Assembly (NCBI GenBank): GCA_003194525.1
Contig: NBIV01000189.1
Location: 1 to 64,000, forward strand
DNA length: 64,000 nucleotides
Reading direction: 5' to 3'
Origin: Gracilariopsis chorda
Taxonomy: Eukaryota; Rhodophyta; Florideophyceae; Gracilariales; Gracilariaceae
The first letter of the stretch is position 1. Every line of letters begins with the position of its first letter. The notes under the pieces were generated by a model, which made no database searches, was not told the DNA's origin, and worked only from the letters and a program-made list of their open reading frames with translations. Below, piece after piece: positions 1 to 64,000 of the stretch. Position numbers and translations under genes: made by a program.

Positions 1-281
1 ATGATGTTATGCATGGTTGTACTAAGCTGTAATCAGTGTCTGCAACCGTTAGTGTGTTATGTTTGATTATGATTGGTAGTATTGGGTGTCCCCACTCAAT
101 GGTGTAGGGTTTTCTTGTAGTGGTAGTGGGAATTAGATGTGCTATATAGGACTCTGATGTCGCAGTACCAAGTAAACTCGCCCCCAAGGCCGGCAACATT
201 CACTCTTCATTATCTTTCTTTCTTTCCTTTTCACTTCCGCCGAATCCCAACATCATCTATCAACATCATTTCATATCAACA
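1..281 (+). repeat. 3' part of a family A copia LTR (5' LTR of copy A-1)
   Basis: This stretch aligns by eye with the last third of the 804-bp LTRs at 2153 and 3719. Shared landmarks are a TATA-like ctatata near 143, the phrase agtaccaagtaaactcgccc near 168, and a pyrimidine-rich tail. It ends in CA at 281 and is followed immediately by a primer-binding site, so it is the 5' LTR of copy A-1 rather than a solo LTR. Its own 5' end lies before the window. Confidence 0.75.
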
Positions 282-295
282 GGTTATGGGCCCAG
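282..295 (+). other. Primer-binding site of copia-A, initiator tRNA-Met anticodon-arm type
   Basis: The 14 bases GGTTATGGGCCCAG directly follow the LTR end (…caaca). They are the reverse complement of the anticodon arm of eukaryotic initiator tRNA-Met. They are not a complement of a tRNA 3' end. Drosophila copia and yeast Ty5 are known to prime from a cleaved half of initiator tRNA-Met at this kind of site. The copy after LTR-B near 11,695 is degenerate. Confidence 0.7.
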
Positions 296-632
296 AGCGT
301 CGATATTTGCAGGCGTCGCTCCGTTTGAACATCTTTAATTTTGCGTGTGCGCGTAAGATCGAGCTTATATCCCGCAAGAGACCAGCAGGGGTTAACTGGT
401 GAAAGCATATAGCGCTTGTTAGTAACCTCCTGGGACGTTTCGTACGGATTGAGCACCCTACTCGTGAAGTGCACGGAGTAGGGCAGGTCGAAGAAATCGC
501 ACCTCGCACTTGGAGAGAGCATCCAGGGTCCAAGGGTTCAACCTTAGGGTAGGAAGGTAGTTTTTTCCTGTCAGTGCGCCCGCTTTTACCAAAGTTTCAT
601 GTTTTATTTTCTTTTCTGATGTGCTTGATGAA
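296..632 (+). other. Copia-A leader, first part
   Basis: This is untranslated leader between the primer-binding site and gag. It matches the leader at about 11,700-12,170, with shared phrases such as gaaagcatat, cctgggac and agagcatccagggtcca. It is cut at 633 by a reverse solo LTR and resumes at 1441. No convincing coding frame is present. Confidence 0.65.
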
Positions 633-1440
633 TGTAAACGATAGTTGGGCTTCGGCGGAAATGAAAAAGGAAAGAAAGAAAAGAAAATAAAGAGTGAAGG
701 TTGCCAGGCTTGGGGCCGAGTTTACTTGGTACTGCGACTTCAGAGTCTTATATAATACCTCTAGTGCGCACTACCACTACAAGAAAACCCTACAGCACTA
801 AGTGGGGACACCCAATACTACCAATCATAATCAAACATAACACAATAAGGGTTGCACAAACTGATTACAGCTTAGTACAACCATGCATAACAACATAACA
901 ACACATTACAACAATGCAGACCGAGTGTACTAAGCAGCCAACAACGCATAATAAGTGAGCCGGACATGCCAACAATGTTCCAGCATGCTGCAGCACTGTA
1001 TAAACACTTCCTCGCATCATCATGACAATGACAAAGCACAAAATACACATGCCACCGCATCCATGTACATACCCTAGCTGTGTTGCGTGCATGGCACGTG
1101 CTTGCTTGCACAACCGCACACATGACACACTTCCATATACCTGTAAACCACATGTAGCCACACATATTCTTCAGTACCATGCCCATTCACCTTATGCCAA
1201 GTGGCCAGTTCCGTGCCCAGGACCCATAGAATGCATAACACTGTAACCAATACGTTGCATATGAGTAATTGCAGTAGCCAATCATATGCCCGTTTCAAGT
1301 TGGGTTTGAGAACACACGCATATGCGCTTTTGTAGAGCAGGTCCCAAGAACAGCCCTCCGTTATATCAAACTTTGGTTCCAAGTGTTGCTCTACGATGTC
1401 CCAGGACTACCAGGCACTCGACTATGTGCTAACATCAACA
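633..1440 (-). repeat. Solo LTR of copia-A, reverse orientation, 808 bp
   Basis: The reverse complement begins TGTTGATGTTAGCACA and ends TATCGTTTACA, like the forward copies at 2153 and 3719. It interrupts the A-1 leader: the flanks gtgcttgatg and tgctgcacag join to resemble the uninterrupted leader near 12,150. No perfect target duplication remains. Short frames on both strands inside it are not genes. Confidence 0.8.
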
Positions 1441-1723
1441 TGCTGCACAGCCACTTTTGAGTATGCTCCGGGGGTCGAAAACCCGAACTCCGCCTGTGAT
1501 TCGCGTACCAGACTCGTCTGGATGAGCGTTGAGATTTGGTTACATGGTCTCCGCTGGCATCCGCGCTGTTGAGTGTGGACAAATCTTCACTCCGGTATCT
1601 CTTTCTTATTGTGACATCAGCTACATTCTCTTCAATCCCAGCTGATCGTCGATTCAAGCATCGAGTCCCTCATTCTGCTACATTTGTATTATTTACTTTG
1701 GTATTTGAACTCCTTCTGGAACC
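1441..1723 (+). other. Copia-A leader, second part
   Basis: This is the leader continuation after the reverse LTR. It contains ccgcctgtgattcgcgtacc, which recurs at 4531 and near 12,210. It runs into the gag frame at 1724. Confidence 0.6.
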
Positions 1724-2152
1724 ATTTCTGACTCTAAAGTTGAGTCCGAAACCAGCTCTGGTGTGAAAATCCCTCGCTTCCATGGTAAACGTGGTGAGGA
1801 TTATACGTTATGGCGACAACGTCTACGGGCTGCATGTCGCATCAAAAGAGTCTGGAATGTCGTAATGTCAGGCTCCGAGGGGTCATACAGTGCTACCACG
1901 ACGCAGGCGCCGGGCTCAAGCGCTCCGCAGATCACTCCCCGTGTACTTGCCAAACGAGAAAAGGCATGCGCAATCATAATATGCGCACTTGGAGATGCCG
2001 CTCTACGTGGGGTTGTAGACGTCGATGATGACCCTGGGCATATGCTCCAACTTCTTGATGCGAGGTATGCGTCTATTAAGACAGTGTCACGTATTGCTGT
2101 GGCGACCCAGCTATTCCCAATGTCGTATAATGGTGAGAATATGTCGGACTAT
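1724..2152 (+). pseudogene. Copia-A gag N-terminal part (copy A-1)
   Basis: An open frame begins with ISDSKVESETSSG and continues VKIPRFHGKRGEDYTLW, the usual start of a copia capsid protein that coats element RNA in the cytoplasm. The equivalent frame at 13,241 begins with ATG (MSDSKFE), so the start codon here has decayed to ATT. The frame runs without stops to MSDYVD, where LTR sequence begins at 2153. The middle and the zinc knuckle of gag are missing. It is not functional. Confidence 0.75.
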
Positions 2153-2956
2153 GTTGATGTTAGCACATAGTCGAGTGCCTGGTAGTCCTGGGACATCATG
2201 GTGCAACACTTGGAAACATAGTTTCATATAACGGATGGCTGTTTTTGGGACCTGCTCTACAAAAGCACATATGCGTGTGTTCTCAAACCCAACGTGAAAT
2301 GGGCATATGATTGGCTACTGCAATTACTCATATGCAACGTATTGGTTACAAGTGTTATGCATTCTATGTGTCCTGGGCACGGAACTGGCCACTAGGCATA
2401 AGGTGAATGGGCATGGTACTGAAGAATGTGTGTGGCTACATGTGGTTTACAGGTATATGGAAGTGTGTCATGTGTGCGGTTGTGCAAGCAAGCACGTGCC
2501 ATGCACGCAACACAGCTAGGGTATGTACATGGATGCGGTGGCATGTGTATTTATGCTTTGTCGCTGTCATGATGATGCGAGGAAGTGTTTATACTGTTCT
2601 GCAGCATGTTGCCACATTGTTGGAATGTCCGGTTCACTTATTGTGCGTTGTTGGCTGCTTGTTTCACTTGGTCTGCATTGTTGTAATGTGTTGTTGTGTT
2701 GTTATGCATGGTTGTACATAGCTGTAATCAGTTTGTGCAACCCTTATTGTATTATGTCTGTTTATAATTGGTAGTATTGGGTGTACCCACTTAGTGGTAT
2801 AGGGTTTTCTTGTAGTTGTAGTGTGACGTAGAGGTGCTTTATAACACGCTGAAGTTCCATTACCAAGTAAACTCGCCCCAAGCTTGGCAACGTTCACTCA
2901 TTCTTTTGTTTCTTTTCTTGTTCTACAGATCCGCCGTAGCCCAACTATCGTTTACA
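2153..2956 (+). repeat. LTR of copia-A, 804 bp, with mismatched flanks
   Basis: It starts TGTTGATGTTAGC and ends TTTACA. The left flank is early gag (…MSDY), while the right flank is the end of gag (KASKVEIAG), about 180 codons further on in the family. The flanks cannot be the two sides of one simple insertion. Recombination between two LTRs with loss of the DNA between them fits better. It is very similar to the LTR at 3719. Confidence 0.85.
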
Positions 2957-3718
2957 GCATCAAAATCATCACGGAAGGCGTCCAAGGTTGAGATTGCTGG
3001 AGTTGCAAGTGAGAAGTCATCAGTGGTACCGCCGGTTATTGATTGCATCGACACATTTGCAGACCGTGGTGCTACCTCTCATTTCTTCTGTTCTGTATCT
3101 GATTTTGTTCCAAACACACTAATGTCAGATAAGACAATTGAACTAGCGGACAACACCACTGTCACTGCTACCCAACAAGGAGATGTCCTACTACCCTTCT
3201 TTGATGTGAATCTCAGGTTGTCTGAAGTACTGCCTGCTCCGAATCTGTGATATAACTTAATGTCTGTGGGTTGTTTAGCTGACAAGGGTATCCAATCACT
3301 GTTCTGTGATAGGGAAGTACACCTGCAACATGAAAATGGGTTTGACGTTGGACATGGGTCTCGTCATCATCGCTCCGGTTTAGACACCTTGCCAAACCCA
3401 ATTGCCCATACGGACATATCCAAAATGCTTTCTGCAACGGACGACCGCACAAGTTCATTGTGGCATCGCCGACTGGCACATATGAATGAGCATGACCTTC
3501 AACAGGTTGACGACCATGTCGACGGAGTCCCAAAGATCAAGTGCATGGAGGAGGTATGTCGGTCATGTCGCCTTGGCAAGGCACATAAGCTGCCATTTGT
3601 GGGCAAGTTTAAACGAGCCAAGCACGTTTGGAAAATTGTGCACTCAGACAATATGGGTCCGTTAGTGCCATCATTCCCAGACCGATTTCGCTATGCTTCT
3701 GGATTTGTGGATGATCAC
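2957..3718 (+). pseudogene. Copia-A protease, GAG-pre-integrase and start of integrase (copy A-1)
   Basis: In one frame there is the end of gag, then the retropepsin region DTFADRGATSHFF (the family motif is DSGA, so the Ser is lost), then the pre-integrase box LWHRRLAHMN, the cysteine pair CRSCRLGKAH, and the start of the integrase core (VHSDNMGPL…GFVDDH). A TGA at 3248-3250 replaces the expected Gly codon before YNL. The frame is cut by an LTR at 3719. It is a dead copy of a polyprotein that would mature other copia proteins. Confidence 0.8.
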
Positions 3719-4522
3719 TGTTGATGCTAGCACATAGTCAGGTGCCTGGTAGTCCTGGGACATCATGGTGCAACACTTGGAAACAAAGTTTCATATAACG
3801 GATGGCTGTTTTTGGGACCTGCTCTACAAAAGCACATATGCGTGTGTTCTCAAACCCAACGTGAAACGGTCATATGATTGGCTACTGCAAATACTCATAT
3901 GCAACGTATTGGTTACAAGTGTTATGCATTCTATGGGTCCTGGGCACGGAACCAGCCACTTGGCATAAGGTGAATGGGCATGGTACTGAAGAATATGTCT
4001 GGCTACATGTGCTTCAGAGGTATATGGAAGTGTGTCATGTGTGCGGTTGTGCAAGCAAGCACGTGCCATGCACGCAACACAGCTAGGATATGTACATGGA
4101 TGCGGTGGCATGTGTATTTATGCTTTGTCGTTGTCATGATCATGCAAGGAAGTTTCTATACAGTGCTGTAACATGCTGTCACATTGTTGGCATGTCCGGT
4201 TCACTTATTGTGCGTTGTTGGCTGCTTAGTTCACTTGGTCTGCATTGTTGTGATGTGTTGTTATGTTGTTATGCATGGTTGTACATAGCTGTAATCAGTG
4301 TGTACAACCGTTATTGTGCTATGTTTGTTTATGATTGGTAGTATTGGGTGTACCCACTTAGTGGTATAGGGTTTCTTGTAGTTGTAGTGTGACGTAGAGG
4401 TGCTTTATAAGACGCTGAAGTTCCATTACCAAGTAAACTCGCCCCAAGCTTGGCAACCTTTGCTACTTCTTTTGTTTCTTTTCTTGTTCTACAGATCCGC
4501 CGTGGCCCAACTATCGTTTACA
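3719..4522 (+). repeat. LTR of copia-A, 804 bp, with mismatched flanks
   Basis: It begins TGTTGATGCTAGC and ends TTTACA. The left flank is the integrase core of copy A-1, and the right flank is the 3' half of the A leader, so the two flanks come from different points in the element. It joins copies A-1 and A-2. Short frames inside on either strand are LTR shadows. Confidence 0.85.
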
Positions 4523-4790
4523 TTATCAAATTCCGCCTGTGATTCGCATACGGGGTTCGTCCTACTGAGCTTTGAGACTTTGTTACACGGTCCCCGCTGC
4601 CATCCTAGCTCTTGAGTGTTGACAAATCTCCACCCCAGTATCTTTTTCTTAGTGTGACATCAGCTACAATTCAGCGGCTCTACCGTGATCATTCTCTTCA
4701 GTCCCATCTGATCGTCGATCCCAGGCATCGAGTCCCTCACTCTGCTACATTTGTTTTATTTACTTTGGTATTTAAACTCCTTCTGGAACA
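4523..4790 (+). other. Copia-A leader of copy A-2
   Basis: This is the 3' half of the family leader (ccgcctgtgattcgca…), matching 1490-1723. The primer-binding site and first leader half are missing. There is no coding frame. Confidence 0.6.
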
Positions 4791-5804
4791 ATTTCTGACT
4801 CTGAAGTTGAGTCCGAAACCACCTCTCTTGTGAAAATCCCGCCCTTCCATGGTAAACGTGGTGAAGATTATACGTTATGGAGACATCGTCTACGGGCTGC
4901 ATGTCGCATCAAAGGAGTCTGGAATGTCGTAATCTCAGGCTCGGAGGGGTCATCCAGTGCTACCACGACGCAGGTCTCGGTCTCAAGTGCTCCGCAGACC
5001 ACTCCCCGTGTACTTGCCAAACGAGGAAAGGCATGCGCAATCATAATATGCGCACTTGGAGATGCCCCTCTGCGTGTGGTTATAGACGTCGATGATGACC
5101 CTGGGCATATGCTCTAACTTCTCGATGCGAGGTATGCATCTAACAGGACAGTGTCACGTATTGCTGTACAGACCCAGCTATTCCGAATTTCGTATAATGG
5201 TCAGAGTATGTCGGACTATGTCGACTAGTTTGCGTCCCTATTCTCTCAGCTAGACCGAATGGGGAAGGATGCTGCCATTCCCGAATCCCACAAGGCGATA
5301 ATGCTGTTAGCCTCTATTGATCCCTACTGCACACTGGAGTCAACGGCTGCGACACTTCGGACAAAGGACCTACCGGAATTGACATGGGACTACGTGGCCA
5401 ATACCCTCATAGACGAATACAATGCTCGCAAAATTGATTCAGCTCCTTCTGGTCATAGTGGCACACGCATGAAGAGCAGAAGTAAGGGCAGTAGCCGTTC
5501 AAGTGGACACACCACATCGTTAAATGTTTATGACATTGATACAAGTAGATCAGATCCCAACTCATACGATGACTGCAACGGGCGCGCTTATGCTATTGCA
5601 CGCAAAAAGAGTTATCATTGCAGCTTCTGTGACAGAGATGGTCACACGCAGGACCGATTTCACATGAATCCGGAAAATCCAGACAATCACCTGGCTAAAG
5701 CTATCTTGGAGAAACTCAAAACTAGTTCCAGTGAGAAGCTCAAGCACTCCGGAAGGTCATCAGAAAAAGAATCTAAGATTGAGATCGCTGCAATGTATGC
5801 TTAA
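4791..5804 (+). pseudogene. Copia-A gag (copy A-2)
   Basis: A single frame covers nearly all of gag, from ISDSEVESET through KIPPFHGKRGEDYTLW, MGKDAAIPESHK and a Ser/Arg-rich basic stretch to the zinc knuckle. The knuckle reads CSFCDRDGHTQDRF, a CX2CX4HX4C motif whose last Cys is Phe. The start codon is ATT, and stops lie at 5115-5117 (TAA), 5226-5228 (TAG) and 5802-5804 (TAA). The next residues continue in the same frame into protease, so the ancestor probably made gag and pol as one polyprotein. Confidence 0.85.
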
Positions 5805-6738
5805 AAGTATGCAGTGGTGCTCCCTGCGTCTACTTTCATAGACACCTACGCAGACAGTGGTGCCACATCCCACTTCTTCACTTCTGCTTCTGCGTTCGTC
5901 CCGAACACATTGGTTGACATACAGCAAAGGACGATTAAGGTCGCTGACAACACTACAGTCTCTGCTACACAAACAGGGGATGTAATACTCCCTTTTTTGG
6001 AGGCTAACCACAGGTTGACAGATGTACTTCTAGTCCCGGATCTTGGATACAACTTGATTTCTATAGGTTGTACTGCCGGTAAAGGCATTCAGTCCTTTTT
6101 CTGTGCGAATGAGGTTTGTAGAGATTGGATATGGGCAACGTGACATGTCGTCTCGTTTGTACACTATGCCATATCTAGTAGAGCATAATGACTTCGTTTC
6201 GCATAGCTATGGTGTTAGTGCAGTGTTCCCTGATGTTGGGCAAAATCTCCCGCAGGTTAGTAGAGCGCACGTGTTTCATCAGAGTGTTGGAGGAGCACAT
6301 GTGCATGATCAGAATTTGCATGCAAATAATGCCAAAGATTACATTGTTCTCCAAGACCCAACCAAGAATGGTCTGCAGGGAATGATATTCTCAGCTTCCT
6401 ACACACCAGACCATAATGCCATTGCCGAGCGCATCAATCGCACAATGGAAGAAGCTGCTCCAGCTTTGCCGATTCAGGCACACGGGCAAGATTGCCTATG
6501 GCCGTATGCATAGAAATATGATATTTGTATATGCGATAGATCTCTCCACTCTACCACCGGTCTGAATCTATAGCTTTTAATGGGTGGTGGTAATCCGTCG
6601 TTGAAGTATGCTAAAGCGTTTGGATGCGCAGCATATATATTGAAAATGAACCCAGACACCAAGTTTGAGTCTCGTGCAGTTGAGGGAGTGTACTTGCAGA
6701 CTCTGGAGCATGGTGCTTCCCAGGAACTCGAGAAGGAG
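5805..6738 (+). pseudogene. Copia-A protease and integrase remnants (copy A-2)
   Basis: The protease keeps an intact DTYADSGATSHFF active-site motif and the following VPDLGYNLISIG. After about 6143 the frame breaks. Much of pre-integrase and the integrase core is deleted, and the reading resumes at the integrase third acidic residue (DHNAIAERINRTMEEAA). A post-integrase segment (AKAFGCAAYILKMNPDTKF…VYLQTLEHG) follows. RT and RNase H are absent because LTR sequence starts at 6739. Confidence 0.8.
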
Positions 6739-7544
6739 TGTTGATGTTAGCACATGGTCGACTGCCTGGTAGTTCTGGGACATCATGGTACAGCACTTGG
6801 AAACAAATTTTTATATAAGGGAGGGCTGGTTTTGAGAGCTGCTTTGCAAAAACGAATACGCATATGTTCTCAAACCCAACGTGAAACGGGCATATGATTG
6901 GCTACTGAATATATTCATATGCAATGCATTGGTTACCAGTGTCGTGCATCCTATGGGTGATGGGCATGGAACCGGCCACTTCGCATATGGTGAATCGGCA
7001 TGGTACTCAGGAATATGTGTGGCTACATTTGGTTTACAGGCACATGCAGGTGTTGCATACGTGCAGTTGTGCAAGTAAGCACCCATGCACGCAACACACC
7101 TAGGGTATGTACATGGATGCGGTGGCATGTGAATTTGTGCTTTATCATAGTCATGATGATGCAAGTAAGTGTTTACACAGTGCTGTCACCTGCTGGCACA
7201 TTTTTGGCATGATAGTTTCACTTGTTGTGCATTGTTGGCTGCTTGGTTCACTTGATATGCGTTGTTGTAATGTGTAGTTTTGTTGTTATGCATCGTTGCA
7301 CGTAGCTGTAATCAGTGTGTGCAACCCTTATTGTGTTATGTTTGATTATGATTGGGAGTATTGGGTGTCGCCAATTAGTGGTGTAGGGTTTTGTTGTAGT
7401 GCTAGTGCGAGGTAGATGTGCTATATAAGACTCTGAAGTTGCAGTACCAAGTAAACTCGCCCTCAAAATTGGCAACCTTCACTTCTTATTTTCTTTCGTT
7501 CTTTCTTCAGCAGATCCCCTGTAGCCCAATACTCGTGATAAACA
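6739..7544 (+). repeat. LTR of copia-A, about 806 bp
   Basis: It begins TGTTGATGTTAGCACATGG directly after the truncated post-integrase segment and ends near …gataaaca. The sequence is somewhat diverged from the 2153 and 3719 copies. The right flank is an LTR-B fragment, so again the two flanks do not belong together. Confidence 0.75.
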
Positions 7545-7943
7545 TTATAATTTGCACGTGGTATACATTGTATGGGTCTTATGTACAGCATGGGCCATTT
7601 GTCATGATGGGAATGCACAACGTACATGAGATTCTCTGTGGCTACATCAGGTTTACAGGTACATCAAATTGTTGCAGACTTGTGATCGTGTGCGCCAGCA
7701 TGTGCACGGTACGCAATGAACTTACGTAATAGATATGGATGCAGTGTCATGTAAAGTTGTGCATTGTCACGGTCATGATGACGCAAGTAAGTGATTATAC
7801 AGGGCTGTGACATGCTCAAACACTGTTGCCAGGGTTGTTTCACTTTACTGTGCTTCGTTTTCATGTGCTGGAATAGGTTATGCATGATTGTAGTGAACTG
7901 TCGCCAGTTCGTAAAGCCCTTACTGTCTTACAAGGAAAAGCGG
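7545..7943 (+). repeat. LTR-B fragment (relative of the copia-A LTR)
   Basis: It aligns with 11,150-11,470 through shared phrases such as atgggaatgcac, gccagcatgtgcacggtac and gattatacaggg. Both ends are missing. After about 7943 the similarity stops. Confidence 0.6.
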
Positions 7944-8621
7944 TCTTCGGCCACAGGTGGCGCTCCGTCCCGTGGCAAAATGTTTGCATAAGATATCCGC
8001 ACAAATTTTCGTTTACGCGTAATCTAAACTATCTCAAATTAATGACGCCCATGTACAAAGCATATACCTCTTTGTACAACAAGATTTTTGATGCTTACCG
8101 GCATTGGATGGAAATCATGCGCATTTTGGGGCGTGTCTTCTTCATCATGAAGTAGTAATACATGATTAGATTTTTTTACACGCGAGAGTGTAACACAGAC
8201 TAGACCTGACAAACCATAGTTTGTTCAAACATCAATTATCATTTTCTTCACTCTTTGTTGCGTACTATTCCATGTAGTCCAGGTCCATGTACAAGGAGGG
8301 TCGCTTGAAATATCTTTCCCGCAGGGAAGACTTCAGACGTCTATGCAGTATTACCTTTCGAATCAAAACCTATCGCTCTCCACGGGGTTCTATCACAAGT
8401 GCCTGTACCTCTCGATTGATGCAAACTTGCCTGAAGTCAAAGAGGTTCCAAGCTGCTTTAATCGCGCCCACCACTCTCGCTCTCATGTACGCCCTGGTTT
8501 CATATTGAAGCATGTTGCTCTGTGCACCTCATTAACTCTCCGTTCGACTTGATACAACCAAGTATTGTTATTTGGAACTCTTGAAAGCGTACTATATCAG
8601 CTATGATACAGCGCGGCCTCC
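7944..8621 (+). other. Unassigned stretch downstream of the Helitron Rep fragment
   Basis: No gene family is recognisable on either strand. Because the Rep fragment at 8622-9719 is on the minus strand, this is where the rest of a Helitron protein (the helicase) would lie, but I see no helicase motifs. Short plus-strand frames here look like chance. Confidence 0.35.
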
Positions 8622-9719
8622 TTAAATTCTGTCAACATTGATGTGAGCCTTATATTTCATTGTGAGATCTGGATTGTACGGAACCATTTTCAAATCTTCT
8701 GCCCTTCTTCTTCGGGATCTCACTCGGTTTTTGTACTGAATTATCATTGTATAAGCCCACATTTCTTGTCTATCATACCCAAACCTGCAGCTCCCGTTAG
8801 AGGTACTACCACAGCAATATGGAGAGTGTCTGTGCATATTCAATTTCTTCACCAATTTCCTGAGTTTCTGGTCTTGAAGCGAATCACCCCGAGGCAGTTC
8901 GGCTTTGATCAAAGTGTCCATGATCTCAGGATCTTCAATAACGCCCCCCTCCAACCCAAAAAGGATGTGATGATGTGGAGTATTTCTATCCTGGAACTCA
9001 AGCCTGGCGGCAATCCCAATGCATTTCAACCCAAAGAGCTGTTCTGAACTATTCTGTACTTCCTTCATGATTGAATTTCCATACGTTTGGTAAACCCTTG
9101 CAATAATATCTGGCCTGAGAGAAGGACAGTTTCTGTCTCCCTGTGGAGAAAATGGTCCAGTGTTTTCGTTGTCCATACTAAGCCTTTTCATCTCTTCCCG
9201 CCATACGTTCATTGTGACTGTGACGAGAAGCATCGGGGAGCCCAGTTCCGCAACCATTGCTTGCAAATCCAGACGTTTTTGCCTCCAGTACGTCAGATAA
9301 GTGTTTTGATTACTTGGAAGGAAGAGTCTACCGGGCGGGCCAAGTTCATCTCTTCCGGTATGGATTCCAGCCCAAAGCTCCCGTTCTCCAACCATTCTCA
9401 TCTGTTCTGTTACCAAGTAGCGAAGTCTCAAATCTTCAATGTTTGTACTAGTACGAAGCAACCATTGCTTAAGAAGAGTACCAGAGTTCAGCAGCACATT
9501 ATCGGTGTACAGTTTTCGCTTAGATTTTTCTGCCCATATAAGGCTCCTTTCGTCTCGGTTGTTCGTATCCCTTGATGAAACATATGTGCCTGTATCATAC
9601 GGGGCATGAATCTCACCGTTAGGGTAGAGCAGTGGAAAAGCTCTTTTCTCAGCTTTCATTGAATCAGGCTTCAGACGCTTGTACTTGACAACTCGATGTG
9701 GGAGATTTCCGGTTGACAT
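8622..9719 (-). pseudogene. Helitron Rep (Helitron_like_N) fragment, no helicase
   Basis: A 365-codon open frame matches the N-terminal Rep region of rolling-circle Helitron transposons. These nick DNA with a tyrosine in the nucleus. Visible motifs in order are KRAFPLLYPNGE; the NTYLTYWRQKRLDLQAM block; EFQDRNTPHHHILFGL, which carries the HUH metal site (HHH here); the SPYC…GSCRFGY zinc-like segment; and VPYNPDLTMKYKAHINVD. The frame then stops. The usual text after HINV and the whole helicase domain are missing, and I saw no Helitron ends. It is long and stop-free, so it may be a younger arrival than the copia debris around it. Confidence 0.8.
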
Positions 9720-10742
9720 GTGATGTGATTCTCTTCACACTACCAGCTGGGCAGCTGGGCCTTCCGACCTGAGCAGTCCAATTTGCTATACGACTACAGC
9801 TCTTATTGCAAGAGGTCTGCCTCGGCTGTCTTCTAATAACGGTCCTGCACCGGAGCTCACCTCAATTCGGGGCTCATGGGCACCTTGATAATTCCAGACA
9901 ACTATTCCTCCCTGAACAGCGTCTGCAGAAATATCCGTAGTAGAATCATCTGCTTCTGATCTCTTTCAAACATTTTCGTCAGATCTGAACAAATTTCTAT
10001 GTCTTTGTTGGACAATATCTGGTGTTGGTTGCAAGAGATCCTATAAATTTGGAACCAATTGTCGAATATTCGGGTTATAAACCTTTCAAATCGTGAAAGA
10101 ATTAGAATCATCCCGTGAGTTAAGACTAGGAGAACCCTCCGACCATAAGTATGTGTATTGCACCTCTTGACCTGGAACCGAAAGAGCCACATTGCCTTGA
10201 AGTCGAAGAAATGACGGACCACCACCCTGAACGTACTTCATATCCATGAATGGGACAACAGTTGCAAATAACCTATTTCAGTGTGTTGATATCGTGTGAA
10301 AAGAACGCGGGCGATGTATGTGTTCAAGTTGCGAATGGATATGCAGTCGTATGAAAAGAAACTCCAAGCCATCTAGAGCTTTTTTAGCGACAGCATGTTC
10401 CTTTGCTCTCTGCACCAAGCAGAACTGCGCCACAATCTTTGCACATACGAATACGAAGAAGCCACCCGGAATATTTGAGAGGATAACGAGGTGCTCGATG
10501 GACGTTTGCAGCGCACGTTCAACAGCACGCTAGAAGTGTGCCAGTGATTCGTTGATACTCCGGATATGAAAACCTCAGACGTCCGAGGCCTTGACCATTA
10601 TCTTCTGCCTTTGCATCCCAGACATATTTTGCTCCATAGTGAAGGTCTTTGTGACGTCTCCCAGTGGACTTCATATCTGTCTTATCTCTTTCCAGTTGAA
10701 TGCCGGAAGAATGATAGGAGTTGAAGCAAATCTCTTCAGGTT
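9720..10742. other. Unassigned stretch upstream of the Helitron Rep fragment
   Basis: On the minus strand this is 5' of Rep. A 107-codon minus frame (9902-10,225) is present but resembles nothing I recognise. It could be decayed Helitron or host intergenic DNA. Confidence 0.3.
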
Positions 10743-10788
10743 TATGGGGTTTTTAGGGTTTTTAGGGGATTTTAGGGGATTTTAGGGG
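10743..10788 (+). repeat. Short telomere-like G-rich repeat
   Basis: About five degenerate units of ttttaggg/attttagggg lie in tandem. Many eukaryotes, including oomycetes and plants, have TTTAGGG telomeres, so this may be a small interstitial telomere-like tract. A simple-sequence expansion is equally possible. Confidence 0.5.
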
Positions 10789-11149
10789 AAGCTCGGTTCT
10801 AGTTCCTGAGTCTACCTGTGCAAGTTCACCAGTTATGTCTCGATTATGCACGGGCCGTATACTCAGTCTTGGACGACTGCCTGCTTCTGACCTGCATTCA
10901 CAACGTCTTGATGGCGGTCGATGCGAAGAATAGCTCATGTAGGACTGCGGGAACCGAAGAGAGATTGAGAGATTTAGTGATCACCTTTCGATGGCACATC
11001 TACCGTTTCTGTCCTTTCAATACAGCGCTGGTGTTGCACAATAGTTTCCCGCCTGAACTATACGTGTACATATTGTTTTGATTGTCTAGAGATGTTCCTG
11101 ACACCAGCAGTACCTTGATAGTTCACATACGTAGTACTTTACAAATTTG
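10789..11149. other. Unassigned stretch before LTR-B
   Basis: An 87-codon plus frame (10,818-11,081) has no recognisable motif. I see no repeat structure. Confidence 0.3.
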
Positions 11150-11694
11150 GCATAATGGGAATGCACAGCGTACATGAGATTATTTGTGGCTACATCCGGT
11201 GTACAGGCACATCTCATTGTTGCAGACGTGTGGTTGTGTGTGCCAGCATGTGCACGGTACCCAAAGAACTTAGGTTATGGATATGGATGCAGTGTCATGT
11301 GAAGTTGCGCATTATCATGTTTATGATGACGCAAGTTAAGGATTATACAGGGCCGTGACATGCTTGAACATTGTTGTCATTGTTGGTTCACATGCTGTGC
11401 TTCGTTTGCATGTGCTGGAATATGTTATGTATGGTTGTAGTGAACTTTCGTCGGTTTGTGCAACGCTTATTGTTTTATGTTTGAATATGATTGGTAAGAT
11501 TGGGTGTCCGCACTTAGTGGTTAGGGTTTTTCTTGTAGTTGAAGTGCACTCTAGTGGTGCTATATAAGTTGCAGATGTTGCAGATCCAAGTAAATCACCC
11601 AAAGTCTGACAACCTTCACTCTTGTTTTTACTTCCTTCTTTCTTTGACATTTAAGTCGAAGCCCAACTTCATCTATCAACTTCATTTATCAACA
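11150..11694 (+). repeat. LTR-B, 5' LTR of copy A-3 (5' truncated)
   Basis: It is related to the LTR-A copies in layout: a TATA-like gctatataag near 11,560, then ccaagtaaatc, then a pyrimidine-rich tail. It ends …tttatcaaca and is followed by a degenerate primer-binding site and the longest version of the A leader. Its first 200 or so bases are missing or unrecognisable. Confidence 0.65.
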
Positions 11695-12407
11695 AACGTT
11701 TAGGGGCAAGAGCGTCGACATATTGCAGACGTCACTCTTATTTAAATTTCTTATGTTTTACGGTTGCGCATATTGTGGAGACCTAGTTGAAAAGGTGAAA
11801 TTAGGCAAAACGTTCAGGGACTTTTGTCTGGTACACCGACCTGCGCCTGTTCCATTCCTTGTTTTATTGGTTTCAGCGCACAAAGATCGGGCTATTTTAT
11901 CGCAAGAAACGATTAGGAATTAACTGCTGAAAGCATATTGCGCTTATAAGTAACCTTCCTGGGACTTTTCGTACGGTTTGAGCACCCTGCCCTCGAAGTG
12001 CACAGAGTACGGCAGGTCGAAGAAAATCTCACCTTGCACTTTAAGAGAGCATCCAGGGTCCATGAGTCCAACCCTTAGGGTAACGGAGGTAGTCTTGTCT
12101 GTCAGTGCGCTCACGTTTACTAAACATCATCTCTTACTTTCTTTTCCGATTGTGCTTCATTGCTGCTCCTGAGGACACTCCTGGTGTAGGGGACTCGAAC
12201 TCCACCTCTGATTCGCGTACCAGACCCGCCTGGACGCGGGTTGAGACTTGGTAACACGGGCTTTGCTGGCCCCCTTGTTGTTGAGTGTTCAGATTATTGA
12301 ACTCCGGCACTCATTTCGCAGTGTTATCTCAGTTTCAAATTTTGGCTGACTCTTCGATTCAACACTTTCCCTCTTTTGAAAATCGGTTTTTTAGAAGCAT
12401 CAAGTTC
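11695..12407 (+). other. Leader of copia copy A-3
   Basis: This is the fullest copy of the family leader and allows the split leaders at 296-632 and 1441-1723 to be aligned. The primer site has decayed to cgtttaggggcaag. No coding potential is seen. It is interrupted at 12,408 by a reverse LTR-C. Confidence 0.6.
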
Positions 12408-13182
12408 TGCAACAGGTTGAAGCGGCAGGGTAGGGAGGGGCTGGGGAAGCAAAGGAAGTTCGCCAGCTCTTGCTCGGATTTATTTGGCCTTACTAAAATC
12501 ACAATTTGTATAGCACTCCCACTTCTTTTCCGTCGTAACTTTGACTAAAGCGGAAACCTAAACCAGTAGCCAAAGACCCTCAATACTACCAGTCACCATC
12601 TAACATAACATACCCACGCTATAACGAGCCCATGACACCTTACATCAACTGAACACAACAACGCGCCAACACAGCACCATAAGTTATGTGCCCGCACACA
12701 GCCATGACAAAGCACAAATTCATGACAAACAACACAAGCTCACATGCCAACTTTCCAACGCATCTGAACTCAGCCTTGCACGTCAGAGTAATTCACCACA
12801 TCACGTGTACGTGTTAGTGCATCAATTCTTTCATCATAAACCATTTTGTGTACCTGTAAACCTGATGAAAGTGCCCACATTCCTTACCAAAATAACACTG
12901 CTGTACCACATATCCCGTGTGTCCAACAACCATACATAGGTGCCCTGTACACTGTGCAAACTGTACTAGCTTGACACTTGGGTTTGCCAACCTAGCCACC
13001 TGGTGCAATAGCACTTGTACGCACTACAATGCATATTTACATTTGCAGTATCCAATCACAAGCCAGACTCACGTTGAATTTGCACAGTGACGCATAGGTG
13101 CTTTTGCAGAGGCACCCTCCAAAACAGCCCATGCTCCATGGAACATTTGATTTCCAGTGACAGCACATGTACGTCTCCCACA
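12408..13182 (-). repeat. Solo LTR of copia family C, reverse, 775 bp
   Basis: The reverse complement starts TGTGGGAGACGTACATG and matches the 3' LTR of element C at 24,538 along its length; the two are 775 and 776 bp. It lies in the A-3 leader. Flanks are agttc on the left and cgtcc on the right, each one change from agtcc, which is present at the homologous site in copies A-1 and A-2. That fits a decayed 5-bp target duplication. Confidence 0.8.
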
Positions 13183-13240
13183 CGTCCATCACTCTGCTTT
13201 GCAACATATATTCATTTGTGTTTCAGCTCCTTCTTGAAGT

Positions 13241-14280
13241 ATGTCTGACTCCAAATTTGAGACTGAAACGAACTCTGGTGTTAAAATCCCACGCTTTCAT
13301 GGTAAGTGTGATGAGGATTATACACTATGGCTACAGCGATTTCGTGCAGCGTGTCGCATGAAAAGTGTCTTGATAGTAGTGACGTCAACTCTGGATGAGT
13401 CATCGAGTGCCACACTGACCCAAGATTGAACTTCCAGTGCTGCTCCAAGAACTTCCTGACTCATGACAAAACGCGAAAAGGCATGTGCAATCATCATCCG
13501 TGCACTTGGAGATGTCCCTTACGATTTGTCATGGATGTGGATGATTATCCTGGCTAGATGCTAAAACTATTGGATGCACGTTATGTATCCAATCGAATGG
13601 TATCTCGTATCGCTGTACAGACTGAACTGTTCCGAATGTCGTATAATGGCCAAAATATGTCGAAATATGTGACCCAGTTTGCCACGTTTTTCTCACAATG
13701 GGACCGAATGGGGAAGGACTCTGCAATTCCAGAGTGACATAAGCCTCCAATGCTGTTGGCATCTATCGACCCCAACTGCTAAGTAGGCTCAATTGCTGCA
13801 GCACTTCGAAGAAAGTAAAACTTGGAACTAACGTGAGACTATGTGTCAACTACTTTGATTGACGAGTACAACGCTCATCAATTTGGCTCTGCCAGTTTCA
13901 GTCGGGGTCCTAACCGGAAAAAAAAACCAAGGTAAGGGCAACGGCCGTGAATTTGGACCTAACAAAAGTTCAAATTGGGACGAAAATGATTGTAACGCAT
14001 CAGATTCCAACTCTACTTTTGAGTCCATTGGGCGTGCTTATGATGTTGCCAGTAAAAACTGTTATCATTGCACCTCCTGCGACCACGACGGTCATACCCA
14101 GGACCGATGCCACATGACCCCTGGCAATCCGGACAACCGTTTACCGAAAATCATGCTGGACTAACTCAAAGCTAGTTCTGCTGACAATTCCAAACCCTCT
14201 GGGAAAGTCGCAAGAAGAGCATTCAAGATTGAGATCGCCAGATTGGGTCTCGAGACGTCTATAGTGATCCCATATGCGTG
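13241..14280 (+). pseudogene. Copia-A gag (copy A-3)
   Basis: It starts with ATG in MSDSKFETE, the best preserved gag start of the family, and continues KIPRFHGKCDEDYTLW. Many stops and shifts follow (the first near 13,427). The C-terminal part at 13,859-14,164 keeps an intact CCHC zinc knuckle, CTSCDHDGHTQDRC, used by this family to bind RNA. The gene is dead, but it supplies the start codon and fourth knuckle Cys lost in copy A-2. Confidence 0.8.
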
Positions 14281-14977
14281 CAATGGATTTTAAATCTATG
14301 AAGGCAGTGGAGCCACCTTCCATTTTCTTTGTTCTTCATCTTCGTTTGGACCCAACACATTGGTTGATGTATTTCAGAGCTCTATTGAGCTTGCTGACAA
14401 CACTAAGGTCATTGCCATTCACAAGGACATGTTTTACTGCCCTTCTTCGAGGCTAACCTGCGATTGACAGATGTGCTGCTCGTACCAGATCTTGGATACA
14501 ACCTGGTGTATGTTGGTCGTGTGGCCGATAAAGCCATTAAATCGATGTTATGTGCTAGTGACGTTGGCTCTTCACACGAAAAAGGGTTCGAAATTGGATG
14601 TGGTGAACAAGACATGAGCTCTACGCTGTACACACCACCACGTCCAATCGACCATATCGATCACGGAACGCTCCTATCTGCCAAAGACTTGGACCTTACA
14701 ATGGAGTGGCACCGCCGAATTGCACATATGAACCCACGACACATTCAAAAGGTACACGAGCAAGTCCATATAGTCCGAAAGTGAAAGCAGATGGAGAAGG
14801 TATGTCGGCTGTGTCGACTGGGCAAGGCGCATAAACTTCCGTTCTTAAAAACGTTCAAGCCAGGAAACGAGTTTGGACACATTGTGCACTCGGACATGCT
14901 TGGTCCTTTGCTCCCATCGATTCCTGATCGTTTTCAATAGGCGTCTGCGCACACCGATGACTGGTCCCGATATGCTC
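14281..14977 (+). pseudogene. Copia-A protease, GAG-pre-integrase and integrase start (copy A-3)
   Basis: Degenerate protease (GSGATFHF, so the catalytic Asp of DSGA is lost) is followed, after a frame change near 14,455, by LTDVLLVPDLGYNLVYVG, the pre-integrase box WHRRIAHMN, the pair CRLCRLGKAH and VHSDMLGPL. A TAG sits at 14,938-14,940, then ASAHTDDWSRYAL ends at the insertion of a minus-strand element at 14,978. The remainder of this copy is not found beyond the insertion. Confidence 0.75.
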
Positions 14978-15706
14978 TGTGACGCAACTCACGCTGGTTA
15001 TAAAAAGAAAGGAAGAAAAGGGAGGAAGAAGAAACAAGAAAGTAAAACAAGGAAGGTTGTTAGCCTTAGTCGACCAGTTTACTCGAGACCGAGCAAAGCC
15101 ACCTTACATATACCCTACCGCACGCACTTCACCATCTTCACAGCAAGCGACAGTGGCAGTTGCGCCACTACACTACACGTTCTTCGTGTTTGCTGGTGTA
15201 CACGAAGAGGGCGCACAATCTAGAGTGTCACATTTTCAAATAACTGAATTAATCAATGCAGCAAATCCATTGCCAGTTCCTTGATCTGCAACCGGCTCTA
15301 ATGAATCAAGAATTTCCATCCTGGCACTCCAACCTCTCAGTGCAGCCCACAAACGCACATTGTCCCAAATCGCGCAATACAGCTCCTATTTGCATTTTTA
15401 GCATTGAAGCACAACCGTCTACTGCGCACACGCTTGGAACAAACACATCACTCCACTTGTGTATGTCCACAATTCAGTACCAGACACTCCATACAACATA
15501 ACAATTGTGCGCCATACAATGGATTAAGAGTATCGCAGTAGCCAATCACATTGCCGTTTCAATTTGGGTTTGAGCAGAGGCGCATATGCGCTTTTGGAGC
15601 GAGGGGCTCCAGAAGTGCCCATCGTCCCCTGGAGAATCGATTTTGAAACAAATTGACGCCTTCTGGGGGGTTTGGTCTGTCATTCGACCACTTCCAGACT
15701 TCAGCA
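14978..15706 (-). repeat. 3' LTR of a minus-strand copia-A-like element (A2), 729 bp
   Basis: In reverse complement it starts TGCTGAAGTCTGGAAGTGG after a purine-rich tract (aggagg) and ends …GCGTCACA. It shares the gagtagccaatca/tttgggtttgag region and a tail like LTR-A but is clearly diverged. It lies just past the RNase H end of the A2 pol, as expected for a 3' LTR. Confidence 0.7.
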
Positions 15707-15712
15707 CTCCTC

Positions 15713-16797
15713 CTAGAGTTCCTGTCCAACATACATCCATTTGAGAATTGCATTAACACTCATACGTTCTAATGGCTTGGTAGGTGCATCGGCATCGTTC
15801 AGCTCACTTGGGAAGTATTGAAAACTAATCACATTGTATCTTATGAGATCTCTGATAAAGTGAACCTTTACATCAGTGTGCTTAGCACGACTAGAAGGAC
15901 ACCTTTCAGCCCCAGCCCACTCCAATGCGCACTGGTGGTCAGAGTGCAGAGGAACCAGAGTTTTCACGTTGAAGCCGCATTGCCGTAGCACACGAGCAAC
16001 CCATACCACTTCCTGTACAGCCAACGTCGGAGCATAGTACTCCGTCTCGCCAGTTGATAGCGCAAATGACGCTTGTTTTGTACCATCATACCAGCAAGTT
16101 GCTGACCCACGTGTAACAATATACCCGGGCATCAACTTCCAACTCCTAGTGTCTCCAGCGCAGTCAGGGTCTACAAAAACCATGCAGATCTACAAATCCA
16201 AGCCTGTAGCATAGCACATGCTGCCGCGTACCACACAGGTACCTGAGCCCACGCTTCAATGCTTTGTGACCCCAAGCGGTAGGAGTACTCTGAAAACAGG
16301 CCAGAATGAGCACTGGACTGGGTATATCCACCCTAGTACGTAGTGCGAAGTAAAGCAGAGACCCGACCATCTGCTGGTACAACTGCACATCCATTCGTGA
16401 TTTGTTCTCCTCCGTTGTTACCGATGTGAGGAAGTACTCCAGAATAGGGCGTGGTACTGGCTTAGCGTTCTGGAAACCAAATCGTCGAACTATACCTACA
16501 ATATACAGCGACTGTCTCAGCTTAACACCAAGAAGCTGTCCAGCTGTACCTATCTTCCATGACAACTCCACGCCAAAAAGCAGACTGATTCCGTTTTCAA
16601 TGCGAATCTCATAGAGTGCTTTATGCTCCTCCAATCCCGTAGTCCGTTGCTCCATTGTTGGCGTGAACACCAGAATGTCGTCCACGAATACGAGTATTCA
16701 ACCATACATGCCATCTCCAGCTTTTGTCTGAATGCGCACGCTGCGCTGGATAGTTCATCAAAACGCAACCTCTACATATCTGCTTTGAACTTGTGTT
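15713..16797 (-). pseudogene. Copia-A2 RNase H and C-terminal half of reverse transcriptase
   Basis: Read on the minus strand, the RT catalytic motif (VDDILVF) is near 16,685. It is followed by the RT connection (LLGVKLRQSLYIVGIVRRF…MVGSLLYFALRTRVDI) and RNase H. The RNase H motifs are FVDPDCAGD, ALSTGETEYYAPTLAVQE, SDHQCALEW, SRAKHTDVKVHFIRDLI and DADAPTKPLE. These enzymes copy element RNA into DNA and remove the RNA strand. RT and RNase H are in different frames around 16,170, so at least one frameshift is present. A solo LTR cuts the RT at 16,798. Confidence 0.85.
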
Positions 16798-17449
16798 TGT
16801 TAGAATTAGTTATTATTTACTATTATTTGAATATAGTTGGCATTAGCATCAGTTCTAACGTGCACAACCCAGCTTTTTTTGTTCTACACGATCTCCTGGT
16901 GAGACTGGTTACCCATTTGCGATGACAAACTGGCCTTGAAGCCGAGTTCACCTCTTCGTGACACTCTGTTAATATGACATGAAAACATGTTCATGTCAGA
17001 GAAGTCTTTGCTTATCACGCGGACGTACTGGCTCCAAAGTACACGTGACCTACTACTCATATCGATGACAGACACATCAGACGGTACAACACGGATCGAA
17101 CGGCCATGAATAACTCCCGAGGGAGTCGTGCCAAGTCATCACTGGCCCCCTGGGTCCATGGCAGATCACCAAGAACTTGTCTGATGACAAGTCATTAGCA
17201 TTGATGGAATTTTCCAAGTCATCAAACGACTAGATCAGGCAGTGAGCCCGGTAAACCAGTCGCGTACGGAGGCCAGCACGAACACCAAGCATCATACCGT
17301 TTAACCCGGACGAATTGTCATCGGCTAGTGGTACTGCTAGAACTAGACTAGAAACTCTATATAAACCCCGACGGATGTTCCGAACTTCTAACTTGGAACT
17401 TCACCATCGACTTCCAACCATTTCAACCACTGCAACTCTTTTCCTAACA
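16798..17449 (+). repeat. Solo LTR of an unrelated family (LTR-D), 652 bp
   Basis: Its ends are perfect inverted TGTTAG…CTAACA. A TATA-like ctatataaa lies near 17,358, about 90 bp before the end, giving plus orientation. It splits the A2 RT: YGLK is read just above it and a FKADM/RFDELSS segment just below. No other copy is in the window. A 5-bp duplication is not clean (gtgtt and gtttg). Confidence 0.75.
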
Positions 17450-17960
17450 GTTTGTCATGCTAGATGAGGCTATTTCAAACCGTACATAGCCTTGAGTACC
17501 TTGTAGAACTTTGCGGTCAAACCAAGACCACCACGCGGCAACATCACCCACACGTCGTCTTTAAGCTCAACGTTGAGAAATGCAGTCTTAACATCCATTT
17601 GAGCCACATACATCTGAATAAAAAGTGCAACGTACAGGAAAACATGCGGACCAGACTGAATGGGACTACTGGCGCATATGTATCCATGTAGTTCTGCCCG
17701 TATGTCTGGTGATTGCCACCAGCCACAACACTAGCCTTGAATCTATCAACCGATCCTTTGGCATCGTACTTGACGTTTAAGATGACATGAGTGGGAAGAG
17801 GCTGAGAGGCAGGTGATTCATCCTCCTCCCAAGTGTTCTTCTCCTCCAGACATGTTATTTCTTCATCAATGGCATTCTCCCAAAGGCTCTACTAGAGTGG
17901 TGTGGCAGACAGTGCTTCGCCCAGAGTAGGTTCATCACTGTTGGTAATATCCATTTGTGA
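17450..17960 (-). pseudogene. Copia-A2 reverse transcriptase, N-terminal half
   Basis: Minus-strand pieces read TYAPVVPFSLVRMF, then after a frame change MDVKTAFLNVELKDDVW and MYGLK, typical of a copia RT fingers/palm region. Several frame breaks are present. It continues across LTR-D into 16,797. Confidence 0.75.
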
Positions 17961-17974
17961 TGTTGCACTATCGG

Positions 17975-18568
17975 TCATGTACCACCATTTAGCTGGTGCA
18001 CGTCATGTATGGCGAGAATAACATGGTTCTGGTTCAGACTCCGGTAACACATCAGTATCGGCAGTAGTTTATCTAACACTTGGGGGATTCTTAACACCAC
18101 TGTCTGGTTCCGAATCATCATCAGAGGTATTCTCGCTATCATTTGGATGCTTGGTACAGCTTTCAGTACTCTGTGCTGTTGGTATAGGAGTGGACTCAAT
18201 AGGTTCCATATCACTCTCAGTGTCGAATGAATTGTTCACAGAAACCATCTTACTACTCTCAGTATCAATGTCAGAGTGATATGCGCATTCATTAGTATCA
18301 TCTGATGCACCTTCATCACTCATAACATGTTCCAGATATGGTGCAACAGGGGAATTGGACTCGATAAATGTCACATGCCGAGACTTTAAAATGCATGGAA
18401 TCTCATCACTATCATTGACTAAAACATCATAAAAACCATGCTCAATAGTCTGCAAGTACACTCCCTCAAGTGCCTGAGACTAGAAAGTGGTATCCGGTTT
18501 CATCGTAAGAACGAACGCAGCACACCCAAACACTTTGAGATGCTTCAGTGATGGTTTTGAACCAGTTA
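17975..18568 (-). pseudogene. Copia-A2 post-integrase segment and acidic linker
   Basis: The minus strand reads FGCAAFVLTMKPDT, then ALEGVYLQTIEHGFYDVL, then a Ser/Asp/Glu-rich linker (18,069-18,461) before RT. The same block occurs at 6600-6738 and 25,752-26,036, marking it as a family feature. One stop separates FGCAA and ALEGVY. Confidence 0.7.
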
Positions 18569-19179
18569 TCAAAATGTAAGGGATGCTTCCAGTTGCTGAC
18601 AAACTCTATTGCAAACATGTATGGCGTGTGTTAACGCATATGGACCTAAGTACTCTGATAGACGTGCCTGTATGAGCAAAACTCGAGCAGCCTCGTCCAT
18701 AGTGCCATTTATGCGCTCGGTTATTGCATTATGTTTCGGAGTGTACGGAGGAGAGAAAGAAGTGTCTTGAAGATCGTTGGCAGGGTTCAGCTGCAACGCA
18801 ATATACTCTTCGGCATTACATGAGTGCACTTTTGCAATGCCCACTCCTCCAAGCTGCTGGAACTTGTGCTCAACTGCCCTCGAATACAACAGCAATTTCA
18901 CTTTTATGGTTAATGTAGCCTGAGAGTGCATACCTTGAATGCTCGTCAAGGAAGGTAGAGGCATAGTGAGACCTTTGTGGGAATGACGGTAAAAGGGATC
19001 CTGTCGGAATGTAACACCTCACCTACGCCTGATGCCCGGTCATACTTGCCAGGAAAAGCAAGTTTATGCACCTTACCAAGCATACAAGGGCGGCATATCT
19101 CCTCCATCTCCGACATCTTCGGCACACCTTTAGCATGTTTTTAAAGTGACCGGAGGTCACGCGCATTGATGTGGGCAAG
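18569..19179 (-). pseudogene. Copia-A2 integrase core
   Basis: The minus strand reads VHSCNAEEYIALQLNP…YTPKHNAITERINGTMDEAARVLL, the second half of the integrase catalytic core that joins element DNA to the chromosome. The Glu of the triad is present in ITERIN. The expected Asp-Asn-Gly around the second acidic residue reads CNAEEY, so that Asp is lost. Confidence 0.75.
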
Positions 19180-19700
19180 TCACGTATGCCATAGATTATC
19201 AATAATGGCCTCCAATATCTTCATGCAATGATCTCCACTAGTTTGCGACGATGGTGAGGCTGGGTAGGTACACTGCAATATCGGATCGGGTAAGGTGCAC
19301 AACCCCGAACGTCGGTAGCGATGGGCACTGGAGAATACAAACTCATTGTCCAAGGTGAGACGAACTTCACTTGAGCGAAAGAAGGATTCAGTGCCCTTGT
19401 CCGCCATGCATTCTACGGACACCAAATTGTATTCCGGTTCTGGAGCAAACAGTAAATCAGTCAATTATACGTTTGCGTACTCAAATGGCAATACTATGTC
19501 GCCCCGCTGCGTTGCAAATACTTCAGTGTTGTCGGCAAGGATGATGGTTTGAGTTTCTACATGTTGCAGCGATTTGAAAATAAACGCAAACACCGAATGG
19601 AAGAAGTGTGATGTAGCACCACTATCGGCATAGGTCTCCATATCGTGACTGGTGGGAGGTATCATAAGACTTTTCCAGTGCCATACCACATAATTCAATC
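19180..19700 (-). pseudogene. Copia-A2 protease and GAG-pre-integrase
   Basis: The protease has an intact METYADSGATSHFF motif and ILADNTEVFATQRGDIVLPF. After a stop or shift near 19,465 it continues LLFAPEPEYNLVSV and on to a degenerate pre-integrase end (NLWHT, stop). The reading order gag, protease, integrase, RT, RNase H runs from high to low coordinate, giving Ty1/copia order. Confidence 0.75.
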
Positions 19701-20055
19701 CTTGATGAACTAACAGCCGGCTTATTGGAAGACTTGGACGCCCCAGATTTGCTCGTTGAAATAACGTTAAGCTTATCCAGGGTGCTTTTCGATAAGTTAT
19801 TATCCGGGTTATTGGGATTCACATAGCATCTGTTGTTTGTGTGACCATCACGATCACAGAATTCACAGTGAGACGACCGGTTCCTGGGCACCACATATGC
19901 TCTACCAGCTGTACTTGGCCGATCATCAGAGTCACTTCTGTCCCTGGCGTAATGCACTGGTGCGAGTATTTATCCCTTCGTGCTGAGCCTGACCGTGTGT
20001 CTGAAAACTTGGGCTGTTTTGAAGGTATTCCATAACAAGCGTTTGATCCGTGCAT
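19701..20055 (-). pseudogene. Copia-A2 gag C-terminal part with zinc knuckle
   Basis: The minus strand holds a complete CCHC knuckle, CEFCDRDGHTNNRC, and the following PNNPDNNLSKSTLDKL seen in the other A copies. The segment above it (…KQPKFSDTRSGSARRDKY) is in another frame. The N-terminal part of gag, leader and 5' LTR are missing because family C sequence begins near 20,060. Confidence 0.75.
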
Positions 20056-20507
20056 CTGACCTTCGGGCGTTTGTACGACGAGGCGAGGTGGCTTAAGCTG
20101 ACCTCCTTCTCAGGATCAGGCTACGTGTGACCTATTTTGGTTGCACGTTAGTAGCGTACTTTGGATACCAGAGTGACTTTAGTCTCGAGGACGCGCAAGA
20201 TCTTGCAAGAGACCAGAGAGGGTATATTGGTGAAGGCGTATCTTTGGTCATGAGCAATTCCCTTAACGTCTCGTAAAGAGCATGGCGTCTTCTTTTGAGA
20301 CGCAGAAAGAGGTAGACAGAAGAAGTCTTTGCCTACCCGGAGGGTCTCCGGCGGCCAGGGGTACGACTTCTTAGGGTAGCCGAAATAGAATTCTCTGCCA
20401 GTGTGCCTGACTTTGAAGTTTTCATTTCTTTGGTTTTGTTTGTTACTATTGTTGTTGGTGACTGTCTGTTGTCGAAATTGTGCCTTTTTGTTCATTTTCA
20501 CCTACAA
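20056..20507 (+). other. Leader of copia element C (5' LTR missing)
   Basis: This stretch precedes the C gag ATG and has no coding frame. The 776-bp LTR-C expected at its 5' end is absent, so the 5' end of element C and part of the A2 gag were lost at about 20,060. A possible primer site near 20,162 (ttggataccagag) is too weak to call. Confidence 0.5.
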
Positions 20508-21320
20508 TGGACTCGTTCGGTTGCATCAAGATCGAGAAGTTGGAAGAGGATAACTTACACGTATGGAAGCAACACGTTGAGTTGCTTCTGGCGCTCAAAG
20601 ACCTCGATGACTATCTCGAAACAACCAAACCGACGGATGATGACGAGCTGTCAGAATGGAAGAAGAAAGATGCCAAACTACAGCTGTGATTGGTCTGACG
20701 ATCAGTGATGAGCATTTGAATCAAGTTAGAGACACCGACAATGCTGTAGAAATGTGGAAAGCCATATGCGACGTGTTCCAGTGCCAGAAGATGCTCAACC
20801 GAATTAGTGCATGACGTTCGTTCTATACCGCCAAGATGCAGGATGACGAGAAAGTGTTACAGTTAATCAATCGAATACGTCATCTTGCATCAGATCTTGA
20901 GAGTATGAATGTCACGGTTGAGAAGGAAAATGTTGCTATGGCTATCTTATTTGCACTACCGGAACGATTTGAGCACGTCACCGTTGCCAATGACAATACA
21001 ATTGGTGACTGCCAACACGGACTGAAGTTTTTGAACAGTTGTTTGCTGCAAGAAGAGCAGCGAACGCATGACCGTGCAAAGAAAGAGTCTGGTAGTGACG
21101 AAGTTTTCGTTGGCAGAGAGTCTCGGAGGAAGTCCGTTGTGTGCTACTAATGTGGAAAGAAGGGTGATATCCCAAGCAACTGTTTTAAGAAACAGCGTGC
21201 TGAGGCCAACAAAGGACAAGATGCTGCTGCCCATCCAAGTGCGCACACGGTTCTTGGAAACGACGACGGTGCAGGCTGCAGTGATTCTGACTACGTGTGT
21301 CTCACTGCCAGTGGTTACAA
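20508..21320 (+). pseudogene. Copia-C gag
   Basis: The ATG at 20,508 gives MDSFGCIKIEKLEEDN, then a typical copia gag with LLALKDLDDYLE, VMAILFALPERFEHV-like text and LLQEEQRTHD. In-frame stops occur at 20,686-20,688 and near 20,812, and inside the zinc knuckle (CY-stop-CGKKGDIPSNC, which also has Asp for His). It is not functional. Its sequence is unrelated to family A gag beyond general layout. Confidence 0.8.
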
Positions 21321-21825
21321 CGAGCCAACCAACACTGACTGGATCACTGACTCTGGAGAAACTGCGCACATGACTTATGATGACTCCATCTTTGGAAAAC
21401 ACGAGAGCAAAAAGTCGTCTGGTGTTGACATCGGTAATTATTCCAAGTTAAAGTCACGTGGCGATGGCAGTGTCAACATTGATCTTGCTGTTGAAGTGCA
21501 AAACCTTGAAGGCCGGTAGAGCAATGTAATGTATGTACCGAGCTTGAAGTACCATCTGCTCGCAGTATCGTCGATGTGAGACTAGGGTGCTACTGTGGTG
21601 TTCGACAAGCACGAGGTCTGGGTGTATAAGGGCTTCACGCTGTTCGCAAAAGGGCGTCACATTAAAGGCCTGTACTACCTCTACACTGCAATTGACCTAC
21701 CGAAACAATCGAACAGCGCACTAGTGTCGGACTTGTCACTATTGCATCAACGAATGGCTCATATAAATGTTGATGCATCAAGCACATGGCTCATAATGGC
21801 GTTGTGGCGGGTCTAAATGTAGATA
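21321..21825 (+). pseudogene. Copia-C protease and GAG-pre-integrase
   Basis: The protease motif reads WITDSGETAHMTYD (Glu in place of the usual Ala). The frame continues to VQNLEGR and a TAG at about 21,517, then MYVPSLKYHLLAVSS, and the pre-integrase box LSLLHQRMAHIN. Two or more stops are present. Confidence 0.75.
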
Positions 21826-22600
21826 TGAATCAATCGATTGATGTGTCTGACTCCTGTGTTTTGGGCAAGTATACCTGCACCCCCATTCCCAAGCAGGGGG
21901 GGAGCGGACTAAGGCACCATTGGAACTCGTGCACTCTTATATGTTTGGTCCAATACTGGTTGTTTCCTTCGGAGGCTCGCGTTAATTTGTCACATTCATT
22001 GATGATCTCTCACGTTTTTGCTTCGTGTAAATGCTCAAGACAAAAGATGAGGTGTTGCGAATGTTTGTAAAATGGCTCATGTTTGTCAAAAACCAGACCG
22101 AAGCGCATGTGAAGACAATAATTGCGCGCGAATGTGTATTGCATGCGTTACGCACAGAAAAAGCCGGTGAATATTTATAACACAAGTTTACACACGAACT
22201 TGAATGCCATGGTATTGAAAATCAGCGCATGGTGCCTTACAATCCACACCAGAATGCTGTTGCAGAATGCTTTAACCGAACACTCATGGACTTGGTGAGG
22301 TCAGTATTGCATTACAAGAATTTCCCTAAACGTTTCTGGGCAGAGGCACTGATCGTTGCAGTGTACGTGCGCGATAGAGTGACATACAAGCCCCTCCAAA
22401 ATAACGTAACATCATTTGAGTTTTGAAGTGGACAAAAGGCTGACTTGAGCAATCTGCTTTTGTTTGGTAGTCAGTGCTGCAACAAAGTAGTGGAACACAA
22501 GCTGAAGAAGCTAGAGCAACCTGCAGTAAAGGCGACCTTCATTGGCTACACATCTGGCTGGCATTGATTCAAATGTGGAATTATCAGTGAAATAAGGTAC
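21826..22600 (+). pseudogene. Copia-C integrase
   Basis: Pieces in several frames read CVLGKYT, FVTFIDDLSRF (first acidic residue), RTEKAGEYL (where RSDNGGEY is usual, so the second Asp is lost), and NPHQNAVAECFNRTLMDLVRSVL (the third acidic residue present). A post-integrase segment follows (KADLSNLLLFGS…ATFIGYTSGWH). Confidence 0.75.
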
Positions 22601-22602
22601 TT

Positions 22603-24100
22603 GTGTCCAGGGATGTGAGGTTTGACGAGTGTAGTGATTCCGATCAGGGTATTCACCAAGTCAATGATGACGCCTATGCTAAGATTGACATATCAGACAA
22701 GTCGAAACCGCCTGTCAACCGTACCTTTACGACACCCACCGATGCTGCTCAAGATGATCCTGCTGCACCAAACACTGCAATTGACGATGATTCAGACAGT
22801 CATGATGAGCTCACAGCTCTTCCTCAGAGTAAAACGGATATACCAGAACCACAAAAACTCCGAAGACCCATTCGTGAACGCAAAGCACCTACCCCGTGGT
22901 GGTGCGGCACAGTCCTACGCACGCCCAGTGATGACATCCCATCCTCGTATTCGGATGCATTGTTACGACCAGATTCCAAAGCGTGGGTCAGGGCTATGGA
23001 CAGTAATTATGAGTCCTTGATGGAGGATGACACATGGTATTCAGTGCCAAGTCCAGCCAACAGCAGCGTGATTTCATCCAAATGGATATATGTGCAAAAG
23101 TATGAGGCCGGTGCAAGTGGTGATCCAACTGTGCGGTAGAAGGCTCGCGTGGTGCTCGTGGTTTCCTACAAGTTGAGGGCGTTGATTGTTTTGAGAGGTA
23201 TGCGCCAGTTGTCAAGTTTACATCTATAAGGGTGATTCTATCCATTGTGGCATTGCAGGACTATCACCTACACCAGATGGATGTGAAGACTGCAATCTTG
23301 ATTGACGACCTCTAGGAAAAGGTGAAAATAGAGCAGCCAGACGGGTTCGTCAAAGCTGGTAATGAGGAATTGGTGTGCAAACTAAAGAAAGCTCTATATA
23401 GGCTCCGACAGGCACCAAGGCAATGGCACGCAAAGATTGATGCCTGCCTTTGTTGAAGAACTGGGTCTGAAGCCAAACAGTGCTGACGAGTGTGGTTACA
23501 TCGGAATGATACTGGAAGTGTTGGTGATCAATTCTCTTGACGTGAACGATTTAATTATAGCAAGTCTATGAATGGATGCAATAGATCAAGTGAAGACTGA
23601 ACTGTCGAACTGTTTCCGAGTGAAGGACCTCAATGGTGCTCGCATGATTCTCGGATTGATTCGTTGGGACCGAGCTAAGAGAACTTTGTAACTCACGCAC
23701 AGAGCGTGCACGCACAAGGTCCTCGAACCGTTTGGCATGTGTAAGTCAAAGCCAGTGGACACTCCCATGGATTCCTGTGTGTAACTTACTAAGATTGAGG
23801 AACCTGCGACTAACATCCCGTACAGGCAAGTGATTGGGTGTCTGATCTATCCTTCTGTGCGTACTCGATTGGACCTATTTTTTGCTGTATCCAACCTAGC
23901 AAAGTATGTTGAGAAATCTGGAGAGACTCATTGCAAGGCAGTCAAGCGTGTACTGAGGTATCTCAATGGCACTCGATTCTTTGGGCTCTCGTATGGCTCA
24001 TGCACGGATACTCAGTTGTATGGATATGTAGACTGGGACTGGGAAGGTGATCCCCTCGCAAGTCTAGTAGTGGGTTTGTGTTCATGATGGGTGGTGCTCC
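22603..24100 (+). pseudogene. Copia-C reverse transcriptase
   Basis: An acidic linker (22,603-22,850) leads to RPIRERKAPTPWW and the RT start, AWVRAMDSNYESLMEDDTW and SKWIYVQKYE. A stop and shift at 23,137 are followed by CFERYAPVVKFTSIRVILSI, MDVKTAIL, ALYRLRQAPRQWH and, after more breaks, VIGCLIYPSVRTRLDLFFAV and KRVLRYLNGTRFFGL. The usual YVDD reads as a damaged LDVNDLI-like segment. It is heavily decayed. Confidence 0.75.
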
Positions 24101-24517
24101 TGTGTCTTAGAGCTCACGACAACAGGAAGTGGTTGTGCTGTCCAGTGCCGAGGCTGACTATGTGAGTCTATGTTCCGGGGCGAAAAAAACGATCTGGCTG
24201 AGACGAATTTGGACATCGATTAGTGATGCAATTGGTCTGCACGTAATGAGTCAGTAAGGCTGATGATTGAACCCTTGAATGTTTATGTGGACAACCAAGT
24301 CTGCATAGACCTCCTCCGGAATGGAGTTGTCAATAAGCGTACCAAGCATAACGACATCCGCTTTCACTTCACCCGAGAGGCTCTACGTGAAAAAGCTATT
24401 CAGCTGCAGTACTGTTCTACGGAAGACTTGGTTGCGGACATGCTGACGAAACCACTTGGTTGTGTAAAGCTGGAAAAGTTCTGCGATGACAGTGGCTTGT
24501 ACCCCCTTGACTTTTGA
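24101..24517 (+). pseudogene. Copia-C RNase H
   Basis: The sequence shows VVLSSAEADYVSL and then, in the frame of 24,263-24,517, VYVDNQVCIDLLRNG, RTKHNDIRFHFTREAL and VADMLTKPLG, the canonical C-terminal RNase H motifs of copia. It ends with a TGA 21 bp before the 3' LTR. Confidence 0.85.
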
Positions 24518-24528
24518 AGTCAGTGACA

Positions 24529-24537
24529 GAGGGTGGG
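24529..24537 (+). other. Polypurine tract of element C
   Basis: The purine-rich gagggtggg abuts the LTR start TGTTGGAGACG at 24,538. In LTR elements this tract primes plus-strand DNA. Confidence 0.65.
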
Positions 24538-25313
24538 TGTTGGAGACGTACATGTGCTGTCACTGAAAAACCAAATGTTCCGGGGAGCATTGGCTATTTT
24601 GGAGGGTGCCTCTTTAAAAGCGCATATGTGTCGTTGTGCAAACTCAACCTGAATCTGGCTTGTGGCTGGCTAATGGAAATGTACATTTGCATTGTAGTCC
24701 GTAAAAGTTGTATTGCACAAGTGGGCTAGATTGGCAAACCCACGTGTCCAGCTGTTACAGTGTGCACAGTGTACAGGGCACCTATGTATCGTAGTTGGGC
24801 GCACGGGATATGTGGTACAGCAGTGTTCCTTTGGTGAGGAGTGTGGGCACTGTCATCAGGTTTACAGGTACACGACGTGGTTAATGATGTGTGAGTTGGT
24901 GCACTAACACGTAAACATGGTGTGGTGATTTACTCTGACGTACAAGGCTGAATTCAGATACGTTGGCATGTTGGCATGTGAACTTGTGTTGTGTGTCGTG
25001 GATTTGTGCTTTGTCATGGCTGTGTGCGGGGACGTAGCTTATGGTGCTGTGTTGGCGCGTAGTTGTGTTGAGTTGATGTAAGGTGTCATGGGCTCGTGCT
25101 AGCGTGGCTGTGTTCTGTTAGATGATGATTGGGAGTATTGAGTGTCTTTGGCTACTGGTTTAGGTTTCCGCTTTAGTCAAAGTTACGACGAAGACGAAGT
25201 TGGAGTGCTATAAAAGTTGTGATTTTAGGACTCTTAAGTAAATCCGGGCCAGAGCTGGCGAACTTCCTTTGCATCCCCAACCCTTCCTTTCCCTGCCGCT
25301 CCAACGTCCTTCA
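24538..25313 (+). repeat. 3' LTR of copia element C, 776 bp
   Basis: It begins TGTTGGAGACGTACATG after RNase H and the polypurine tract and ends ccgctccaacgtccttca. It matches the reverse solo copy at 12,408-13,182. A TATA-like gctataaaag is near 25,209. Confidence 0.8.
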
Positions 25314-25578
25314 TGTTTTCCATTCACATTATGCCAAGTGGCCCATGCTCTGCCTACCACTCATACAAAGCATAGCACTTTTAAACCACATAATGCATAA
25401 GGGCAAATTCAGTAGCCAATCATAATCCCGTTTCACGTTGGGTTCGAGCACACGCGCATATGCCCTTTTTCGAAGGAGGTGCTCAAACGTGCCCATCGTT
25501 ATATGCTTTTTTGTTTCCAAATAGTGTACCATGATTTCATAGGGCTACCAGGCACCCGACCATGTGCCAAAATCAACA
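25314..25578 (-). repeat. Copia-A LTR fragment (5' end of LTR), reverse
   Basis: The reverse complement starts TGTTGATTTTGGCACATGG and carries the first roughly 260 bases of an LTR-A. It is cut by the end of element C at 25,313. The other half of this LTR is not found next to the 5' end of element C, so DNA was lost there. Confidence 0.7.
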
Positions 25579-25675
25579 ATTCTCCTGGAGTTTTTGAGTA
25601 CGTCCGTGTTTTTTCAACTTTACGGCTCCTGTCCCATGGATGAGTCGCTTGAGGGTTTATGTGCGTATCATTTTC

Positions 25676-26520
25676 TCAACTTGCCACGCATTTGGACTGG
25701 AGTGGTTCGTATGGTGTATGAAAGCTTGGAACACCCTCACCACCGCAGATACTATGAAGTAGAGAGTGTGTCGGAAATCCTGCCACAGTTCTGGTACCAA
25801 GACCTACCATAGCCAATGTGTGATGCACTTTCGTCATCCATATAGTTTGTGAGATATGGTGCACCAAAGAATGTAGATTCAACGAATGCAAAATGCCAGG
25901 ACCCACCATTACGATAAATCTCACCGGCATCAATGATCAGAACCTGGGAAAAACCATTCTCCAGAGTTCGCAAATACACTCCCTCAAGTGCACAAGACTC
26001 AAGCTTGGTTTCATTTTTAATATATATGCTGTGCATCCAAACAATTTATCATACTTCAACGACAGCTTATGAGAATCCACCAAATGGTATAGATCCAGGG
26101 CTATGGTAGAGTGGAGAGATCTATCGCATATATACACATCAGAATCCCCACGAATACGGCCGTAGGCATTCTTAATGATGTCAATGAGTCCGCAAAGCTA
26201 ATAAAGCTTCTTGAATTGTGCCATTGATGCGCTAGGAAGTTACAGTATGGTTTGGTGTGTACAAAGGTGAGAATAACGTTCAAAATACTCTTCGGAATTC
26301 TCTGCGTACAAATTACGAACATGCAAATTTGGTTTTTTGAAATTATGCTGAAGCATATGCGCTATCACAAGCTGCAAGTGCTTTTATCCAACACCAAGAA
26401 ACACTGCACAAGCACTATATCTATGAAAAACGAATTCCTTATTTTCGAGTTGACTTGGAAGCGTGTACAAACGAGAGAACTTGTTTAGTTGACTACATGA
26501 AATCTAAAATCCATTTTCGT
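25676..26520 (-). pseudogene. Copia-A integrase and post-integrase fragment, minus strand
   Basis: Minus-strand pieces read LFGCTAYILKMKPS, then ALEGVYLRTLENGFSQVLI and an acidic stretch, homologous to the A2 block at 18,069-18,568. Higher up, HVRNLYAENSEEYFERYSH and HTKPYCN look like a decayed integrase core. All frames are broken. It is on the same strand as A2 and lies directly beyond the LTR-A fragment at 25,314-25,578. Confidence 0.6.
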
Positions 26521-26929
26521 GTATAACGCGAACCGTATTCGCACAAAAACAGGATTGAATGTCTTGATTGACCATATGACCTCGGAGAATCATGAAAGAT
26601 CGAAACCCCATGTACGACGAAGACGTAGTGCAGATTTACGATGCAGATGTGTGATACAGTGGCCGAACGCAGCCATAAGCGGATGAACCGAACCAATCGG
26701 GCACCAATACGGTTAACGTGGGAAGTGCCGCGTTTTGAAGCATTTTACAGAAGAATGATGTCTATTGGGTCATTGTGGATTACACAAATAGCAATTTGCT
26801 CATGTACATTTCGGCAGTTCGCGCCAAAAACACAAGAAATGTGTCTGCACAGTTTGCTTCTCTCGTTGACGCTCGCCCACGTGCGAGGTTGTTTTGTGCT
26901 TTGCACAAATCTTCATCGCCGCTTCCTCC
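26521..26929. other. Unassigned stretch
   Basis: Nothing recognisable on either strand. It may be further decayed copia sequence. Confidence 0.3.
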
Positions 26930-27060
26930 ACAGTGCCCACACCCGCACTCCCCCTACCCACTGCGCCAACAACGCCACTCTTCCTACCCACTCTAACCAC
27001 ACCCACACTCCTCCTGCCCACTGTGTCCACAACTGCGCTCCTCCTACACAGTGTGCGACT
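26930..27060 (+). repeat. Minisatellite with about 30-bp period
   Basis: Four degenerate units of the type cccactctaaccacacccac + actcctcctg lie in tandem. In one frame they read as 10-residue repeats (PTAPTTPLFL, PTLTTPTLLL, PTVSTTALLL). All three forward frames and the reverse stay open because 30 is a multiple of 3, so the long frames here are not evidence of a gene. Confidence 0.65.
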
Positions 27061-27063
27061 GCC

Positions 27064-27117
27064 CTGCACAAATTGAGCGCATTCTAATCCGTGCACAAAT
27101 TGCGCGCATTCTAATCC
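27064..27117 (+). repeat. Two tandem copies of a 27-bp unit
   Basis: The unit gtgcacaaattgcgcgcatt + ctaatcc is repeated twice with two differences, directly after the 30-bp minisatellite. Confidence 0.7.
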
Positions 27118-27844
27118 GTGCTCAAATGATGAATGTGAGCACACAAATTCCCTCCTACTAATACTTTTTATCCTTGCTGCCTTGTTTTTGTGTGCCGCAC
27201 AAAATGCTAATCCGGAATGACCCATTATTGGATGACGTGCCCATAGTTACGTAGAGTAGTGGCTAATTATTTTATTATTTTTTTAAGTAGATAGAGCATT
27301 GCATGGCACGCTGCAGATGTAGTGGGGAATGGCGGGCCACGTGCAATGTTTCTGTGGCACACCCGTTGACTACACTTAGCCCGCGAGGACAGCGCCTCCA
27401 CCTTCAGTAAAGCGAGACGTCTTCCCACCAAATGGAGGAGTATCTTGTTCTAGTTGACGACACAGATTGCCCACTAGCCCTTTCTACTAACCCACTCGGT
27501 AAACCAATAGCGGTGAATGACCGCCAACGCTCTACAACTATGTCCTGACCACGTGTATTGCAGTTTTCCGTCCGATCCCGCAGCCGTCAACCGGTGTCTC
27601 CTGATCTCGACCGTTTGGAGTATCCGGCCCATCTTCCGCCTGGGCCTCCATGCAACCCCTCTACTGACCGTTGAGGTATGTCCGACAAGTCAGCACCTTA
27701 CAATAAGCATCACACTTCCCCACGGAGGTCGGTTTCCGAATTCTTCGTACCAAATCTGTATATAATACTCAAAACAAGAACACGCTTAGATTCCATGTTG
27801 AAGCCACCTTTATCAACTCTATATATTAGAAATTGGCAGATCCG
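27118..27844. other. Unassigned stretch
   Basis: No domain, LTR end or long frame is recognised. An 82-codon plus frame (27,517-27,765) has no family resemblance. Confidence 0.3.
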
Positions 27845-28190
27845 TCCAGGGTCATTCTGGCCTGAAGCTGATCAAACGATCAATAAATTTGTATAACTCG
27901 TCTTCGCTTGCATGAAATGATGCTTGAGTACTGATCCCGGCATATGAACTGATAGACGCTCATCAGAAGTAATATTTTCCAAATAGGAGGTAAGGTCTTC
28001 GTTTGTGGCAACATTTGGATCATTGAAACGATCCACAATGGTCCTTTGAATTGCATCTCGTCATACAATAGCGTCAAACTCAATGCACTTCACCTCAGAA
28101 CTACTTGACTTGTATAGTGCATATATGCAAAACTGATCGCCCCTTATCAGCACAGTAAACCGTGCATACTATTTCAGAGTAAATGGCTGT
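27845..28190 (-). other. Coding-like relic of unknown family
   Basis: On the minus strand one frame reads about 110 residues of protein-like text with only three stops. It includes YARFTVLIRGDQFCIYALY, then VDRFNDPNVATNEDLTSYLE, then MPGSVLKHHFMQAKTSYTNL. I cannot assign it to a family. It could be a decayed transposon protein. Confidence 0.35.
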
Positions 28191-29792
28191 TCCTTGGTGC
28201 CAGCTTAGCTGTCTTCAATATCCCTCTGCTTTTTCTGCGGAACCACTCGTGAAAGCGAGTGTTATAGATTTTTCTTCAACAGGAGAAACTTGTTTCATTT
28301 TAGTTACCATGTAGGGAAATATATTTCATGTGCAGGACTATTCGATAGAATTTGTCTACCATTTTGCAAAATCGTGCAGCCTTTGAGTCTTTGATATCTG
28401 TTCTGCGAGATCGGTTCCCTTCGCATTAGATATGTAAACGAAAATCAATATTCTCCCTATCATTTCCTTCTTGGTTGCCTCTTTCATAATTCAACTTTGA
28501 CGAACAATTTACAAAAGTTACTTGCATGTCAGGTTCCAAAGATATGTATTGAAGCGAATCATTGGCGTTAGTTCGTTGAATTCAATCCCACGGAATAGAT
28601 TGAACTCCAACAAACTAAACAATGCCGCATTACTGCATTTATCTGCTTCTTGTGTCGTTCGTGGCAATTTAAGTTCTGTTTAATTAGTTTTAGCTCGCTA
28701 CGGTGAGAATTATGTGCGTACTTGCGCGGATTCCTACGAATATTTACTGGAAGAGAAGCGCAGTTAGTAGATCCGGTGACAGTAGAAATTTGAACAACTT
28801 GTTGTTATATCGGGGTGGTTTGTTTAGGGAAGAGAATGCACGGTAGAATATCGCTTTGTTTTGGCGGAATAGAAGTTGAAAATTCTTCATCTTTTTATGT
28901 TATGGCGGGGATTGGCGTTTTAATAGGCATCATGCACATAATGAATCAACAAGACAAGGAAGGACTGGAATGGAAAGAACTGCAGCGAGGAGGCTGCAAT
29001 GGGTACCAGAGAGAACGAATAAGAGCAGAACGCCACAATTTTGGGGGCGGCAGAAATGGTGGTGGCTTGGTTGTTCCTTCCATTAGCGATCTACAGTTTT
29101 TCTAGCGCTGCAAGGTGGTCTGGAACGGTCTGTTCTACATCGAAAAAGGCCGTATGCGATTACAGAAAGATGTACGAAAGGGGGGTTTAAGAAAAGAAAA
29201 TGCCTTACCCCTGCAAAACCCTAACATTCGTGCCAACCAATCACATCCGCCGAAGAGACCATCGACTGTCGATCCAAGGTCGATCTACCTCTGTTGAGAC
29301 CGGCCCTGAATGGAAAAAAGGTACAGTGTTCAAGGTCTGCACCAATCACAGTGCACAGCGCAAGCTGGCGCATCGAGCGGAGCATTTTGCAGGCTTGTAG
29401 TGCCCAATCAGCGCCCAGAGTTCACTACGGCATGGAGCGTGCGAGTTATCCGTGACAAATCACTGTGCTCCATGTCCGTGCATATGTTTTACCTCTCGAA
29501 CGCTTCGCTATTACTCCCAACTAGCGAGCACCCCTCAGACTTTCAGCCGCAACCATCGCTTCTTGAAAACGTATATAGGGTTGGTTAAACGGTTGCCGTT
29601 GGAACGAACAATGAAATGTGCATTCTTGTTCGCAGCTAGGCTGTTTCCCAGCAAAATTCGTTTATGCTTGTTGAAATGGCGATTGAGCGCTCACCAAGCT
29701 ATCTCCAGAAGCTCTGCACAAGTCAAGCTCGCAGCCACATGCAAAAGATACGTGCTGTTCTCAACGGGCAAGGACTGGAATTCGGAGAGGTC
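28191..29792. other. Unassigned stretch before pogo-1
   Basis: No gene or repeat is recognised. Some AT-rich and some GC-balanced segments alternate. Short plus-strand frames (28,815-29,105; 29,310-29,802) have no recognisable motif. It forms the left flank of the pogo-1 insertion. Confidence 0.3.
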
Positions 29793-29794
29793 TA

Positions 29795-32311
29795 CAGAGT
29801 AAAGTCTCGATAAAGCAAAGCGAAATGTGGCACAGTTCTTAGAACATTGTAGTTCGCATTATCGAGCCGTTCGATTCCCCGATCCTGCCACATATACACG
29901 TGTGCACCTTCCCTATGTACTCATCACTGCTCCACCGCCGAGCAGCCCTCGTCCCTCCTTCGTTCTCTATCTCCGTTCTTTATGCCCGCAACCGAAGCCA
30001 TGGACGAGATTAACAGCGCCATTAACGGCGCTACTCCTGCTGCAGCTCACGCAGCCCGTAATGATCAAAGCACCGAAGGTAGAGCTCTCAAATCTTCTTC
30101 AAAACCATTGCAGAACAAGCGAAAAGGTCTTATCGTCTCTGATCGCATCGAAGCTCTGAAACTACTCGGCTTCAATTCAATCAGTACACGCAGCTGCCCT
30201 CTCTACAACCCTGCTACCAGATCTGCCTGGACAAAGAAAGATGTTGCGGCTGAGTACGGAATAGCCCAAAGTACTTTATCAGGGTGGCTGAAACATGCAG
30301 ACAAGATCTTTGCCGCAGACCAAGCAGGCACACAAGCCATCAAACGAAGCCGCATCGCTACTGGAGACTTCCCGGCTTTTGCAAAAGCTCTTGTGTCCTA
30401 CATGAACGACGTTATTCTCTATCTCACACGCGAGTCTCCATTTCGTGAAGGTGTTATGAAAGAACGGGCTTTGCAAATCAGAGATCAAATGGTCACGCGT
30501 CTGTGGTGGCAAGCAGTAAATGCGATGAAGGTATAGCGAATGAGCTGTTGGATGAAGTGGAAAGACTTGAAAGCTTCGCATCCAGTCATGGGTGGTATAG
30601 GAAATTTATTGCCAGGACTGGGCTCACTAGCAGAAAGGGTGCGGACAACGGTTGGAATTTTGATGAAGCCTTCGTTGACAAAGCGTGGCACAACATGAAG
30701 AAAGAGTTGGCACATCATCCTCTTAGTTGCATCATGAACGCAGATGAAGTCGTTGTTCTTTATAGATCTCTGCCGAGCAAGTCCCTCTCCCAGCAGGCCA
30801 GCGCGTACAAGCGGATTAAGGACGGTCTAACCGCTGTCCTTACGGTATTCGCTGACGGCACAAAGGCACCTTTGACGATCATTGGGAAGTCTTGACGCCC
30901 AAAAAGCATCCCAAGACACTTCAACAGTCCACGCGATCTCAACGTGTACTACATGGCACAGGCCAATGTCTGGAATACCAAGAACCTTCGGCACGAAATC
31001 TCAACTGGCTTCAACAAGTTTGCAAGGCTTCAAGGAAAAGCGTTTATGATCGTGGTGGACAATTGTTCTGCACACAATATATCGTACAATTCATTTGAGA
31101 ACTTGAAGTGTTGCTTTCTTCCCCCGAACCTCACATCGCACTTGCATCCTGTTGACGCTGCCGTGGGGAGGTCCTTTAAGTGCCACTTCCGTCGTCTTCT
31201 TTTCCGGCATATACTGAATTCTATTGACGACGAAATATCGAAAACCCCTTCTGAGCGCAACGTGTTCAAGCTGCGAAGTGTTGTCGCCGTTTATGAAGGT
31301 GTAAGCCTCATGGCTCAAGCGTGGGATCTGGTTCCTGATACAGTGGTTTTAAAAGCATGGTTAACGACTGATATTCTCCCCCCTTTTCAGAGAGATGTTA
31401 TCAAGACTCTGCGGCGACAGCACAAAGGGCGCGTGCGTGCTGCCGTCCGGGCTCCGCTGCCCCCTAGCCACAATGCATGCAGCACCAAAGCAAGGCAATC
31501 GCTGATGCAGCGTTCATTCGAGGCGAGCTTTATATGTCGGCCGGGCAAAGGGAAGAGTGTGCAGAAAAGGAGCCTGCCAATATTTCAGGGCAAAGCGAAG
31601 AAGAAGTTGCTCAAGCTACTTTATGTTTATTGCAAGAGGTGGCCGAATTGAATGCTACTGGTGTGGTTGAGACACTGGAAAAAGATTGTCTGCGGGAGAT
31701 TATGGCATTTGAGGATTGTCTTCCGATTTCAGAGTCTGTGACAGAAGATATAGCACTTACTGAGGCCTTTGAGGTGGGTTTGCAGGAGGTGAAAGGTTTT
31801 CCGAGGGATGAAGAACAACAGCCCGAAGAGGATTGTGAAGATGATATCCCAGGAACTGTTCCGTGTGAAATGCAGAACGTTCTTAAGCCGTCTTTGAGTC
31901 GCTATCGCGGTGCGCTTGAGGTTTTATCAGTTGAACTGAACGCGCTAATGGGGAGGGACAGGTGGGTACGCTCCGAAGCCCGTCAGTGCTGCGCGGTTTG
32001 CTGGTGAAGGAGATAGATCGTGTCAAAAAGCTACAGCGCGAAAATATGGTGCAGCTTCGCATCGATAAGTAGTACCACTTTTTGAATGCGGTAAAAATAA
32101 TCAAAATCTAGGCTTCGTGCAGCGAGCTTGTGGCCAAAACCCGGTTGGATAAATCGGAAAGTTCGCTCTAAAGAGACGAGTTCGATTTAGAAAGCCATAA
32201 AGCTTTTTTTGGGCCTTCTAGATGATGTGGCGTGCCTTCCAGAGCTATAGAGTTCGCCTTAGTACGCCATTTTGGTTTATTGGGACTTCGGTTTATCGAG
32301 ACTTTACTCTG
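29795..32311 (+). mobile_element. pogo-1: complete pogo/Tigger-type DNA transposon, 2,517 bp
   Basis: The ends are perfect 20-bp inverted repeats, CAGAGTAAAGTCTCGATAAA at 29,795-29,814 and its complement at 32,292-32,311. TA target duplications sit at 29,793-29,794 and 32,312-32,313. Cut-and-paste elements of the Tc1/mariner/pogo superfamily always duplicate TA. The single gene inside codes for a DDE-type transposase with frame breaks, so the copy is probably immobile, although perfect TIRs imply recent activity. A second copy is split by other elements at 36,951-50,725. Confidence 0.9.
29982..32072 (+). pseudogene. pogo-1 transposase (CENP-B-like HTH plus DDE_1 domain)
   Basis: The N-terminus has a helix-turn-helix (WTKKDVAAEYGIAQSTLSGW) and then a CENP-B-type DNA-binding region (RALQIRDQM…GWYRKFIARTGL). 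The catalytic domain shows the three acidic residues in IMNADEVVVL (about 30,742), IVVDNCSAHN (about 31,058) and HPVDAAVGRSFK (about 31,153), a DDD arrangement with about 32 residues between the last two. An acidic C-terminal tail of about 170 residues ends in EIDRVKKLQRENM. Breaks are a frameshift near 30,530, a TGA at 30,893-30,895 where a Lys or Arg codon is expected, a shift near 31,500 and one near 31,965. Confidence 0.85.
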
Positions 32312-32313
32312 TA

Positions 32314-32915
32314 CTACCTAGTAGGTGGACGCGCCGTCGTAGAAAAGGTCTTTCAAGTGCCATCAGCCGTTTGTACCTCGTAGCAAGCAACATTCTCTGC
32401 ACGCTAAAAGAAATCTGCTGGGGCTTCCTTGCATAACGCAACGCTCCAGCATTTATGCGCAAGGTTGAACGCTGTACCGCGAACAACGTTGGTACTGACT
32501 GTCACTCCTAGTACGAGCGGGGTGAGGGTTACCGTATGCAGTCACTGGCCCAGTAGGACTTCAATTCGAATACTGGACAAAGTGAAAATGATATATATAC
32601 GGTGGTAAAGGTAGTCCCTTATCATTCTTTTATTGAGACGGAGTGGGATTGGTCTTACAAGCAAAAGCCAGGGCTTAATCGAAAGGGCAGTAGCGCTTTT
32701 TCGCTGGAGTATGCACTTAGGTGAACGTACATCTGCCTTGCAATGTTCATCCTTGCCGATACACTTGTGTACGTGTCATCTATCACCATTATGACATTAT
32801 TGCTGAACTATTTCAACACTTACTCTCTTGCTCAATCTTGATGAAGGCCATCGTAGATACCAGTACGAAAACCTAAACAAACAAACTTGTGCATAATCAG
32901 TTGAACATGCTCCGA
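32314..32915. other. Probable 3' end of copia-like element E, LTR not defined
   Basis: This lies just past the RNase H end of element E on the minus strand, where its 3' LTR would be. A TATA-like tatatata is near 32,592. The LTR ends cannot be fixed because no second copy is in the window. Confidence 0.3.
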
Positions 32916-33470
32916 TTATTGCGAGCTATCCACTGATTTATCAGGTGGTCCATGATGCCTGTGGTTAATAGCTTCCATTCGCTGATATGCCTCGCACGCG
33001 GCATTGACACCAATCATCAAACGCTTCTCCGTTATGGAGGAGTTTCTGACGATCGTATCGAACAGTGACTTGCTATCTGTGAGAATACAGAGTGGTAAAT
33101 TTCCCTTCAAAATAACCTGGTATCATGACTAATGAGATAAACAGCGTCAAACTCGTCTGCAAACGCATAGATTTGACCTTCCAAAGCACTCCGAACGACT
33201 AGACAAGACTAATGAGAACGGTTTTGAAGAATGTTACACCGGTTGTTCCGATTGCATAGAGTGATAATGTATCGTAGTTGTGAGGAGAGGTCCTGGTGGT
33301 TATTAAAGGATGAATTCGTGTACACTCCAATGTACAGCGATTCGGAGTGGAGCTGCTGGTATATTATGCCAATTTCTTCCGTATTCTGAACGTACGAAAT
33401 TGTGGAGTGTAACTGGTTTACATGATTCATGTTAAACCTGGCAGAAGTGATTCGCGCCAAGTTGAGCGAC
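32916..33470 (-). pseudogene. Element E RNase H
   Basis: The minus strand reads LYIGVYTNSSFNNHQD (usually YTDASF, so the first Asp is Asn), SSQLRYIITLCN, then VVRSALEGQIYAFADEFD and CILTDSKSLFDTIVRNSS…EKRLMIGVNAACEAYQ. This is the RNase H of a copia-like polyprotein. Two or three stops break it. Its gag is 18 kb away because of the nested insertions between 36,236 and 50,809. Confidence 0.75.
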
Positions 33471-34320
33471 TTGACAGGATATATCCGGGCAGGTGTTTGT
33501 AATCCAACCTACGGCCCTAAGCTACAATTTGAATTTAGAGTAGGAGGCTTCCGCGGGTATGACACGGATTTTCCGGATCTGTTTCCGTGGATGCATACGG
33601 ATCCCGTTTGGTACGGTAGATATTTCTATGCAATTGAACGTGAAATTGTTTAAGATACTCGTCTTCGAGTCAAAGCGCGTTGAGGTGTTGTCCGCAAGTT
33701 GCTTGAACTCTGCATTTCCGGCTAACATAGCATCGTCGACGTACGTCCTGGCGATACCGGCTAATTTTTCGTCGATATGTTTTAAAAACAGTGATAATCG
33801 CCAACGCAGCTTATCATCTTGAACTCCTTCAGGATATGGTCTGAGAACGTGAAGTTCCAACAGTCTGCAGATTTCGCTAGTCTGTATAGCGAACGTAAGA
33901 GCTTGAGGAGCTTCCCAAGATGACGCTCATAATTCCTTGGTGGTTTTGGTGTAAACATCACGCAGTAGTTGAGATGCTGACTGTAAATAAGCTTGGGTCA
34001 CGTCAGCGGATCATACGCAGAAACCAAAAAGAGCAGCAATGGCCAGCCATACTCGAATGGACGATTGCTAGAGAGTGGCGGACGTGTGGAAAATGCTCCC
34101 TTTATAACTATTGAGGTGACCTTGCGCCACGAATTGAGCCTTGTAAAGGAGAGTATTAGTCTCAGAATCCTTTATAGCGAGCACAAAACGACCGCCAACA
34201 ATAGTTTGCATCTTCGGGTAGTTTCTCTTTACATACTATTTTCTAAGATCCTTTGCAAATCAATCCTTCAATTTCTTTCCTTTTCGCTGAATTGAATATA
34301 GGGTCGGCATTACGGAGGTC
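33471..34320 (-). pseudogene. Element E reverse transcriptase
   Basis: The catalytic YVDD is present as TYVDDAMLAGNAEF (minus frame 33,522-33,860), preceded by LYRLAKSADCWNFTFSDHIL. The fingers region above 33,900 is badly decayed. It sits between integrase and RNase H, which gives Ty1/copia order. Confidence 0.7.
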
Positions 34321-34331
34321 ATTAAAGGCAA

Positions 34332-35330
34332 TCACTTCAGTGATGAGAATGGCGGGGGTGTGAAGTGACTTAGAAGGGAGCAGAGGGAGAAGCGGAGATG
34401 CCGGTTGGAAACAAGATAGTTGCTGACGAAGAACAGTGGTAACGTCATTGTAATAAAAATAGATGACAGTACAGCTTGGAAGACGATGTAGTGGACCAGT
34501 TGGTTGTTATGTTTGACATAAACCTCTTTGCCCTCTAAACGGATAGTCCGTAGTGCCCCGATAAATTGTTTATCTCCTTCCCGGTAGACGTGAACCAATC
34601 TACCTTGGACAAACAAAGAGTTGGAGGCAGGCTGCAGACGAGATAGAAGAGCCTGTTCCACGCGAAGGCGAGCAATAATGGAGGCATAATCGGTTCGAGC
34701 TGACTCGAGAGCTCGAAGATGGCTGGCCTGATCGGGGAACGTAGATTTCACCGCCGGGAAGCGAACAAAAAACTAAAAGGAGGGTATAAAACCTTCAGGA
34801 CCAACATTATCGTTCATCGCCTTTGTTGCAAGGCGGAAAACAAGAGGAAGGGGCCAGTTCGGGGCATCGTGAGAAATACGTTTATAAAACCGGTGTAAAG
34901 GAGAGTAATAGCGTTAACCAAACCCCAAAGAATTATGAGATTCCACTCCACTTACTTTTAGATCGATGCTATGTTCATTGGTGAGCAAGTGCCAGCGTTG
35001 GGAAGTACACACGGATCCAGAGTCAGTGAGCATGCTGTTGCAATGACCAACATCTATGGTAGACATGCAGAGAGTAAAAGCAGTTCAAACATCAGAGAAA
35101 GATTGGCCATGGAGACAAATGGCATTAGAAAAACCTGTGCCGAGGTCCACAACATACAAAAAGGGTTTACTATCAAGCCAAAACAGGTCGAGTGCCACTT
35201 AATGATTGAAGACAATCTTGTTCTGAGGAAGCGCAACTTTAAGACGAGGTTCGGAAGAGATGCGAGTGCATGTAGCACAGGCACGAGAAATTTCGAGTAA
35301 AATGGAATGGGTATGGGAGGAAAGCTTCTG
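34332..35330 (-). pseudogene. Element E integrase
   Basis: The minus strand reads ALDLFWLDSKPFLYVVDL, GTGFSNAICLHGQSFSDV, then MLTDSGSVCTSQRW (second acidic residue) and SGVESHNSLGFGERYYSPLH (third). The C-terminal part runs ASHLRALESARTDYASIIAR…FVQGRLVHVYREGDKQFIGA. The WLDSKPF-type core is, as far as I recall, typical of a copia branch seen in fungi and fungus-like organisms. Stops are scattered. Confidence 0.7.
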
Positions 35331-35485
35331 CGGTTGTGAAAGACGAACCAGGTTATAAATTCTCTTAGAAGATGGGTGGAAGAAGTGATGATGCAGCTTC
35401 CGGAGTTAATATAGAGTGAAGGGGGCCGTTAGAGTGGCATACGCAATGTGGGAAGAGAAAACGCGAATCTCGTTGAGATCCAATG

Positions 35486-36230
35486 TTAGAAAACGTGGTT
35501 GTGTTTGCGCTGAAGGGATTCACTCCAACCACCAAGTTTACTGTGCAAGGAAGCAGTTAAACTATCGAGGACAAGTTGATAGCACATACATATGTACAGT
35601 CCGAGCAACAAGAGAAAACCGGCGGCAACGACATGCGTTGGGATGCATATAGAACCTCCACTGCGCGTTGGGAATGAAAAATAAGTCATACCAATGCTCC
35701 TTTGAGATCCATCTCAACTTGAACAGCTTCCGGTCTCTTTTCAATGGAATATCACGGTTGAGTTCGGTGGGCAAGAGCTTGAGCTGCCACTGTCTGATTA
35801 CGCTACAGGAAGCACCTGAGTCGATACAGGCGCCGAGGAAGCACGAATGCCAATCGGATTGCTGACCAGTGATATAGACCCCGGGGATATTGATTAATAG
35901 TGGGGCAATGGCTACCCGATGCTTTAGATAAAGACGGACGGCATGGATGGATGTAATTTTAGATTTAAGAAGAAATATGACGGACCGGAGTCATTGAAGA
36001 AGGGGTTTTCGAGTACTTGGACTCAGTTTAGACGGCCGAACATTTTGGTTGGTCGGGGGAGGTAGACCGGGAGAAAGAGTACGAGAAAGATGGTGTTCCG
36101 GGATTAAGAGGGCTGGTGGAGAGAGGCGATCTGCCAACTTGGCTTTGTCTAGAACCCCATATCTCCGGGTTCACTCTTGTTACTGGCCGCGTGAATGGTC
36201 GCCGCTTGTTCTAATGCATGAAAATGCATG
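35486..36230 (-). pseudogene. Element E protease
   Basis: The minus strand reads ACIDSGASCSVIRQWQLKLL, a retropepsin active site, then TELNRDIPLKRDRKLFKLRW and FFIPNAQWRFYMHPN. The upstream part to 36,230 has only short frames. At 36,231 the target duplication of a gypsy LTR begins, and gag continues beyond 50,809. Confidence 0.7.
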
Positions 36231-36235
36231 ATAAG

Positions 36236-36950
36236 TGTATTTCAATGCCCGGAAGCGGGAGTATACCGAAAAACGTTCTTATTTTTTCCTCGATAGAGAT
36301 GAGCCCAGTAGGTATAGCTCTCCTAGAAGCAACAGGACTTTGTCGGGTTGTAAAGCCGAAGAACACCGTCACGACTTGCGAAGGGAGATCGAGACAAAAA
36401 GTAGGTATCTGTAGGAGCAGTGTGCGTGAGGGAGGTAGTTCTCTACAGAGATGAGACTTTCACCGTAGTAAAACGAGCCAACACAAGCCGTGGGTAGCGG
36501 AAACGTCATCCCAGAAAGACAAAAGAAAGAAGGAGCTGAGTCACGAGTGTCGTCAGGAAGACTAATGGCAGTGCCGGTAAATGAACCTTATAAAAGGCGA
36601 AAACCAAGACAGTTGGAATAATATTCTGAATAATCAGGTCCTTTAGATAGGCAAGGGGGTTAGAATTTCTGTATGCTACGGTGCCTCGCTCCAAGAAGGT
36701 GTAGAGAGCACACGAAGGCGGTGAGGCCTAGAGCCAATCACCCAGGTTGGAGTCTGTTGTTGGGGAAGGTCTACCGCTTTGATGGCAACCTGCCGGTGCT
36801 CTAGGTACTAGACATGTCAGAAAGTGGTGGAAAAACAATGAATAGAATGAACTAAGTTACTCCATCCTGGTGGTATATACCCACTACTGTGGCCAACCGC
36901 CAATTGACTCTTCTGTGTCCCACGTGTCAAATCCTCTGTTAGTGGTCGTA
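36236..36950 (-). repeat. Solo gypsy LTR (G1 type), 3' portion; continues at 50,728-50,809
   Basis: It is the diverged reverse complement of the G1 LTR. Matching phrases include gacacgtgggacac, caattggcggttggccacag and the accgtcacgacttgcg block. ATAAG lies immediately outside at 36,231-36,235 and again at 50,810-50,814, so one LTR of about 797 bp inserted with a 5-bp duplication and was later split at a TA by pogo-2. It sits inside element E. Confidence 0.85.
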
Positions 36951-37187
36951 CAGAGTACAGTCTGGATAAAATGAGTACCTGATAGATTGAACAGTCACGG
37001 TAGAATGAATCCAAGCATTCAACAGAGCGCGCCACCTGCGTTTTTATAGGTACAGACGCAGTTTCACGACAGCTAATATGAAATCGTCTTCCTGAGATGA
37101 ACATCTGGGCATAGTGAACATTCGCCCTCCATGAAACCATAAAGTTCACACTACAAAGACTAAAAAGCAAACTTATTTGGTGCCTTT

Positions 37188-37383
37188 TTACTCCTTGCAA
37201 AAAGCATCAAGGCGTGATTGCCTCATATTATCACGCTGTTGTTTTCTGACCCTGTCAAGCTCCTCAGGAAGAAGCGACTTAAACTTCATAGGAGTCTGAG
37301 ATTGAACAAAGTTCTCTTGCAACATTAAACTGTTCAATTCTGTAAACGTATTTTTCAAAGCGCTTTGATAACGCAGCAGGGAT
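37188..37383 (-). pseudogene. pogo-2 transposase, C-terminal end
   Basis: The minus strand reads SLLRYQSALKNTFTELNSL…LLPEELDRVRKQQRDNMRQS and stops. It matches the last 65 residues of pogo-1 (SLSRYRGALEVL…LLVKEIDRVKKLQRENM). The rest of the gene lies at 48,645-50,336. Confidence 0.8.
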
Positions 37384-38136
37384 GCATGGCACGTGCTTGC
37401 TTGCACAACCGCACACATGACACCCTTTCATATACCTGTACACCACATGTAGCCACACATATTCTTCAGTACCATGCCCATTCACCTTATGCTAAGTGGC
37501 CAGTTCCGTGCCCAGGACCCATAGAATGCATAACACTTGTAACCAATACGTTGCATATGAGCATTTGCAGTAGCCAATCATATGCCCGTTTCACGTTGGG
37601 TTCGAGAACACACGCATATAAACTTTTGTAGAGCAGGTCCCAAAAACAGCCATTCGTTATATGAAACTTTGTTTCCAAGTGTTGCACCATGATGTCCCAG
37701 AACTACCAGGCACTCGACTATGTGCTAACATCAACAGGAAAATAGCGCGGTCTTCCTTGTGCGCTGAAGCAATGGAGCTAAGATTGTTGATGTTAGCACA
37801 TGGTCGAGTGCCTGGTAGTCCTGGGTCATGATGGTGCAGCACTTGGAAACAAAGTTTTACATAACGGCGGGCTGTTTTTGAGAGCTTCTTTGCAAAAGCG
37901 CATATGCGTGTGTTCTCAAACCCAATGTGAAACGGGCCTATGAATGGCTACTGCATATACTCATATGCAATGCATTGGTTCAAGTGTTGTGCATCGTATG
38001 GGTCATGGGCATGGAACTGGCCACTTGGCACAAGGTGAATGGGCATGGTACTTAGGAATATGTGTGGCTACATCTGGTTTACAGGTACATGCAGGTGTTG
38101 CATATGTGCAGTTGTGCATGTAAGCACGTGCCATGC
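37384..38136. repeat. Head-to-head palindrome of two truncated copia-A LTRs
   Basis: The left arm 37,384-37,736 is the first 353 bp of LTR-A in reverse. The right arm 37,785-38,136 is the same 352 bp forward. Both stop at the same LTR position, gcacgtgccatg. The 48-bp spacer resembles a piece of the A leader (around 11,850-11,900). It sits inside the pogo-2 transposase tail. No clear target duplication is visible. Confidence 0.8.
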
Positions 38137-38173
38137 TGTGACTCGGAGTCTCTGCAGGTACAACAGACGGTTC

Positions 38174-38987
38174 TGTAGTGCAACGCCCTCAGGGAGGGAT
38201 TCTTGGTACTTGAATGCTTTCCCGATATTATCGGTTGTGTAGTGTGTATATGAACTACGCCCCACAATGGTGGGTATGGACACGTGGGACACGGTTTTGG
38301 GTCAATTGGCGGTTGGCCACAGTAGTGGATGTTGCCACGAAATGTGGAGTATTTTCGTTGATTTTATTTATTATTTTCACACCCATTTCTAGGAAGCTAG
38401 TACTTAGTGCGACGGCGCACTGCCGTCGCACCAGTAAACCTTCCCCAACAAGGGACCCCAACCTGGGGAATTGGCTCTAGTTGTTACCGCTTGCGCGCGT
38501 GCTCTACTCCTCCTTGGAGGGAAACGCCGTGAACCACGGGACATCTAACCCCGTTGCACATCTAAAGGGCCCCATCACTGGGAGTCATATTATTCCAATT
38601 GCATTGGTATTTCGCCCTGTATAGGGAGTCCTGTCCACCGGCATTGCCGTATTTGTTCGTCGCTCTCGCGACTCACCCTCGCCCACTCTTTCTCCTTTCC
38701 CCCTTCCATGGTAGTACATCCCGCTACCCGCGGCCCTTCCAGTGTGCACTCGCTCACACTTCCCCACTTACGTGGAAACATACCTGTAGTGAGGATCACA
38801 CCCCGCTCACGCGGATACCGATTCTTCGCCTTCACCACCCTGCGCAAGTTGCGACAGGTGTCCCTGGTCTTACAAACCGGCTTCGCCGTGACACCTCTGG
38901 TAGGGCTCTACCCAACTGGGTTCACCTCGTGAGAGGAAGATCGCGAACGTCTTTCGGTGTTTTTCCCCTTTGGGGCATTGCACCACA
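38174..38987 (+). repeat. 5' LTR of gypsy G1, 814 bp
   Basis: It starts TGTAGTGCAACGCCCTC, ends GCATTGCACCACA, and is nearly identical to 47,826-48,639. Short frames inside (for example 38,599-39,006) are also present in the other LTR and in the fragment at 63,047, and are not taken as genes. Confidence 0.95.
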
Positions 38988-38990
38988 AAG

Positions 38991-39006
38991 TGGTCTCCCG
39001 ACCTAG
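38991..39006 (+). other. Primer-binding site of G1
   Basis: TGGTCTCCCGACCTAG begins three bases after the LTR. G2 has the same bases except one at 62,309-62,324 (minus), also just after its LTR. The leading TGG is complementary to a tRNA CCA end. I cannot name the tRNA. Confidence 0.7.
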
Positions 39007-39092
39007 AATCGGTTTTTGTTTTCCCTCTTACGAGGTTTGTTTTTATTTACCGGAAGTTCCGTGATCGTTTCCCGTCGTAACGGTATTTTCTC

Positions 39093-41267
39093 ATGTCGAG
39101 AAATCCCTCCGATGCGGAGCCAGTGGTGACGCGTAGTCATTCCCGCGACAACGCGGACACTTCCAAAGTTCGGTTCGTACCCCGTATCCTTATACGGACA
39201 AGTTTCAGCCGTGCTGGCGCCGCTTCATCGCGGAATGATACCCCCGACCGGGAACCCCGGAACCTCCTTTTGCTCTCGTTATCACCCTCGCAGGGGAATG
39301 CAGCATCGACTCCAGCTGTTGCCGCAGTGCCCCAGGCCCCCCGGCCTGCTCCCGCTGTCACGGCTTCAAGCCCCTGTGTAACGGGCGATAACACCCCTCA
39401 GGGGCCTTCCCTGGAATCCCAGGTCCGCGCTCTGTGGAACGCCCATGACAACCTTGTAGGGGAACTAAAATCCCTCCAAGAGGTGGTCTTGGCAACCCCC
39501 GTAAAGGAGGTTGCCGAGGAACTCCGTATTTTACGGTCTGACGTCAACTCCGTGTTGGAGAGTTTGGGACAACCTGCCACCTTCATCGAAGAAGTTGAAG
39601 CCCGATTTGATCGGATTGGTGCCCGCCTGGAGACGCTGGAGCAGTTCGTCCTCATGGACAAACCATCCCCGGATGATACAGTAAACGAGGCATCGCACAA
39701 CGACCAGCTTGCTGGGAAGAAGAAATGCCGTCATCGACGGAAACACCACCGAAAATATTCGGACTCCGATTCTTCGACATCTTCGGACTCATCCCGAAAC
39801 CATTCGGTTAGCTCGAGCTCCTCGGACTCCGACTCGGAAGACGAGAAGCGAGGCTACTCCTCCCGCTCAAAGCGATCATCGGCCACTGAAGGTGTGGTTC
39901 GAACCCGCCAGAAGGGGAGAAGACACCCCGGTCTCCGGGAATTGAAACCGACAAACCCGGATTACCGGAAGCTTTTATCATACCGGTACTACCGGCTCGA
40001 AGACTCGTCACTTGGACGTACGCCCCGTGGTACGGGAAAGGTGCGAGAATGCATTAAGCGAATGCAGCTCTCGCTCCGCAACCAGTATTTTACTGGAGAG
40101 GACCCAGTCCTAGTACTGGATTTCCTATCCCGCTTTGTAGCGGAGGCCGATATCCTCGGTGGGAATGAGGGACAAGCCTATTTGGCTTTACCATATTTCT
40201 TACGGGGAGTGGCGGAAAACCAATACAACTCTGTCAGAGGATCTTCTCGTGCCTCCGAGGGAGGGGTTACTTGCTGGCCGGAGGCTGTGCGGTATCTTCT
40301 GCGCTCCTATGCCACAAACACCGCTACTCAGCAGGCTATCCTCGCTTTGTGAGAGACACGCCAGCATGCTGGAGAGACCGAGACCGATTACTCGGTGTGC
40401 CTTAACAAGGCTTTCCACAGATGTGGTAACTTATACCCCGCTGGGGAGCGCAGTACCATGTTCATCGATGGTCTTGACCCGGCAATCCGGAGTTTAGTTA
40501 CCCGTTATCGGGAGGACAAGCGGAGGATCACCTATCTCGAGCTGGTCCAACACGCTCGAGCAGAAGGGGATGCACTCCGTGCAAGAACTCCGAACAATCG
40601 GTCTAAATCCGCCAAGGCGTTGTTGCTAGAAAGCGAAGCTTCCTCACTCCCGCTCACTGCGTATGGGAACCCTGGACAGGGATTTGATACCGTGCATTTA
40701 GTGCAGTGGGATTATGTGTCGATACCCACCAGCGATTTGCCGTCGACGACGGAGATGGCCCGTGATACGGGAACAGAAGATCCCGTTCTACACGGTGGTA
40801 ACGGTCGGGTCCAACCCCAACGACTCCCGTTTCCAAACGGTCAATCCCGTTATCTACGGCCTGGATGGACTGACACCCGCCCTGCGGTTCGCTTCTCCTA
40901 TACTCGGAATAATAATCCGCGTGTCGCGGTGTTGGCTCTCATTTGCCACCTGTGCTATGCCCATGGCCATACCTCACCTCAGTGTATTTGTTCACTGAAG
41001 GATATGGCAAAGGTAGTGGCAAATTATGAGGCCCTCACTCCACAGGAGAAACGTTCCGTCCCAACGGCTTCCTACCTCCGTGCTAAAACTGACTTTTCCC
41101 ATGCCCTACCACAGAACCCGCGTGCGCGGCAAGCTTCATACACCCCGATTCGGGAGATCACGCAACCATCCGTTGCAACCCCCGCTTATGGGGATACAAA
41201 CCCCCGTCAACGGGATGAAGCACTAGTTGTCGAGGAAACCAACCCACCGCCGAAGGCGGAAAACTAA
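39093..41267 (+). pseudogene. G1 gag (one nonsense codon)
   Basis: It starts MSRNPSDAEPVVTRSHSRDN. A coiled-coil-like region follows (LVGELKSLQEVVLATPVKEV…), then a Ser/Asp-rich stretch (SDSDSSTSSDSS), the capsid region (YRYYRLEDSSLGRTPRG; DPVLVLDFLSRFVAEADILG; CWPEAVRYLLRSYAT) and a CCHC knuckle, CHLCYAHGHTSPQC, near residue 615. A TGA at 40,350-40,352 stands where the G2 protein has Arg (AILDLREV), fitting CGA to TGA. Otherwise the 724-codon frame is open. The protein would form the particle shell. The gag stop at 41,265 follows a near-slippery heptamer. Confidence 0.9.
41258..41264 (+). promoter_or_regulatory. Possible -1 frameshift site at the G1 gag stop
   Basis: The heptamer GGAAAAC directly precedes the gag TAA, and pol is open in the -1 frame from this point. 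It differs by one base from the canonical GGGAAAC at the same place in G2. As written it is a weaker match to the X-XXY-YYZ rule. Confidence 0.45.
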
Positions 41268-44200
41268 CTGAGGGAGTCTCCCCTTTAGGAGAGGCGTCCT
41301 CAGACAAGAGGCTGTTGGCGCCCGAGGCGTCCTCGCCTCGCTCCCCGGTGAAAGTGCTCTCGAGGAAAGACACCGCTGACGCGGACTCTGCGCACCTCAG
41401 TGTGTTGCGTCGCCCTTGGATACGGAGTAAAAATCCCCGGATTCCCGGTACAGTCTTGGTCTTGGCCAAGCGCAACTATAAGGTCTATGCCGACCTTGGC
41501 CTTGATCCCCAGTTTATGGTGAGGTTTCTCACCGTCCTGGATACAGGTGCAGGCCCCAACTTTGTTGTGGAATCATTGTTACCCCCGCTTGTGCGGTCTC
41601 GTATCCGCTCTGACGCGGTCCCCGACATTTCGGATGCGAACAACGATCCGTTACAAACGGTGGGCATAGTGGACCTCGTCGTGAGACTTGGTACCTCTGT
41701 GGTGAAGTTGGACTTCATCGTTTGCCGTTCTTTGGCAGCACCAGTCATACTGGGATGTGATTACTGCGACAGATTTGTCGACGCAATCAGGCCCCGCCTC
41801 AGGCGTGTAGAACTTGACGACCGATCGTCGGTTCCGATTGTTCGCCGCCCGCTAAAGCGGTCCTCTCGGAAACAAGTTCCGCTCCCTGCTGCCCAGGAAC
41901 CACCACCCGCGTCCCGCGAGTTTACCAAGCTCCGCGTCGCCGCCTCTGTTTCTATACCGCCTGAGTCCCAAGTCTGGGTGCAGGTATATTCCCGTCAACA
42001 CGGTCTTCGGGTTGTACAACCCCTCGCCTCGTTGTACGAGAAGTCCCAGCTGGCGCTGGCTAATGGAAGTGTCTCCATTTCCCCGGATGTTCCTTTCCGG
42101 ATATTGGTTTCCAACCTTGGCAAACACCCCCACTATCTGGTAAAACACCAAGTAATTGGGAGTGTAACCCCCCATCATATGGGAATGCTGCCAACGAAGA
42201 TGACAGCCGCCAATGTACTCGGAGTTACCACCTCTTCTGAGGAGTTCGCCCCGCCGTCCGAAGACGTCAAGTCTAAGGAGGGGGAGGAAACCGCTACTTC
42301 AGCGTCGAACACACCGAGTAACTCGGAATTGCGCACCACACCTGTTCCACAGGACAATACTCCATCGAGCAACGACCGGATTGATCCGGAAAAGGCACTT
42401 GAAGCGCTGGACTTCAGCCACGTGCCAGAATCGCACCGCGACAAACTCCGTACAATGTTACGGGAATTCACCACAATGTGGGATGGCTCGCTTGGCGAAA
42501 TTAATGCAACGGAACACCGGATGGATTTACTCCCCGGTGCGCGACCAGTTGCAAAACCCCCTTACAGAGCAGGTCCGAAAGCTCGGGAAGAGGAGCAGTC
42601 CCAAGTGGACAAGATGCTCCGCGCAGGTGTGATTGAGCCCGCTCAATCACCCTGGGCATCCCCAGTTGTACTGGCTTTGAAGGCCGACGGAACCTGGAGG
42701 TTCTGTGTCGACTACCGCCGGCCCAATGCCGTGACTGTTAGGGACACGTACCCGATCCCTCGTATGGACGAGTGTATTGACTCCCTTGGAGACGCCACCG
42801 TGTTCACGGCTCTCGATGTCAATTGGGGATATTGGCAAGTACCTGTCAGACAGGAGGATCGCGACAAAACCGCATTCACCTGCCACGCAGGAACGTACCG
42901 CTTCAAGCGGATGCCATTTCGGTTAACCAACGCCCCCGCCACCTTTTAGCGTGCAGTAGATATTCTACTCCACCGCTTCAAGTGGCGGAGTTGTCTGGTA
43001 TACCTTGATGATATTATCATCTTCTCCAACTCGTAGGACGACCATCTCACTCACGTCCAAGACGTGGTGACCGTACTCCGCGATGCGGGAATTACCCTCA
43101 AGTTGAGGAAATGCGAGTTTTTCACAGATACTGTGAGGTATCTGGGTCACATTATCCGTCCTGGACGGTTAGCGATCGAGAAAGCTCGAGTCAAATCCCT
43201 CGTTGAGGCGAAAGAACCCCGTACTCAAACGGAACTGCGCTCCTTTCTGGGGCTGGTCAACGTCTATCTACGGTTTATCCTGAACTTTTCGGATACTGCG
43301 GCGCCCCTAAACGCGTTGGTGCGAAAGGGGAACCCGCCAAAACTGGGAGCATTTACGCCCGAGCAATGGGAAGCCTTTAACTCCTTGAAGGAGGCTGTCA
43401 CATCAGCACCAATCCTACATCTCCCAAAACTTGGGTTGCCATACTCCGTAGATACGGACTCGAGCGACTACGAAGTCGGGTGTGCTCTTTTTCAAACCAC
43501 CCCCGAGGGGGAACGACATCCAATTGGTTATTGGTCGCGCTCGCTCAATGTTCATGAGCGGAACTACTCCGTCTCGGAGAAAGAGTGCCTCGCCGTCCTA
43601 TGGGCGATGAACACTCTGCGCCCCTACCTTATGAGAGTTCACTTCACCGTGTACACGGATCATTCCTCATTGAGGTGGTTAATGAATATCTCCGTCCCGT
43701 CGGGACGCCTCATGCGCTGGAGCCTCCGCCTCGCGGAATATGACTTTCAAGTCATTTAAAAAAAGGGCGCGCAGAACACCCAAGCCGACGCCCTGTCGCG
43801 TGTACCCACAAGTGGGGAAGCACTCCCAACGGAGGATGATGAAGTCCCATGTTTCATGGCCAAAGGCCCGGATGATATGGAATGTGCCGTCGAGGCTGCG
43901 CCAGAAAACTGGGACGAGGATGCTGACTTTGACGAACTACTCGCATCGCCAAATAAATCTGAGAACCCGCTACCGGGAAACTTTGTACCGGTATCACCGG
44001 AAGAACTGATCCGAGAACAATTCGGCGACCCATTCTGTACGAGGATTCGTGCCCGTCTTAACGGTGGTGAAGATCTCCCTTTCGGGGTAAACGACAAAGG
44101 CTACCTCGTAAGGAAGGTCGAAGCCCGCCCAAAGATTGTGGTACCTCATTCCCTGCAGTCGCGGGTGTTACATCTATCACACTACGCCCCCATTGGAGGT

Positions 44201-45493
44201 CACCCAGGTGGGAGGAAACTCTACCTAACCCTGCGAAGGGATTTCTATTGGCCCGCCATGGCGGTGGATTGGTACGCAACCGTGCGGTTTTGTAGCGAGT
44301 GCGCGAAGAATCGCTTGAAACTCCGCAAAAACGCGAAGAAGATGAAACTATTCCCCGCAAGGGCGCCGCTCGAGTTTATCGCGATCGATATTCTCGGACC
44401 ACTACTCACCATGAAACGTGGAAACAAGTTTCTACTTGTCATTACCGACCGCTTTTCTAAGCTGGTACGGACTGTCCCTCTTCGGAGGATAACCGCTCTC
44501 ACGGTGGCCCAGGCTCTGGTGACGCACTGGATCTTCGTCTACGGTCCCCCTGTGGAGGTGCTCTCCGATAACGGGAAACAGTTCGCGAGCAAGTTCTTCC
44601 AGGATGTTTGTCGCATCCTGGATGTCAAGAACTTGTTCACGACTACCTACCACCCCCTGTGTAATGGGCAAGTTGAACGGTTTAACTGGACGTTACTCGC
44701 GGCGTTACGTTCCTACGTCGCAGACCACCTAAAGAACTGGGACATGTACGCTGATGCGGTAACCTATGCGTACAATACGCAGGTACACCGGACTACCGGA
44801 GTTTCGCCTTTCGAGTTGGTTCTATCTAGAACACCCCCGCCTGTGACGCTGAAACCCCAAGCTACCTTGGACAATTTCCCATCAGTGGGTATCTACCGGC
44901 AGCAATGGAAGCAATGGCTTTCCAAGCTGGTCCCCGCTGAGCGGAAGTCTATGGCATGGGCCCAAGCCGCTTACAAGCGGGATTTTGACGCTCGCTTGCG
45001 AGAAAAGACCCCCCCGATTCGGGCAAGTAACTACGTCTTCATCAGGAAGGCGTACTACAACCCGGAACGGGAGAAGCGCCATAAACTCTCGCCTGTGGCG
45101 GATGGACCATTCAAGGTCATCTTTGTAAACACTGATACTGTCGTGGTAGAGATGGGCGACACGCACGAACGGGTTTCCCGTGATCGTGTTGTCCTTGCCC
45201 CTCCTCCCTCGTCAGAGGTAGTCCTGGATCCAGGCAACCCCGTTTCTACGGACTCTGCAACACCGGAATCATCCGGGAGTACTAGGCCTACGGTACTACT
45301 ACACCCCAGCCGGGGACTCTCAGACCTACCGACCCTGTCGGACCCACCGGCTCAGCCGTGTAATTCGGGTCTCTCAGCGCCCGTCCCTACCACGCCCGCT
45401 CCACTGGCGCGCATTTATACCCGCCAAGCGGGGAATGTTATCCCTTATCCCTCCACTCCGTCTAAGGAGGGGGAGGAGAACACTCGTTTTTGA
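41268..45493 (+). pseudogene. G1 pol: protease, RT, RNase H, integrase
   Basis: One frame, -1 relative to gag, encodes protease (LDTGAGPNFV near 41,541), RT (FCVDYRRPNAVTVRDTYP…MPFRLTNAPATF and VYLDDIIIFSNS), RNase H (SVDTDSSDYEVGCAL; ERNYSVSEKECLAVLWA) and integrase. Integrase has the HHCC zinc site (HLSHY…GGHPGG, CSECAKN), triad residues in IDILGPL, LSDNGKQF and CNGQVERFN, and a GPF-type C-terminal motif (VADGPFKV). Nonsense codons lie at 42,947-42,949 (TAG, likely from CAG), 43,034-43,036 (TAG) and 43,757-43,759 (TAA). Order PR-RT-RH-IN identifies Ty3/gypsy. Confidence 0.92.
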
Positions 45494-46991
45494 GGAACGA
45501 TATCGCCGTCGCAACGGGAGACACACTGTAACATACGGAATACTGACCGTGGAGCACGGAGTATGTCACGCGACATTAATCCCCCGTTCCCGGCAGTGCT
45601 GTGCAACAGGAACCAGACGCGCAGGCCCCGCAAAAGCGGCAAATACACCGTTTATCACGGGAAAACGAGAAGCCTCCCTCCAATACCGCAGCAACGGAAA
45701 TGCAATTGCCCGATCCATCCCCGGAGGCATCGCCACAAACGCTGGAAATATACTGGGCTACACGGGAAGTTGAAGCGCAACTACCGCACACCCCTGTCAG
45801 GGAAGGATCCCCGATAAGGGAGTATGGTGACGATTGCCCCCAATCCCCTGGGCAGAGCAATGCATCGAAGCCGCCATTGGCGGAAGCCCCCGTGGAAGCG
45901 GTTCAATTAGGTCCAGCAGACCCGCACCCCGCTCAGAAGAGGCGCCCAGATACGCCAGGCTCACAGGTAAATACCCACACCTCTCTTGGGGAAAAGGGCA
46001 GCCAACCCGCAGTCGAAGCTTCAGGCCTTGGCGCGCAAGCGCCGGAAACGCCTCCCGTCGTTGACGGAATCGAAGCCCCCACTCCTGGGAATAATTTGCA
46101 CCAACCCCTGCAACGCTGCAGCAAAGAACCGAGGAACTCCGGAAAACCGCGCGCCATCGCACGCTCGAAACCGGTCGTACCAGACGCTGCTCCTCCTCAT
46201 GGAGATGGTGCACCGCGCTTAGCGGCAATTCCCCTGAAAAGGGTGTCATCGGCACCTGCCCAGCACCCCCCAAAAGGGAATTTTGACCAAAATACCGGTG
46301 TACCGGAGGTAGCCCCAGGCAACCCGTCAGTAGCCGGGGACACCACGGCGTCGCCGGAACGTATGGTGCAGAACGCTCATGCACCTGGCAGGGAGGGGAA
46401 ACGCTTACCAACCACGGTGTCGCACGGGACCCCGCAGTGGATGTCACAAACGCCGTTCCCGCATACGTGACAAAGACCCCGCAAGCTCGCGGTTCGCGAA
46501 GATGACTGCACTCGCGGAGTTCAAGTCCCGCGCCAGTTGGCGGTTCGCCCGGCCTACCTTGAAGACGGGAACAACGACACCCTTCTGGGGAACGACTTGC
46601 CGGTGAAAACCGTGATGCCACACTTCCTCTTGAGGGATATTTTCCCGCATGAGCAGCGGCTACTAGGACAGCGCACGGCAACGCCGGAGAGATCGCCGAC
46701 AAACCGGATGGGTGTAACATACCGCGCAGCGGGCAACCCTCACAAGGGAGTACAACCACCACCCGGAACGGCCGGCAGGTCTACGAACGAGAGTTCGTAG
46801 TAGACCGACTTGTCGGACACACCTGGGACCAGGATGGTATTGTACAATACCGCGTCCGCTGGTACGGGTATGACCCCAGTGGGGATACGTGGGAGCCAAT
46901 TCAACACCTCCCACGATCGCATGTCGTGCGATACCACCGTCAAACGGGAACTGCAGCCCCAGCCACGCTGGTTGACGCCCAAGTCGGGTGA
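45494..46991 (+). pseudogene. G1 pol C-terminal linker and chromodomain (out of frame)
   Basis: A Pro-rich linker is open in another frame (45,601-46,470), and the chromodomain lies in a third frame at 46,782-46,991: REFVVDRLVGHTWDQDG, VQYRVRWYGYDPSGDTWEPI, HLPRSHVVRYH. In G2 the same parts are in one frame joined to integrase, so G1 has frameshifts here. Chromodomains on gypsy integrases bind modified histones and direct insertion, often to heterochromatin. The aromatic cage-like residues (Y, W, W) are present. Confidence 0.8.
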
Positions 46992-47123
46992 CGTTGCCGC
47001 GCGAGTGGGGGGCCGTAAGAAAGGATAGCAAGGGAAAATCCGTCCAAGACGGGGAATTCTAATTGAAAATCACCGTCCGAGACGGGAAAGTTTACCTAGT
47101 GGTGTAGCAAGCTCCATACTACA

Positions 47124-47600
47124 CTACACTAGCTGGCATAGCCAGGGAAGGAACACCAGGAAACTGGACAAAAGGGGCTCACTCTTCGCCGTTGCCCAGG
47201 GCTTGGCCACCCGCAAGGCGGTAAGCCAACACGTCCGCCATGGCGGTGACATCCCCGGAAGGGTGTCTGAGCCATCCGCATAAGCGGTTACCAATCTCTC
47301 ATTGAGGACAGCGACCGGGTGAAACCACGGGGCAAGGCGCAGGCGCGACGCGTGATTCCGATTCATCGGGTTGAGCCCCACCAGGGTGTTGTAGGTGGGC
47401 CAGTTGAACGCCGGAGCGGTTCCGGAGGATCCCACCGAAGGTGGTAGTGCGAAGGGATGGTCGGCTGCAGCAGCCACATTCCCCGGTTGTACCGGATGTT
47501 GATCGCCCTGAGGCAGAGGAACTGACCGGAAACCGGTGGTGTATCGCCCGAGAGACCTCGGAGGCTGGCTGTTGTTGTTGATGTTGTTGTCGTTGTTCAT
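47124..47600 (-). pseudogene. G1 antisense gene, N-terminal part only
   Basis: An ATG at 47,600 on the minus strand gives MNNDNNINNNSQPPRSLGRY. It continues through PTYNTLVGLNP and APWFHPVAVLNERLVTAY to a stop at 47,124. The plus strand of G2 has a long homologue in the same relative place (PSYAELVGRN, APWFFPAAVRNEGLIATY). About 150 residues align; the G1 copy then loses similarity and ends, so the rest is deleted. The protein family is not recognised. The gene is transcribed, if at all, from near the 3' LTR toward pol. Confidence 0.7.
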
Positions 47601-47814
47601 TTCTCCCTTTTCGAGGGTATGGTTGTTGTTGTTTGTCGGAGTGCGCTCGGTGACGAGGAAGAGCGGAGGCGAGGAGAGGAAATAACAGCTGCAGTAGCAG
47701 GGGGTGGTGACTCTGGAGCAGAGGGATTTACCAGAGAACCGGAGATGGCGCACGCGCTTTTATCACCCATTTTTGTCTGGGAACCCTTCGCTTCCGCGGT
47801 CGTTTTCCCGTCTT

Positions 47815-47823
47815 AGGGGGGGA
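47815..47823 (+). other. Polypurine tract of G1
   Basis: The tract aggggggga lies two bases before the 3' LTR start TGTAGTG and serves as the plus-strand primer site. Confidence 0.75.
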
Positions 47824-47825
47824 TA

Positions 47826-48639
47826 TGTAGTGCAACGCCCTCAGGGAGGGATTCTTGGTACTTGAATGCTTTCCCGATATTATCGGTTGTGTAGTGTGTA
47901 TATGAACTACGCCCCACAATGGTGGATATGGACACGTGGGACACGGTTTTGGGGCAATTGGCGGTTGGCCACAGTAGTGGATATTGCCACGAAATGTGGA
48001 GTATTTTAGTTGATTTTATTTATTATTTTCACACCCATTTCTGGGAAGCTAGTACTTAGTGCGACGGCGCACTGCCGTCGCACCAGTAAACCTTCCCCAA
48101 CAAGGGACCCCAACCTGGGGAATTGGCTCTAGTTGTTACCGCTTGCGCGCGTGCTCTACTCCTCTTTGGAGGGAAACGCCGTGAACCACGGGACATCTAA
48201 CCCCCTTGCACATCTAAAGGAACCCATCACTGGGAGTCATATTATTCCAATTGCATTGGTGTTCCGCCCTGTATAGGGAGTCCTGTCCACCGGCATTGCC
48301 GTATTTGTTCGTCGCTCTCGCGACTCACCCTCGCCCACTCTTCCTCCTTTCCCCCTTCCAGGGTAGTACATCCCGCTAACCGCGGCCCTTCCAGTGTGCA
48401 CTCGCTCACACTTCCCCACTTACGTGGAAACATACCTGTACTGAGGATCACACCCCGCTCACGCGGATACCGATTCTTCGCCTTCACCTCCCTGCGCAAG
48501 TCACGACAGGTGTCCCTGGTCTTACAAACCGGCTTCACCGTGACACCTATGGGAGGGCTCTACCCAACTGGGTTCACCTCGTGAGAGGAAGATGGCGAAC
48601 GTCTTTCGGTGTTTTTCCCCTTTGAGGCAGTGCACCACA
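47826..48639 (+). repeat. 3' LTR of gypsy G1, 814 bp
   Basis: It has the same length and ends as the 5' LTR. It is followed directly by the GGTTC target duplication and pogo-2 transposase sequence. Confidence 0.95.
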
Positions 48640-48644
48640 GGTTC

Positions 48645-50336
48645 ATGCTGTTCATCGCAACTCTGGTCCTCAGCAGTACTTCCAGCTTCATTGAATGCTG
48701 ATATATCCTCATGCCCGACCGCTGCAGCCTCCATGAAGGCTTTTTTCTATGAGATAGTCTTCGCAACAGGAAGACTTTGCTCCACCTCCGTCATGTGCCC
48801 CATCTCCTGCAAATCTACCTGAGGCAACATTCCAGTACCATTCAGCTCCGCAATATCGCTTGCCAAACTAGATGTAGGGTCATCTTGCGTATCTTTGTAC
48901 TGTAGAGCATTAAGGACATCACCTTCAACCACAGATTTTGGACCCCTCTCTGCATTCAAGTACAGCTTTCTTCTGTAGAGAGCCGTTTGGGCAGTCTTCT
49001 TATGTTCATCGCGTATATACTGCGGTAGAAAAGATGAAGGAGAACGTGCACCACGTCTAGTAACATCACCGCGCTCCTGGTGCAACTTCAAGACAGCATT
49101 TCTGTAAAATGGGAGGAGAATGTCTGTTACGAGCCATGAGTTCAGTATGAAGCTGTAGGGCACCAGATCCCAGGCCCTCGCGATGCCCTGTACCCCGTCA
49201 TACACCGCGACAGCCTTTCGAAGATGGAATGGCTCCCGCTTCGACGGCACGGATCCAATTGCGTTTCAATCTATTCGAAAATGTGTCGCACGAGGAGATA
49301 GCAGAAATGACACTTGAATGAGCGTCCAACAGCAGCATCGACGGGATGTACGTGTGACGTAAGGTTTTGGGGAAGGAATGAGCAGTTAAGATTTGCGAAG
49401 CTTTGGGACTCAATGTTATGTGCTGAGCAATTGTCAACGACATCAATAAATGTTTCGCCCTGCAACTTTGCAAACTTGTAAAAGCTAACGAAGATTTGAT
49501 TACAGATATTCTTCGTATTCCAGGCGTCCTGCTGTGAAATTTAGTAAATTTTGAGATCCTGCTGGCCGTTGAAGTGCCGAGGAAAGCTTTGAGGACGTTT
49601 AGAGTTCCCAATGATTGTCAAGAAAGCTTTGGTTCCGTCACCAAATATAGTCAACACGGCGGTGAGCCTTTCTTCAACTCGCTCGTATGCCGTTCCATCT
49701 TGGGAAATTGGGCGACTGCGTAGCGATCTGAATAGAATTGCAACTTCGTCTGTATTCATTATGGACGACAATGGATAGTGAGCAACCTCTCTCTTCATGT
49801 TATGTCTTGCCTTTTCAACGAGGCACTCCTCGAAATGCCTGGCATTACCAGCTCCTTTCTTACTTGAGAAGACATTGCGAATCATATATTTCTGATACAA
49901 GTAATGACTTGTGACAATTCTTTGAAGGTACTTGGCTTCATTGTTAAGCTTTTGCAAATGTTCTTCAGTACATTCTGCCGCTCTTGCGGTGACTTTCTTA
50001 ATCATCTCGTCCATGATCCGGAGGGCCCGTTTTCCTACACCGCTTTCCTTCAACGGGGATTCATATCGTATTCACGAGATGAGGTCATTCATGTACGTCG
50101 TAAAAGCCTGTTCAATTTGCAGAAAACCGCCAGGTTTGAGCCGCCTACGTTTGAGAATGCTGCTGTTTTGAGGTTTCTTTTGCCACTGTATTATGTCTGT
50201 TCTTCACACAAGCGCATACTGTTGTTTTGAAAGCCCCGTACTTCAACGCAACTTAAGTTTGTGTCCAGGGCTTCTGTATAGATCGGTTGATCTTTGCAAT
50301 GGGTTTGGACCCATCTTGTTTGAAACTGAGAATTGG
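48645..50336 (-). pseudogene. pogo-2 transposase, main part
   Basis: The minus strand reads, in order, a helix-turn-helix with a stop (KPWTQ-stop-VALKYGAFKTTV), FTTYMNDLIS, GKRALRIMDEMIKKV, IMNTDEVAILFRSL (first Asp), DGTKAFLTIIGNSKRPQSFP, VDVVDNCSAHNIES (second Asp), HVHPVDAAVGRSFKCHF (third Asp), FHLRKAVAVYDGVQGIARAW and the acidic tail. It aligns with pogo-1 throughout and has several stops and shifts. Residue Lys follows the Ser where pogo-1 has its TGA. The last part lies beyond G1 and the LTR palindrome at 37,188. Confidence 0.85.
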
Positions 50337-50727
50337 TTACGTCTCGATACGCTGGGTGACACATAAATCGCGGCCGTTTCGCGAGATGGGATAGGTACGG
50401 AGGTTATCTGGCTTGTGTGCTATGTCATGGGCTGAATAAGCCGTATGGTGCCCGGCAGAGGTGGAAATGTGAACGATGTCGTCTTTGCTATCTATTGATT
50501 CTCTGAATGTGTTTTGAGTACCGCAAGAGAACGTGCGTGCTGAGAGATATGATGGCTGGGCGTCGGAAAGTTGCATAAGATACAGAAGTACTTGGTCAAC
50601 CCATGGCCACGTGTCAAATTATTACTTTAGGTCGGCTTCGGAAGCGTGAACCCATCGGTAATGTAAACTTTCCAGGTCGCCAAGATGCGCGACCTTTTGG
50701 TTCATATTACCGTTACTTCACTCTGTA

Positions 50728-50809
50728 GTTCATGCAATGACTACATTAACGAAACATTTTGGAAATCAACCAAGTATTAAGAATCCCTCCTTGAGGGCAT
50801 TGCACTTCA
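50728..50809 (-). repeat. Solo gypsy LTR (G1 type), 5' portion
   Basis: The reverse complement begins TGAAGTGCAATGCCCTCAAG, matching the G1 LTR start with a few changes, and stops at …catgaacta, where pogo-2 inserted. ATAAG follows at 50,810-50,814. The rest of the same LTR is at 36,236-36,950. Confidence 0.85.
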
Positions 50810-50814
50810 ATAAG

Positions 50815-52335
50815 AGCAGAGTTATGTTCACCAAGTAGATCACATGGTCATCGGAGTATGGTATTCTCGGTGATGGGATCTGATTCTGTTAACAATGCCA
50901 GTGTAGAAGTGAACGGTGTATCCATTGTAGTGGAATCCAACTAGGCTGAGTGCTCATCGTTTATGTCACTGTGTTGGAGTATCTCCGTGGCGTCTTCAAT
51001 TATATAATAGATTTTACGACTGCAATGAGCCTCTTACTCTGCGCTTGCGGTTGGTACAAAGACCGGATGAATTCATGATTGCACTTCCGAAGAGAAAAAT
51101 CCCGTATGAAATGATCCAGCAAGCCACAGCGATGACAGCAGAAAGAACCAATATACGATGCAGCCCGATTATACTTGTGAGGCTGGGTGGCGTTGTGTAA
51201 ATGAGAGTCACGAGAGTGCGGAGCAGTTTTGACCTGACCAGTGCGGGCACGATGTACAGGAGGATTCCCATAAGGAGGATTAGAATAAAAGGCTTCCTGT
51301 TTCTCAGGTGGCTTAATGGTTTCCTTGCGGCTAGAGACTTCAAGATGATTCTGCAGCACGGAAGCAAGGGCAGATGCCAATGATGAGTAATCCGGGAGTT
51401 CAGACTTAGAGCGGTACAACGTCTGAGCTGCCCATGATTGATCCATAACAGCACGTGTTAGAACCCGTCGTTTATTGTAATCCGTGTTGAAATTAGGTGT
51501 AGTTAGAACTAAAAAGTCTCGGTACAAGAGTAGGGTGCAGCAAAGATGTCATTGGGGGATTTGACTGCCGAGTCCAATTCTTCAAAACGCAGAGACTCTA
51601 ACGTAGATACAATGCGTTCCTGGGTCGTCTCTCTATGAAATCGAGTCTTCATAGCTGTGATGGCTTGGTCTTAGTCATTGATATTTTCTTTGAAGTGGTC
51701 CCCATAAAACACGCGGGCGTCTCCAGTGAACATTGTGGGTAGTAGTTTTAGAGCTTTGTCTTCCTCCACCTGATAAAGGTCTAATAAGCATTCAAAATTG
51801 GTTAGTTTCTTAGGCCATGAGTCCTCGATATGGCCGCTATAGTTTTTCTTTTCCTGACGAAAGGAAGAGACAAAAGCATTGCCCAGTTTCACGATGCGGT
51901 CAAACTTAGCTTTTTCCGACTGTTCCAATGTTGTCTGGAATCTATTGAATTCTGGCTGGTGGGGGACGCTGGGATCAAATACTCTGCTGAATTTGGGTAC
52001 TAATTGTGCTGTGACTGTAGAATGCAGATTGTCCTGAAGACGTAAAGGGAGCATGATCAAAGTGATGAGAAAGATGTCTCTGAGCAATATTGTGAGAGCC
52101 CGGGGATCTGTTTAGAGCTGGATGACAATGAAGAGTGCTGCGCATCTCGGCTTGATCTCATTTATGGATAATGTGGCAGAAGGGTGTTAACTGGGATATG
52201 TGGAGCTGACTGTGGTTCAGTTAGATTATTTGGGTGTTTTGTACTTAAATGAAACCTGGTGCCAGAGTGAGGGGCTAGAGTTTAGAACTGGTACGGAGGT
52301 GCAGTGGGATGGCCTGAGGGATTAGCATTAAGCAT
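50815..52335 (-). pseudogene. Element E gag
   Basis: A likely start at 52,335 gives MLNANPSGHPTAPPYQF, then a Pro/Ser-rich region with stops. The capsid-like part follows (FDRIVKLGNAFVSSFRQ; WPKKLTNFECLLDLYQVEED; ARVFYGDHFKENI) and then TAMKTRFHRETTQERIVSTL. The knuckle reads CHRCGLLDHFIRDF, a CX2CX4HX4C motif with the last Cys as Phe. After 50,815 the element is interrupted by the LTR/pogo/gypsy nest and resumes as protease at 36,230. Confidence 0.75.
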
Positions 52336-52579
52336 GAATGCTGAGAGACTGATGGCTTTGGTGGAATCTGGCGTAAGCCTCTTCACAACGATATGTTCTA
52401 CGAAATCTCGTTCATGCCGGTAGTCTGGACCGCTTTAAAAAATTTTAGGAATACGAATGGCATTAGACTAGCAGTGCCCTGAGATGAACGGGGTTATTGC
52501 TTTGCCAAGCTCAAAAAGTTTTGTTATCAATGCACGCATCTTGCATTCAAGTTTCTTAGGCACCATTTCTCCTACTCCG
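52336..52579. other. Junction between element E leader and the 5' side of the G2 antisense gene
   Basis: No LTR of E or of G2 is recognisable here, although a G2 3' LTR is expected just beyond the antisense gene. The exact breakpoint is probably between 52,400 and 52,500. Confidence 0.35.
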
Positions 52580-54220
52580 ATGAGTCTTCCTCCACACGGG
52601 AATCAACCTGCGTCTTATGACGACCTCGACGCTCCTCAGCAGCCATCAGCTTCGCGAAACGCACCGATGTCCGCGTCACAGACTGCTCCTCTGCCGCAAT
52701 CGGCATTGAATCAGGTGATCCCACCGTATCTTCTTCTTGTCACACCAAACCAATTGGCTCCTAATCCTGATGTCAGCACCTTTCCGTCCTACGCAGAACT
52801 GGTCGGACGCAATTCGTTGCAGCATCTAGCGTCATACTCACGCGCACCATGGTTCTTCCCCGCGGCTGTCCGCAATGAAGGTCTCATCGCCACATATGTT
52901 GTCGCCTGTCGACTTCCTGACGGTTTGCCATGGTTTGCGATGTACACGAGCGATTGGCTGAGCCACTGTGCTCTTCCGGATGTTGCGATCAGTCGCTACC
53001 AAAACGAGTCCATGGCGGAGGCCCGCAGACAGTTTGTACGATTAGTGTACTTGCGGATGCGCCGCGTCATTGGGACGGTTCCCCTTCATGAAGATTGTAA
53101 CATCGACACCTGGGTCGCTTGGACGAACGGCGAAGCCTACGCGTACGTCGAGAACCTTGCGAACCTAGACGTCCTTCAGTGGCGTGGTGGCCGTGGTGGT
53201 GTGTCCAATGCAGCTCTTTGCTTTGACAATCCTCAACTACGAGCAGAGTTCCGCTACTTTCGTAAGCGTGACATCCACTATTGGGAGTACCCACGATGGT
53301 AAAGGCAGACCAGGTCAAGACTTGGGTACCTCGTGCTGTATCAAATGCTTGAGATTGACCGCGTTCGGTATCGCTCGTGCATTGGGCGCTACATCCCCAT
53401 TCCAAGACATTGGCATGAAATCGAGTGTCCTCGTAGCTGTGCAGTGGAGCTGCCTCCCACGCTGACCTACGTGGGGTCTCTGTTAACAAACGATCCGTTT
53501 TCGGGGTATTGGGTAGTGGTCTACACTGAGTTCATAGCCAAAATGGCAGTGTATGTCCTCTGGGATGTGTACGACACCTACCGCTTGTGGTACATGACCC
53601 CGACGGCCCGCCGTTACGCACGAGAACTTGATCTCTCCTTCATCCTAGGCTCCCGAGCCAATCAAGAGGATTTTCGTCGCCTTGTCGACATCATCGACCA
53701 AGTGAACTGGAGTCTCATCCCTGTGGAACAGAGCTCAAGAAGAAATCCTCGCGTTCACCATTCTCCTGGGAGGAACGGCCCTGGTGGTGATTTCATCTGG
53801 TATGATCCCTGGACGAGCCAGCACATAGATGGCAGACAGGCCAAGCAGTTACTCGAAAATCTGCGAGCCATGCCGCCGACACAGCTTACTGGTTACATAT
53901 TCGAACCGAGTCCGATGAACTCTGACGCTCTTGTCGACGAATACCAGGAGATAGCCAACGATGTGGCGATGGGGGAACCCGAAGAGGAGGTGGATGCACC
54001 AAACGATGGTACTGACGTGGAGCCTATTCCTGCTGCGATGCAGGAGTCTGCTCCAGCTCCTGCTCCACTGCAAACCCTATAGGGTGAGGCTGAGCTCCAT
54101 TGTCTGAGGTGTCTCCTCTTAGATGCGGGTGTTTTGCCGGGTCAGATCCCGACTAGCCGCCAACAAATGGTTAATCTCCTTCGCGATCACATGGGCAATA
54201 TGCCCACTAAGAATGCGTAA
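52580..54220 (+). pseudogene. G2 antisense gene: unknown protein of about 546 codons, two in-frame stops
   Basis: An ATG at 52,580 (MSLPPHGNQPASYDDLDAP) opens a plus-strand frame that is antisense to G2. It is broken only by TAA 53,300-53,302 and TAG 54,080-54,082 and ends with TAA at 54,218-54,220. The N-terminus is Pro/Gln/Ser-rich. A conserved block, PSYAELVGRN to APWFFPAAVRNEGLIATY, is shared with the G1 antisense gene. Later parts are Trp/Tyr-rich (FRYFRKRDIHYWEYPRW; MAVYVLWDVYDTYRLWYMTP) and an acidic Pro/Ala tail follows (GEPEEEVDAPNDGTDVEP). I see no signal peptide, membrane segment, zinc site or known catalytic motif. It is convergent with pol. Plant Tat/Grande-type gypsy elements are known to carry unrelated antisense ORFs, which gives a precedent only. 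Confidence 0.75.
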
Positions 54221-54797
54221 CGTTTTCGGTAACGGCGAACATCAGTAGTGACTTCACTTGAATAGATAACTTGTGGTAAATGTACCTTCTTGAGACTTTT
54301 GTCGCCCTGCTTCATCTTCATGGCTCTCTTTCGATCCTGATAGTTCTTCTTTGTGTGACTTCATCGTCATCTCCACGCGCTGGCGCGCCGTAGCAAGCCC
54401 AAAGAATCAAATAAACTAGTTGACCGAATTTTTGGGAAGTGCATTGGCGCCTTGCGCGCAATCTGCCGCCAACCGCGAAAATGACGCCATAAGCCACGAT
54501 GTGTGTAGAGTCTAAATCTGCACTCCAAACCGTTGTGCGCGGCCTAGAAGCCGAGATATGGCCACATCTTTGGTTTGGCAAGAAAAGCGGCGTGCGAGTG
54601 CACTTCAAAAAATCCGGACAATTCCAACACCATTATTTGATATGGCCATGCGCCGTGGCAAGCCACTCCTCGCGCTGTAAGGCGCCAGGCCATTACGGTG
54701 ACTCTTCACTTCTTCGTCCCCTTCATCCTCTCGAACTCGAGCTTCTTCTTCATGCTTCCTTCTAAGCTTCTAATTGATCAACGAGATCTTCATCCAT
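54221..54797. repeat. Intergenic stretch between convergent genes, with imperfect inverted repeat
   Basis: Between the ends of the antisense gene and pol, the segment 54,386-54,450 (atcaaataaa…gttg…tttt…aagtgca) is repeated in inverted orientation at about 54,588-54,665. No coding frame is evident. It could be a small foldback element or a two-way transcript end. Confidence 0.5.
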
Positions 54798-55400
54798 TTA
54801 ACCGACGCTAGCGTCATCATTGTTGTCCGGGATAGCTAAATTAGCCCGGTTGCAGTACCAAAGTACATGAGACCGTGGTAAATTGCCAATTGGTTCCCAA
54901 GTATCGCTACTAGGCGCGTATCCGTACCACCGTACCTTAAACAGCAAACGATTGTCTGCATCCCGTCCGTGGAAAACGATACGTTCGATAACGTACTCTC
55001 TCTCGCTGTTGAGGTCTTCAGCTGGGACTGTTTCCCGATCAGTAGATGATGGTTCACGCCCTTGATGCGCGTGTCGCTGAGTTACTTCAACATCGATGTC
55101 AATTGATGACTTCTCGTCCGCATCGACGGTATTCCGTTCCGAATTCCTCGCCGATGGGCGTCTAATCGCCAGTCTCTTGGATTCTTGTTTCCTTTCTGGT
55201 TTGGCCGGTTTTCCCAATCCAACATTCGGTACAACCGATTCAGTCGGCGATGACGTGACTTCCTTCGTCACTGTACGCCTGAGAATAGCTCGCGAAGGCC
55301 TCTCTAGATCCGGGCTTACGATAGCCGATGTAATGGGGTGTTCCCCTTCTCGTCCAACCTCCCGTACAGTCGGGTCGGCCGAGACATGTTTCTGCTGTGG
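54798..55400 (-). pseudogene. G2 pol C-terminal end with chromodomain
   Basis: The frame below the TGA at 55,401-55,403 continues in phase with integrase. It holds a Ser/Glu-rich linker, then the chromodomain EYVIERIVFHGRDADNRLLF, KVRWYGYAPSSDTWEPIGNL, PRSHVLWYC. In G2 only one stop separates integrase and chromodomain, which shows that the family makes them as one polypeptide. Chromodomains tether integrase to histone marks. Confidence 0.88.
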
Positions 55401-57034
55401 TCAGGCCACTTGAACCTCATTTCTTCCTTTCCTCTCCCTGTCTTCATGAGACTTTAGGGTTTCCACATGTGCAGTTGCACTTTCTTTCACGTCACGCAAG
55501 TCTAGTGCTCCACCCGTGGCGTTGTCGCCTTGGGCTTCACCATTGTCGTTGCTCGACTCACTTCTTTGCTCGGAGCGTTCAGTCGCGGTGGTGGAAGGCG
55601 GTTCCGCTACGGCGTGCGTCGCCTTCACTGTCTCCACGGGGCTTCCCAAGTCAATAATATCGTCCACAGACGCACTGTACGGTGGCAACGCGCCGTTGCG
55701 CTCCGTAAAACGGTAATTTTGCCCCGCATCGCCAGGTGGCACTTCTTTCGAAATTATTTTGCCCTGTGGTGGGACATCAGTGGGTTTCTGCCCTGTGAGT
55801 GGCTGGATCGGCGTCAACGTCTGCGAATCTGCACGAAAGGCCACCGCTTGCTTCGCGTCAGCCTCTGCACTGGGTGCACTCACCACACGATCACGTGATA
55901 TGCGCTCCACTTCTTTTCCTCTCCTAATGACAACTGTGTCCTGGTCGAACTCGACAACTTCAAGCGGTCCAGTCGCGATCGGGGCTAGCTTGTGACGGCA
56001 TCGTCGGTCTCTTTTTTCCTCGCGCGTTTTCCCGTCAGTTCTCTCTAGTCTCACGAACACGTGTCCTCGAACCCGCAAATCCGGAATAGGCGGTCTAATC
56101 GTAGCGTCATAATTGCGTTTAAACCGTTCTTGGGCCTTTCCCATTTGCTTTGCGGCCTGCACAGCGCGTGCGCGCAGCTCGTTCCTCTAGCGTAGGTGGA
56201 ATTGAGCCGGGGTTGGCATGTCTTCGAGTTCCTCTTCTTTCGAGCTAACCTTGATCGGTAGAGCCGGTGGTCGGCGTGACAGTACCAGCTCGAATGGGGC
56301 ATATTTCGTCGTCGAATGCACCTGCGTATTGTACGCATAACAGAGCGTGTCCGTATACAGATCCCAATCCTTTGGATGATCAGAGATGTAGTGCCGAAGA
56401 GCGGCTAGTATAGTACGGTTGTACCGTTCCACCTGGCCGTTGCACTGCGGATGATATGTCGTGGTAAACACGTTCTTAACACCCATTATCCTGCATACAT
56501 CCTGAAAGAAGCGAGCAACAAATTGCTTTCCGTTATCTGAGAGCAGATTAGCCGGGGGTCCGTAGTAGTAAACCCAATGGTGGATAAAAGCTCGTGCGAT
56601 CACGAGAGCGGTAATAAGTTTGAGCGGAACAGTTTTCACCAGCTTCGAGAAGCGATCGGTGATTACCAAGAGGTAGCTGTTCCCTCGCTTAGAGCGAATT
56701 AATTCTCCAAGTATATCTATGCTCACATACTCCAAAGGCGCCTTGGCAGGAAATAGCTTCAGCGGCTTCTTCTTCTTCCACAATTTCACTCTGTTCTTAG
56801 CGCACGTTGCGCACAAGTTACCCGTCGCGTGGCAGTCCATTGCCAATGTTGGCCAATAGAAATCTCTTCTTAGGCTTAGATAAAGCGTCGTACCTCCTGG
56901 GTGACCAGATAGCTGCGAGTAATGCGCCAGATGCAGTACCCTGCTCTTGAGAGAGTGTAGTATCACGATCTGCACATAGGCTTCGACAGCTCGAACTAAT
57001 ATTCCGCGATCGTCGACACGAAAAGGTAGCACCT
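55401..57034 (-). pseudogene. G2 integrase and linker
   Basis: The minus strand reads the zinc site (HLAHYSQLSGHPGG…CATCAKN), the triad in IDILGEL, LLSDNGKQF and HPQCNGQVERYN, and the C-terminal GPL-type motif (IATGPLEVVEF). A TAG at 56,187-56,189 and TGA at 55,401-55,403 interrupt it. A one-base change in the six-C run 57,035-57,040 (plus strand) puts this part out of phase with RNase H. Confidence 0.9.
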
Positions 57035-59760
57035 CCCCCCGTTAAGACGTGAGCGGATTGCAGCACAAAAAGCGTCAGTGAGCTGTTCACGGAGTAGCTC
57101 TTCGAGCGTTATTCGTTCAAGCTGCCGGTCAGCATCAGTATCCGTTGTTTGCGCTATCAGCACATCCATGACGTAATCGTCGTCATCCCAAGTTTGCACT
57201 TCCGTTTCTAGAGATACCAGCTCCTCCATTGTAAGACAAGGGATGTCATCATCAATTCCCAATTGGGTCTCGCCCAGAGTTTCGAGCCGCGAAAGCGCGT
57301 CAGCATGGACTTTATAGGTTCCTTTCTTGTACTTGACTGCGAAGTCGAATTCAGAAAGACGTAGCCGCCAGCGCATTAAGCGTCTCGAGGGGTCAGAAAT
57401 TGACATAAGCCATCTTAAGCAAGAGTGATCCGTGTTGAGGGTGAAGTGTACACCCTGTAGGTAAGGCCTAAAGGTCGTAAAAGCCCATACTACAGCTAAA
57501 CATTCCTTTTCGGAAACGGAGTAGTTCTTCTCTGCCTGATGCAGTGAACGGGACCAGTATCCAATGGGATAACGCTTACCGTCTTCGTACGTTTGAAAAA
57601 GGGCACACCATACCTGGTAGTCACTAGAATCTGTGTCGACGGAAAAGGGTAGATCCGGTTTCGGAAGTCGTAGCAATGGGGCTGAGGTCAGCATATGCTT
57701 CAGTGTTTCGAAAGCGTCCGTCTTGGCTTCCCCGAATTCCTTCAACTGTGAGGGTTCTCCTTTCTTCAATAAAGCGTTCAAAGGCGCAGCGACATGCGAA
57801 TAGCGTGGAACAAATCTCCTGTAAACGTTACAGAGTCCTAAAAAGGCACGTAGTTGCGTCTGTGTCCGCGGAGGTTTTGCTCCACGTATTGCAGCGGTCT
57901 GCCTCTCCTCGATTTACAAAGTTCCCGGCTTGATCCGGTGTCCGAGGTACTTCACCTAGTTTGTGAACCATTCGCGCTTCTTAATCTTCTATGAAATGCC
58001 AGCGTTATCCAACTGCTTGAGAATTGCCCCGAAATCAGAGAAATGGTCTTCCATATCATGACTGTAGACAATGATGTCGTCCAAGTAGACTAAACAAGTC
58101 TTTCACTTATACTGTGAGAGTATGATATCGATAGCGCCCTGAAACGTCGCCGGAGCATTGGTCAAGCCAAAAGGCATTCGCTTGAAGCGATATAGTCCTG
58201 CGTGACAAACAAACGCCGTCTTGTAGCGATCTTCTGGTGCAACGGGCACTTGCCAGTAACCCCAATTTGCGTCAAGCGTAGTAAAGACGTTGGCTTCTCC
58301 AAGGCTATCGAGGCATTCATCCATGCGCGGCAATGGATAAGTATCCCTCACTGTTACTGCATTCAGCTTCCTGTAGTCAACGCAGAAGCGTAACGATCCA
58401 TCTGCTTTCCGAACTAACACCACGGGTGAGGCCCATGCTGATTGAGCTGGCTCAATAATACCTTTCTCCAGCATGTAGTCAACATGTTCCTGTTCGATTT
58501 GTCGAGCCTGCGGCCCTGCCCGATGCAGTGGTTGGGCGATGGGTCTAGTGCCCGGCAACACGTCGATGTGATGCTCTGTAGCAGCGATCTGGCCAAGGTA
58601 GTCATTCCACATATGTGAAAACTTCAGCAGTAGTCCGCGTAATCTCTCATGATATTCCTCAGGTACGTGTTCCATCTTCACGCCCTCGAGGGCTTCTTCA
58701 GTTTCCTTCTTGGAAACCTTCTCCTCCTTTACGTTGTCCGTCGCTGTTAATGCCGGTGCTGGCTGCAAATCACTCTCAGGTGAAATTCCCAAGACGTCTG
58801 CCGTCATAACATGAGTAGGTATGACTACCGAAGGGTGTGGCAGAGCGGTTCCAAGAACCTGATTCTTGTGCATTCTGCACTCATTGACTCCGGTGTTAAT
58901 CACCAGGATTTTGAATGGCCTGTTGGGCTCCACTTGGGCAATGCCGTTAGCGACAAGTATTAAATGGGTATGATAAAGTGCCGAGTTCGGCTGAATGACA
59001 ATGAGTCCATGCTTAGCAGTGGTGACTGTTATCAAAGCCTGATGTTGGGGAGGCACCACTGTCATCTGAGACACACGAATGCGTGGCGAAGTCCTGCCCT
59101 TTGGGGCTTCGTACTCCTGTGAAGGTCGTAACGGAGCAGCTGCGTTTGAACGCCGTAATGGCTTTCGTACTATCGGTACAGTGGACTCGTCGTCCAACTC
59201 AACTTCCCGATTCTTCGGACGAATTGCTTCGACAAACCTGTCACAATAATCACAACCAAGCACAACTGGTGCAGCTAACGTGGTACAAACGATAAACGGC
59301 AGCATGAAAACATGATTTCCAAGTTGAACGACAAGTTTTATCGTTCCAAGAGACTTGATGGGTCTCTTGTTTGCGTCCTGGATATCCGGTAAGCGTGCCT
59401 CCTGGATTTGAGCTCGCTCGTCAGACTGTAGTTCCGACAATCTGATTAAGTTTGGCCCAGCGCCAGTATCGATAACTGCGAGCCTGCGTAACAGGAGAGA
59501 CTTTGATGAGCCAATGTCGGCATAGACCTTATAATTCCTGCGGGCCATGATCATGACGTAGTCTGTCCGTCTTCCTGGGCACACATATCGTCTCCAAGGG
59601 CGTTTCAAAGCGCAGTCGAGCTGCACTCGTTTTCCGACATTCGAAGATCTCTCTGGTCTCAGAAGGACCTTCGGTTTAAAATCCCGGGAGCGGGGAAATG
59701 CCGAAACCCCGGCCGGTAAGATGGGATCGATCTTTACCGACCCCCTGAGGACTCCCTCCT
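57035..59760 (-). pseudogene. G2 protease, RT and RNase H
   Basis: Pol is open in the -1 frame from the gag stop. It shows protease (VIDTGAGPNLIRLSEL), RT (DGSLRFCVDYRKLNAVTVRD; FTTLDANWGYWQVPV; MPFGLTNAPATFQ; VYLDDIIVYSHD) and RNase H (FSVDTDSSDYQVWCALFQ; KNYSVSEKECLAVVWAF; VKYKKGTYKVHADALSRL). Stops lie near 58,100 (after LSQYK) and at three points between 57,915 and 58,010. It reads better than G1 in RNase H (VKYKKG intact). Confidence 0.9.
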
Positions 59761-61864
59761 CTAGTTTCCCGATTGAGCGGGCTTACGAACCACGGGTGCG
59801 TTCCCCATCTTCAAGTCTCCTCGCGCTTGTTCCACCTTCTGGACTCCCGATTGGCGTCTGGCGTCTGCTGTAACCCAAGCCTTGGCCTGCCAGTACGAGT
59901 TAGACGGTACACGGGCACGTTCCGCTTCCGATAGGGCTTCATAATTCAGGATGAACTGCGCGACCTCTCTGACGGACAGCGTGCACTCTGCCGACAGATG
60001 GTGTCTACCATAACAGCTATAAAAAATCAGGCATTCACTGTTCAGTCGCCCCTGGTAGTTGCCTACCAAGCGATTGTTTACCCAACCGGGTCTCTTCTCA
60101 GTTATTCTTCTTGGAGGCGGAACGACCGCATTTCTTTGGTACAGATACCTGCGTGGTTCCATAGCCATCAGTTCAGAATCCTGAAGAGACTCAGTTGAAG
60201 GCAACTCCGTGGTCAGTATAGACCCAACTGGTTCATCCAGATACTGCAAAGCATCATGCTCCGCATGGCTTTCCTGTGGCGTCTGCGTCGAAAAGTGTGA
60301 ATGTTCTGGCGACTCCAGATACATGGCTTTGCCCCTCTTCGCACCACGCTGCAAACTCACATCTTTAGAGGGGTACGTTCCAAGACGTCGGGTTGTAGAG
60401 CTCACTCCACTGCGGGCTCGTACCGCATCTCCTTCCGCCTGTGCGAATTGAATAAGCTCCAGGAAGCGGATTCGGGGATGCCGTTCCCGATGGCGGGCAA
60501 CAAGTGACTTGATGGTCCTATCCAATCCATCGACGTAAAGCGTCATCTTGTCGTCCATAATATGAACGTTTCCGCAACGAATCGCTGCCTTATTCAGCCT
60601 TGAGCTGTACTCCACATCTGTCTCCGTATCCTTCTGGGTAACTTCCCTCAGATCCAAGATTGCTCTACGAATGGCGTTCGAAGTAGCATAACTATGTAGC
60701 AAATACTGAACAGCCTCAGACCTACAGGTGACTCCACCTTCATCCGCATTCAGCGAGCCACTGGCAGCACGACACTGCTCCAGTGCGACCCTCCGCGGAA
60801 AGTGTGGTAAAGCCACGAACGCCTGCGCTGCGCTAACCTTGAGAGTGTTTGCCTCTATGACAAACCGGCACAAAAACTCAAAGATGAGTATGGGATCCGT
60901 CCCATCAAAGGTGAGTTCACCCAAACCAACTTTCAATCGGCGAATGTGATCTCTCACTTTCCATGTCTCGCGACCTGATCGCTTCGTCTTACGAACTCGT
61001 AATCGATAGTACCGATAATTGGCAATCTTCCGATAAAGCGGATTCGTACACGAAAGGCGCTTCATTCCGTAGTGGGAAGGGCCCTTCTTAAGACGCGAAA
61101 CTGAGTTACCACTCTTCTTCCTTCTCGGGCCGCGAGATTCTTCCTCGTCGCTCGAGCTACTGTCGTCCTCTGACAAATTGTCCTCAGAACTCTCTGAAGA
61201 GGAGTTATCATCATCTGCGTCCTCCAAATTCTCTTCAGAATCATCAAGCCTTATGGACTTCCACTTCTTTGACCGCTTTGAAGACTGCTTCTTCCGTTCT
61301 TTCCTTTTCGAAAGGGCTTCGGCTGGACCGACTGCTTGCGCTTCAGAACGTTCTGCTTGCACAGGTGTGATCACCACGTTCTCAAGTCGTTCCAAGCGAA
61401 GATTAACGCGTGAGAGGACCTCCTCAACAGTGAAGGGTATTGCTGGCGGGGTACCCAGGAAGTTTCCTTGCCCTTCCATCAGACGATTGACGTCTTTGCG
61501 AATTGTTCGAACGACATCAGCCATCTGATTATCATCTCTTCTGTTCTTCAAAGCAATCTGCTCACGTCTTAACGTCTCCAATGACGATTCCAACAGGTTT
61601 ACCTGACTTTGCATCTCTTCCAGACGAAATTACTGCGACGAAGATTCCGCACGGAGCCGCTGTATTTCAGCACGTAGAACGTCGGTTGACGAGGAACCCT
61701 CACGGGGGGGCGGGCGCCGGTACCTCAGAAGGTGTTCCAGGCCCTTCTGTCGACCTCGACTTCCTTGCTTGCTGATATAAGCGGTTGCTCGCCTCTGTAG
61801 ACGTGGCTAAACGACTACCAGCCGCATCAGGCTTTCCTGAACTCGACCGGCTTCTTGTATGCAT
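59761..61864 (-). pseudogene. G2 gag
   Basis: The likely start at 61,864 gives MHTRSRSSSGKPDAAGSRLA. A seven-G run (61,704-61,710, plus strand) breaks the frame, then VLRAEIQRLRAESSSQ and a TAA near 61,630, then an open frame of 617 codons to the TAG at 59,761. Order: coiled coil (LLESSLETLRREQIALKNRR), acidic Ser-rich stretch, basic patch, capsid (YRYYRLRVRKTKRSGRETW; DPILIFEFLCRFVIEANTL; SEAVQYLLHSYAT) and a zinc knuckle lacking its first Cys (FYSCYGRHHLSAEC). The capsid region aligns well with G1. Confidence 0.88.
59764..59770 (-). promoter_or_regulatory. Candidate -1 ribosomal frameshift site, GGGAAAC, at the G2 gag stop
   Basis: On the minus strand the last gag codons are TCG GGA AAC TAG. 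The heptamer G-GGA-AAC fits X-XXY-YYZ exactly and abuts the stop. The -1 frame is open from here into protease. About 30 bases on, GGTAAAGAT and ATCTTACC can form an 8-bp stem with one bulge and a 7-base loop. Confidence 0.7.
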
Positions 61865-62308
61865 AGTGACCGAATACCCTCTGGCGTTCCAGATCGCTCA
61901 ACGAAAAGCGTAGCAACAAACGAACAGCGTTGCAAAAAGCGAGTGGCGATCGACACAAACCAACAAATTCGATGGCGAAAACACTTCTGCACACAGGAAA
62001 CAAAACAGAAAACAAATTTCACAACAAATCGATAGCGATTACAACAAAACAAAAAACACTTCTGCACACAGAAACACAGCAGAAGGTAAACTTCAGAAAA
62101 CTTCAGGTCTCCGATTCCGCGAGCGAACTGTAAAGTTCGGACCTTTGGGTCGTCTGTCCCAACAGAATCCGTAACGACGGTTCCAACTCAGCGTTCTGAA
62201 TATCAATGGCGCGAGCAAAGTCCTACTTTGGAAAACAAGTTGTGAACAACACCGGAAACTTCTCGAAAGCGAGTGAATGAACACACACCAAAGTTGCAAA
62301 CTGATCTT
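61865..62308 (-). other. G2 leader
   Basis: This is non-coding sequence between the primer site and gag. It is A/C-rich on the plus strand and has no recognisable genes. Confidence 0.5.
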
Positions 62309-62324
62309 CTAGGACGGGAGACCA
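62309..62324 (-). other. Primer-binding site of G2
   Basis: On the minus strand TGGTCTCCCGTCCTAG lies five bases after the LTR end. It differs by one base from the G1 site although the LTRs are unrelated. Confidence 0.7.
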
Positions 62325-62329
62325 GTTTA

Positions 62330-63046
62330 TGTGGTATTCCACTAATGCCTGTACGGCCTCGGTAGCGGGGTGGAAAGCCACAAACGAACCGCAGTTGTGG
62401 GTGTCGCCTTGCGAGCGACGGGGTTAGAAGTCAGTACCACGGTGTGAGCACCAGTAGCGAGAGAATCACGTGTGTGAGTAATGTGTCCGAAAGCGGAGAC
62501 CCAGCGTAGCCAAAAGATAACAATATCAGATGATCCTGTGGCAAACACAACAAAACAACAAACAGAATAACAAAATATACACAGTGAGCTGTACGACACG
62601 TGAGGGTATCCTCGGAACAAAGAGCTATAGCTCAGAAGCAATTAAGCACTGATGCTATAGGTACCCCTGTGTTGAATATGACTTAGGATTCTCACGGTCT
62701 GACCAAAAGGTCTTGAGTTGGGGGTGTTGGCTGGCCTTCGCCTCCCTCACCTGGGCAGGTCGCCCTTTACTAGGCTGCGAAGCCATGCAGTAGTTTGACT
62801 GTAATGCCTAAATGTGTGGCTCTCCACTAACTAAATTAACAATAAATAAAGTAGAATAAAACTAATAATTAGTGGAGGCCCACTACAGTACCAAAACTTA
62901 CTACTCTTAGTTCACATTCTTCCATAAAGGGGTTCCTTTCCTAAACCTCGCTGTACAGCCATGTACTGTAGCCGAGAGCTATGAATGTCGTCCTCGACTT
63001 AACTCATCATTCGGTGATCCGAAACCACTGCATCTCGAATGCTACA
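62330..63046 (-). repeat. 5' LTR of gypsy G2, 717 bp
   Basis: In reverse complement it starts TGTAGCATTCGAGATGC and ends …GGAATACCACA. Ends and primer-site distance parallel G1, but the interior is not alignable to the G1 LTR by eye. The AT-rich part near 62,830-62,880 is on the promoter-distal side. Its plus-strand right neighbour is a G1-type LTR. Confidence 0.75.
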
Positions 63047-63687
63047 GTTAATATTATTTATTATTTTCACACCCATTTCTGAGAGGCTAGTACTTAGTGC
63101 GACGGTGCACTGCCGTCGCACCAGTAAACCTTCCCCAACCAGGGACCCCAACCTGGGGAATTGGCTCTAGTTGTTACCGCTTGCGCGCGTGCTCTACTCC
63201 TCCTTGGAGGGAAACGCCGTAAACCACGGGACATCTAACCCCTTGCACATCTAAAGAGGCCCATCCTTGGGAGTGTAATTGTTCCAATTGCATTGGTGTT
63301 TCGCCCTGTATAGGGATATTGTTACCGGCATCGCCGTTCGTCCCCGTCGCTCTCGCGACTCACTTCGTCCTCTCTTCCTCCTCTTCGCCCTTCCTTTTTC
63401 CACTTTTTAGGGTAGCACCTCCCGCTATCCGCGGCCCTCATGTGCGCATCCGCTCACACACCCCCACTTACGTGGAAACATAACTCTACTGAGGATCACA
63501 CCCCGCTCACGCGGATACCGATTCTTCGCCTTCACCTCCCTGCGCGGGTCGCGACAAGTGTCCCTGGTCTTACAAACCGGCTTCACCGTGACAACTCTGG
63601 GAGGGCTCTACCCAACTGGGTTCACCTCGTGAGAGGAAGATCCCGAACGTCTTTCGGTGTTTTTCCCCTTTGGGGCATTGCACCACA
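63047..63687 (+). repeat. G1-type LTR fragment (last ~640 bp), host of the G2 insertion
   Basis: From ttatttattattttcacaccc to gcattgcaccaca it matches positions about 175-814 of the G1 LTR. The first part is missing; it would lie beyond the other end of G2, which is not preserved in recognisable form. Right flank gtatc. Confidence 0.9.
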
Positions 63688-64000
63688 GTATCCATAATTG
63701 GTGTCCTCCCCAGGTTTTGTAGAAGAAGCAAGGGTCTGTCATGCATTTTATAAAGCCTAAGTTCGTCAACCTTTGGGTGAACAGTCGGCTTCAAATTGCA
63801 TTGGATTGCTTCAGACCATATATTGACCGGTTCAATTTGAGTACTTGATTCTTTTGTAAACCAAATTCCAGACCTTTGGGTGGAGACATATAGACTGGCT
63901 TCTTGTCATCGATATGTCCGTTCAGAAATGCGCATTTGACATCCAACTGGTGTATTTTAAACCCAAACCTAGCTGCCAATGTCAATGCTAGTCGTACAGT
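63688..64000 (-). pseudogene. Copia reverse transcriptase fragment at window edge (another family)
   Basis: The minus strand reads LTLAARFGFKIHQLDVKCAF, LNGHIDDKKPVYMSPPKGLE, LKLNRSIYGLKQSNAI, then, after a stop, LGFIKCMTDPCFFYK. This is a well-preserved copia RT palm start, different from families A, C and E in this window. It is cut by the LTR at 63,687 and by the window end. Confidence 0.85.

Follow-up and report, generated by a model that had tools for sequence, protein, structure and literature searches.

A candidate antisense accessory gene in chromodomain Ty3/gypsy elements of the red alga Gracilariopsis chorda

Antisense genes beside the 3′ LTR are known in plant elements, in a fungal element and in HTLV, whose antisense gene is named HBZ, and they are mostly without known function. 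For Retand, a plant gypsy element of the Tat group, one study (PMC11963269) locates antisense ORFs in the interval from pol to the 3′ LTR, describes the antisense ORF TRP28 in 97% of the clusters of recently active Retand elements, and mentions some recently active Retand elements that have no typical coding domains. According to a second source (PMC7264820), gene23 of the maize element Grande has its own antisense promoter upstream, and the antisense promoter of HTLV sits inside the 3′ LTR.

Here, we analyzed a 64,000-nucleotide stretch of the G. chorda genome (hereafter, the window) that contains two gypsy elements, G1 and G2, each with an antisense gene or its remains. In G2, the antisense frame runs on the forward strand from an ATG at 52,580 to a stop codon ending at 54,220 and comprises 546 codons interrupted by two in-frame stops (53,300–53,302 and 54,080–54,082), exactly as in a preliminary description of the locus, which had placed it opposite gag-pol and beyond the chromodomain. 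The remaining parts of G2 indeed lie on the reverse strand, namely a gag-like frame (59,764–61,629, assigned by position and without a Pfam match), a reverse transcriptase part (58,106–59,782; PF00078, E 9.9e-17), an integrase with H2C2 and rve core (Pfam matches PF17921 and PF00665 in the frame at 56,190–57,041; the integrase region, with one internal stop, at 55,890–56,912), and the C-terminal part of pol with the chromodomain (54,801–55,400; PF00385, E 1.7e-8). This Pfam domain order (RVT_1, H2C2, rve, Chromo) is that of a chromodomain Ty3/gypsy element, or chromovirus. The antisense gene is arranged tail-to-tail with the chromodomain end of pol, at a distance of about 0.6 kb from the end of the frame, the chromodomain itself lying some 650 nt beyond the gene. 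The G2 gene is a decayed copy; an open frame of 592 codons on contig C341 is 90% identical to G2 residues 17–270, within its first frame of 272 aa. No LTR pair was found for G2 in the window, and since its alignment to three related copies breaks off at 52,534, just ahead of the antisense frame, the 3′ LTR of G2 is absent from the window; that the LTRs of G1 and G2 are unrelated, as the preliminary description had it, was thus not confirmed.

G1 is bounded by a 5′ LTR (38,174–38,987) and a 3′ LTR (47,826–48,639), both on the forward strand and 814 nt long, that are 97.05% identical and have GGTTC on their outer sides; the 3′ LTR is the proposed site of the antisense promoter. Between them lie, on the same strand, gag-like frames (39,081–41,264, assigned by position and without a convincing Pfam match), a reverse transcriptase part (41,219–42,946; PF00078, E 3.3e-10), and an integrase part (43,760–45,490; PF17921 and PF00665) that is 93% identical to the integrase of L042, a copy whose antisense frame is open over 609 codons. 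The homologous antisense start and shared block previously proposed for G1 proved real (BLASTP 31% over 97 aa, E 4e-8), with the N-terminal part of the gene on the reverse strand at 47,253–47,600, its ATG at 47,600, and 80% identity to L042 over 135 aa. The whole gene, however, is not kept: about 1.25 kb has been deleted from its interior, and beyond the deletion lie the 3′ remainder and the downstream spacer (46,991–47,259, reverse strand). Outside G1, the window contains G1-type LTR pieces at 63,046–63,688 (88.6%) and, inverted, at 36,567–36,928 (about 73%). Apart from the two elements, frames at 30,944–31,651 (forward) and 48,747–50,053 (reverse) have a similar block in common and resemble remains of a DDE transposase of the pogo/Tigger-like kind; a frame of 365 aa at 8,622–9,719 (reverse) may represent the N-terminal portion of a Helitron-type protein.

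Searching the G. chorda genome (91.3 Mb in 1,081 contigs) with the first 272 codons of the G2 gene returned 143 matching rows, and together with 31 of 82 and all 78 rows of two further genome searches these define at least 192 distinct places with the gene or pieces of it, a lower bound because the searches score the best candidates only. In 77 of the 143 rows the match is free of stops and its frame is 559 or more codons long, and 64 of the 78 rows were likewise without a stop. Representatives of the subfamilies share roughly 31–60% identity, and many frames are open for 590–680 codons. Nine proteins were listed by the last protein search: P0002, which is the G. chorda hypothetical protein BWQ96_03215 with a 100% genome match over residues 1–491; P0004 from Gracilaria domingensis, the one named species other than G. 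chorda to which a homologue was assigned; and seven from contigs (one lgn, six ENA). The 143 genome rows and the related proteins in other assemblies exclude chance similarity. The preliminary description had claimed a conserved antisense gene in two gypsy families, and although the homology stands, the gene is not confined to two families; it recurs in other family members, in several subfamilies and in a second species. A literature search that covered few subscription journals returned no published report of it.

The arrangement relative to pol is also maintained. In all seven contexts that were fetched (L039–L043, L068 and L069), the antisense gene is convergent with pol, and in 29 of 42 shorter loci the chromodomain lies downstream on the opposite strand. 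Among the other 13, L009–L012 and L014 appear to stop early, about 575 nt past the antisense gene, L035 contains a fragment of the gene, and L044–L050 belong to the P0002 subfamily or are closely related to it, wider fetches at two of these places having put the start of pol about 1.47 kb further on; L046 and L047, where the chromodomain is on the other side of the antisense gene, were left out of the count of 29. For the commonest subfamily, in the lists of matches that were compared, the antisense gene adjoins 47 of 136 pol C-termini, with gaps between match ends of exactly 198 nt in 35 cases, 203–224 nt in six, and close to 1,190 nt in another six, the last being larger because the 272-codon G2 query ends early. 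A single neighbour lay on the same strand as pol in this comparison. The integrases of gene-carrying elements are 52–93% identical to that of L042, as against 25–29% for the integrases at eight H2C2 matches that belong to other gypsy groups; the antisense gene was seen only beside the clade of L042-like integrases, which is the clade in which 3′ ends were read.

The gene occupies the position of the aORF-3R class, opposite gag-pol and between pol and the 3′ LTR, in G1 and L042, the elements with a located 3′ LTR. The match to the G1 3′ LTR covers 2500–3307 of L042; the antisense frame begins at 3322, immediately behind a stop codon, and contains ATGs at 3364 and 3472. With 15 nt between the 3′ LTR and the opening of the frame in this copy of the commonest subfamily, a promoter in or beside the LTR is the simplest source of the RNA, and an antisense LTR promoter for the gene is likely.

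Regular spacing was observed in several contigs. H2C2 integrase matches recur on one strand about 5.67–5.68 kb apart on C573, C10, C516, C507, C201, C298, and C191, about 6.35 kb apart on both C509 and C755, and, at another place on C10, 5.74 kb apart, a pattern suggestive of LTR elements arrayed head to tail or of tandem copies arising from assembly. The left flank of the antisense gene is found three times on one strand of C68 (about 9.34 kb apart) and of C70 (about 9.92 kb apart), so that the family carrying the antisense gene may also form head-to-tail arrays.

Of the 89 unpaired pol C-termini, ten had their 3′ ends fetched, and nine of these ten were chosen because their pol frames run to about 1,875 codons. 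L064 keeps the antisense gene over the stretch fetched, and the other nine have lost it, five wholly at one junction, two wholly at another, and two partly at a third; the internal deletion of G1 represents a fourth, distinct junction. Whether the frame is always present, as the preliminary description had asked, is answered in the negative by the main deletion form, whose junction occurs in 127 places, compared with 350 for the intact left flank (a figure that includes partial deletions, e.g. on C28 and C167) and none for the reversed control, at up to two mismatches. In the intact L042, the 6-bp repeat GGTTCT flanks the piece that is lost, and a single copy remains at the main junction, indicating that the loss is derived and the intact form ancestral. 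The recurrence of one junction at so many sites further indicates that gene-less elements multiplied after the loss, a conclusion supported by congruence rather than proven. It also follows that the protein is probably either trans-acting or dispensable.

Nei–Gojobori estimates were used to assess selection on the antisense frame. Between subfamilies, where dS is near or beyond saturation, dN/dS was 0.14–0.36 in 12 estimable comparisons (four of nine in one set and eight of 14 in another), the other five and six comparisons giving no dS. In the first set, dN and dS were, respectively, 0.33 and 1.89 for L022–L038, 0.44 and 3.18 for L017–L038, 0.38 and 1.35 for L042–L047, and 0.62 and 2.01 for L043–L047. 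These low ratios imply that the frame encodes a protein. Values around 1, which the preliminary description had named as the outcome that would speak against the gene, were confined to recent or close copy pairs (0.55–1.7), as expected of dead copies, and give no sign of current function. The pair L042–L068, in which both genes were well measured, yielded 0.40/1.43 = 0.28 for the antisense gene and 0.12/1.41 for the integrase, with identities of 55% and 83%; in this one pair, purifying selection acts about three times more weakly on the antisense protein than on the integrase. Moreover, the integrase and the antisense gene give the same grouping, with L039 and G2 set against L042 and L068 and against L043, which supports common descent over repeated capture. 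The earlier suggestion that the gene is probably ancestral, with position, orientation, and protein similarity retained, is thus upheld across the subfamilies; its presence in their common ancestor is supported by the congruence of the two predicted genes, short of proof.

As a tentative working model, we suggest that the frame is an accessory gene of a gracilarialean clade of chromodomain Ty3/gypsy elements that is translated from an antisense LTR transcript and most likely encodes a trans-acting nuclear regulator. In this model, the antisense transcript would start in or beside the 3′ LTR, independently of the gag-pol transcript, and the protein translated from it would act in trans; it might bind nucleic acid or chromatin partners in the nucleus and so adjust the expression or integration of the element, by analogy with the functions proposed for the HTLV antisense protein, Grande gene23, and TRP28 of Retand. 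Elements lacking the gene would draw on the protein made by sister copies or manage without any, and the product is probably a helper protein that copies can share. A related version, possible but less likely, is that a retrovirus-style antisense accessory protein belonging to a new family evolved independently in red-algal chromodomain elements, is promoted from the 3′ LTR, and serves as a shared good: elements of a second class, whose gag-pol is open, would have dropped the gene by microhomology deletion and would live off the first.

The protein might instead be a suppressor of host silencing that blocks, on behalf of all related copies, the alga's defence by small RNAs or chromatin; its trans action would fit the number of gene-less copies, and the arms race expected of such a protein would fit its faster evolution relative to the integrase in L042–L068. 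Faster evolution is, however, common among accessory and gag proteins, and the antisense protein showed no similarity to any Pfam family, which leaves a suppressor doubtful. The gene-less copies could also mean that a captured gene is now dispensable and decaying and has been kept only by recent amplification, as the four deletion junctions (including that of G1 and the widespread main one) and the elevated dN/dS of recent pairs might suggest. This explanation is unlikely given that the gene has been kept, at low dN/dS, across subfamilies with integrase identities as low as 55%, and that a homologue exists in Gracilaria domingensis.

The conserved protein has about 550–650 aa and consists of a P/Q/S-rich start, a neutral-to-basic, aromatic-rich core, an acidic last part, and a short conserved C-terminal block. 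In five members, the start region measures 46–146 aa with 29–50% P, Q, and S, the core 391–397 aa with a pI of 7.8–9.1 and 11–14% aromatic residues, and the last part 104–128 aa with a net charge of −12 to −22. The C-terminal block (hydrophobic-x-x-F/L-L-x-x-x-G) was present in 12 of the 16 proteins examined and missing from P0003, P0008, P0009, and L038, of which P0008 and P0009 are incomplete and L038 has a near form. In line with the preliminary description, according to which the protein resembles no known gag, pol, env, or silencing-suppressor family, we found no relatives in Pfam or PDB and no similarity to the gag frames. Transposase_28 (PF04195) was absent among the Pfam families listed for 11 members at E ≤ 5 and for six members at E ≤ 1, searches in which very weak matches may have been lost to the HMMER filters. 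Structure prediction, which had also been proposed, gave two AlphaFold models too poor for use (mean pLDDT 38.7 and 47.4), and fold searches returned nothing significant. With no known domain or fold, the nucleic-acid binding in our working model is without homology support. The best reading of these sequence features is that the gene belongs to the known class of antisense ORFs and encodes a protein of an undescribed family, carried by red-algal chromodomain elements.

Since env has a similar size and is located between pol and the 3′ LTR, we considered whether a structural or envelope-like particle protein might be encoded on the other strand. An env-like ORF would be expected in sense orientation, no usable fold match was obtained, and a consistent membrane segment was not observed: the best 19-residue hydropathy was 0.94–1.99 in five members, two of which (1.85 and 1.99) reach the values of membrane segments, and in four of the five the peak falls at one site that holds charged residues. 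We therefore regard such a protein as very improbable. Least probable of all is that the antisense RNA, which could pair with gag-pol RNA in a role discussed for retrotransposons in PMC7264820, silences or balances gag-pol with the frame as a mere by-product, because conservation of the protein down to 31–40% identity, with third codon positions changed most, requires translation; the RNA may nevertheless have a role in addition to the protein.

The coexistence of numerous intact and clean deletion forms side by side in one genome amounts to a natural experiment on trans action. The red-algal case, with its new protein family, further suggests that genes are acquired time and again at the position beside the 3′ LTR, perhaps because the LTR is able to drive transcription backwards. 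Like the antisense ORFs of Retand (PMC11963269), those described here lie between pol and the 3′ LTR; unlike Retand, a non-chromovirus of flowering plants, the red-algal elements carry a chromodomain and their antisense proteins have no PF04195 match. Place and orientation are likewise those of the antisense ORFs of Grande (gene23), rice RIRE2, and PvRetro13 (PMC7264820), whereas no Pfam family was seen to be shared with them. Outside plants, the same source describes an antisense ORF located after pol and before the 3′ LTR in Boty of Botrytis/Sclerotinia, whose host is a fungus; the likeness is one of place. HTLV differs as an animal retrovirus, and the likeness is an analogy only: in both, the antisense gene adjoins the 3′ LTR, and for the red-algal elements an antisense promoter within that repeat is proposed.
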